From: a virus | IMG/VR virus record: IMGVR_UViG_3300044530_000398 | Coordinates: 1 to 37,168 of that record | Direction: 5' to 3' (one strand) | Length of the DNA: 37,168 nt | In this document: positions 1-37,168 of the stretch, piece by piece | Layout: every line of letters begins with the position of its first letter | How positions within the stretch are numbered: the first letter of the stretch is position 1 | Translations under genes and position numbers: made by a program | Notes under the pieces: generated by a model | Told to the model about the DNA's origin: nothing | The model's database searches: none | Seen by the model: only the letters and a program-made list of their open reading frames with translations

Positions 1-969
1 TCTGCTGCCAACACTTTCACCATCTTCATCTACGGTTCTGAATTCAAAAAAGGAACTAACGGAATGGTTGGTTCTTTGGAAGCAGAAGATGACATCTTCG
101 ACAACAGCCCTATCATCATCAAGGACAAGTATGCTGTATCTGGTTCTGACATGGCTCAGATCGGATGGATTGAAGTTACTACCGAGAATGGTGCATCTGG
201 CTTCTTGTGGTATTTGAAGTCTGAGCACGAAACCCGTTTGCGTTTCGAGGACTACTTGGAAACCGCTATGATCGAAGCAGTTCCTGCTGCTAGTGGATCT
301 GGTGCTGTAGCCGCTGGTTACAAAGGTTCTGAAGGTGTGTTCTACGTAGTAAACGATCGTGGAAACGTATGGGGTGGTGGTAACCCAACTACCTTGGCTG
401 ACTTCGATTCAATCGTATCTCGTTTGGACAAGCAGGGTTCTATCGAAGAGAACGTAATCTTCGTTAACCGTGACTTCAGTTTCGATATCGACGATATGTT
501 GGCTACCTTGAACGGTTACAATGCTTCAGGTTCTTCTAACGCCGCTTCTTTCGGTTTGTTCGAGAACGATGTGAACATGGCATTGAACCTTGGCTTCAGT
601 GGTTTCCGTCGTGGATATGACTTCTACAAGACAGACTGGAAATACTTGAACGATCCTACCATGCGTGGTGGTTTGACTGCTTCTACCACTGGTGCAAGCA
701 CTGCAAACGTAATCACTGGTTTGTTGGTTCCTGCAGGTTCTACAACTGTATACGACCAAGTGTTGGGCAAGAACGCCAAGCGTCCTTTCTTGCACGTTCG
801 TTACAGAGCAACTGCTACTGAAGACCGTCGTTACAAGACTTGGATCACAGGCTCTGCCGGTGGCGCTGCTACTAGCGACTTGGATGCAATGGAAGTTAAC
901 TTCTTGTCTGAGCGTTGTGTATGTACCTTGGGTGCTAACAACTTCGTATTGTTCCGTTACGGTGCCTAA
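1..969 (+). CDS. Major capsid protein, crAss-like (5' end outside window)
   Basis: The frame is open from base 1 (first residues SAANTFTIFIYGSEFKKGTN), so the gene starts upstream and about 322 C-terminal residues are visible; the ATG at 64 is internal. The stretches GSEFKKGTNGM, SGSDMAQIGWIEV and LWYLKSEHETRLRFEDYLE look like the conserved core of the crAss-like, HK97-fold major capsid protein as I recall it. It would form the icosahedral shell. It is followed at once by a strong terminator, and the next gene is the head protein that usually accompanies this capsid protein in crAss-like phages. Codons are strongly biased (Leu mostly TTG, Gly GGT), as expected for a highly expressed virion gene. 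The identification rests on motif memory, but the fit is good. Confidence 0.85.
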   Translation, partial: SAANTFTIFIYGSEFKKGTNGMVGSLEAEDDIFDNSPIIIKDKYAVSGSDMAQIGWIEVTTENGASGFLWYLKSEHETRLRFEDYLETAMIEAVPAASGSGAVAAGYKGSEGVFYVVNDRGNVWGGGNPTTLADFDSIVSRLDKQGSIEENVIFVNRDFSFDIDDMLATLNGYNASGSSNAASFGLFENDVNMALNLGFSGFRRGYDFYKTDWKYLNDPTMRGGLTASTTGASTANVITGLLVPAGSTTVYDQVLGKNAKRPFLHVRYRATATEDRRYKTWITGSAGGAATSDLDAMEVNFLSERCVCTLGANNFVLFRYGA

Positions 970-1005
970 TCGCTGACGAAATAAAAAAGTTGATTCATTT
1001 AATTT

Positions 1006-1036
1006 GGAGGGTGCCGGCAACGGCGCTCTCCTTTTT
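1006..1036 (+). terminator. Rho-independent terminator after the capsid gene
   Basis: An 11-bp stem (1006-1016 with 1021-1031, two G-T wobbles) is closed by a GCAA loop of the GNRA type and followed by five T. It lies 37 bases after the capsid stop codon. Because the next gene follows in the same direction with no visible promoter, the terminator is probably leaky and lowers expression of downstream genes relative to capsid. Confidence 0.8.
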
Positions 1037-1066
1037 AAAAAGTAAAAAATCATATCAAATTATATC

Positions 1067-1819
1067 ATGAAAAAAAACGCAACACCTGTAGACAAGATCT
1101 ACAAACTATTACACTCATCTCCCCTTTCATTCACTATTCCTTCAAGGAGTACAAGAAGATTCCCACTATTGTGGTTTGATTCAGAACAGAACGTCAATCG
1201 CCCATTGCGATATGCAGTAAACCAAAAGACCCCATTCGAAGACGAACAGGACGGCAACTTCATTGTTGAGCCAGTAATCTTTGAAGATGGTATGTTGCGT
1301 GTACCAAAGACCAACCCTGTTCTTCAGCAATTCTTGTATTACCATCCCATGAATGGTAGTGTATTTTCCGAAGTAAACTACGAGAAGGATGCCCAGCAAG
1401 AGGTAGAATTCTTGAACGAAGAAGTAGATGCTTTGTTGGAAGCACGCTCATTGACCATTGATCAGTTGGAGAATGTGGCTCGAGTTCTGTTTGGTAAAGA
1501 CCCATCAGTGGTTAGTACTGCCGAATTGAAGAGAGACATATTGATTTACGCCAAGAGAGACCCAAGAGGATTCTTGAATTTGATCAATGACCCAATGTTG
1601 AAGTTGGAAGCCAACGTGCATAAGTACTTCGATAGTAAAGTATTGGCCTTCAGAAATGGCAACAAAGAAGTTTGGTTCAACACCCCGTCAAACAAAAAGA
1701 AAATGATTAACATTCCTTTTGGATCTGACCCATATGTTGAAGTGGCTTTGTATTTGCAGACAGATGAAGGCATCGATGCATTGAAGTTGCTCGATAGCAG
1801 CCTAGACATGATGTATTAA
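1067..1819 (+). CDS. Head/virion structural protein following the capsid gene
   Basis: This is a 250-aa protein placed directly after the major capsid gene. The run LRYAVNQKTPFEDEQDGN (about residues 47-64), followed by FIVEPVIFEDGMLRVPKTNPVLQQFL, recalls a conserved protein found next to the capsid gene in crAss-like and some other tailed phages, where it is annotated only as a structural protein. The middle is acidic and helical (VEFLNEEVDALLEARSLTIDQLENV). I see no catalytic motif, signal peptide or membrane segment. The ATG at 1067 is the first in frame after the capsid terminator; no clear Shine-Dalgarno sequence is seen, which is usual in Bacteroidota. The gene is bracketed by two terminators, so its transcript level may be set separately. 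The exact role (auxiliary head or scaffold-like) is unknown. Confidence 0.65.
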   Translation: MKKNATPVDKIYKLLHSSPLSFTIPSRSTRRFPLLWFDSEQNVNRPLRYAVNQKTPFEDEQDGNFIVEPVIFEDGMLRVPKTNPVLQQFLYYHPMNGSVFSEVNYEKDAQQEVEFLNEEVDALLEARSLTIDQLENVARVLFGKDPSVVSTAELKRDILIYAKRDPRGFLNLINDPMLKLEANVHKYFDSKVLAFRNGNKEVWFNTPSNKKKMINIPFGSDPYVEVALYLQTDEGIDALKLLDSSLDMMY

Positions 1820-1838
1820 ACTTTATTTCAATACAATA

Positions 1839-1869
1839 AGAGGGGGCAAATGCTCCCTCTTTTTTTTTG
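1839..1869 (+). terminator. Rho-independent terminator
   Basis: A 9-bp stem (1839-1847 with 1852-1860, one G-T wobble) has an AAAT loop and is followed by eight T (1861-1868). It closes the transcript of the 1067-1819 gene. The U-tract runs straight into a TAnnTTTG promoter element at 1872. Confidence 0.85.
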
Positions 1870-1871
1870 TT

Positions 1872-1879
1872 TATCTTTG
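1872..1879 (+). promoter_or_regulatory. Bacteroidota-type -7 element (TATCTTTG)
   Basis: The sequence matches the Bacteroidota -7 consensus TAnnTTTG and lies 15 bases before the ATG at 1894, so the transcript would have a leader of only a few bases. No good -33 TTTG is seen at the usual 19-21 base spacing, because that place is taken by the terminator stem. A phage factor or a weak -33 would be needed. Confidence 0.5.
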
Positions 1880-1893
1880 CTTTAAACAATAAC

Positions 1894-2847
1894 ATGATTA
1901 ATGAAGTAAGAAATACCGTGTTGTCTATCATCAACAAGAACAATTACGGATATATATCTCCATCAGACTTCAACTTGTTTGCTAGTCAAGCGCAGATGGA
2001 ATTGTACGAAGAAATGTTTTCTTCCTATAACAAGATCATCTCGATGGAAAATAGCCGTGTATCTGGTACCGGTTATGCAGATTTGAAAAGGACTTACGAA
2101 GAAGCCATGGAGATCTTCAACGTGACCAACCCTCTTGAAAACTTTGCAGGCAGCGTATTCTTTCTTCCAAGTTTGTCTACTACCAACGATGCTTACTACA
2201 TGATGGTGAAAGTTGTCTGCTACCCAACGGTATTGGACAGCGGAGCGAACACATCAGTTGTGGCTTTCCAATTGGTTGACAGCGGCGCGACATTCTTGTC
2301 TGCCGGCATTAGCGCAGGCGATGTGGTTGTCAATACCACAACAAATGCTTTGGCCAATGTGGCTTTGGTATCTAGCAACACAGTCTTGTTATTGGACAAC
2401 AACATATTCACCACCACCCCTGCTAACTTCTTGGTATTAAAAGCAAGCGCGGCAGTTGAGGCGGAGAAACTAAACCACTCAAGTTCGACGTTGCTCAACA
2501 CATCGATGTTGACTGCGCCATCTACGCTGTTCCCTGTATACACGCAGCAAGCGGAGACAATGACAGTCACCCCTGTGAGTTACAAAGTTCCCGGTCAGGT
2601 GATTGCCAATTACTTCAGATACCCATTTGAGCCCAAGTGGACCTACATTAGTTTGGCCGGTGGCGAACCTGTGTTCGACCAATCTCAGCCCGACTATCAA
2701 GACTTTGAATTGCCAGAGGACTATCAATACAAATTGGCCACCAAGATATTGGAGTATGCCGGTATGTCTATCAGAGAAGCAGAGGTGGTTCAATTCGGTA
2801 TGGCACAACAACAACACGAACAACCCACATTCAGCGTACAGCAATAA
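1894..2847 (+). CDS. Virion ring/tail-connector protein, crAss-like
   Basis: This is a 317-aa protein counted from the ATG at 1894; a longer frame from a TTG at 1867 lies inside the terminator/promoter and is unlikely. The N-terminus MINEVRNTVLSIINKNNYG, followed by YISPSDFNLFASQAQMELYEEMF, recalls a crAss-like structural protein found between the head genes and the P22 gp4-like gene, which belongs to the ring stack below the portal. The middle (residues about 100-210) is Ala/Ser/Thr/Val-rich and probably beta. The C-terminal part (GQVIANYFRYPFEPKWTY, then LPEDYQYKLATKILEYAGM) looks helical again and ends in a Gln-rich tail. The next gene starts six bases after the stop. A structural role is likely; the particular ring position is inference. 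Confidence 0.65.
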   Translation: MINEVRNTVLSIINKNNYGYISPSDFNLFASQAQMELYEEMFSSYNKIISMENSRVSGTGYADLKRTYEEAMEIFNVTNPLENFAGSVFFLPSLSTTNDAYYMMVKVVCYPTVLDSGANTSVVAFQLVDSGATFLSAGISAGDVVVNTTTNALANVALVSSNTVLLLDNNIFTTTPANFLVLKASAAVEAEKLNHSSSTLLNTSMLTAPSTLFPVYTQQAETMTVTPVSYKVPGQVIANYFRYPFEPKWTYISLAGGEPVFDQSQPDYQDFELPEDYQYKLATKILEYAGMSIREAEVVQFGMAQQQHEQPTFSVQQ

Positions 2848-2853
2848 TAGACC

Positions 2854-3777
2854 ATGGCTTATATATCTCAATACCAATACTACGATAACAATGGTAATGC
2901 CCCAGAGAATGAGAACTGGGGTTCTTACCAATATGTAAGTCTGCAGGATATCGTCAAGAATTTTCAATTGATGTATTCTGGCAACCACTCATTGATCAAC
3001 AATGAGGAGCGTTACAAGATATTGTTCCACGCCAAGAGGGCTATCCAAGAGTTGAACTACGATGCGTTCAAGGAAATCAAAGTCCTTGAGTTGACAGTTG
3101 GTAGCAACTTGAGATACATTCTCCCCAGCGATTACGTGAACTGGGTTCGCATTTCTTTGTTCAAGGATGGCTTATTGAGGCCACTGACAGAGAACGTGCA
3201 GATACTTTCTTCAAGCGCATACTTGCAGGACAACCAAGCCAACATCTTGTTCGATCAGAACGGGAACATCTTGCAACCACAGAACTCTTTGATAGACACA
3301 GAGAGATTGAACGGGACGAAGAGAAACATCTACCTCAATCCGGGAGGAATGTTTGATGGCCAAGAAGGTTGGTACATCGATGGCAATTGGTATTTTGACT
3401 ACGGCATCGGCACACGATACGGATTGAATACCGAGACTGCGAACTTCAACCCGACATTTGCTATCGACAAGAAGGCAGGTGTAATCAACTTCAACTCAGA
3501 CATGTCGGACCAACAATGTATTGTTGAGTACGTTTCTGATGGTATGGAGGGAGGCGACGACTCTTTGATCACCGTAAACAAATTGTTCGAGAAGTACGTG
3601 TATGCGTACATCCAATACGAAATACTCAACTCAAAGTTTGGCGTACAGGAATATGTTGTAGCCAGAGCGAGAAAAGAGAAGGCAGCATTGTTGAGGAATT
3701 CAAAGATCAGATTGAGCAACATTCATCCGGGAAGATTATTGATGAGTCTCCGTGGCATGGACAAGTGGATAAAGTAA
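2854..3777 (+). CDS. P22 gp4-like tail accessory / ring protein
   Basis: This is a 307-aa protein. The stretches LINNEERYKILFHAKRAIQE and LNYDAFKEIKVLELTVG, then LRYILPSDYVNWVRISLFKDG, match my memory of the crAss-like homologue of the P22 tail accessory factor gp4, one of the ring proteins that bind the portal and extend the head-tail channel. A Tyr/Gly-rich middle (about residues 165-200) precedes a helical C-terminus rich in Arg and Lys. The stop codon TAA is one base before the ATG of the 1554-aa tail protein, so the two are probably translationally coupled. The neighbours on both sides fit the conserved crAss-like tail module. Confidence 0.7.
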   Translation: MAYISQYQYYDNNGNAPENENWGSYQYVSLQDIVKNFQLMYSGNHSLINNEERYKILFHAKRAIQELNYDAFKEIKVLELTVGSNLRYILPSDYVNWVRISLFKDGLLRPLTENVQILSSSAYLQDNQANILFDQNGNILQPQNSLIDTERLNGTKRNIYLNPGGMFDGQEGWYIDGNWYFDYGIGTRYGLNTETANFNPTFAIDKKAGVINFNSDMSDQQCIVEYVSDGMEGGDDSLITVNKLFEKYVYAYIQYEILNSKFGVQEYVVARARKEKAALLRNSKIRLSNIHPGRLLMSLRGMDKWIK

Positions 3778-3778
3778 C

Positions 3779-6700
3779 ATGGCGAACATAACAAGAAATT
3801 TCATAGCAGGCAGAATGAATAAGTCCGTTGATGAACGGCTTATCCCTAATGGAGAATATATCGATGCGCTTAACGTTCGCATGGGATCTACTGAGCAATC
3901 AGAGATTGGTGTCATAGAAAACATCAAGGGGAATCTCCCTTTGACTTCTTTGTCATACGTGGATGGAACGCCATTGAGTTCAGATGCCAAGTGCATCGGG
4001 GCATTCGAAGACGGTGAAAGAGAGACCATCTATTGGTTTGTCCATGATCCCAACTTCCCTGTTGGCGCTACCGGCAAACTTGATTTGATTGTATCGTTCA
4101 ATGTACTGACAGGCATATTGACCTACCACATCATCAGCATTGATGACAAGGATCACGCTAATACCACATTAAACTTCAATCCTCAGTTCCTCATTACCGG
4201 TGTTAACATCGTAAAGACTGGCAACTTGAATGACAACTTGTTGTTCTTCACCGACGATTACAATCCACCGCGCTTTATCAATGTGGCTAGAGGATATGGA
4301 AACCCCATAGCCAATGAGGATGATTTCAGCGCTGAGTCGATTTTGGTTATTAAGAGACCACCTGCTGAAGCCCCAACGATTGTCCCATTGGTTACATCTG
4401 GGCAAGAGAACTTCTTGGAGACAAGGTTCATTTGCTTTGCCTACAGATATCAATACGCAGATAACGAATACTCTGCAACGTCTCAGTTCTCTGAGCCTGC
4501 ATTTTTACCAAACGCATTCCAGTTCAGCGTAGACAGTTACTTGAACGAGGGCATGGTCAACAAGGCCAACGCAGTTGAGGTTACCTATTACACTGGAGGC
4601 CCGTTGGTGGTTGGTATCGACTTGCTTTTCAAAGAAGCTAGTGGGAATGTGATCCGCGTAATCGAGAAACTTGACAAGGCAAAACTTGGTATCCCTAACG
4701 AAGAATATCGTACGTACGTATTCAATAATAGTAAGATATTTACCGTGTTGCCGGAGTCTGAATTGCTCAGATTGTACGACAACGTACCAAGATTAGCCAA
4801 GGCTCAGACATTGATGGGCAACCGATTGATGTACGGCAACTACGTAGAAGGCTACAACCTTATCGATAAGGATGGTCAGCCTGTGAAGTTCGAGTACTAC
4901 ACCCAATTGGTTACTGAGATTATCGGAGAGACTGAGATTACAGACTCGGTATCTGATGGTACTTATAGCATTGATGGCGCAGAGACAATCCCCGGAGCAG
5001 TATTTGAAATTGATTTGGATGGCGCTGATTTGGTAGCAGGCGCTGCTATTAGCGTTGAAGTTACTTTTAACCACGAATCATTCAGCGGAGACACGCCATT
5101 CCCAGCGGAGACAACCGACAACGTGTCTGTTACATTCTCGTTCTACCTGCCCACATCATACACATCGGTGTATGCATTGGCTACTAGCGCAGAATTTGCA
5201 GAAGCGGTAGGTACTGCGTCTACTATCAAACCAGTATTTTCTTCGACCCCCGGTGCACAAACATCCTGCGATGGAACGACATTTACTGACCAAGTAAACT
5301 GTGCAATACCGAACAACTTGGATGCCTTGATTAAGTTTGGTAGTGGTATCAGTGCAGTTGGTGAGCCAATTGGTATCATCACAAGCCCTGCTAGCACAGT
5401 GATTGGTTTCCAATTGCCTGCGATGCAGTACGTGAATAACACCACTACCCCTACTCAGTATGTATATGAGTACTATGAAGTTACATTTGTAGAGGCTACA
5501 TTCCAACAGATTGCAAACCCACAAAGTTTGCATAGCAACAGGGACTACGAGATTGGTATCGTGTACATGGATGAATTCAACAGATCATCTACTGCATTGG
5601 TAAGTCCCGACAACACCGTGCATATCCCATGTGCCTACTCTGCAAACCAAAACTCAATCTATGCATGGATACCACCAGAGCAAGTGGCTCCTGCTTGGGC
5701 GACAAGATATAAATTCGTAATCAAACCCGACCAAGAAAACTATGAGACCATTTACACATCTATATTCTTTCTTGACCCTGATTCAAATGATGCGTACTTC
5801 CTCCTTGATGGAGAAAATTCGAAGAAAGTCGAAACAGGAGACAGACTCATTGTAAAGGCCGACAGCAGTGGGCCTACTCGTCAGTGCGTGTATGCTACCG
5901 TACTCGAGAAGGACTCAAAGGCTGCCGACTTCATCACGATACCAAGTACATTAGATCCGTCAGTGAATCTTCCCGTACCATCTGGTGTCTACATGAAGAT
6001 CAGTCCCAATAGTTTCAACGTAATCAACGATGAGTTGGCTGTTATTGCTCCGGGTAAAATCGAAGTAAACCAAGACAACGCCAACGAATACCCATTGCTT
6101 CGCTACCCAATGAACAGGTTCGACACAGCCACCAATACTTGGGTGGACTATGACGTGCCAGCAGGTAGCCGCATTCGCCTTTACTTCAAGTTCGAGCGTT
6201 TGGGCACAGGCGACGGGAGCAACAGGTGCGAAAGACGTATCTATACCTTGGACAAGACCTTGGTGGCGTCTGCCAATTACGACAACATGTTCGATTGGTG
6301 GAACGGCGACAATGTCAAGGTGGTATTGAACGAAGGTATCAGCGATGTCGGTGGCAACAACTGTGATGTAGATAACCAATACATTGCAACCATTACCAAC
6401 AGCAACGTAGATATCCCGACTGCATTGTGTACCAACTACTTCAGATTCTTCAGAGATGGAGCGAGCAACCAATTGCAATTGATGGTTACAGGTACCAACA
6501 GTTGCTCTGGGGCATTCAGTGGTAGCAAGCGTAGATCAAGTATCACTGCCAACGTAGAAGTATTCAGAGCAGACACCACGCTCATATTCGAAACAGAACC
6601 AATCGACGCATTGCCAGACGTGTTCTTCGAGAACAACATGTCTTTCTCTATCGATGCCAATGGCAACCATAGTGGAAACGTGCAGAACCAAGATATCAAC

Positions 6701-8443
6701 TTGGGACAACCGGCAATTGTGAACACCATGTTCTTCAACTGCTTTGCTTTCGGTAACGGAGCGGAGAGTTACAAGATCAGGGATTCTGTTGTTGGAAGAA
6801 GTTTCAACTTGGGCAACAGGGTTACTGCTGTGTCCGAGCAAGACTATAGGGAGGTCGACAGATCTGCTGATATCACTTATAGTGGTATCTATAACGATGA
6901 ATCAAACCTCAACAAACTCAACGAGTTTAACTTGGGGCTGTTGAATTTTAAGGCACTCGAAGATTCTTTCGGCCCTATCTACATGATGGATGCCCGTGAG
7001 ACGGATGTGCTTGTGCTTCAAGAAGATAAGATATCATATGTATTGGCAGGCAAGAATCTGTTGTCAGACTCAGCCGCAGGCGGTGCAATCACTTCGGTTC
7101 CTCAAGTTCTTGGAACTCAGATTGCTCGCGTTGAGAAGTATGGTATCAGTTTCAACCCCGAGAGTTATGTTCAGTGGGGTTACGACAGATACTTCACCGA
7201 TGTTAAGCGTGGCGCGGTAATCCAAATCAAGGGGAACTCGTACACCAATGACAACTTGATGGTGGTATCAGAGTTGGGGATGAGGACTTGGTTCCGTGAT
7301 GAGTTCATCACATCATTCAACACGCAGAAACTTGGAGGGTACGACCCTTACATGGATGAATATGTGTTGGTTTCCAATGAGATAGAATTGCCAGCGGCAG
7401 ACGATTGCGTTGAGTGTGGCATCAGCCAAACGCTTAGTTTCTTCGAACCCGAGGGGTCAACATTTACATACTGTGTAGATTTGGGGGCATATGTAGGGTC
7501 AGTAGACATCAACTATGTATTCTCAAGCACAGATCCAGCATCTACATTTGAGGTAGAGGCTACTTACAATGGGAATGTTTACACCACTGGCTTTATCAAT
7601 ACGTCAGGCACGTTGAATTTCACCAAGACATCCAACGTTGTTAACACCGTTGAGATTCAAATCACTACAACCGGATTGGCTACGTTGAAGATGACCGCCA
7701 ATTGCCCTGTTCAGCAGTTTATGAACGTGGTTGAGGTTATGTTGACAAGCGATAGCGACGGAGGTCAAACCATTCACGCGCAATACAGATATGTGGATGG
7801 CACTTATACCTCACCATTGCAGTCAACCTTTGTTACGTTCGTCAATGGTACGACCAACCCATTGGTTTCAAGATACGCCATCACCAACGGACCGCAAGGG
7901 GCAGGGAATATACCAACAGACAATAGCACGGTTGCTATCATCTCCAATAAATTCCCAACTGATACGTTTGTCTTCGACTCGCTGAATGACAAATTCAGAT
8001 ACCTCAGAACAAATACATTGTACCCGAACACCACTGTTGGTATCAATGCATTGATTGCCGCCTCAAACTTGGGCTCGCCCATCTTGAGCACAGGCGATGT
8101 AAACCAGATCACATTCAACGCAGGGTCGTCGGGTGACTACTTGTATCTCATTTGGGATTTCAGAGCCTCTGTGGCCTCAGAATTGTGCTATTCGGATATA
8201 AGTTTGGAAGATGTATGTTGTGACTGTGGTCCTTGTGTTGACCCATGTTCTTACTACGAGTTCCAAAACACGGGCGAAACATCAGGTCAAGTTCAGTACA
8301 ACACTTGCGGAGGGTCTCCAGTATTGGTGACGATACCTATAGGAGAATCTGCTAACTTGTGCGGATCAAACTTGACACCACCAACAGTACTCTCTGGAGA
8401 CATCACAATCACAGTGATTCAAGAATGCGGATGTCCTTCATAA
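3779..8443 (+). CDS. Tail stabilization / muzzle protein (P22 gp10-like), 1554 aa
   Basis: The N-terminus carries the signature RNFIAGRMNKSVDERLIPNG followed by EYIDALNVRMGSTEQSEIGV, then TIYWFVHDPN and LLFFTDDYNPPRFINVARGY. I recall these from crAss-like tail stabilization proteins (P22 gp10 type), which form the large muzzle or nozzle at the distal tail. Most of the chain is predicted beta. The last third (from about residue 1207) is a Cys-rich beta module with CVECG, a CCDCGPCVDPC cluster near residue 1482 and an ECGCPS end; it looks homologous to the next gene product. Cysteine pairs are unusual for cytoplasmic assembly but reasonable for an exposed virion part. Likely roles are host contact and sealing of the DNA channel. 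Confidence 0.75.
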   Translation: MANITRNFIAGRMNKSVDERLIPNGEYIDALNVRMGSTEQSEIGVIENIKGNLPLTSLSYVDGTPLSSDAKCIGAFEDGERETIYWFVHDPNFPVGATGKLDLIVSFNVLTGILTYHIISIDDKDHANTTLNFNPQFLITGVNIVKTGNLNDNLLFFTDDYNPPRFINVARGYGNPIANEDDFSAESILVIKRPPAEAPTIVPLVTSGQENFLETRFICFAYRYQYADNEYSATSQFSEPAFLPNAFQFSVDSYLNEGMVNKANAVEVTYYTGGPLVVGIDLLFKEASGNVIRVIEKLDKAKLGIPNEEYRTYVFNNSKIFTVLPESELLRLYDNVPRLAKAQTLMGNRLMYGNYVEGYNLIDKDGQPVKFEYYTQLVTEIIGETEITDSVSDGTYSIDGAETIPGAVFEIDLDGADLVAGAAISVEVTFNHESFSGDTPFPAETTDNVSVTFSFYLPTSYTSVYALATSAEFAEAVGTASTIKPVFSSTPGAQTSCDGTTFTDQVNCAIPNNLDALIKFGSGISAVGEPIGIITSPASTVIGFQLPAMQYVNNTTTPTQYVYEYYEVTFVEATFQQIANPQSLHSNRDYEIGIVYMDEFNRSSTALVSPDNTVHIPCAYSANQNSIYAWIPPEQVAPAWATRYKFVIKPDQENYETIYTSIFFLDPDSNDAYFLLDGENSKKVETGDRLIVKADSSGPTRQCVYATVLEKDSKAADFITIPSTLDPSVNLPVPSGVYMKISPNSFNVINDELAVIAPGKIEVNQDNANEYPLLRYPMNRFDTATNTWVDYDVPAGSRIRLYFKFERLGTGDGSNRCERRIYTLDKTLVASANYDNMFDWWNGDNVKVVLNEGISDVGGNNCDVDNQYIATITNSNVDIPTALCTNYFRFFRDGASNQLQLMVTGTNSCSGAFSGSKRRSSITANVEVFRADTTLIFETEPIDALPDVFFENNMSFSIDANGNHSGNVQNQDINLGQPAIVNTMFFNCFAFGNGAESYKIRDSVVGRSFNLGNRVTAVSEQDYREVDRSADITYSGIYNDESNLNKLNEFNLGLLNFKALEDSFGPIYMMDARETDVLVLQEDKISYVLAGKNLLSDSAAGGAITSVPQVLGTQIARVEKYGISFNPESYVQWGYDRYFTDVKRGAVIQIKGNSYTNDNLMVVSELGMRTWFRDEFITSFNTQKLGGYDPYMDEYVLVSNEIELPAADDCVECGISQTLSFFEPEGSTFTYCVDLGAYVGSVDINYVFSSTDPASTFEVEATYNGNVYTTGFINTSGTLNFTKTSNVVNTVEIQITTTGLATLKMTANCPVQQFMNVVEVMLTSDSDGGQTIHAQYRYVDGTYTSPLQSTFVTFVNGTTNPLVSRYAITNGPQGAGNIPTDNSTVAIISNKFPTDTFVFDSLNDKFRYLRTNTLYPNTTVGINALIAASNLGSPILSTGDVNQITFNAGSSGDYLYLIWDFRASVASELCYSDISLEDVCCDCGPCVDPCSYYEFQNTGETSGQVQYNTCGGSPVLVTIPIGESANLCGSNLTPPTVLSGDITITVIQECGCPS

Positions 8444-8453
8444 CAAAAACAAA

Positions 8454-9749
8454 ATGGCAACTAGTTCAACATACTACTTAAACGGACCATCACTGGGATC
8501 AGCAACCGCTGTATTCACAGACTCTGACTTAACGCTGTGCGCAGCAGACGGATACTACTCCGACGGAACCATCGTAAGAGAGCAGGTTTCGTGCGTTCTT
8601 CTGCCACAGCAGAGTTGCCCTGCGTGCGCCGATCCATGTGGAACCATTGTATCTGAGTATTCCGCTTCTGGTGGGTACTACCAAATTGGTATCCTACTTG
8701 GCAGTGCGACAGGTGCAGTTGTTATCGAGTTTGACCCATACACTGTGCCTCTTGGCATCGAGGTGTTGTACAACGGCGTGGTATACAACCAGATGAGTTC
8801 AGTGAACTTCGGATACTTGGCAGGCACAGCAAACTTGCCGACATACGTGGGTCAAACCTCGTCTGATTGTGGTATCGTAGCCGGTAGTCCGCACACACTA
8901 GACAAGTATACGTATTATGGTGGCACATTCACGGCCACTCCGTTTACCGAAACAGTAACTGTGTTGTCGGGGCAGTTGGATTTGACAGCCACAACACCGG
9001 GGCCATGCTTCATTGTTATACCAAAGACAGCAGCATCACCAACTACAATGCAAATCAACGTGATTGGCGCATGCCCATTGTCTCAGTTTAACGTATCGAC
9101 CTATTGCCCGGTAGCGCTGACAACCTTCTCAAGCAGTAGCGTCAATGCAAATGCTGGTCTTGCATGCTCTGACGCCATTGATCAGCAGTACTTTGTGAAG
9201 TACGTGAACGGTGGTGCTGGTACATTGGGGCTTTATGACTGGGTATTCCAAGATGCCAACGGAGAGTTCATTCTTCCCGATGGGTTCTACCATGCTCCTG
9301 CCGCATGCCCTTCTCCCAACGATTGGTTCCAATCGCAGAATGGCGTGATTGTTCAGTTCGGAACGTGCACATACGGAAGCAACTACCGCGTATCTCGTTG
9401 TGGTGATGGTCAAGAAATCATCGTATCATCTGCAGTACCTGTTAACTTGGGCGACTTGGTTACATTGACAGCAGCGACAGATTGCGGATACACTGTTATC
9501 GCATACAGTTCTGGAACAGCAGTTGATAGCATCAACACCGTGCCTCCCGGATTAGATTGTAGCGACATCTGCGGTACATACGAAATCACAAATGACACCT
9601 CGTTCACCGAGAATGTTGATTGGATCGATTGCGACGACGTGCCTCAGACCACAGGAATTATCCCCGGTATCACGACCACGATATGTGCAAAAACTAACTC
9701 GATAGTTACTAACTTAACACCTGTATTTTTGCAGTGCGGTTGCGTATAA
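8454..9749 (+). CDS. Cys-rich beta tail protein, possible receptor-binding component
   Basis: This is a 431-aa protein with many cysteines and almost only beta-prone sequence. The N-terminal 45 residues (YYLNGPSLGSATAVF, then SDLTLCAADGYYSDGTIVRE) recall a motif in structural proteins of Bacteroidota phages. A CPACADPC cluster follows near residues 54-61, then a YNGVVY strand, ACPLSQF, and a C-terminal domain ending FLQCGCV. The same order occurs in the last 350 residues of the preceding protein (CGPCVDPC, YNGNVY, NCPVQQF, ECGCPS), so the two are probably paralogous by duplication. The gene sits ten bases after the previous stop. An exposed tail part or adhesin is the best guess; no enzymatic motif is visible. 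Confidence 0.55.
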   Translation: MATSSTYYLNGPSLGSATAVFTDSDLTLCAADGYYSDGTIVREQVSCVLLPQQSCPACADPCGTIVSEYSASGGYYQIGILLGSATGAVVIEFDPYTVPLGIEVLYNGVVYNQMSSVNFGYLAGTANLPTYVGQTSSDCGIVAGSPHTLDKYTYYGGTFTATPFTETVTVLSGQLDLTATTPGPCFIVIPKTAASPTTMQINVIGACPLSQFNVSTYCPVALTTFSSSSVNANAGLACSDAIDQQYFVKYVNGGAGTLGLYDWVFQDANGEFILPDGFYHAPAACPSPNDWFQSQNGVIVQFGTCTYGSNYRVSRCGDGQEIIVSSAVPVNLGDLVTLTAATDCGYTVIAYSSGTAVDSINTVPPGLDCSDICGTYEITNDTSFTENVDWIDCDDVPQTTGIIPGITTTICAKTNSIVTNLTPVFLQCGCV

Positions 9750-9759
9750 AAGATAACAC

Positions 9760-10554
9760 ATGCCAAACTATACACTAACATATAGCGAACAAGCAAAGGG
9801 GTGGCCATCGTTCTACTCCTATCTCCCCGATTGGATGATTGGTATGAACAATTATTTCTACACGTTCAAAGGCGGTAACCTGTATAGGCACAACGTCAAC
9901 AGCGTTAGGAATAGGTTCTATGGTGTCAACTACTCATCAACATTGCAGAGCGTCTTCAACGAATCTCCGTTGGTGAACAAGTTGTTCAAGACCATCAACA
10001 TAGAGGGAGACGATGCATGGGATGTGGATTTGTACACCGATCTGCAGTCTGGTGGTTTCATATTGCCAAACTACTTTGAGAAGAAGGAGCAAGCGTACTT
10101 CGCTTTCATCCGCAACTCTGGAACAGTACCTGCAAGTCAATCAGAATACCCACTCAGATCTGTCAATGGTATCGGAAGAAGCACAACGATTGTATCTACG
10201 GTGCCGAGTGCGGTCGTAGTCAACTATGCTGTGGCAATTGGTAGCATCATCTCTGTTGGTGACTACCTGTACTACTCCTTGCCTCCAAGTTACTCTTCAC
10301 CAATTCTTTTCGGAGAAGTGACCGACATCATTGTTGACTTGAAGAACGGGATCAACCGGTTGATTGTTGATACCACCATAATAGGAGGTAGCATTCCTTT
10401 GATTCAAGATCCATACACGATGTACATCAAGAACTCCATTGCGGAGTCTCATGGTTTGCTTGGACACTACTGCGTATTCACGATGACAAACGACAATACA
10501 AACAAAGTTGAACTGTTTGCACTTGAATCAGAAGTGATGAAAAGTTATCCTTAA
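9760..10554 (+). CDS. Tail protein of crAss-like phages
   Basis: This is a 264-aa protein. The N-terminus YTLTYSEQAKGWPSFYSYLP, followed by DWMIGMNNYFYTFKGGNLYRHN, is a motif I recall from proteins near the tail stabilization gene in crAss-like and related Bacteroidota phages, sometimes as a separate gene and sometimes as the C-terminus of the gp10-like protein. The rest is beta-prone, with short helices at the end (NKVELFALESEVMKSYP). No catalytic motif, membrane segment or signal peptide is seen. It follows the Cys-rich tail gene by ten bases and is the last gene before a -7 box, so it likely closes the tail-assembly group. The precise role is unknown. Confidence 0.6.
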   Translation: MPNYTLTYSEQAKGWPSFYSYLPDWMIGMNNYFYTFKGGNLYRHNVNSVRNRFYGVNYSSTLQSVFNESPLVNKLFKTINIEGDDAWDVDLYTDLQSGGFILPNYFEKKEQAYFAFIRNSGTVPASQSEYPLRSVNGIGRSTTIVSTVPSAVVVNYAVAIGSIISVGDYLYYSLPPSYSSPILFGEVTDIIVDLKNGINRLIVDTTIIGGSIPLIQDPYTMYIKNSIAESHGLLGHYCVFTMTNDNTNKVELFALESEVMKSYP

Positions 10555-10563
10555 AAAAAATAA

Positions 10564-10571
10564 TATCTTTG
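10564..10571 (+). promoter_or_regulatory. Bacteroidota-type -7 element (TATCTTTG)
   Basis: The same octamer as at 1872, again with its first base 15 bases before the next ATG's neighbourhood (ATG at 10579). It lies in an A-rich gap of 24 bases. No good -33 TTTG is seen about 20 bases upstream. The predicted start site would give an almost leaderless mRNA. Confidence 0.45.
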
Positions 10572-10578
10572 TAGGTAT

Positions 10579-10989
10579 ATGGCGCTTCATGCTAGGCTTC
10601 TTTCCCCCACGGACTACGATACCATTTTAGTAGAATGGTGGAATGACTGGGGTTGGGAGGCACCGGCAAAAGACTTCCTGCCAGAAGGTGGATTGAGTGG
10701 TATCATTGTGCTAGACGACGACACGCCTGTGTGTGCCGGGTTCTTCTACACCACCAACTCAAGCGCCGCATGGGTGGATTGGATCATATCGAACAAACAA
10801 TACAAAAAGAAACCCGAAAGAAAGCAAGCCCTTGAATTGTTGATACAGATATTGACAAAGGCTTGCGAGAACCTTGGGTTCAAATATGTGTATGCATTAA
10901 TCAAGCACCCCTCATTGGTGAATGTGTACAAAGAAATAGGATACCAAGAAGGGGATAGTTACAACAAAGAAATGATAATCAAACTTTAA
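10579..10989 (+). CDS. GNAT-like N-acetyltransferase (small)
   Basis: This is a 136-aa protein that resembles small acetyltransferase-like proteins of Bacteroidota phages. The order is an N-terminal WWNDWGWEAP segment, then a beta pair GLSGIIVLDDDTPVCAGFFY, then AAWVDWIISNKQYKKKPERK, a helix LELLIQILTKACENLG, and VYALIKHPSLVNVYKEIGYQ, which fits GNAT motif B (a partner strand and helix followed by the VYKEIGY turn). The classical acetyl-CoA pyrophosphate loop Q/RxxGxG/A is replaced by a NKQYKKKPERK segment, so activity is uncertain. It has its own -7 box but is embedded among virion genes, so it may modify a virion or host protein late in infection. The next gene begins three bases after its stop. 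Confidence 0.6.
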   Translation: MALHARLLSPTDYDTILVEWWNDWGWEAPAKDFLPEGGLSGIIVLDDDTPVCAGFFYTTNSSAAWVDWIISNKQYKKKPERKQALELLIQILTKACENLGFKYVYALIKHPSLVNVYKEIGYQEGDSYNKEMIIKL

Positions 10990-10992
10990 GTT

Positions 10993-11943
10993 ATGGCAGC
11001 AACAACAGCAGCAGTTATAGGCATAGCGTCCTCAGTGGGTGGCACGTACATGAGTTTCAGAGAAGCCAGCAAGCAATCAAAGGCGGCTACCACTGCAAGG
11101 CTAGACGCAGAGAAGGCTATGGCAGAAGCCAAAAAGAGAGCAGAACAGAATGTGTTCGAGGCTTTGTCTCTTGCAAAAGAACCTTACGAGCGCGCGCGTG
11201 AAGCGTCGTTGGCATCTGGTGCTCAAGCGATTGAGGCAGGCAGAGAAAGCGAAAGAGGCATAGCCGCTACCGCTGGTCGTGTGCAGATGTCTCAAAACCA
11301 AATGCAACAGAACATAGCAGACGAGCAGACCGCTCAAATTCAAGGCTTGAACAAACTCATAGCCAGCGAGGATGCTAGATTGCTAGATTATTTGGCTTCG
11401 GTAAATATGGAAGAGGCGGCCGGCGCTCAGAAAGCCGCAGCACAAGCGGACAAATTCAGAGCAATGAACATCGCTCAAGGGATTCAAGGCATTGGCAATA
11501 TCGCGTCAAGCGCTAGTGCATTACTACCCACTTACTATGACTCAAAAGCCACCAATCAATATGAGAAGTTAGCCAAGCAGGCTACATCATCAGGTTTAAG
11601 CCAAGAGCAATTTCAAAATAAATTGGTAGAACTATCTGCCAAGCCCGAGTTCGGTGCGTTATCTGGTGTTGGTTTCTCAGAGAAGTCAGTGGATGCACAA
11701 GGCAAACCGATTGCAAACATGATGACTCCTGTTCAGTTCCAAGATTACATGATTCAAAACCCCGACTTGACCAAGTCGTTGTTGGAGCGGAACATATTTG
11801 AGCCCATTCGAACTACTCAGCCAGCGACAGGGCCAACTACTATGCCACCACAAGTAAACGGGGTGCCATTCAATCCAAACCTACCGCAGACATCGTACTG
11901 GAGTAATGCATCTATGAACCCATTTGATATATACGGAAGATAA
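10993..11943 (+). CDS. Internal virion / ejected protein (316 aa)
   Basis: The N-terminus AATTAAVIGIASSVGGTY is hydrophobic and Gly/Ala-rich, like the tips of podovirus ejection proteins. It is followed by a long Ala/Glu/Gln-rich coiled coil (residues about 25-160), a second hydrophobic Ile/Gly/Ala patch (QGIQGIGNIASSASALL), and a Pro-rich C-terminus. The layout resembles internal virion proteins such as T7 gp14, and it fits the cargo genes found after the tail module in crAss-like phages. The stop codon TAA shares its last base with the ATG of the next gene (TAATG), so the two are translationally coupled. A role in forming the transmembrane conduit for DNA is inferred from composition and position only. 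Confidence 0.6.
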   Translation: MAATTAAVIGIASSVGGTYMSFREASKQSKAATTARLDAEKAMAEAKKRAEQNVFEALSLAKEPYERAREASLASGAQAIEAGRESERGIAATAGRVQMSQNQMQQNIADEQTAQIQGLNKLIASEDARLLDYLASVNMEEAAGAQKAAAQADKFRAMNIAQGIQGIGNIASSASALLPTYYDSKATNQYEKLAKQATSSGLSQEQFQNKLVELSAKPEFGALSGVGFSEKSVDAQGKPIANMMTPVQFQDYMIQNPDLTKSLLERNIFEPIRTTQPATGPTTMPPQVNGVPFNPNLPQTSYWSNASMNPFDIYGR

Positions 11944-13721
11944 TGACATACTACAAATACGCAGAACGAGAGGCGAATAGTCAGATAAACTGGGCAGAAG
12001 TAAGTAAAGGTCTATCCGATACTATTGGTCAAATAGACAAGGACAGGCAAGCCAAGAAGGCAGCCATTGACGAGGCAACTCGCCAAGATATGCTTACGTT
12101 GGCTGACGCACCAAAGGGGGAGAATACAACTGCCTCTGCATGGACAATCAACTATGCCAACGACATGATGAACTACAGGCTCTCCATTGACCGGTTGTTA
12201 AAGTCGGGCAAGATGAGTCTAAAGGATTATCAAGTGGCTTCCCAAAACAGCAAGGACTCTACCAACTTGGTCTTCACCTTATCAAAGGAATACCAAGATC
12301 AATACAAGGTGATCATGGATAGGAAGAGAGCCGGAGATTCTTCTAGATTCGAGACAGAAATCGCCGCGTTGAACGAGTCTTTCGCAAACATATCCAACAC
12401 TGTTCCCACCATTAACTCAACCAATGGTATGGTATACTTGTCAAACCCAGAAGTGGGCGAAGATGGTGTCCAAAAGTTGGGCAAGAACTATGTGAGTCTT
12501 CAAGCATTGCGCAACAGGGTTAATGCCAAGATTGACAGGTACGATTTGAGCGATGGCCTTGCTGCTGCCGCTAGTCAGTTAGGAGATTACACCATTAGCC
12601 AAGTAGGTAGAACCAACTTCAGAAGGACTGGATTAGTCACTGACATTTCGGACCCAACACTTAGGGCAACATATGAGCAGTGGGAAAATGCCACTGTTCA
12701 GGATATCATGGCGAGTGGATACCAATTGGCATCTGTCATGGCGGACAACATGAACATCAACCCAAAGACCGGTAATCAATATCGCATTACCATGGATAAG
12801 GACGAGTTCGATACAGACAAGACCGGTGATGTTATATTGATGGCGAATGAAAACGGGTCTGGAGTATTGATGCCTCAGTTCAAAGAGGATCAGAAGACAG
12901 ACGTAAAGGCTTTCATCAAAGGCCAAATCAAAAACTACATAGATCAGAAGTCAGAAAAGCGCCCATTCCAAGAGCCAGAAGCATACAGACCACAACAGTG
13001 GGAAGTGGAGGCAGGCAAAGCGGCCAAGACACAAAAGGCAGCAGCAGGATATTGGCAACAACTTAGATGGGGTGATGCGACTCAAAAGAGAGACGCCGCC
13101 AATATCATACTTGGTACACCCGAAGCACAGCAAAGAGGTCTTTATGATATATCTGTATCCAATGATGGTAAATCTTTGACATTGAAGTACACCAAAGCAA
13201 GCGGAATACCCGATAGATCTATTCCTTTGGATCAAGCCACCTCATCAAGAGAATGGGCAGGATTGGGTGCTGAAATTCATGGCATTACTGATGCAACAGA
13301 AGCATTGAAAGCGGCCGGCGAAGGGGCTAACAAGCCATTCCAACCATTCTCCACAGGCAAGTTGGCAGGAAGAGATTACAATGCAGACAGTGGGGCATAC
13401 GAAAGATTTAATCAGATGGTCTCAACCAAGCCATTGAAAGACTTGGTTAAACAAGACTCTGCAGAATCAACCGCCAGTCAATTAAACGCTGCATATTCAG
13501 ATTTAGGATTTACCTTTGACTTCAACGAATCTACATTTGGAGTTACCGATGACGTGATAGTTAAATATAACGGCAAGGAAGTTGGAACAGTACCGGTTGA
13601 TAGCAAAGAAGTAGGGTCAGGCAATATCGAATCTTTGATTAGAAAGACATTGAAGAACCCTCCTGCTGAATCAAATCAATCACAAGGAACTGGCACAGTT
13701 AAAGGTGGAAACGTTAGATAA
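11943..13721 (+). CDS. Internal virion / cargo protein (592 aa)
   Basis: This is a hydrophilic, mostly helical 592-aa protein without cysteines or membrane segments that I can see. The N-terminus contains EREANSQINWAEVSKGLSDT, followed by a mixed charged region. A Lys/Gln/Ala-rich stretch (about residues 320-400) and a small alpha/beta C-terminal region (TFDFNESTFGVTDDVIVKYN, about residues 520-560) end in a disordered Ser/Gly/Asn tail. It is coupled to the gene before it (TAATG) and is followed after 16 bases by the 2703-aa gene. The three form what looks like an ejection-protein cassette. I do not recognise a catalytic domain. It could also be a scaffold or chaperone for the giant protein. 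Confidence 0.55.
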   Translation: MTYYKYAEREANSQINWAEVSKGLSDTIGQIDKDRQAKKAAIDEATRQDMLTLADAPKGENTTASAWTINYANDMMNYRLSIDRLLKSGKMSLKDYQVASQNSKDSTNLVFTLSKEYQDQYKVIMDRKRAGDSSRFETEIAALNESFANISNTVPTINSTNGMVYLSNPEVGEDGVQKLGKNYVSLQALRNRVNAKIDRYDLSDGLAAAASQLGDYTISQVGRTNFRRTGLVTDISDPTLRATYEQWENATVQDIMASGYQLASVMADNMNINPKTGNQYRITMDKDEFDTDKTGDVILMANENGSGVLMPQFKEDQKTDVKAFIKGQIKNYIDQKSEKRPFQEPEAYRPQQWEVEAGKAAKTQKAAAGYWQQLRWGDATQKRDAANIILGTPEAQQRGLYDISVSNDGKSLTLKYTKASGIPDRSIPLDQATSSREWAGLGAEIHGITDATEALKAAGEGANKPFQPFSTGKLAGRDYNADSGAYERFNQMVSTKPLKDLVKQDSAESTASQLNAAYSDLGFTFDFNESTFGVTDDVIVKYNGKEVGTVPVDSKEVGSGNIESLIRKTLKNPPAESNQSQGTGTVKGGNVR

Positions 13722-13737
13722 CTTTAAGAAATAATAA

Positions 13738-16700
13738 ATGGAAGATTTAAAGCAAGCACTGAGAGATTTTGTAGCCACTTCAAACAGTGGTAAATACCAA
13801 GACGAAGCCACTTTGTTATCTAAATTCCCCGAGTTGAGTGGGTACAATACGCAAGTATTGAGAGACTTTGTTGCCACTTCTAATAGCGGTCAATACGCTA
13901 GCGAAGAGGAATTGTTTTCAAAGTTCCCCGAGTTCGGTCAACCTGTAAAAAAAAAAGAAGAGTCGTCAGTACCTCTGTGGCTTCAAAAGCAAGAGCAACC
14001 AAAGCCAAAGCCAGAACCAACACTCCCGTTTTTGGAATCCAAGCCTTCGGGTATTTCTTTGGGATCTCAAAGAGTTCCTGAGACTGCCCCTATGTTTGAG
14101 GCTCCTCCAATGAGGACCCCAGAGGAAGCACAAGCAATAGTAGAAACCCCCGAGTACAAAGAGAAACAGTTTTTTACTGGCACATTTGGGGACATTCTAA
14201 AAAATGTAGACAATCCACTAAGCCCTACATCATGGCTTGGTATTGGTGATGCTATTGATGACTTTGGGAGGGCAGTGGCACAAGGCGCAAGTACAGGAGA
14301 TGTAATAGGCCCTACATCAAAAATATTTCTTAACGGAGACAAGGTTTCTGATAAAACCATAGAGGATTTCAGGAAAGCATCCGAGATGGCCGAGAGACTT
14401 GGCCCATCTGATGAGATGGTTTCTTTTTCAAATCAATATCAAGAATCAGGTAAGACCACCGCAGGATTCTTGAAAGCATTGGCCATGAATCCCGGCGCTA
14501 TCCCAGAAATAATGGTGTCTTCATACACTGCAATGGTAAATGCTCCATCATTGCAGGCCGCTGGTGGTGTTATAAGTACTTCTGCTGCTGGTGGTGCAGT
14601 AGTCGGTGGGCCTGCTGGCGCTGGTGCTGCTGCATTGGCTTCTATCCCATACGCAATGGCGGCAATGGGGGCAACACTTGAGACCAACTCATCATTGGCT
14701 GAATCAATCAAAGACAAACTTCAACAAGAGGGACTTGAGTGGAGCGACGAGAATATAAAGGCAGTAATAAGTGATAAAAACTTTTTGAATGACGCGCGAG
14801 TTAAGGCGGCTACAAGAGGTGTTACTATTGGCGCCATTGACGCATTGACTGGTAGAATTGCCGGGAAAGTGGGTGCTAAATTATTGAAAGCACCAAAGGG
14901 AGGCGTTGCTAAATCTGCAGCAGCAGCAGGTGGCATCGAAGCAGTCGGGGGATCTGTAGGAGAAGCCACTGCAAGAGGACTTACAGGAGAAGAGATGGAC
15001 GTCGCAGAGATTGGTCTTGAAGGTATCGCAGAATTGCCGGGGACTGTCGTCAGTGTTGGCGCTGAAGTACTCAAGACGCCCGTGTACAAAATCAATGGGG
15101 AGATTCGTCCAGAGTCCGATGTGCAAGGAATCATAAACACCGCAACAGGCGATGACTTGTCTAAGATAAACATCGAGATAATCAATGACAAGAAAGGTTA
15201 CAAGCAACAGATACAAGACAAGGTTGTTAGTAGCCAAGTAAGGACAGAAGTAAGGGATGTAAACCCAGAACTCCCCGAGGAAACTCTCGATGAGATAGTA
15301 GCCTTGGAGATGGAGCGTAAGAAATTCGAAGGCAAGAAGACGCAATCAGCGAAGGACAAACTTGCCTCTATCAATTCACAAATAAAAACACTACAAGAAA
15401 ATGCCGTTCAAAAGCCAAGCACAGAGGAAGGCGTGTTACGCCCAGAAGAACCCCAAGTGGGACTGCAAGAAGTGGGAGAAGGAGACGCCAAAGAGCAAGT
15501 CCCTACCGAAGAAGTTGTCCAAGAAGAAGTAGAAAAAGTATCCGATGCTTTGAAGAATCCATCGGGGACATACGTTTACAACGGAGAAGTTGGTAACATA
15601 GTTTTAGACGGTCAGACCGTTGTGCTAGAAACGCCGACAAAAATAATAGAGATAGGGAACATAGACGACTTGTCTGATGCTAACCTCGATGAGTTTGGTA
15701 TAGCAAAAGAAGAAGAGTTGGACATTGCAGTTAACGAGGATAACTCGGTAACTATTAAGGGGGAGACCTATCAAAACAATTACAGCGATCCATTGGCGTC
15801 TATAAACAAGGACAAGGATGGTAACTATAGCGTAACCCTTGACACCAAGAATGGCCAGAAACGCACATTCAGAGGTCAAAGAGCGCAAGAGATTGCATAT
15901 CAATACCAACTAAAACAATTCGAACAAAATGCAGAACAACAAATTGACACAGCCGAACAACTTGCAGACGAGGCTATCGCAACTGAAAGAGAAATTGAAT
16001 CAACTTCCGTTAAGCGAAAGGATAAAAGTGTTAGAAAAGCTAACAGAAAAACAAAACAAAGGACTTTAAAGTCTGTCAAGCCAGTTGGTTTGAGGGAAGA
16101 AGTGCTCCCCACTGAAGAGGTTGCTGTTGACGAGGGCGTTCAAGCAGCGTTTGATCGGATTGAAATGCCCGAGGATACGGAAGAAACACAACCCATTAAA
16201 GCACCTAAAAATAAGGACGAAAGAAAGTCGGCTGCTAGAAAAGGTGATATGGTTTATCATAATTTCTTTGGTGACATAATTGAATCTACTCGTGAGCAAT
16301 ACAATGATGCACTTAAAGAAATCGCAGAAACAGGGGCTATTGAAAATGTTCTTAATTATGGTAAGGTAGTATCGCCAAGACAGGCCCCTAGCGAATCAGA
16401 GATTCAATACGAGGCCAGTCTTCTTGATATGAAAAAGGAGGATGCCGGTAGCAATTTAGAGCGAAGGACTACAGAGGCAGTGTCGCCAGAGGTTGATCGC
16501 ATTGACGATGAGTTAAACAAGATCAACGAATCAATTGGTCGTGTCAAGGAAGAGGGGAATACAAGGGATGATGAGCGTACTCTTATGGACTTAGGCGACA
16601 AGATCGCTAGAGCCAAAAGAAACGTGGCATCAGCGGAGGACACTGAAGCCGCCATTGATGAGTTAAGACAGGCTCAAAAAGAAAGAGATGACTTCGAGCA

Positions 16701-19700
16701 ATCCATAGAGAAAAGGAAAAACTTCAATACGGTAGACGCATTGATCTCTGAGGAGATATATCAAAAGGATAGGGACAAGGAGACATATGAATACCAAGAA
16801 CTGTTCGACCAAGACCCACGCCTTGCTGCATTGCAGAGTGCTAAGGACATGGCTGAGTTTGCGAAAGAAAACAATCGTGGCGATGACAGAGTAAAAACAT
16901 ATGAGGACAATATCAAAATACTTGAAGAGGATATTGCCAAGTTCCCTGTAAAGAAAGCGGAAGTTGTGTCGCCGGCGACACAGGTAGTAGAGGCTAAACC
17001 CAAAGTGTCTTCGAAGACACCAAAGGCAAAGAGCGTTCCCATTCCTGTGGCTATACCCAAGCCTACGCCAACACCTTCTCCAACACCTGTTGCGCCAGAA
17101 CCTACCACAAAGGCGGTAGGGCCAGACGCATTGCGTCAAGAATACATCGACAAGACCGCCGAGGTAAGACTGAATAAAGACAAGTCTCGTACACCAAAAC
17201 AAATCGAGGAAAGGATTGCAGAACTCAGAGCCGAGTACAACAAACTCAAGGCCGAGATGACAGCGCCTAAGCCCAAAGCAAAGGTTGAAGAGAAGCCGAA
17301 GGCCGAAGCAAAGCCTGCTCCGGCTAAGGTGGTATCAAAGAAAGATCAGCAAGAAATCAAGGCACTTGAGGACGAGATTGAATATCAAGACCGACAAATT
17401 GAGGATGCAATCGAAGAAATAGGCAATACCGATTATAATCTCAAGGAGGCCCTTGCCGAGATCAAAAAGAAAAGAGATGAACTCAAAGGCAAGAAGATGT
17501 CCAAGGAAGAAAGACAGGAAGCCAAAGATGAACTCGAAGCAGAAATCGACGAAGCCAAGGAAGAACACGATACCTACTTAGAGCAGTATAACGACCAATT
17601 ATCAGAGGCGAAGAAAGCAAAGAAGAGAGCGGAGGCAAAACTTGCCAAGTTAAAAGCCAAGCAGGCAGAGCCTACGTCAGTAGTAGAGGAAGAGGAGCCA
17701 TCATACGATGACATCAAAGACCTTGACCCTACCGATGAAACTGCGCTTGAAAAAATATTAAGGAAACTAGACAGCGGTGATGCTTCGCTCAAAGAGTTTG
17801 GCCGTGGGAATCTATCCAGCGGTATGGCTGTGCCATTGGCAAGGGCTATCATCAAAGCATTGAAGGTATTGGTTAAGACTGGTATCACATTGCAAGAAGC
17901 CATCAAAAGAGTGGCCGCCGAGAACAATCTTGAAGCCAAGGACATCGTCAACATGATCAAGGAACTTGACAGTGCTCAATCTCCCATGGTTAAATTGAAA
18001 GCGCAGGTTCAGAATGAGATTCAAGCGGTGAAAGATGGGGTGCGCAATGCCAACGAAGCAGTGCAAGCCATCGTGAAGTATTTCAACTTCAACGCAGAGC
18101 GTGGTAATTTGACGCGTAGGGACCTCGGAAGAGTAATCAATGTCATCGCCAAGGTGAAGGATCAAAAGTCCTTAAACAAGGCCGCAGATAAGATATTCGA
18201 AATCATCGACAAGGCAAAGACCGACGTAGTAGAAGTGAGCGAGTCAAAGGCATTGGTTTCTCAGATCAAATTGGAAGCGCGTGCCGCGTTGAATGCCAAG
18301 AAAGATGTCAATCAAAAGCGCAAGGATCTATCCAATGTCATCAAGGCAATGGAGACCACCGGCAGAATATCAGCAGCCAAGGCAAGAGCCATACTCAATA
18401 GGATCGGCAAGGTGAACCTTGACAACCCTGCATCTGTGGATGCGTTCTTGGATTACGTAGAGAATGTGTTCGAGGATGCGGCTTACGAGGTAGAGTTGGC
18501 TGGTATCAATGCCAAGATTGCAAGGGCAAAGAAGAATATAAACAAGAAGATTGGTACCGCTAGCAAACTCACGCCGATACTCAACAGATTGTTCAGCATC
18601 AAGCCATCTCTAATACCTGCTGAAGCATTCGATGCTTACAAGGATTTGATTGATATGTTTGGGGCTAGCGATGCTGTGTTGGCATTGGACGAAATCAACA
18701 GCGTAACCGATCAAGTTCAATTAATACTGGATCAAGTGGATGATCAGTTGTCATCTGTTCCAGACTTGGCAGAATTGCTGTTCAATTATAACAAGGCAGT
18801 ACTCAACGAAGACGGATCTCTCAACTACGCAGAGACCATCAAGAAGATGAAGGAAGACGAAGTGATTGATGACAAGCAGTACGAGTTGATGCAGAAGTAC
18901 AAGTCATACATACTTCCAAAGACCATGAAGGTGCCTCAAACCAAGCAAGAGATTGAAGCCGAGAAGGCTGAACTCATATCTCAAGTGAACAAGGCATCGG
19001 TTGACATATCTGCATTGGCCACTGACGACGAGAAGAAGATGGCGTCAGACTTGGTAAAACTAGCCAAGTCAAACGCGGCGTCAAGGCTTACCAATAGGCA
19101 GTTGGCGAACCTTCTCAGAGTATTCGACAACATAAACAATGGCTACCTGCCCAACTATGCCAACACTTTGTTCGTAGATCTAGAGGCGGCGAAGAACTCA
19201 AGTTTCTTGAGCAAGGCAATTGCCAAGGCAAAGATGCCAACGCTTGCTAAGGTCGCATCTAAATTGAGATTGGCAAAGAGCCAGAGGGAATCTGTGTTTG
19301 GTCGTATCAAGAACCTTCCGTTGTTCAACATCGATGAAGTGTTTGGCGATTTCAAAACCAAAGACATATTCAATTCCGTATTCAACGCGCTGGCACAAAG
19401 CCAACAGAGATACATACTCGAGATTGAGAAGGTATCAAAGAAGTTGGATAACGCATTTGATAAGGTGGCAACATCATTCAAGAACAACCCCAACAAGTTG
19501 GTTGAATCTAAGATGAAGTTGGCTATCTACAGAATTCAAAGAGAGTTTGAATCCAACCCCGGTGACCCAAGGGTAAACGCCGCCATTGAGTACATCAATG
19601 AGACAGTGAAGGCAATCAACAACGGAGACACCATGTACTCTGATGAAGATGCCAAACTATTGGAGCAGATAGCAAAGGATTACAGCGATGCCAATGGTGG

Positions 19701-21849
19701 TATCGATGCCAAGAAATTGTACAACTCCTTCAACTCGGCAGAGAAAGAAGCCCTCGATGTATTCGATGAGATCAACAAGTCCTTGGAGAAATACGCTGTG
19801 TTCACCGGTGATGTGATTCGTGGCGACAAGGTTTACTTGTTGAACAATTACAACCACTTGAATGTACTGCCCAAGAAGAACGAAAATCCCGACACCATTG
19901 GTGACGCGATCAAGAAGTTCGATACTAAAGGTGTGGTATCTACCAAGGCGAAGTCTTTGATTGAAAGAACTCAAGGCGCAAAGGCAATCAACTTTGACAT
20001 CTTCTCTACCATGCAGAGAGGTGCCAACTACGTGTTGATGGACTACCACTTGACCAACCCTGTTCGGGTAGCAAGAAGGACCATCTCATCCACAAGGCAA
20101 CTCATGGAAGAGCAAGGTACTTTGACTCAAGAAAAGAACAACGTACTCAACGCCATCAGCGATTCAGTGGAGTTGGCATTGAAGGCCATGCTCGATAGTT
20201 CAATGGTTAAGGATACGTTCGCTGACATGGTCGTTAAGGAACTGGCGAAAACCGGTTATAGAGCGATGCTTGCAGGTATTCCTAGGGCGACAACGGAACT
20301 TACTTCCAACATGGCTTATGTGGCTATGGTTGGATTCTCCGAGTTCAAGACTGGCCTTAATCTATGGGACAAACTAGTCAGTGGAGATGCCGTTAACATC
20401 ATGGAAGCGGTGGGAAGTAAGGTTATCTCTCGTATCTATGGATCTGATCCACTCGGAGGTAGGCTTATCGACACATCCGTGTTGAGCAAGAAGACCGGTA
20501 TTGGAGAGAGTTCTCTCAAGGGAGGATTCAGAAACGTAATCAATACCATCCACAACAACTCTACCAAGAAGGTAAAGAACGCTGTGGAACTGACGGCAGA
20601 TACATTGGTGTCTACGCCTGATAAGATAATGATGCGTCCATTGTGGTTTGGATCATTCAGCAATGCGTTCAAGGATATCACCGGCGTACAACCAGACTTT
20701 GAAAAGATCGCAGCAAGGGACGTTGACTACATGATCAAATACCAAGATGCCATGGACTCAGCAGGTAAAGTGGCTGACGAAAAGGTAACCATGGCCGGTA
20801 ACGTAGACAACCCATTCATGAACTCTTTGAGGAGTTATGTACCATCAGATGTGTCTGCGCTGACCAAGTCGTTCAAGATATTTAACAACTTCATGAACAA
20901 ATTTATGATTGGTGAATTCTTGACAGCAAGGCGTGGTGCACTCGCAATGGTGGGCAACGGCAACATATCTAAAACAGAAGGCGCCAAGTTAATGGCGGCG
21001 GTTATAGCCCGTATGACAGTGTACTCAGTGATGTTGAGCATGGTGTCTCAGTTCTTCTACGGATTGTTCTTGGATGACGAGGACGAGGATGATGAGAAAT
21101 CATTCGCTCAAAAACTTGGGCAAGGCTTGGCATCAACGCTTACAAGTTTGTTGTTGGGTAGGGATTTCGGTAACGCGATGAGATCGGTAGTGAACTATGG
21201 CGTTGAGAAGGTCAATGAAAAGTATCTTGACTTCTTGCGTGATGGTGAATACGATCCATACGAGGATGCCATCCAATACACGTTCATACCACCGGAGAAG
21301 AAGGGTAAATCTCTCGAGGCATTCGATGTGTTGGCTAACGTATCGGGACCATACGCTCCATCATTGAAGTCGATGGCTTTCATCACAAAGAAGTTGACAG
21401 AAACGCCAAAGAAAGAAGGCGATGCCATAGAAAGACAAGAGCAAGAAAGAAATATTCGTATACCACTAGAGGTTCTCGGTAACTTGGGTTACTTGCCATT
21501 GTACAAGGACGTCAGAAGCATCGTGAACAAGTCGATCTACAGTGAACTCGACAAAGAGATGGACAAGAAAGGCGAAAGCAAAGAGGAGTTCAAGCCAATG
21601 GGATTGAACAAGACTGATCTAAAGCGCTACTACCCAGAGATTTACGAGCAGTACTATGGTGAGGGCACAGAGGAAGATGCCAAGCGCAAACTCGAGTACG
21701 AAAAGAATCGCCTTGAAAGAGAAATGAAAGACGAGTACTACCAATACGTGCCAAAGCAAAGATCAAAGGCTGGCTTCGGAGGCAGAGGATTCGGAACAGG
21801 TACGGGTAAAAAGAGCGGAGGCTTTGGTAGCAAAGGTTTTGGAAAGTAA
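13738..21849 (+). CDS. Giant internal virion protein, 2703 aa (polyvalent/ejected)
   Basis: The order is as follows. Two 33-aa repeats lie at residues 8-73 (RDFVATSNSG...SKFPE in each), then a Pro-rich linker. A Gly/Ala-rich hydrophobic region at about 270-315 could enter a membrane, with similar patches to about 440. Charged helical and coiled-coil stretches run at about 480-580, 720-790 and 900-1080. A Pro/Lys-rich linker at about 1085-1185 is followed by a long Glu/Lys coiled coil (1200-1320) and a helical body to about 2250. There is a hydrophobic helix at about 2420-2443 followed by an acidic run (DDEDEDDEK), and a Gly/Phe/Lys-rich tail. No RNA polymerase metal motif (DxDGD type) or peptidase motif was found. 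Size, position and hydrophobic patches fit an ejected cargo protein. Confidence 0.65.
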   Translation: MEDLKQALRDFVATSNSGKYQDEATLLSKFPELSGYNTQVLRDFVATSNSGQYASEEELFSKFPEFGQPVKKKEESSVPLWLQKQEQPKPKPEPTLPFLESKPSGISLGSQRVPETAPMFEAPPMRTPEEAQAIVETPEYKEKQFFTGTFGDILKNVDNPLSPTSWLGIGDAIDDFGRAVAQGASTGDVIGPTSKIFLNGDKVSDKTIEDFRKASEMAERLGPSDEMVSFSNQYQESGKTTAGFLKALAMNPGAIPEIMVSSYTAMVNAPSLQAAGGVISTSAAGGAVVGGPAGAGAAALASIPYAMAAMGATLETNSSLAESIKDKLQQEGLEWSDENIKAVISDKNFLNDARVKAATRGVTIGAIDALTGRIAGKVGAKLLKAPKGGVAKSAAAAGGIEAVGGSVGEATARGLTGEEMDVAEIGLEGIAELPGTVVSVGAEVLKTPVYKINGEIRPESDVQGIINTATGDDLSKINIEIINDKKGYKQQIQDKVVSSQVRTEVRDVNPELPEETLDEIVALEMERKKFEGKKTQSAKDKLASINSQIKTLQENAVQKPSTEEGVLRPEEPQVGLQEVGEGDAKEQVPTEEVVQEEVEKVSDALKNPSGTYVYNGEVGNIVLDGQTVVLETPTKIIEIGNIDDLSDANLDEFGIAKEEELDIAVNEDNSVTIKGETYQNNYSDPLASINKDKDGNYSVTLDTKNGQKRTFRGQRAQEIAYQYQLKQFEQNAEQQIDTAEQLADEAIATEREIESTSVKRKDKSVRKANRKTKQRTLKSVKPVGLREEVLPTEEVAVDEGVQAAFDRIEMPEDTEETQPIKAPKNKDERKSAARKGDMVYHNFFGDIIESTREQYNDALKEIAETGAIENVLNYGKVVSPRQAPSESEIQYEASLLDMKKEDAGSNLERRTTEAVSPEVDRIDDELNKINESIGRVKEEGNTRDDERTLMDLGDKIARAKRNVASAEDTEAAIDELRQAQKERDDFEQSIEKRKNFNTVDALISEEIYQKDRDKETYEYQELFDQDPRLAALQSAKDMAEFAKENNRGDDRVKTYEDNIKILEEDIAKFPVKKAEVVSPATQVVEAKPKVSSKTPKAKSVPIPVAIPKPTPTPSPTPVAPEPTTKAVGPDALRQEYIDKTAEVRLNKDKSRTPKQIEERIAELRAEYNKLKAEMTAPKPKAKVEEKPKAEAKPAPAKVVSKKDQQEIKALEDEIEYQDRQIEDAIEEIGNTDYNLKEALAEIKKKRDELKGKKMSKEERQEAKDELEAEIDEAKEEHDTYLEQYNDQLSEAKKAKKRAEAKLAKLKAKQAEPTSVVEEEEPSYDDIKDLDPTDETALEKILRKLDSGDASLKEFGRGNLSSGMAVPLARAIIKALKVLVKTGITLQEAIKRVAAENNLEAKDIVNMIKELDSAQSPMVKLKAQVQNEIQAVKDGVRNANEAVQAIVKYFNFNAERGNLTRRDLGRVINVIAKVKDQKSLNKAADKIFEIIDKAKTDVVEVSESKALVSQIKLEARAALNAKKDVNQKRKDLSNVIKAMETTGRISAAKARAILNRIGKVNLDNPASVDAFLDYVENVFEDAAYEVELAGINAKIARAKKNINKKIGTASKLTPILNRLFSIKPSLIPAEAFDAYKDLIDMFGASDAVLALDEINSVTDQVQLILDQVDDQLSSVPDLAELLFNYNKAVLNEDGSLNYAETIKKMKEDEVIDDKQYELMQKYKSYILPKTMKVPQTKQEIEAEKAELISQVNKASVDISALATDDEKKMASDLVKLAKSNAASRLTNRQLANLLRVFDNINNGYLPNYANTLFVDLEAAKNSSFLSKAIAKAKMPTLAKVASKLRLAKSQRESVFGRIKNLPLFNIDEVFGDFKTKDIFNSVFNALAQSQQRYILEIEKVSKKLDNAFDKVATSFKNNPNKLVESKMKLAIYRIQREFESNPGDPRVNAAIEYINETVKAINNGDTMYSDEDAKLLEQIAKDYSDANGGIDAKKLYNSFNSAEKEALDVFDEINKSLEKYAVFTGDVIRGDKVYLLNNYNHLNVLPKKNENPDTIGDAIKKFDTKGVVSTKAKSLIERTQGAKAINFDIFSTMQRGANYVLMDYHLTNPVRVARRTISSTRQLMEEQGTLTQEKNNVLNAISDSVELALKAMLDSSMVKDTFADMVVKELAKTGYRAMLAGIPRATTELTSNMAYVAMVGFSEFKTGLNLWDKLVSGDAVNIMEAVGSKVISRIYGSDPLGGRLIDTSVLSKKTGIGESSLKGGFRNVINTIHNNSTKKVKNAVELTADTLVSTPDKIMMRPLWFGSFSNAFKDITGVQPDFEKIAARDVDYMIKYQDAMDSAGKVADEKVTMAGNVDNPFMNSLRSYVPSDVSALTKSFKIFNNFMNKFMIGEFLTARRGALAMVGNGNISKTEGAKLMAAVIARMTVYSVMLSMVSQFFYGLFLDDEDEDDEKSFAQKLGQGLASTLTSLLLGRDFGNAMRSVVNYGVEKVNEKYLDFLRDGEYDPYEDAIQYTFIPPEKKGKSLEAFDVLANVSGPYAPSLKSMAFITKKLTETPKKEGDAIERQEQERNIRIPLEVLGNLGYLPLYKDVRSIVNKSIYSELDKEMDKKGESKEEFKPMGLNKTDLKRYYPEIYEQYYGEGTEEDAKRKLEYEKNRLEREMKDEYYQYVPKQRSKAGFGGRGFGTGTGKKSGGFGSKGFGK
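13759..13935 (+). repeat. Two tandem 33-aa repeats at the N-terminus of the giant protein
   Basis: Both units contain LRDFVATSNSGxY followed by SKFPE with a period of 33 codons (RDF at residues 9 and 42). Third positions differ (GAT TTT GTA versus GAC TTT GTT), so protein sequence rather than DNA is conserved. The position at the extreme N-terminus suggests a small targeting or docking module, for example for packaging into the head; this is inference. Confidence 0.75.
16966..16981. repeat. 16-bp dyad, GC-centre variant (GTGTCGCCGGCGACAC)
   Basis: A perfect palindrome in the coding sequence of the giant virion protein, within its Pro/Lys-rich linker (encodes V-S-P-A-T). It belongs to the GTGTC-N6-GACAC family. 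A TTCGAA-centred copy starts 39 bases downstream in the same codon phase. Confidence 0.85.
17005..17020. repeat. 16-bp dyad, canonical copy (GTGTCTTCGAAGACAC)
   Basis: Perfect palindrome, identical to the copies at 24665, 34114 and 36214. Here it is read GTG TCT TCG AAG ACA (V-S-S-K-T) in the linker of the giant virion protein. It is the only place in the window with two family members close together. Confidence 0.9.
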
Positions 21850-21850
21850 G

Positions 21851-22258
21851 TCAAGAATATTTTATATATTTGAAGTGCTTTTGTTTTGCGTAATAACACA
21901 TTAGTTCTCCGTGTTCAGCAAGGTTAAGATGGGGGAGGAAACTCCCCCATTTAATTTGAGCCTCAACGTCTTTGAGTTTGGCATAGATGATACCATCATC
22001 ACACGCCCATACAAGCACCGGCATTAATCTTTTATCGGCTAACTTGACAATCCGTGCGGTGGGCACCACCAATGGATAAGCATTCGCTATTGTCTTGTAC
22101 CTCGGGGTGACTTCTATGTAAGCCAACAACTCCCCATCCTTGATTATCTTGTAGTCTACATCGCCTTTCGATTGCGGTTGGTATGATCCGCCAAAGGTTG
22201 ATGTGAATGTATCGATTGCTTTCTGTTTTCTTTTCTGAATCTCTTCGTTAGAAATCAT
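21851..22258 (-). CDS. Putative PD-(D/E)XK nuclease-like protein
   Basis: This is a 135-aa protein from the ATG at 22258; an upstream TTG is possible. It contains GDVDYKII, ELLAYIEVTPRYK and then YPLVVPTARIVKLADKRLMP, followed by VLVWACDDGIIYAKL. The D...E-V-T spacing with a following basic helix resembles the PD-(D/E)XK fold of resolvase- or Vsr-like nucleases, but the last catalytic Lys is replaced (EVTPRYK), so activity is uncertain. Its start overlaps the end of the VRR-NUC gene by 11 bases. It is the last gene of the leftward block, and its stop is one base from the stop of the giant virion gene. Its coding sequence contains a rightward terminator hairpin. Confidence 0.55.
   Translation of the reverse strand: MISNEEIQKRKQKAIDTFTSTFGGSYQPQSKGDVDYKIIKDGELLAYIEVTPRYKTIANAYPLVVPTARIVKLADKRLMPVLVWACDDGIIYAKLKDVEAQIKWGSFLPHLNLAEHGELMCYYAKQKHFKYIKYS
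21927..21957 (+). terminator. Rightward terminator inside the converging gene
   Basis: A perfect 9-bp stem (21929-21937 with 21942-21950), extendable to 11 bp, has a GAAA loop and is followed by TTAATTT on the plus strand. It would end the late transcript about 90 bases past the giant gene. It lies in, and codes for WGSFLPH of, the opposite-strand gene. The minus strand has no matching T-tract, so it should be one-directional. Confidence 0.7.
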
Positions 22259-22688
22259 CTTCTTCAATGGATTTGATTATATTCTTTATCTCGATTATGA
22301 TTTGCTGTGCACTCTTGGTGGCATCGGGATAATCGCGGTCGACAATATCCTCATAAAGATTAGCGAGTAGGTCTTGGCACTCTTCGATGTTGAAGAGTAT
22401 GCGCTCGGCCCTGTCTAGTTCTTTTCTTTTCTGAGGGTCCATGTCTATCTCTCCTCTATAAACTTCGGTTCTGAGGCCATGCTTTTGCAGTTCGCTAAGG
22501 CGGTACTCCTGCAACTTGGATAGCCTACCGGTAGGGGTCTTGACTTCGCTAAACAAAACTCTTGATCTGGGCGGTATGGCAATGATGTCCGGGATTCCAT
22601 TCTTGTTGGTCTTGATTAGTTTGATTACGTAGTACCCTTTGCTTTCGAGTTGCTTAATTCTCTTTGATTGTATTTGTTGCTCTGTCAT
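22248..22688 (-). CDS. VRR-NUC domain nuclease
   Basis: This is a 146-aa protein from the ATG at 22688; a longer frame up to 22721 overlaps the neighbour more and lacks support. The catalytic core of the VRR-NUC branch of the PD-(D/E)XK superfamily is visible: GIPDIIAI at residues 31-38, FSEVK at 46-50 (E48, K50), then TPTGRLSKLQEYRL with Q60 and a hydrophobic strand LRTEVYRG. The C-terminal 65 residues are helical and acidic (ERILFNIEECQDLLANLYED). VRR-NUC proteins of phages are structure-specific or Holliday-junction nucleases, so a role in resolving replication or recombination intermediates is likely. It overlaps genes on both sides, in an operon with helicase and primase. Confidence 0.85.
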   Translation of the reverse strand: MTEQQIQSKRIKQLESKGYYVIKLIKTNKNGIPDIIAIPPRSRVLFSEVKTPTGRLSKLQEYRLSELQKHGLRTEVYRGEIDMDPQKRKELDRAERILFNIEECQDLLANLYEDIVDRDYPDATKSAQQIIIEIKNIIKSIEEDDF

Positions 22689-23010
22689 AGTTCGACTCCG
22701 CGTGGTGCATTGCTTCTTCAAAACTAATGAAATCGCCTATAACTTTCTTCATGTAATACAATCTATAAATCCAATGGCCATCACCCCACATCTTTTTTAT
22801 TACAGTGCCATCCATCATTGTGTCGTAGTTGGACCTATAGTAATCAGCAGAGGATTGCTTCTTTAGACTTCCATTAAAGTGGGAGTACTCGACCTCCTGT
22901 TGCCCATGCTTGAGCAGTCGTTCTCTATTCTCTTCAAGCCAAATGCAGAACTCCATCCATCTGAGTTCGTCATACTTCTTGAATATTATTTGCGAGGTTG
23001 TCTGCTTCAT
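22654..23010 (-). CDS. Hypothetical protein, 118 aa
   Basis: I do not recognise this protein. From the ATG at 23010 it has 118 residues: a Lys/Arg-containing N-terminal helix (KYDELRWMEFCIWLEENRER), then a probable beta region (MMDGTVIKKMWGDGHWIYRL), then a helix ISFEEAMHHAESNYDRATN. The stretch MWGDGHWIYRLYYMKKVIGDF is reminiscent of a similar IIEWRVYYLQEIVARF stretch in the tiny ORF at 23329-23496, so the two may share a small module. It overlaps the upstream gene by 41 bases and the nuclease gene by 35 bases, which indicates translational coupling in the early operon. Confidence 0.55.
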   Translation of the reverse strand: MKQTTSQIIFKKYDELRWMEFCIWLEENRERLLKHGQQEVEYSHFNGSLKKQSSADYYRSNYDTMMDGTVIKKMWGDGHWIYRLYYMKKVIGDFISFEEAMHHAESNYDRATNTIKEN

Positions 23011-23167
23011 TGTAGATCTTTTTAGCGTTTGCAAAGCCAGCGTTGTATGCCAACTGCTGATCCATTCTCTCTAGCATCTTCAAGTGTGCCAACACTTCCG
23101 GCGATGGCACAGATTGAGGGTGGTATTCCTGTAGCCAGTCAACGAATCTTTCAATTGCCGTCTTCAT
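22970..23167 (-). CDS. Hypothetical protein, 65 aa
   Basis: A short, helical, soluble protein (TAIERFVDWLQEYHPQSVPS, then LKMLERMDQQLAYNAGFANA). No known motif is recognised. It overlaps the gene before it by 17 bases and the gene after it by 41 bases. Overlaps of this size on both sides, with ATG starts, are typical of packed phage early operons and support it being translated. Function is unknown. Confidence 0.5.
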   Translation of the reverse strand: MKTAIERFVDWLQEYHPQSVPSPEVLAHLKMLERMDQQLAYNAGFANAKKIYNEADNLANNIQEV

Positions 23168-23354
23168 ACTTCATGATTTCTGATTGTACCGAACTCCAAT
23201 AATCCAATGTCTCTTTCTGCCATGGGAATAATGTCTTCTTTACTTCTTCGATCGCCTTGTATGCGCAGTGCATGGCGAGTTGGATATCTCCCGTCAGTAG
23301 GAAATACTCCTGTACTAATTCAATTGCTTTATGTTGGTGTTTCATAGTTTTCAT
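23151..23354 (-). CDS. Hypothetical protein, 67 aa
   Basis: A small helical protein (HKAIELVQEYFLLTGDIQLA, then MHCAYKAIEEVKKTLFPWQK). Starts at 23354 and at 23345 (MKHQH) are both possible; the gene overlaps its neighbours by 17 and 26 bases. It has weak similarity in style to the 65-aa gene next to it (short helical pairs, many aromatic residues), which could reflect old duplication, but I cannot show this by eye. Function is unknown. Confidence 0.5.
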   Translation of the reverse strand: MKTMKHQHKAIELVQEYFLLTGDIQLAMHCAYKAIEEVKKTLFPWQKETLDYWSSVQSEIMKYEDGN

Positions 23355-23496
23355 TTAAGTAATCTCTAAAGTGAATAGCATGATTGTACTGAGAAAACCT
23401 TGCTACAATCTCTTGCAAGTAGTAGACCCTCCACTCAATGATACCATTAACTGTGGCTTGCATTACACGGGCGCTTTTTAATACATCGTTCTCCAT
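23329..23496 (-). CDS. Hypothetical protein, 55 aa
   Basis: The frame is open further upstream into the helicase gene, but the ATG at 23496 lies just after the helicase stop codon (23501), so a 55-aa product is the economical choice. It contains ARVMQATVNGIIEWRVYYLQ and then FSQYNHAIHFRDYL. The pattern of a hydrophobic strand (IIEWRVYYL) followed by a helix recalls the C-terminal half of the 118-aa gene at 22654-23010. No family is recognised. Confidence 0.5.
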   Translation of the reverse strand: MENDVLKSARVMQATVNGIIEWRVYYLQEIVARFSQYNHAIHFRDYLNENYETPT

Positions 23497-23500
23497 ATTT

Positions 23501-24952
23501 TTACAAACTAAATAAATCTTTTTGAAAATGTTTAAGCGTGTAGTCCATCTTTTTACTGACGGCCTCATATATCTTATGCTCGATGCCATCCTTGGCGAAG
23601 ATCCAATACACTTGATTCTTCAGTCGATCCTTGGTTGTCATCCGGTCTCTGCTCTGCCAATAACTGGTCGCACTGAAGTCGATGTTGTAGTACACCAAGT
23701 ACTCCGCCATCTTCAATGAGATGCCCTCACGACCCGACACAATCTGAAGGGCGATGTTCTTCCATGTGGCATTGAACTCATCCAAGTCAGTGGTCAACTC
23801 ATCACCGAACACTTGCTTCAGCGCCTCCAACTCTTCCTTGAACTTGTAGAAGATACCAATCTTGCACCCCTCAAAGTTCTCTTTGATGAACTCCGCCTTG
23901 CTCGTGTCAATGATCATCGAGTTACCGCTCTCAAACTTTACCGTGCCACTGTACATCTGATGCATCTTCATCATCAGCTTAACCGAAGTGTCGGCTAGTA
24001 TCGTCTCCTCTTTCCCCTCGATTACCAAGTCATTCTTCAATCTCTGTATCATCTTGTATGTCGATGGCTTCATCTCTACCTCAAGTACTTCCTCGGTGGT
24101 CTCGACAACAAAGCCTGCCTCCTTCTGCGTGTACGTGATGGTGTAAGGCTTCATCTTTTCAAGGATGATTTCTTTCCCATGGCTGTAGTCCTTGATGAAT
24201 AAACTGTTTACCTTCTTGCTCTTGATGTCAGCGTATACATCAGCAAACCGGTAGAAGTTCTTGAACTCTGCGAATGGGTTGCCGGGGATGGCATACACTT
24301 GGTGGTACATTTGGCAGTACGACTCCGGTGTTGGCGTGCCCGATAGAAGTATTACCATTGGCTTCTGCTTGGCGATGATCTGACCTGCCAACTCTGCCCG
24401 GCCACTTGGCTTTGGGAATGCACCCAGTGAGTGCGCCTCGTCCAAGATAATCACATCCCACTTATTCTCGAGAGTGTGAAGGCTCTCGTAATTGATCACG
24501 TCAATCTTAAAGTTGGGCCCGAGCATAATGAAGTCCTGCTCGATGGAAGAGATGGCTTTCTTCTTGGTGACGAACAGCACGCTCTTGGCTCCTATCTTAT
24601 CGCAGATACCAAGAGATGTAAGCGTCTTGCCAGTCCTAACCTCCATCGCTAGGTACAAAAACTTGTGTCTTCGAAGACACTCGACACCCCTTTCGATGAT
24701 GTCCAATTGGTAATCCCTTAATTCAATATTTCCTTTTCCCATTTTTTCTAAATAAAACTTTACGCTGTTTCGGATTCTTTCCTCGGCTGGCTCGTTGACT
24801 TCGAACACCCTCTCCTCTACCTCAACGATGCCACCCTTTGTCTTCACCTTCTTCATGCGCGTGGCCTCGCAGGCATCTTGCAATGTCCTACACCACTTGT
24901 ACATCTCCTCATCGGTGAACCCGTGGATGCGATTAATTAGTTGCGTCATCAT
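23501..24952 (-). CDS. SF2 DNA helicase/translocase (SNF2/DEAD-like)
   Basis: This is a 483-aa protein with all the main superfamily 2 motifs: motif I MEVRTGKTLTSLG (about residues 103-115), motif II DEAH (171-174), motif III LSGTPTPE (203-210), and a C-terminal RecA-like domain with VSGREGISLKMAEYLVYYN and SYWQSRDRM (motifs V and VI, about 412-445). The first 70 residues are an extra, charged N-terminal region. SNF2-like proteins of this kind are common in crAss-like and other Bacteroidota phage replication modules. They probably remodel forks or displace proteins from DNA. The start overlaps the primase gene by 20 bases. A copy of the 16-bp dyad is embedded just before motif I. Confidence 0.9.
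   Translation of the reverse strand: MMTQLINRIHGFTDEEMYKWCRTLQDACEATRMKKVKTKGGIVEVEERVFEVNEPAEERIRNSVKFYLEKMGKGNIELRDYQLDIIERGVECLRRHKFLYLAMEVRTGKTLTSLGICDKIGAKSVLFVTKKKAISSIEQDFIMLGPNFKIDVINYESLHTLENKWDVIILDEAHSLGAFPKPSGRAELAGQIIAKQKPMVILLSGTPTPESYCQMYHQVYAIPGNPFAEFKNFYRFADVYADIKSKKVNSLFIKDYSHGKEIILEKMKPYTITYTQKEAGFVVETTEEVLEVEMKPSTYKMIQRLKNDLVIEGKEETILADTSVKLMMKMHQMYSGTVKFESGNSMIIDTSKAEFIKENFEGCKIGIFYKFKEELEALKQVFGDELTTDLDEFNATWKNIALQIVSGREGISLKMAEYLVYYNIDFSATSYWQSRDRMTTKDRLKNQVYWIFAKDGIEHKIYEAVSKKMDYTLKHFQKDLFSL
24665..24680. repeat. 16-bp dyad, canonical copy
   Basis: GTGTCTTCGAAGACAC, identical to the copies at 17005, 34114 and 36214. In the helicase gene it is read in a different phase (TGT CTT CGA AGA CAC, C-L-R-R-H), a few codons before Walker A. 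The flank continues with a further half-site-like GACAC after three bases. Confidence 0.9.
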
Positions 24953-27338
24953 TGGCGTTGTCCTTTTGTTTGATTAGTATCCACTTGCCTATCATATCAC
25001 GCCCTTCCTCGGGCAGATGGTTGGATTTGTATATGGCATATGCATTGATCCATTTAGAGAACTTCTGACGAGACACCGTCATCTTTGAGCGAGGCCCATA
25101 GTCGGGGTAGTTGTCTACGAAATCCGAATACAAATCGTTGGTACGTATCCTTTTGTTTGGCTCAATCAATTTGTTCTCGCTCTTATCTACTAGCCCACAC
25201 CACTCGATGAAATCGTGGCATGTCTCTGCCGACAGTTGGCGTATCTTTAGGTTGACGAACTTGCTCTTGATGAGACCGGTCTTGAGGTACGACTTCAAGC
25301 AGTCCACCATGTAATTGTCAAACTCACACCACTCATCATCGGTCCAATCGCTGAACATCAACTTGCCAAAGTCATCCAATGGCGTGTGGTTTTTGTTGTA
25401 GTACTGATGGAACTCCAACTCCCACTTCCTCCGCGCGAACGAGTTACCCGCTCCCTTGATGGCGTAGTTGGTGGTGATAGCAATCTTCGGTGACTTGCTG
25501 AATGGTATCTTGATGGCGTCCTTGTTCTTCTTCTCAAGCGTCAACCCTTCGGTGACTACGCTGAACAACCGCTCGAAGTCGAAGTGTTTCTTGACATCAT
25601 CGAACACCAGTATCTGCGTATCTGCTGACACCAACTGATAGGCGAACGACCGCTCGAATGTGAACGACTTACCATCGATGGTCACCACCTTCTTCATCTG
25701 CGACAACGCATTCATAAACAATCCCTTACCCGTACCACCCTCGGGGTTGTCACTGATAACCTCATCGTTTAGTATCACCGCAGGGCAGAACGACAGGCTC
25801 TTGTAAGCGTGCATCAAGAAGCCGATGGTCGACTGCATGGATTCAATCCTTGACAGGTCATTGCCACAAACATTCTCAATGAACCGGTAGTAGTAGCAGT
25901 GGTGCGTCACCTCGCACATGGTGAAGATCCTGTCAATCACGTGGTCTTTCCAAACATACCCACCCAAATCCAAGTAGTCGATGGGTGTGATGTCCTTGTC
26001 GGTGATCTTGACTGCGCAGTTGCGGTAGTACAAGTATGCCGTGTCTTTGGAGTCCTCGATGAAGTATATGTCAATGGTTGACAGCATCGATAAGAACTCC
26101 TCCTTGAAGAACCGGGTGTTGTCGGCAAAGTAATTGTATACCGACACATCATCCAAGTCAAGCAAGTGGTCAAGCACGAAGTCCTTAATCTCTTTCTCTG
26201 ATGCGTGGTCAATCAAATTGTTGGTGACCTTGACGAACACATAGTTCTTGCCACCTTCGGGGCAGTACTTGTAGAAGCCACTGTCCTCCAAGAACTGCTT
26301 GAATTGTATGTGAATAATCTTGATGACTCCCTTGTCACTCTTGGACCAAAATGTTTGCTTGGAATTCTCTTCCTCAATCTTGGTCAACACAGAGTCTATC
26401 ACATCGCTATCCAAATTGGAGTCCTGTAATTGGATGCGGATTTCTTTTTTTGGCACACCCCTCCTCATCTTGGCTCGTATCTGATCCAATCGCTCCTCAT
26501 CTTGGTAAGCCTTGGTGCCAAAGTTCTGCTTGTTGGTATAGGCAGAGTCGATGGTTCGCTGTATCTCAGACAGGGGGAAGTCGGTGGTTGCGTATTGATT
26601 CAGCACGTAAGAAGCAAGGCTTCTGTTGATACCAAAATCATTCATGGCCATGGCCAGTATGTATGCGTTTTGATTCCGCTGACCCTCGCTCATGGGATAC
26701 TTCTTCAACCACCACTTAATCAAGATCTCAACGATCTTGTTCTCATCGGTGATGGTGATGGTTGGCGTGTCCACATTGCGCTGAATCTCGCGGTACTCCG
26801 GGTCCTCAATCTTGTCCCATATGGACGAGTTCTCACTGATGTGTATCAACGGGTCGTAAGACTCGTAGCAAACACGAGAGATGTTCTTGGATGTCTTGTC
26901 GAAGTATGGTGAGTTGAAGTGTTTCTCAAGGCTATTGAAATAGTTCTGATGGTTCTCCGCATCAGCCGGTATCTTGACCAACACCTTCAAGCCATTACCC
27001 GATGGGCTGACGAACACCGAGTAAACGAACTTGCTCTTGGATAAGTTCTCCTTGTCCTCAAGCAATGTCTTCTGCTTCTCATAGCCATCAAAGTCCAAGC
27101 ATATCAAACCACTATGCTGAAGCAATGCGTTGTCATTTCGTTTGTTGAAAGTACCCGAGAAACAAATCGCAGGCAGTTGTTTCTTCAATTCATTTCGGTC
27201 TGACTTGTTCTTCTCTGAACGAATCTTCTTGACCAAATCCTTACTCGTCCCCTCCTTGATGCGATATAAAATACCCATCACATCTCTGTGAAATGGGGTC
27301 GATGTGTCCTTGATGTTTTGGAAAATTGTTACATTCAT
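24933..27338 (-). CDS. Primase - SF3 helicase fusion (VirE-N / D5-like)
   Basis: This is an 801-aa two-part replication protein. The N-terminal part has LICLDFDGYE (about 78-87) and VFVSPSGNGLKVLVKI (about 108-123), the pattern of the VirE-N/BT4734-like primase domain of the archaeo-eukaryotic primase superfamily, where the acidic pair binds metal. A helical linker (about 190-330) has PriCT-like features. The C-terminal part is a superfamily 3 helicase: Walker A EGGTGKGLF near residue 535, Walker B-like ILVFDDV near 570, and motif C-like KIAITTNYAIKG near 620. It should prime and unwind at the phage origin. The gene follows a 207-base AT-rich gap and a terminator, so it starts a new transcription unit. 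Confidence 0.85.
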   Translation of the reverse strand: MNVTIFQNIKDTSTPFHRDVMGILYRIKEGTSKDLVKKIRSEKNKSDRNELKKQLPAICFSGTFNKRNDNALLQHSGLICLDFDGYEKQKTLLEDKENLSKSKFVYSVFVSPSGNGLKVLVKIPADAENHQNYFNSLEKHFNSPYFDKTSKNISRVCYESYDPLIHISENSSIWDKIEDPEYREIQRNVDTPTITITDENKIVEILIKWWLKKYPMSEGQRNQNAYILAMAMNDFGINRSLASYVLNQYATTDFPLSEIQRTIDSAYTNKQNFGTKAYQDEERLDQIRAKMRRGVPKKEIRIQLQDSNLDSDVIDSVLTKIEEENSKQTFWSKSDKGVIKIIHIQFKQFLEDSGFYKYCPEGGKNYVFVKVTNNLIDHASEKEIKDFVLDHLLDLDDVSVYNYFADNTRFFKEEFLSMLSTIDIYFIEDSKDTAYLYYRNCAVKITDKDITPIDYLDLGGYVWKDHVIDRIFTMCEVTHHCYYYRFIENVCGNDLSRIESMQSTIGFLMHAYKSLSFCPAVILNDEVISDNPEGGTGKGLFMNALSQMKKVVTIDGKSFTFERSFAYQLVSADTQILVFDDVKKHFDFERLFSVVTEGLTLEKKNKDAIKIPFSKSPKIAITTNYAIKGAGNSFARRKWELEFHQYYNKNHTPLDDFGKLMFSDWTDDEWCEFDNYMVDCLKSYLKTGLIKSKFVNLKIRQLSAETCHDFIEWCGLVDKSENKLIEPNKRIRTNDLYSDFVDNYPDYGPRSKMTVSRQKFSKWINAYAIYKSNHLPEEGRDMIGKWILIKQKDNANDDATN

Positions 27339-27546
27339 GTTGAGTTTGCAATAAATATGGTGAAATTATGTTGAAAATATGTTGAACTTGAAATTGATAA
27401 CTGATTGATTATTAATTACTTAACTATAATTATGTTAATTATGTTGATTTTAACCCCTGTTAATAGAAAATAAATAAATAAAAGAGAGATAGAAATATAT
27501 ATAAAGTAGGGAAAATTTTTTGACATATCAACATATTCTTGGAGAC
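27339..27546. other. AT-rich intergenic gap with short repeats; candidate origin or operator
   Basis: No ORF is found here. The gap holds repeats of TATGTTGA or one-base variants at 27356 (TATGGTGA), 27368, 27378, 27431 (TATGTTAA) and 27440, spaced about 9-12 bases within two groups, plus an inverted copy at 27528-27535. Between them lies a run of almost pure A/T (27395-27440 and 27465-27500). A 15-mer, ATTTTTTGACATATC at 27515-27529, is repeated exactly at 27656-27670 inside the SSB-like gene. The gap lies before the primase-helicase gene. No TAnnTTTG box in the primase direction was found, so the promoter is not obvious. An origin or a regulatory region is inferred. Confidence 0.4.
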
Positions 27547-27570
27547 AAAAAAGGGGAGCGAACTCCCCTT
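27547..27570 (-). terminator. Leftward terminator after the SSB-like gene
   Basis: Read on the minus strand, an 8-bp perfect stem (27563-27570 with 27551-27558) has a TTCG loop and is followed by six T, two of which overlap the stem end. It lies 20 bases after the stop of the SSB-like gene and separates it from the primase unit. Confidence 0.8.
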
Positions 27571-27589
27571 AGTCCCAGTGTTTATTGGT

Positions 27590-27898
27590 TTAGAACGGCA
27601 ATTCGTCATCCAAATCAACCTCTTTTACGGGCGTATTTTTCGACATGGATTCAACATTTTTTGACATATCTCCTGCATTTTTCGACATTTTGCTAGGCTC
27701 GAAGTTATCGAGTTCGCAATATGGGTTACCACTTCTGCCGTACTTGATGGAGATATTAACCCATCCGTTCTTTTGGTTTTCTTTCATGAACGCTACCGCG
27801 TCTTCAACTTTGATTGCGAGTCTTCCAACTACGAAATCGGGGGCGTTCTCGTTTCTCTTGAAAGAGAAGCCATCTGCAAATACTTTTTCTTGTGACAT
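27590..27898 (-). CDS. SSB-like single-stranded DNA-binding protein (short)
   Basis: This is a 102-aa protein. The N-terminal 65 residues (KVFADGFSFKRNENAPDFVVG, with one break, then RLAIKVEDAVAFM and WVNISIKYGRSGNPYCELD) are beta-rich and match, from memory, a small phage family thought to bind single-stranded DNA. A linker of three heptads (MSKNAGD, MSKNVES, MSKNTPV) follows. The C-terminus VDLDDELPF is the acidic, Phe-ended tail typical of bacterial SSB (DDDIPF type), which recruits partner proteins. It sits directly after the exonuclease and annealase genes and before the primase. The OB-fold assignment is inference, but the tail and neighbours are convincing. Confidence 0.75.
   Translation of the reverse strand: MSQEKVFADGFSFKRNENAPDFVVGRLAIKVEDAVAFMKENQKNGWVNISIKYGRSGNPYCELDNFEPSKMSKNAGDMSKNVESMSKNTPVKEVDLDDELPF
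27635..27688 (-). repeat. Three 21-bp-spaced repeats in the SSB-like gene
   Basis: The 12-mer ATTTTTYGACAT (plus strand) starts at 27635, 27656 and 27677, exactly 21 bases apart, and encodes the MSKN of each linker heptad. The middle copy extends to a 15-mer found again in the non-coding gap at 27515-27529. The DNA identity reaching outside the gene suggests more than protein-level repetition. Confidence 0.8.
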
Positions 27899-27904
27899 AA
27901 TTTT

Positions 27905-28642
27905 TTATAGTGTTTCGTTAATGTAATGGTTGATGATATCCTCTTCGGCATTGGGTCCGAAGTATCGTTTGTAAATTTCAGATGCTCGCTGCACCTTCTG
28001 CGCTCCGTATTCTACGAACTCTGTTGATGGCCTATACATCCCCAACTGACAGGTCTCTTTGTCAACGACAAGGAATACCAATGGCTTACCGAACAACTGT
28101 TGGTAGATGTAGCATTGGCTGTCGTAGTTGTAGGCACGAGCAGAGTACTTGAACTTGTTGATGTCACCGGTGGTCTTCAAGTCGACAACAAATTCTGGAG
28201 TGACGATGTCGGCCTTCCCTTTCCAAGGTAGATCGTGGAAGGTGGTGACCTCGGGCACCTCGTACTGATTGCCTTTGCCGTAGATCAATTCGTAGAACGA
28301 ATAGTTCTTGCGGATGGCAGACGCCCATCGGTTCACTTCCTCCACCTCCTTGGTGAGCATGCAGAAACTGATGCCACGCTCTTGGATGAACGACTTGTAC
28401 TCCTTGGTGGTGCGCGTTGATGTGTCGCAGATGGGGAAGTCAACTACCTTATCCGGCTCGAGCAACAACTGATGGAACAAACGACCTTCAGCCAAGGCTT
28501 TGCCATCCTTCCGATGGGTGCCAAAAGCAGTAGGATTATTCAGCAAAGTTCCTACATCTGAGTTTGACAGGAACTGTTTGCCTATCCCGGTATAGTATTC
28601 TTGGTCGTTTTCAAGCGATTTAAGAACCTCTAACCTATCCAT
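27905..28642 (-). CDS. PD-(D/E)XK exonuclease (RecB/RecE-like)
   Basis: This is a 245-aa protein from the ATG at 28642 (a TTG nine bases upstream is possible). Recognisable parts are ALAEGRLFHQLLLEP (about 49-63), the conserved helix motif of phage exonucleases of the DUF3799/RecE-like group; VTTFHDLPWKGKADIV (about 132-147) with the catalytic Asp; FVVDLKTTGDI (about 151-161) with D-x-K; and YDSQCYIYQQLFG with the Gln/Tyr helix. It would degrade one strand of DNA ends to give 3' single strands for the annealase encoded just upstream. The start overlaps the annealase stop by eight bases, and the SSB-like gene begins seven bases after this stop. The three form a recombination cassette. Confidence 0.85.
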   Translation of the reverse strand: MDRLEVLKSLENDQEYYTGIGKQFLSNSDVGTLLNNPTAFGTHRKDGKALAEGRLFHQLLLEPDKVVDFPICDTSTRTTKEYKSFIQERGISFCMLTKEVEEVNRWASAIRKNYSFYELIYGKGNQYEVPEVTTFHDLPWKGKADIVTPEFVVDLKTTGDINKFKYSARAYNYDSQCYIYQQLFGKPLVFLVVDKETCQLGMYRPSTEFVEYGAQKVQRASEIYKRYFGPNAEEDIINHYINETL

Positions 28643-29345
28643 TGGTACCAAGTATCAACCCGAGTTCTTTTAACGCAGCAGGAGCGATTACAAAGCGTGA
28701 CTTCAAAATCTTCTCGATGTCCTCGATCGTCTTGTCCTTGTTGTCGCCGATCCACTTGACAACTTTCGTCCACTCTTCGGTGTCCTTCTTGAGCTGTGGC
28801 TTGGCAGGTTCGCCGCCTTCGGCATTTGCTTTCGGAGCCTTGGCAATCACTGGTTTGGCCAATGGCTTGCTTGTTGTGTTGGCGATGGTGTCTGACTCTG
28901 ACTCGGGCAGATCCTCACCGGCAAAGATGTAGTGACCAAGACCAAACATGGCAAGGTTCTTCACCAAGCAACGCATCAATGTCTTGTTGATGTCGAACAT
29001 GCTCGCCTGCTCAACTGACTTGTCGCCATAGCGAGTGGAGTAAGTGTAAGGCTCGTGCTTCATTGACTTGTTGGCACCATCCATTACTGGCAACCACATC
29101 TCAAGCGTCTGCCCTTGGATGGTCACGTTGGTCATCACCATGTAGCCGAGAGCCTCATCAAAGAAGTATGGCTTTAGCGTTGATGGATCTTGAATAACTG
29201 AATAGACTGCATCGGGGTAAACTTTCTTTACTTCGCCCCAAGCCCAAGCCCATGAGAGGTAGGTCAATCCACTTTTCTTCTCGACCTTGTCGTTCACATT
29301 GATAGCACTCAATGTTTCGAATACTGATTTTGTTTTTTCTGACAT
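28635..29345 (-). CDS. Single-strand annealing protein, DUF1071/Sak3-like
   Basis: This is a 236-aa protein. The motifs YLSWAWAWGEVKKVYPDA (about 29-46), WLPVMDGANKSM (about 84-95) and FDINKTLMRCLVKNLAMFGL with GHYIFAGEDLP (about 117-147) are characteristic of the DUF1071 family, also called Sak3-type annealases, in phages. The C-terminal 80 residues are Lys/Pro/Ala-rich and then helical, probably a flexible tail. It anneals complementary single strands during phage recombination and end repair, working with the exonuclease and SSB-like proteins encoded downstream. It ends with TAG, one of the few non-TAA stops I checked, which indicates that TAG is a stop here and is not reassigned as in some crAss-like phages. 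Confidence 0.85.
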   Translation of the reverse strand: MSEKTKSVFETLSAINVNDKVEKKSGLTYLSWAWAWGEVKKVYPDAVYSVIQDPSTLKPYFFDEALGYMVMTNVTIQGQTLEMWLPVMDGANKSMKHEPYTYSTRYGDKSVEQASMFDINKTLMRCLVKNLAMFGLGHYIFAGEDLPESESDTIANTTSKPLAKPVIAKAPKANAEGGEPAKPQLKKDTEEWTKVVKWIGDNKDKTIEDIEKILKSRFVIAPAALKELGLILGTNG

Positions 29346-29356
29346 ATTAAATTTAA

Positions 29357-29680
29357 TTAAATTGTTTTCTCTAGTTCAAAGCCTACTGTCTTTTGTAATT
29401 TCTCTACTAAGAATTTATAGTCGGGATCTGATTCAACTTTCTTCTCGATGTTTCTGATTCCTCCTATTACCGCAGGATGTTTTAGTGGTAGGCCTCTCTC
29501 TTCCATAAGCCTGAGCAGATCGGCCAGCGATATGCCTCTATCGTAGCACAGGTAGAATAAAAGTTGTCTTGCATCTACGATGTCTTGTCTCTTGGTTCTG
29601 AGGAACATTGCCTCGGGGTCTCTCATAGAAAAAGTCTTGGCAACCCTCTCTACAAATTGGTTAAATAATATTTTCTTCAT
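29357..29680 (-). CDS. DnaA domain IV-like DNA-binding protein (stand-alone)
   Basis: This is a 107-aa protein resembling only the C-terminal DNA-binding domain of DnaA: LRTKRQDIVDARQLLFYLCY (about 27-46, like the KR...ARQ-AMYL part), GISLADLLRLMEERG (49-63, the helix before the signature), and LKHPAVIGGIRNIEKKVESD (66-85, at the place of the DnaA signature GRDHTTVIHACRKIE). The AAA+ domain is missing. Similar Bac_DnaA_C-like proteins are known from phages. It could bind DnaA-box-like sites at the phage origin, or act as a regulator or antagonist of host initiation. It overlaps the gene before it by four bases and lies 11 bases before the annealase gene. Confidence 0.65.
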   Translation of the reverse strand: MKKILFNQFVERVAKTFSMRDPEAMFLRTKRQDIVDARQLLFYLCYDRGISLADLLRLMEERGLPLKHPAVIGGIRNIEKKVESDPDYKFLVEKLQKTVGFELEKTI

Positions 29681-30048
29681 TTGATTTTATTAAATAGTTT
29701 GTCTGCTTCATATCTCCATATGAAACTAATGATATCTTTTAATTCTTTTGACTTGACTCTTGTGTGCATCTCGTCTGACTCTTCGTTGTCGAACACCTCA
29801 TACAGGTGGTAACTATCCTCAAGTATCTGCACATAGAAACCACCGGCATAACTCAGCACGTGCACACACTCGGGTCTGAATTGTTCTCTGACTCTGAACT
29901 CGTCAACCGGTGAGATCAACACGGTGTTCATGAACTCGGTCTTGGTAACATGGTGTCCGTCTAGTACACGCTGTAGAAACTGAATGGCATTTCTATTGCC
30001 AACCAATCTCATCTTCTCTTCTAGTAATTCTTTATGTAGGTCTTTCAT
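29677..30048 (-). CDS. Hypothetical protein, 123 aa
   Basis: I do not recognise this protein. It has a helical basic N-terminus (LHKELLEEKMRLVGNRNAIQ), then a mixed region with VHVLSYAGGFYVQILEDSYH that looks like beta strands, an acidic loop (NEESDEMHTR), and a C-terminal helix DIISFIWRYEADKLFN. No cysteine pair, membrane segment or nucleotide-binding loop is present. It overlaps both neighbours by four bases (ATGA-type), so it is translated together with the DnaA-like protein, which suggests a shared early function. Confidence 0.6.
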   Translation of the reverse strand: MKDLHKELLEEKMRLVGNRNAIQFLQRVLDGHHVTKTEFMNTVLISPVDEFRVREQFRPECVHVLSYAGGFYVQILEDSYHLYEVFDNEESDEMHTRVKSKELKDIISFIWRYEADKLFNKIK

Positions 30049-30251
30049 GGCTTGTCTTTTTTATCGTAGTAAATTAAATTCATTTCTTGGCAGTCGTATA
30101 AATAATTGGCATGGTCTTCAGAGGTTATGATCAATCCTTCTTCGTGAACCTTGGCGCACACTGGGCAACTACAGACATTGTTTTCTCTGTAAATCCTTTT
30201 TCCAATGCGGTCAATAAACCATTGCTTATCGTGTACTACTATCCGTATCAT
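30045..30251 (-). CDS. Hypothetical small protein with one CPVC knuckle
   Basis: This is a 68-aa protein with NNVCSCPVCAKVHEEG near residues 25-40. The CxCPxC pattern could be half of a zinc site, so metal binding would need dimerisation or other ligands (His35 and later His/Cys are available). The rest is acidic and aromatic (DHANYLYDCQEMNLIYYD). It has ATGA overlaps with both neighbours. Function is unknown. Confidence 0.55.
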   Translation of the reverse strand: MIRIVVHDKQWFIDRIGKRIYRENNVCSCPVCAKVHEEGLIITSEDHANYLYDCQEMNLIYYDKKDKP

Positions 30252-30514
30252 TTCTTATTGTCTCCGTAGGTTTCGTTGTAGTATTGTTCGGCTGAATCTT
30301 TTACATCATCATCTGATTTGTAATCATTTAACCATCCGTAACCCCATGCAGTTATTATTTGTTCCTTTTCCATTTCTTTGGCTTGGGCTCTTATTTCTAA
30401 ATTGCTTTTAAGATATTCATCAAATGTGTATTCACCATTGTTGAACTTTTCAAATGAATTAAACAATTGTTCAAATTGCCACTCCACTGCCGTTTGTTGT
30501 TTATTGTTGCTCAT
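30248..30514 (-). CDS. Hypothetical protein, 88 aa, common phage type
   Basis: The sequence TAVEWQFEQLFNSFEKF, then RAQAKEMEKEQIITAWGYGW and SAEQYYNETYGDN, follows a pattern I recall from many small proteins of Bacteroidota phages and prophages (TAVEWL..., AKxMEKEQI, EYYNETYG). No function is known for that family. It is helical and acidic. It overlaps the upstream gene by 14 bases and the downstream gene by four. Confidence 0.65.
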   Translation of the reverse strand: MSNNKQQTAVEWQFEQLFNSFEKFNNGEYTFDEYLKSNLEIRAQAKEMEKEQIITAWGYGWLNDYKSDDDVKDSAEQYYNETYGDNKK

Positions 30515-30884
30515 CTTCTTCTTGTATTAGTTTAAGGTAATACTTGTGTTGGTATTTGTTTGACTTGTCTACCACCAACTCGTGTTCTTCTCCGCAGTGA
30601 GTGCACTCTTTGTTGTTCTCAACGTACTCCTTGATGTCCTCGTTGTCTGGTTCCCAATCCTCATACTCCTGCCAGTCCGTATCAACATTTAGTTTCAAGC
30701 ACTTGCAACACTTCCAACTCATGGACATGTTGTATGTTATCTTCTCGTTGAGGTTGACTTCTACAGGGCTACCATTCTCCGCCTCGCTGAGAGCGTTCTT
30801 CAGTAATGCGATCTGCATCTTGTTGCCTATCTCTAATGGGACTTCCTTCCCGTCCACATAGAATTTTCCATTGCGTAATATCAT
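30501..30884 (-). CDS. Zinc-ribbon-like hypothetical protein, 127 aa
   Basis: Two CxxC pairs stand about 32 residues apart: CCKCLKLN near 58-65 and CTHCGEEH near 93-100. This is the spacing of a zinc ribbon. The N-terminal 45 residues read like a small beta hairpin followed by a helix (MQIALLKNALSEAENGSPVE). The inter-knuckle loop is very acidic (DTDWQEYEDWEPDNEDIKEY), which is odd for a nucleic-acid-binding ribbon and might mimic DNA or contact a protein. A -7 box lies 70 bases upstream. Function is unknown. Confidence 0.55.
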   Translation of the reverse strand: MILRNGKFYVDGKEVPLEIGNKMQIALLKNALSEAENGSPVEVNLNEKITYNMSMSWKCCKCLKLNVDTDWQEYEDWEPDNEDIKEYVENNKECTHCGEEHELVVDKSNKYQHKYYLKLIQEEDEQQ

Positions 30885-30953
30885 GGCATACGCTTATTAA
30901 TAATCCAGTAAAGATTGTTCATAGTTCTCCGATAAGATTTGCTTTTGTTACTA

Positions 30954-30961
30954 CAAATATA
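30954..30961 (-). promoter_or_regulatory. Bacteroidota-type -7 element (TATATTTG)
   Basis: On the minus strand this matches TAnnTTTG, in the 93-base gap upstream of the zinc-ribbon gene, with a leader of about 60 bases to the ATG at 30884. No TTTG stands at 19-21 bases upstream. The rest of this gap shows no other structure that I can support. Confidence 0.45.
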
Positions 30962-30977
30962 ATACAAAAGTATTACA

Positions 30978-31151
30978 TCACTTTATTGATTCTTTTATTT
31001 TTTCTTTGAGTTCTTCAAGTTCTTCGAGCCAGTCTCCGATTACCACAATCTGCTGTGGTTCTTCGAAAGCACTGCCGTATATGAAGTTCTTGTTCTCATC
31101 GATCTGATCAATGATTGTGTGTAATCTTCTGAATATTTCTTGGTGTGTCAT
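30978..31151 (-). CDS. Hypothetical protein, 57 aa
   Basis: A small acidic helical protein (THQEIFRRLHTIIDQIDENK, then WLEELEELKEKIKESIK). The frame can be extended to a GTG at 31175, but that start would lie in the 16-bp dyad, so the ATG at 31151 is preferred; the dyad would then sit nine bases upstream of the start, in the ribosome-binding region. The C-terminal Glu/Leu/Lys heptads suggest a short coiled coil. No family is recognised. Confidence 0.55.
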   Translation of the reverse strand: MTHQEIFRRLHTIIDQIDENKNFIYGSAFEEPQQIVVIGDWLEELEELKEKIKESIK

Positions 31152-31159
31152 GGTAGTAA

Positions 31160-31175
31160 GTGTCTTCAAAGACAC
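31160..31175. repeat. 16-bp dyad, variant (GTGTCTTCAAAGACAC)
   Basis: Seven-base arms are perfect and only the two centre bases break symmetry. It begins directly after the stop codon of the 31-aa ORF (31176) and ends eight bases before the ATG at 31151, so it makes up most of the gap between these two leftward ORFs. Confidence 0.85.
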
Positions 31176-31271
31176 TCAGAACTTCCCTGTTTTGTTGAAC
31201 AGCATAGCGTTCATGCACTGCCGGTCCAACCAACGGAAGAAGTTCCAAGTCTTTTTGATTGCTTTAATCAT
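31176..31271 (-). CDS. Small ORF, 31 aa, basic
   Basis: ATG at 31271 and TGA at 31178-31176 give a 31-aa peptide: MIKAIKKTWNFFRWLD followed by RQCMNAMLFNKTGKF. It is basic, aromatic and amphipathic, like short conserved peptides seen in Bacteroidota phage early regions. It fills the otherwise empty gap between two genes. A TATATTTG box lies four bases upstream of the ATG, too close to drive it, so either the peptide is read from an upstream promoter or the region is an untranslated leader. Confidence 0.4.
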   Translation of the reverse strand: MIKAIKKTWNFFRWLDRQCMNAMLFNKTGKF

Positions 31272-31274
31272 GTT

Positions 31275-31282
31275 CAAATATA
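31275..31282 (-). promoter_or_regulatory. Possible -7 element (TATATTTG)
   Basis: Minus-strand match to TAnnTTTG without a -33 TTTG at normal spacing. If used, transcription would start near 31268 and the 16-bp dyad at 31160-31175 would lie in the leader of the 57-aa gene. The promoter at 34177-34208 has the same arrangement, with a dyad in its leader. Confidence 0.3.
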
Positions 31283-31283
31283 A

Positions 31284-31691
31284 TTAACCGAATACAATTT
31301 CTCCCATCAACAAGTATTGGAACACAGCATCTGCATCTTCTGCGTCAAAGTCCTCGTTCAATATGTTGATCAAACAACCAAGCACTCCCTTGTCTTCGTG
31401 TATCATGAGCATGCGTTGAGCGATTAGGTCACGGGTCAATACCCCGAGTTCGTCTCCGCTCTCCACATCTTTCACCGGCACCTTGACATCGTATTCATGG
31501 ATGGCTTTCCATGTGGCCTCAGAGAATGATCCATTGGGCACCGCGTTACGGATGGTATCGCATGTCTTGTTCGACAGGTAGGCCCAGTAGTTACTGCCAC
31601 CCTCGAGTGCCGTAACGAATAGGTCTTCCATTGTTTGATAGGCGATAGGTAACATCACCATTAGTTCTTTTTGTTCAGTGTTTGCTTTCAT
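31284..31691 (-). CDS. Hypothetical phage protein, 135 aa
   Basis: The order ELMVMLPIAYQTMEDLFVTA, then LEGGSNYWAYL and DLIAQRMLMIHEDKG, ending FDAEDADAVFQYLLMGEIVFG, follows a widespread phage protein of unknown function whose recalled core is a D-x-L-x-x-A-x-E-G-G-x-x-Y-W-A motif and a C-terminal DAExADxxxQxxxxGxxVYG. It is soluble and helical. Its start lies inside the 3' end of the small membrane-protein gene (17-base overlap). The function of the family is not known to me. Confidence 0.65.
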   Translation of the reverse strand: MKANTEQKELMVMLPIAYQTMEDLFVTALEGGSNYWAYLSNKTCDTIRNAVPNGSFSEATWKAIHEYDVKVPVKDVESGDELGVLTRDLIAQRMLMIHEDKGVLGCLINILNEDFDAEDADAVFQYLLMGEIVFG

Positions 31692-31854
31692 CTTTTTCTT
31701 GTTTTAGTTTGTATAATGCTACCATTGCGATGAATAGGAACGACAACCCTATGCCACCGGATATGATTTGTGCAGTGATTGGATAGTGAACGATGCACCA
31801 CCCGTAAAGTAATCCGCTAAGGATTGTCGTAAATACTATCGCAAAGTTTCTCAT
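31675..31854 (-). CDS. Small membrane protein, 59 aa, two predicted helices
   Basis: ATG at 31854, stop TGA at 31677-31675. The product reads MRNFAIVFTTILSGLLYGWC, then IVHYPITAQIISGGIGLSFL, then FIAMVALYKLKQEKDESKH. Residues about 4-21 and 30-49 are hydrophobic enough to span the membrane, joined by a short polar turn and ending in a charged tail. Two helices of about 18-20 residues in such a small early protein suggest an inner-membrane peptide, for instance for superinfection exclusion or host membrane modulation; this is inference. It overlaps the next gene by 17 bases and starts five bases after the stop of the gene before. Confidence 0.65.
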   Translation of the reverse strand: MRNFAIVFTTILSGLLYGWCIVHYPITAQIISGGIGLSFLFIAMVALYKLKQEKDESKH

Positions 31855-31859
31855 GGTCT

Positions 31860-32054
31860 CTAGCTGATTGATTTGTAGATACGAGTTGAGCCATCGTCCA
31901 TGATGGACATCTCGGGTTTGAACTTCTTCATTGCAGTTTGCACCGTGTCGATGAACCGCTCTCTGTTGTCGGCGTCCAAGTACAACAAGCGATCGATGAT
32001 CTCTTGCACGAACTCGCGCCTCTCTTCTACCGATGTAATTCTTTTGCGTCTCAT
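31860..32054 (-). CDS. Hypothetical protein, 64 aa
   Basis: A basic-to-acidic helical protein (RRKRITSVEERREFVQEIID, then YLDADNRERFIDTVQTAMKK). The Arg-rich start could bind nucleic acid or RNA, but no fold is recognised. It overlaps the DUF3846-like gene by four bases and is followed by the small membrane protein gene. Confidence 0.55.
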   Translation of the reverse strand: MRRKRITSVEERREFVQEIIDRLLYLDADNRERFIDTVQTAMKKFKPEMSIMDDGSTRIYKSIS

Positions 32055-32308
32055 ATGCGGTCCTCCTTTTCTATCTCCTTGTTGTCGATCAATAGCACAT
32101 CACCAAGCAGGAGAATGCCAGCCATGCTTGTCGCTATTGGGTTAGGTTCCAATCCAATCAGCGCTGCGTCTTCGTTAACGCAGAACGTCATGTCAAGATT
32201 TGTACGGACATACTCGATGTAACCACCGACTGCCTTTTGCTTTTTGTTTAGGTCTGATGCGTCATACTTGTCGATCACATCACCGTGTCTTGTAATTAGT
32301 ATTGCCAT
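32051..32308 (-). CDS. DUF3846-like protein
   Basis: From the ATG at 32308 the protein has 85 residues; the frame extends to a TTG at 32329 that would overlap the gene before it. The motif VGGYIEYVRTNLDMTFCVNE followed by GLEPNPIATSMAG and LLLGDVLLID matches the DUF3846 pattern (GGxIExV ... NexgkxxxLPxNxxAt ... GdvvI) of small proteins in phages and plasmids, often near anti-restriction or DNA-metabolism genes. Molecular function is unknown. It starts five bases after the preceding stop and overlaps the next gene by four bases. Confidence 0.65.
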   Translation of the reverse strand: MAILITRHGDVIDKYDASDLNKKQKAVGGYIEYVRTNLDMTFCVNEDAALIGLEPNPIATSMAGILLLGDVLLIDNKEIEKEDRI

Positions 32309-32312
32309 GTTC

Positions 32313-32801
32313 TTAGTGTTTGATTTCAAATTCTACATAATCTTTGTCGAGACTCCGGCGAGCCAAGACTTTGTAATCGTCATTGGTAATCTCAGTCAGC
32401 GCACCATACGAGTAGCCGTCGGCACCATACTGGGATTGGTTGGTAATATACGACATCGCACAATACCACTTGTCCCCCGGCTTGATTATCTTGTACTGCT
32501 CTCTTGGCATACCCTCTACTGCTTTGTCATTCCTGTAATCTTCGCCATCGAAGAAACCAATCTGCTCGCTATGCACCTTGATGATTAACTGATCAGGCGT
32601 CGACAACATGATGCGTGAATCCTCATGTGTGGCTTTCAACTCTTGGATGTTCATGCTTAAATCGAACGACACATCAACACACCACACACCCTTGCGGACA
32701 CGCTCGAATACTAAGCAATCTACTGTGTCGCTGGCGACACAAGGATCTGATACCACCATGATGCCTGACTTGTTAATGAACTTGAATCGTAAGTTAATCA
32801 T
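32313..32801 (-). CDS. Hypothetical protein with an SDPC motif, 162 aa
   Basis: The N-terminus has INKSGIMVVSDPCVASDTVD followed by FERVRKGVWCVDV, a pattern (V-x-S-D-P-C ... G-x-W-x-x-x-V) seen in a group of phage proteins of unknown role. The rest is beta-prone with IIKVHSEQIGFFDGEDYRND and a Tyr-rich segment (YITNQSQYGADGYSYGALTE). One copy of the dyad family (32725-32740) codes for V-A-S-D-T next to the motif. No active site can be assigned. Confidence 0.55.
   Translation of the reverse strand: MINLRFKFINKSGIMVVSDPCVASDTVDCLVFERVRKGVWCVDVSFDLSMNIQELKATHEDSRIMLSTPDQLIIKVHSEQIGFFDGEDYRNDKAVEGMPREQYKIIKPGDKWYCAMSYITNQSQYGADGYSYGALTEITNDDYKVLARRSLDKDYVEFEIKH
32725..32740. repeat. 16-bp dyad, GC-centre variant (GTGTCGCTGGCGACAC)
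   Basis: Perfect seven-base arms with TG at the centre. It lies in the coding sequence of the SDPC-motif protein. Compared with canonical copies the inner pair TT/AA is changed to GC/GC on both arms at once, so symmetry is kept. Confidence 0.8.
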
Positions 32802-33070
32802 CTTCCACCAAATATTGAAAAGTTATTTGTCATTGCCAATGTAATGATTGAATTAGTTGTGTCTTCAGATACCAATAAATCACGCTTCAATATGTCCTCA
32901 TCAAAGTACCTTGAGCATAGCACATACCGCACCAACTCTGCCTCTATGTACTGATTGATTCTCATGCGCACCTCGTCACTGGCTTCCTTGTACAAACTTC
33001 TTTTCTTTACAATTGATACCGCGTAGTTTACCTCGCGAATTAATAATGATTCTAAATCTTTTATTGTCAT
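32798..33070 (-). CDS. Hypothetical protein, 90 aa
   Basis: From the ATG at 33070 (a longer frame to 33124 would overlap the neighbour). It is helical, with alternating charges (TIKDLESLLIREVNYAVSIV, then RSLYKEASDEVRMRINQYIE). It contains no recognised motif. It overlaps the SDPC-motif gene by four bases (ATGA), so it is co-translated with it. A degenerate dyad (32859-32872, six-base arms, one mismatch) lies inside it. Confidence 0.55.
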   Translation of the reverse strand: MTIKDLESLLIREVNYAVSIVKKRSLYKEASDEVRMRINQYIEAELVRYVLCSRYFDEDILKRDLLVSEDTTNSIITLAMTNNFSIFGGR

Positions 33071-33084
33071 ATGTCTTCTATTAA

Positions 33085-33336
33085 TTAACCTTCCCAAAGC
33101 ATGATCGTTCCCGGATCGTGCCATTCAAAATACCATCCATTGATCTCTACAAAATTGTGGAGTTTAGGATTGACACCAAAGGTATCGTACCACCTCTCGC
33201 TGTGGTAGTTGAACCATTGGTCGGTGCCCTCTGCCGATATCCAAACACCGCCAATGGCGCCGTTGAATTCTTCGGTGATGCCCACCACATTAACGCCCTT
33301 CTCTTGAAGGGATTTGATAATTTGTTTCCTTGTCAT
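33085..33336 (-). CDS. Hypothetical protein, 83 aa
   Basis: The N-terminus MTRKQIIKSLQEKGVNVVGI is a helix and strand, followed by a beta-rich Trp/Tyr region (GVWISAEGTDQWFNYHSERW, then WYFEWHDPGTIMLW). No family is recognised with certainty; the fold looks like a small alpha/beta protein of the kind common in phage early regions. Its start lies two bases after the stop of the Cys-rich 242-aa gene. Confidence 0.55.
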   Translation of the reverse strand: MTRKQIIKSLQEKGVNVVGITEEFNGAIGGVWISAEGTDQWFNYHSERWYDTFGVNPKLHNFVEINGWYFEWHDPGTIMLWEG

Positions 33337-33338
33337 AG

Positions 33339-34067
33339 TTATGAGTGATTGAAAATGTATACTGATTTACTACCCTTCCCTCTTACACCACTGCACAGCG
33401 CACACTTACTGCATGTACTCTTGAACCCTGCCTCACTTGATGCCGGGCAGTTGACCATGCCGTCATGCTTGGTGTGGGTGCTGTTGTCCATGAACGCGCG
33501 CCATCCCATCATCTCTGCTGTCTTGGTCTGCTCTACATCATGCGTCGATGCCATAAAGAAATCTCGGTAGTAGTACGCCCATGGCTTATCCCATTGGTGT
33601 GTGTACCCCGACCACGTCTTGGCTACCACTGAGATACATCTCAACAATGAGATTGGTATGAGTGATGGCTCGCCATAGGTACCGAACCGTACATACCTTC
33701 TGTTGCACATTGCCACCACATCCGCGCCGATCTGCTCGTTGTATTTTGGGATGTCGTCCCATGATTGGTATTGATTACCGATGCTACGCAGTTGCGATAG
33801 CATACCCGAATACTGCATCCGCTTGTGAGTGTAGCAACCCTTCAACTCTGCGCCATTGCTCATTGCATACGGGCAGTCCAAACATACATCGCCGTCCTTG
33901 CTGAAGAACGATTGCATGCTCGTCTTGGATTGTGCATTCTCAAACTGATCTCTGCTGTAGTGGTAGGTCTGAATGATCTTCTCACCTTTGGGTGCGATCT
34001 TGTCGTTCGTGGTCTTGTCCAAACGGACAACACACAGGGTGTCCCCGATAATAAATTCAGTTCTCAT
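33339..34067 (-). CDS. Conserved Cys-rich phage protein, 242 aa, unknown function
   Basis: It contains clustered cysteines: DVCLDCPYAMSNGAELKGCY (about residues 60-79) near the N-terminus, and NCPASSEAGFKSTCSKCALC (about 205-224) near the C-terminus, which together could hold zinc or an iron-sulfur cluster. The middle has YVRFGTYGEPSLIPISLLRC and then GYTHQWDKPWAYYYRDFFMA, a pattern I recall from phage proteins of unknown function. The CX2C...CX5CX2CX2C arrangement is not that of radical SAM enzymes (no CX3CX2C). It is the first gene after the best promoter of the window (34177-34208), so it is probably strongly expressed early. Confidence 0.6.
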   Translation of the reverse strand: MRTEFIIGDTLCVVRLDKTTNDKIAPKGEKIIQTYHYSRDQFENAQSKTSMQSFFSKDGDVCLDCPYAMSNGAELKGCYTHKRMQYSGMLSQLRSIGNQYQSWDDIPKYNEQIGADVVAMCNRRYVRFGTYGEPSLIPISLLRCISVVAKTWSGYTHQWDKPWAYYYRDFFMASTHDVEQTKTAEMMGWRAFMDNSTHTKHDGMVNCPASSEAGFKSTCSKCALCSGVRGKGSKSVYIFNHS

Positions 34068-34089
34068 TTGTTTTGCTTTTGTTACGATG

Positions 34090-34109
34090 CCTCACCAAAC
34101 TTGGTGAGG
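34090..34109. repeat. Inverted repeat in the leader of the Cys-rich gene
   Basis: Nine-base arms (34090-34098 and 34101-34109, CCTCACCAA / TTGGTGAGG) with a two-base centre. It lies 23 bases upstream of the ATG at 34067, with no T-tract after it on the minus strand, so it is an operator or leader hairpin rather than a terminator. Confidence 0.75.
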
Positions 34110-34113
34110 ATTT

Positions 34114-34129
34114 GTGTCTTCGAAGACAC
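34114..34129. repeat. 16-bp dyad, canonical copy in a promoter leader
   Basis: GTGTCTTCGAAGACAC, identical to 17005, 24665 and 36214. This is a canonical copy in non-coding DNA, about 40 bases downstream of the predicted start site of the promoter at 34177-34208, and next to another inverted repeat at 34090-34109. Confidence 0.9.
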
Positions 34130-34176
34130 GACACTGAGCAACCAACAAAAGATGCCGTGTCCTCTCCAACACAGTA

Positions 34177-34208
34177 CAAAGGTAATACAATTCTTCTACA
34201 ATTCCAAA
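34177..34208 (-). promoter_or_regulatory. Full Bacteroidota-type promoter (TTTG-N20-TACCTTTG)
   Basis: On the minus strand, TTTG (34208-34205), 20 bases, then TACCTTTG (34184-34177). Both elements and the spacing agree with the primary sigma factor consensus of Bacteroidota. The start site should be near 34170, giving a leader of about 100 bases that holds two inverted repeats before the 242-aa gene. Downstream early genes are probably read from here as well. Confidence 0.75.
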
Positions 34209-34213
34209 TTGTA

Positions 34214-34455
34214 TCCCCATTTGTACACGGTTATAGACTGTCGATGTCCTCCAATCTTGATTCTTGTTCGTCCAAGTAGTCAGAATAGTAATCGAGCAGT
34301 TCCATTGTGTAGTCGGGCTCGAGTCCTCTGTCTTGCAATATCTCTTCTGGGTCTGCCCCATGGTCAATGAGCCTACACATTGTGCGTATCTCGCTCGCCG
34401 CGTCGCACTGCCCGTAGTCATCCTCCCGGCATAGTGCTTCTAATAGTGTCATCAT
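34214..34455 (-). CDS. Hypothetical acidic protein, 74 aa
   Basis: The stop codon is near 34231 and the start is at 34455 or 34452; the 3' limit given here reaches slightly into the gap before the promoter, and the coding part is 34231-34455. The product (LLEALCREDDYGQCDAASEI, then LIDHGADPEEILQDRGLEPD, ending in an acidic tail) is strongly acidic and helical, reminiscent of small DNA-mimic or inhibitor proteins, but no family is recognised. The start overlaps the Api92-like gene's stop by four bases. Confidence 0.5.
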
Positions 34456-35153
34456 GATAAGTTATGTTGGTCTAATAATTCTTGTGGTACGGGTTCGTAT
34501 TCGCTGTAGTCGTAGTAGTAGCCGGCCTCGACACCTTCTCGGATAGGGCTTTCGCATATATCACTCATCAACTTGGTGATCTGCCCGTTATCGGTTTCGA
34601 TGCCCGTGCCTTCCCACTGAGGTGCTTCGTACTCCTCGAACAGTTCGAACACCCCGTTCTCGTACTGCACATAGCCACCCCACCCCTGCTCCTCCTCGTA
34701 GTGGAGGATGAAGTTGGGGAAGTCCACCGCCAATGACTCCAATATGATCAGATTGAATGGCGCCCATGCCGTGCTGAATCGAAGCGTGTCGCCATCCACC
34801 TCGTGGTCGTAGCATCCCCACTTGGTACCCCAATTTTGGAACGCCCAGTCATACCAATTGTCCACCCCATACTTGCGCATCAACTCCACCTGCATTTTCT
34901 TGGTGATGACCTTCTTCCTGCGTACGCCATACGGATCGTCCTCATCGGTGATCTTGGCATTCTCCTTCATGATTTTATTGTACTCGCGCTGAGTTACCAC
35001 CTTCGTTGGCGCTGTGGTATTACGAATGTCGTCCGGCATGGGTCGGTAGTACCCACACAATCCGTTAAGTGTTGAGGCAATGACCTCAAGTTTCTGTCTC
35101 TGCTCGTCACTCAAATCCGTGAACGAGATCCTGTTGTAAACGTGGTTTGGCAT
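34452..35153 (-). CDS. Api92-like / DUF1281 ferredoxin-like protein
   Basis: This is a 233-aa protein. It starts MPNHVYNRISF, the typical beginning of Api92-like (DUF1281) proteins, and contains YYRPMPDDIR (about 36-45), NWYDWAFQNWGTKWGCYD (about 98-115) and STAWAPFNLIILESLAVDFP (about 126-146), followed by EEEQGWGGYVQYENG. These match the conserved order MPNHV ... PxP ... WYxWxxxNWGTKW ... TAWSPP ... FP. The family has a ferredoxin-like C-terminal domain and is common on phages and plasmids; its biochemical role is unknown, although it often accompanies anti-defence and DNA-transfer genes. Confidence 0.8.
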   Translation of the reverse strand: MPNHVYNRISFTDLSDEQRQKLEVIASTLNGLCGYYRPMPDDIRNTTAPTKVVTQREYNKIMKENAKITDEDDPYGVRRKKVITKKMQVELMRKYGVDNWYDWAFQNWGTKWGCYDHEVDGDTLRFSTAWAPFNLIILESLAVDFPNFILHYEEEQGWGGYVQYENGVFELFEEYEAPQWEGTGIETDNGQITKLMSDICESPIREGVEAGYYYDYSEYEPVPQELLDQHNLS

Positions 35154-35157
35154 AGTG

Positions 35158-35673
35158 TTATCTATTTATTTTGTGGTATAGTTGGGTGATGGCGTTCTTG
35201 AATGTATCTCCTTTCATTAGGCCATCGAGCGAAGGGTACTCTATGGTGCGGATGGAATACCTCAAGGTTGGCATCAGTTCGTACTGGCGCAGTCCGTTCT
35301 TGGCACGAAACAATGTTGGTGCTTTCGCGCTGATTGTGAACCGCTCGTCGTACCCTTGAGTCTTTCCGAACCAAACAGTTTCACCGCAATAGTCCGAGCC
35401 GGGGCTCCTGTGAAGCGGATCGCAGTCCACCTCAATACCCAACTTCTCGCACTCGGATATCAAGTACTTCATGTCCTGCTCGAATTGCTTGCTCAACTCC
35501 GCATAGATGGCTCGGTTCTTGATTTCAATGGCCTCGAAGTCACGCTTGGTCTGATTGATTTCGTCGAGCAAAATGTCCGCGAATGATGTTGGCTTGGGGT
35601 AATCGTTCATCGCCATAAATTCTTCCGTAATCTTGGCGATCAGTTGTTGTTGGTTTTCAGTTAATTGTTTCAT
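35158..35673 (-). CDS. Hypothetical protein, 171 aa
   Basis: The N-terminal half is coiled-coil-like (QLTENQQQLIAKITEEFMAM, then INQTKRDFEAIEIKNRAIYA), and the second half is mixed with DCDPLHRSPGSDYCGETVWF and LRQYELMPTLRYSIRTIEYP. Two cysteines and a His-Arg pair in the middle could be functional, but I see no known motif. It starts with ATG and overlaps the next gene upstream by 17 bases. Function is unknown. Confidence 0.55.
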   Translation of the reverse strand: MKQLTENQQQLIAKITEEFMAMNDYPKPTSFADILLDEINQTKRDFEAIEIKNRAIYAELSKQFEQDMKYLISECEKLGIEVDCDPLHRSPGSDYCGETVWFGKTQGYDERFTISAKAPTLFRAKNGLRQYELMPTLRYSIRTIEYPSLDGLMKGDTFKNAITQLYHKINR

Positions 35674-35851
35674 GTTGTTGTTCTTTGTCCCACAAGTTTG
35701 CTCGTAGGCTTACCTCTAAATTGTCTACATACACCTCGATGCAATCCTCGAGTTGCTCGTTCCATACCTCGACGTATACGCCGAATACTGTGGCACCGGC
35801 AGTAAACCCCTTACCTTGGTACCACGCCACTGCTTTTTGTTCCTGTGTCAT
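35657..35851 (-). CDS. Hypothetical protein, 64 aa
   Basis: A small mostly beta protein (AGATVFGVYVEVWNEQLEDC, then IEVYVDNLEVSLRANLW). No motif is recognised. It overlaps the genes on both sides (17 bases and four bases), in keeping with the tight packing of this block. Confidence 0.5.
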   Translation of the reverse strand: MTQEQKAVAWYQGKGFTAGATVFGVYVEVWNEQLEDCIEVYVDNLEVSLRANLWDKEQQHETIN

Positions 35852-36081
35852 ATCGTGTGAATTAATACGGCTCCGCTTTCGTTTTGGTAGAACATGGCTC
35901 CGCCGTCATTGCCTTCGTCATCTGCTTGTGGGATGAGAAGAGATCCGTCAGTGAACCTGATTACGAGTGGCCTGCTATGCCACCCTGCCTCGTCCGCTTC
36001 TTCTTTGGTCATGTAGCGTACGCTTGAGATTTTCTTTGTCGCTAAGAACATGAAGTTGTTTGCGTATTGTTGGTCTGTCAT
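35848..36081 (-). CDS. Hypothetical protein, 77 aa
   Basis: It contains VRYMTKEEADEAGWHSRPLV, then IRFTDGSLLIPQADDEGNDG and ALFY-like GGAMFYQNESG. The pattern of a Trp-containing helix followed by a DGSLLIPQxDDEGNDGG strand is seen in small phage proteins of unknown function near DUF3846- and Api92-like genes. It has four-base overlaps with both neighbours. Confidence 0.6.
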   Translation of the reverse strand: MTDQQYANNFMFLATKKISSVRYMTKEEADEAGWHSRPLVIRFTDGSLLIPQADDEGNDGGAMFYQNESGAVLIHTI

Positions 36082-36626
36082 GATAGTTGTTTTAAGATTT
36101 GTTGTTTGATTTCTTCAGTTGTTATCCGTGTTAGGTATGAGTCCAATTCATCCTTGAGTCCGCTTGCCTCATGGTCGTATCCATAATACCCATAGCATGA
36201 ATCAATCTCCTCAGTGTCTTCGAAGACACGCACCCCATACACCTCGCCGTTCATGTAGTGAGCGAACACCCTGAGTTCTTGCGTGACATTGACGTATGCA
36301 TCTTGTGCGTCGCCCTCGTCGCTGACGATAAAGCCAACTTGCGCCGAGTCCCACCTGCACTCGAACGAATTGACTGAGAACGCCACGTTGCCATGGTCGA
36401 GCATGAATACTGGGTACACCCACTTGTACTCCTTGTCCAATGCATCCTTCATTTCGTTCCACGATGCGTAATCACCATGTCTGATACCTGCCTCGTTCGG
36501 CAATAGGTACCTGTTGTGGAACATAATAAACTTGGTTGCATTGCACCAATTTCTTGGGCTCTCCGCAAAGTCGTCGCAGATAATCTCTACCGAGATATTT
36601 TCTACCTTGATTTCTTGTTGTGTCAT
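36078..36626 (-). CDS. Conserved phage protein with DSC-YGYYG motif, 182 aa
   Basis: It follows the order of a widespread phage family of unknown function: SPRNWCNATKFIMFHNRYLL (about 24-43), YPVFMLDHGNVAFSVNSF (about 71-88), CRWDSAQVGFIVSD (about 90-103), EVYGVRVFEDTEEIDSCYGYYG split around a canonical 16-bp dyad, and a helical C-terminus. In relatives I recall PRxWxNLG, YxLDHSG, CPWDSGQVG and DSCWGFYG at these places. It is thought to be an early protein; no enzymatic role is known. It overlaps the next gene by four bases and starts two bases after the preceding stop. Confidence 0.7.
   Translation of the reverse strand: MTQQEIKVENISVEIICDDFAESPRNWCNATKFIMFHNRYLLPNEAGIRHGDYASWNEMKDALDKEYKWVYPVFMLDHGNVAFSVNSFECRWDSAQVGFIVSDEGDAQDAYVNVTQELRVFAHYMNGEVYGVRVFEDTEEIDSCYGYYGYDHEASGLKDELDSYLTRITTEEIKQQILKQLS
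36214..36229. repeat. 16-bp dyad, canonical copy
   Basis: GTGTCTTCGAAGACAC, identical to 17005, 24665 and 34114, here read GTC TTC GAA GAC AC (V-F-E-D-T), a third reading phase compared with the other coding copies. Confidence 0.9.
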
Positions 36627-36628
36627 AA

Positions 36629-37168
36629 TTATTCAGTGTCTTTGGCGATACCCTCTGTTATCATTTGGCGTATCTCTTCGCTTGTGTATGTGATGGTTGG
36701 ATCGTCAGCGTCCACGGCAGTTATGTATCCGATTAGGTCGTCGAGCGTCTCATCGCTACCCATGTACTCACGCAGGTATTCGTGTATCATATACTCCTCT
36801 GGCGTGGTGAATAACTTGGCATTGGTATACCCACCGCGTGCATCGCACCCACCATGGATCTGCAACAGCAAGTACACCTCGTCGTCAATCTCAACCCAAC
36901 TGCCCTGCAATATCTGCGATAGATCCGAGTCCCCATTGTAGGTGTTGAATGTGTACCCCACCTTCACCTCATGGTTTGCCTTGAGCCAATCCCATTGTGC
37001 CTTGCTCACACCATACACCTCGTCATCCGCATCCCAATCCCTGCATGGCATGGCGTTGAACTGCTCGCACAATTCATCCATGTCCAACTGCGACAGGAAG
37101 TGGAACACCGATACAGTTCTCTCCAAATAGTTGCCACTCTTGCGATATGTGTACCTCTCCTCGGGTTC
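36629..37168 (-). CDS. Hypothetical protein (5' end outside window)
   Basis: The frame is open to the window edge (upstream residues EPEERYTYRKSGNYLERTVS), so the TTG at 37126 is not the start and at least 179 residues are coded. Contents include FLSQLDMDELCEQFNAMPCR, then YGVSKAQWDWLKANHEVKVG, LLLQIHGGCDARGGYTNAKL and an acidic C-terminus TYTSEEIRQMITEGIAKDTE. The HGGCDARGGYT segment with its Cys and His is the most conserved-looking part. No family is recognised. A degenerate dyad (36636-36651) overlaps the C-terminal codons. Confidence 0.6.
   Translation of the reverse strand, partial: EPEERYTYRKSGNYLERTVSVFHFLSQLDMDELCEQFNAMPCRDWDADDEVYGVSKAQWDWLKANHEVKVGYTFNTYNGDSDLSQILQGSWVEIDDEVYLLLQIHGGCDARGGYTNAKLFTTPEEYMIHEYLREYMGSDETLDDLIGYITAVDADDPTITYTSEEIRQMITEGIAKDTE

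Follow-up and report, generated by a model that had tools for sequence, protein, structure and literature searches.

A giant protein with a constant C-terminal scaffold and exchangeable front and middle modules, a candidate gp16-type ejection protein in a phage with a crAss-like tail

We analyzed a stretch of viral DNA of 37,168 bases (hereafter, the window) in which a single uninterrupted ORF on the plus strand (13738-21849) encodes a giant protein of 2703 aa, the last gene of the virion block. With a probability of roughly two in three, we read this giant as an internal virion (ejection) protein that stands where gp16 stands in T7, within a block of three genes, and that carries exchangeable cargo in its front and middle. 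This reading builds on the ORF and its gene order, on a C-terminal end that stays constant among relatives with front and middle swapped, on effector-type domains in the relatives' giants, and on all-helical models in which gp16-type chains head the structural matches. In profile searches of the giant itself, the sole PHROG match was phrog_32588, a family of unknown function (E 2.6e-100, residues 1847-2655), with nothing below E 0.2 in Pfam and no match in NCBIfam. PDB sequence searches with the giant and with an alignment of its C-terminal part (A3) gave chance-level matches only, and a motif scan found neither DxDGD nor HExxH. A near-identity DNA search among phages found no match, and tblastn of the giant among phages led to MW202828 only. 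The original prediction that this protein is without a recognizable enzyme core is thus borne out for this copy, in which profile, PDB and structure searches found no polymerase or peptidase match.

The giant shares its strand with the virion genes and begins 16 bases after the preceding gene. Upstream, a 1554-aa tail protein stands in the muzzle position (3779-8443, plus strand; phrog_14478, head and packaging, E 1.5e-231), and the muzzle C-terminal domain occurs as a separate gene (9760-10554, plus strand) that matches the Crassvirales muzzle family PF25729 (crAss_MUZ_C; E 1.6e-18, 67.3 bits, cut-off 27); a 431-aa gene separates the two. The muzzle genes are followed by a 136-aa gene and then by genes for 316, 592, and 2703 aa. 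In T7, gene 12 is followed by genes 13, 14, 15, and 16, and the window's order of rings/muzzle, 316, 592, and 2703 aa parallels T7 genes 11-12-13-14-15-16, so that by gene order the giant is the large third gene of a gp14-gp15-gp16-type block behind tail/nozzle genes. The 316-aa protein (10993-11943, plus strand), which we propose as gp14-like, has a hydrophobic N-terminus and matches phrog_13764 ("virion structural protein," E 1.6e-14), and this upstream neighbor is conserved. Judged by eye, a short hydrophobic Gly/Ala segment opens the protein in this position in all 26 loci listed, as expected for a gp14-like membrane protein. The 592-aa protein (11943-13721, plus strand), proposed as gp15-like, matches phrog_35506 (unknown function, E 3.6e-11), and its syntenic counterpart in phage phi40:1, gp100, was detected by MS/MS. 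The small gene between the muzzle and the ejection block (10579-10989) showed a weak acetyltransferase match in PHROG (E 8e-4), and MW202828 has an annotated N-acetyltransferase in its place.

Phi40:1 shows the same order in gp099, gp100, and gp101 (200, 549, and 1691 aa), all annotated "structural protein, experimental MS/MS" of virions, and in the Elemovirus block, with proteins of 202, 450, and 3694 aa, the outer two are called structural. C-terminal similarity links the Elemovirus giant to the one studied here (BLAST aligns residues 1463-2454 at E 7e-14; hmmsearch of C-terminal profiles gives 3e-26 and 5e-29), and the C-terminal profiles found no match in gp101 of phi40:1 by BLAST or hmmsearch. 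Since gp101 is the only member of this position seen here with direct MS/MS backing and is not matched, presence of the giant in virions is argued from synteny, and its packaging and ejection are proposed. Conceivably, the giant could be a non-virion late protein (a factor for lysis or for the membrane, for instance) whose gene only happens to lie beside the virion genes: it contains hydrophobic stretches, and the phage is known here from sequence alone. Its strand, the spacing of 16 bases after the preceding virion gene and the detection of the syntenic phi40:1 product in virions speak against such a protein, which we consider very improbable.

Comparison by hhalign with single T7 sequences of gp14, gp15, and gp16 yielded no similarity, with a probability near 0 for A3 against gp16, and we therefore file the giant as a protein that works like gp16, not as a gp16 homologue. 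Little sequence similarity is described even between the P22 and T7 versions of the ejection protein (PMC8954989). Profiles of the C-terminus and of the 592-aa and 316-aa families reached noise level only when run against phi14:2 gp076-gp082 or gp076-gp081.

Structural comparison centered on the constant C-terminal scaffold (residues 1504-2675; 18247-21762, plus strand), which is predicted to be all-helical. AlphaFold2 model 1 (residues 1504-2703, 24 sequences) had a pLDDT of 64 and a pTM of 0.45; model 2 (residues 1840-2500) had a pLDDT of 74 and a pTM of 0.77 and was built from 43 of 68 C-terminal slices, those under 480 residues or more than 90% identical being left out. Both models consist of helices only, with no strand of at least 3 residues. 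When model 1 was searched with VIA-align, chains of the PhiM1 ejectosome, the T7 core, the E1004 core, and again the T7 core took places 1-4 with Z-scores of 9.0, 7.5, 7.0, and 6.6, values in a range (under about 13) where similarity between helical models may come from a shared arrangement; 948 chains were aligned, 13 of them at Z of at least 5 (nine besides the gp16-type four). With model 2 and 984 chains aligned, these gp16-type chains again filled rows 1-4, at Z-scores of 7.4, 7.3, 6.6, and 6.0 in that same range; these four were the only ones at Z of at least 5, with 188-227 residues aligned, and the next row stood at Z 4.5 with 86 residues. The top chains 7eyb_I and 9jyy are T7 gp16, 9vvp_L is a homologue, and the PhiM1 chain is gp16-like by title and size only. 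The core that aligns with these proteins in both runs spans residues 1856-2259 (19303-20514, plus strand). Foldseek returned nothing at E of 1e-3 or below from the PDB for either model; among viral models, it returned an Elemovirus structural protein together with several ART-PolyVal, MuF, and large polyvalent protein entries. The fold link that these models draw between the constant C-terminus and T7 gp16 is suggestive, not proven.

Two further features of the C-terminal part recur in the family. At residues 2415-2454 (20980-21099, plus strand), a hydrophobic stretch (2415-2445) is followed directly by an acidic run (2446-2453), and this pattern is kept at the same position in all 24 sequences of A3, with the letters of the acidic run varying among relatives. 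A hydrophobic helix next to an acidic run near residue 2445 had been described earlier; its position and pattern hold, and its hydrophobicity does not stand out, the giant's peak (KD19 1.78) being no higher than the mean maximum of shuffled copies (1.74). The protein ends in a basic, Gly/Phe-rich tail (residues 2674-2703; 21757-21846, plus strand). A net charge of at least +3 over the last 20 residues is found in 45 of 60 family members vs. 12% of random 20-mers, which recalls T7 gp16, whose positively charged last residues are reportedly required for infectivity (PMC8954989).

The extent to which the rest of the protein is exchanged was counted across 60 giants, comprising this one, that of MW202828, 23 recovered in an initial IMG/VR scan, and 35 in a later one run with the C-terminal alignment. 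Truncated ORFs (L100, L115) and repeat contigs were left out; the set includes look-alikes (L098/L116; L087/L088/L101; L015/L027) and two members open at the 5′ end (L091 and L101). By BLAST, the C-terminal ~1200 residues match 58 of the 59 relatives at 38-72% identity, a count that is partly by construction, since the giants were gathered largely with C-terminal probes and not dereplicated. The sole miss is MW202828, whose giant has an N-terminus and middle pieces common to several relatives and a different C-terminus. The remaining parts are distributed more narrowly. An N-terminal tag made of two ~31-residue repeat copies (residues 1-66; 13738-13935, plus strand) has a BLAST match in 11/59 relatives, with looser versions of the repeat in alignment A4; related repeats open many relatives, including the giant of MW202828, and they are possibly a packaging or ejection tag. 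The Gly/Ala-rich N-module (residues 130-580; 14125-15477, plus strand), which holds the Gly/Ala patches noted previously and located here at about residues 261-320 and 361-430, matches 32/59 relatives within residues 130-550, and in many others unrelated sequence stands in its place. Middle module A (residues 603-780; 15544-16077, plus strand) recurs in two relatives only (L008 and L024), and middle module B (residues 896-1140; 16423-17157, plus strand) in five (L002, L003, L010, L022, and L052). A charge-rich stretch (residues 1141-1480; 17158-18177, plus strand) is matched in 32/59; D, E, K, Q, and R make up 60% of residues 1201-1300, and the long coiled coils of the original prediction fit such stretches as judged from composition alone.

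L002 and L052 are 70% identical to this giant in the C-terminus, and their N-modules are matched in part only (L002, at 28%) or over the last 100 residues only (L052); L003, at 71% in the C-terminus, shares the whole N-module at 73%, and L022 shares it whole at 69%. Module B is 57-61% identical in L002, L003, L022, and L052, and module A is 59% identical to that of L008, a relative with a C-terminus of only 43% identity and no match to the N-module. Judged from these alignments, exchange of front modules separates even close relatives (L002/L052 vs. L003/L022). A short linker of ~40 residues (548-590; 15379-15507, plus strand) is found by BLAST in 30/59 relatives, and is kept even where the modules on either side differ; it may be a point of recombination or of cleavage.

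The middles of related giants carry domains of effector type. In Pfam searches of 17 members, ART-PolyVal was found in one (L015, E 4.1e-5), GNAT in L002 (E 6.5e-6), and PF21724 (DUF6861) in four, reaching E 3.4e-5. Among 33 further middles, a set without L109 (too short) and L116, LPD23 was found in eight (best 1.6e-13), SprT-like and GNAT in five each, and ART-PolyVal, DUF3990, and DUF6782 in three each; of the matches that were located, LPD23 (5/5 rows) and one SprT-like match alone lay above the Pfam cut-off, the ART matches lying below it at 24.8 and 30.1 vs. 31.2 bits and the GNAT match at 26.9 vs. 27 bits. Weak Pfam matches to TFIIA, HisKA, and similar families were also seen in relatives. 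HExxH, absent from this giant, occurs in 20 of the 60 giants, where its surroundings appear zincin-like on visual inspection. Eight of the giants (L062, L079, L087, L088, L094, L101, L104, and L107) have two such sites each, a motif count that suggests two zincin-like domains per chain. A search for LPD38 (PF18857) found no match and was uninformative, since the control genomes were likewise without one. Polyvalent proteins of phages are described as carrying ADP-ribosyltransferase, GNAT, zincin, and LPD23 types (PMC5512222). Such proteins unite several disparate effector domains in a single chain; Pfam, PHROG, and NCBIfam recognized no effector domain in this copy.

For that reason, among others, the giant could be a plain structural or ejection protein whose middle serves as spacer or coiled coil, with the enzyme domains of relatives being incidental. 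The long charge-rich stretches and the very short middles of some relatives agree with such a protein. However, modules A and B are discrete blocks shared with relatives at 59% and 57-61% identity, respectively, which is unexpected of a neutral spacer, and we judge this alternative unlikely, though not negligible. On the preferred reading, an ejection protein with exchangeable cargo, the giant's own middle modules would have an effector role.

A giant gene after the tail module also raises the question of a virion RNA polymerase. The position of the giant after muzzle and virion genes is the place of the polymerase block in crAss001 (gp47/49/50) and phi14:2 (gp076-078). The earlier argument against a polymerase relied on the absence of a DxDGD motif, a test that fails on its positive control: phi14:2 gp077 (2180 aa), which from its size we take to be the solved crAss-like virion RNA polymerase, is without DxDGD and has one DxDxD only. 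The giant also has one DxDxD (DEDED at 2447, vs. 0.87 expected by shuffling), and it sits within the unconserved acidic run. Among ORFs of at least 90 aa in the related loci scanned, DxDGD occurred in two, a muzzle-position ORF of 1178 aa in L023 (1-3534) and one of 168 aa in L037 (17994-18497); neither has the size expected of a polymerase. A conserved DxDxD in a double-psi beta-barrel, the mark of a crAss-like RNA polymerase, was not found, the models, which cover residues 1504-2703, being without a beta-barrel. The N4 virion RNA polymerase did appear in the first VIA-align list and was disregarded (Z 3.5, rmsd 19).

The original prediction proposed that the polymerase might lie elsewhere in the genome. 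None was found in the relatives scanned, and the window itself is a fragment (related records reach 60-64 kb), so that absence of a polymerase from the whole phage cannot be concluded from it. A PHROG scan of ten larger ORFs of relatives G011 (eight) and G015 (two) identified TerL, portal, capsid, tail, and tail fiber proteins, GroEL, and amidoligase-like and gamma-glutamyl cyclotransferase-like proteins and no polymerase, bearing in mind that profile searches can miss a crAss-type polymerase of low similarity. PF00940 (RNA_pol, N4/T7-type) was found in none of 11 records (the window and ten related ones), with a positive T7 control, and no polymerase is annotated among the features listed for MW202828 (circular, 69 features). 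The ORF lists of G011 (62,418 b) and G015 (59,833 b) contain nothing above 1,200 aa besides the giant and the muzzle-position gene; in both, the giant gene runs off both contig ends, as in a circular genome cut open.

It could still be argued that the giant is a divergent virion RNA polymerase of crAss or N4 type with a motif that has drifted past recognition, given that crAss polymerases are described as extremely divergent (PMC7886860) and that the virion RNA polymerase of DEV is placed in the same kind of position (PMC10925440). Such a polymerase would, however, have to be reconciled with a constant region that consists of helices only in two models, as opposed to the double-psi beta-barrels described for the phi14:2 polymerase (PMC7886860), with a sole DxDxD in an unconserved run, with the failure of PF00940 outside the T7 control, and with a variable middle that is reduced to a slice of only 255-383 residues in L011, L012, L013, and L023, leaving no room for a conserved polymerase. 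We therefore regard it as highly unlikely, and a virion-module protein without a polymerase is the supported description of the giant.

The lineage of the phage bears on the same question. TerL and portal queries were taken from relative G011, as the window is without both genes, and each matched 87 phage records: 68 of Flavobacterium (Elemovirus isolates, among those listed), 15 of Cellulophaga, two of Tenacibaculum, one of Maribacter, and MW202828. The nearest named relatives are thus Elemovirus, Pervagoviridae, Pachyviridae, and MW202828, none of them filed in Crassvirales in the taxonomy lines seen; the lines for four matched records read Elemovirus, Pervagoviridae, and Pachyviridae (twice), and phi14:2 is filed in Crassvirales. 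The designation "crAss-like phage" holds for the tail, through the PF25729 muzzle domain, and judged from these matches the lineage seems to be a neighbor of Crassvirales. With relatives filed outside Crassvirales, a crAss polymerase is not to be expected, and an Epsilon group without the transcription block is described even among crAss-like phages (PMC7886860). The Bacteroidota-type promoters that had been cited in favor of host polymerase did not withstand counting, as the consensus TTTG-N17-23-TAnnTTTG has two matches in the window vs. 1.02 expected. Early transcription would be left to the host polymerase under the mechanism proposed here.

In T7, gp14 is described as the outer-membrane pore, gp15 as the periplasmic tunnel, and gp16 as the inner-membrane end (PMC8954989, PMC12633501). 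By analogy, we propose that the 316-aa protein enters the outer membrane and that the 592-aa protein provides a lining across the periplasm; the giant's constant C-terminal 1200 residues, unfolding during passage through the tail, would form the inner-membrane or cytoplasmic end of the channel. The front and middle would be the exchangeable cargo region; the ADP-ribosyltransferase, GNAT, zincin-type peptidase, and LPD23 cargo of relatives would take effect within the host immediately upon entry, and this copy would carry its two middle modules (A and B), without a recognized enzyme, as cargo. More broadly, the third ejection gene of podoviruses might be a general delivery scaffold with changing cargo, namely a transglycosylase in T7, an RNA polymerase in N4-like phages, and in this lineage host-takeover modules that rotate on a gp16-like scaffold at the short conserved linker, with modules A and B possibly supplying a new activity; we put this forward tentatively, as a generalization more doubtful than the reading of this giant itself.

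Each of these elements has known counterparts. Like T7 gp16 and its homologues (PhiM1, E1004), the giant comes third in a block of three genes behind a nozzle-like gene and is the largest of them, is helical in its models, has gp16-type proteins as top structural matches in two runs, and ends in a basic tail; unlike them, it is without sequence similarity, twice as long, has no transglycosylase that could be found, and has a large exchangeable front and middle. With the phage polyvalent proteins, as described by Iyer et al. (2017; PMC5512222), it shares its giant size and a gene encoded next to virion genes, and its relatives carry ART-PolyVal, LPD23, GNAT, and zincin-like peptidases; in contrast, none of those domains was recognized in this copy, and the constant C-terminal scaffold is its defining part. 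DEV and N4 are described as having a giant virion RNA polymerase where gp16 would stand in an operon of this type, that is, a giant third ejection protein with cargo in the ejection block (PMC10925440, PMC12633501), whereas no polymerase domain was found in the giant here. The virion RNA polymerase has itself been called a polyvalent protein (PMC9569702). The giant structural protein of Elemovirus (elemoB, 3694 aa), from 60-kb podoviruses of Flavobacterium, is a syntenic C-terminal homologue, but with about 22% identity and a longer front. The cargo of crAss001 (gp45/gp46 and gp47/49/50) likewise follows the muzzle and is described as extruded through the tail (PMC10172136), but the giant has no detectable sequence match to phi14:2 gp076-gp081 in that place and no polymerase.

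None of the elements (polyvalent proteins, gp16-type proteins, and cargo carried by ejection proteins) is new in itself; the novelty lies in finding them combined in this phage lineage, in the definition of a constant scaffold, and in the count of module exchange. Our literature search found no paper combining "polyvalent protein" with "DNA ejectosome." If the reading is true, DNA ejectosomes and polyvalent effectors are joined as one subject, and new phage host-takeover domains should be sought in the region before the constant ejection scaffold.

Other genes of the window and of related phages deserve mention. A convergent block after the giant gene opens with a VRR-NUC nuclease (22248-22721, minus strand; PF08774, E 1.1e-11). 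Farther along, a Sak-type annealing protein (27905-29345, minus strand; PF06378, E 2.4e-52) adjoins a DUF3799 PDDEXK-like protein, and the two probably form a recombination pair. GroEL genes occur in L031 (10612-12225), MW202828 (40671-42561), and MT497068 (25410-27223), the last two, which are annotated, also having GroES; chaperonin genes are thus present in 60-kb podoviruses.
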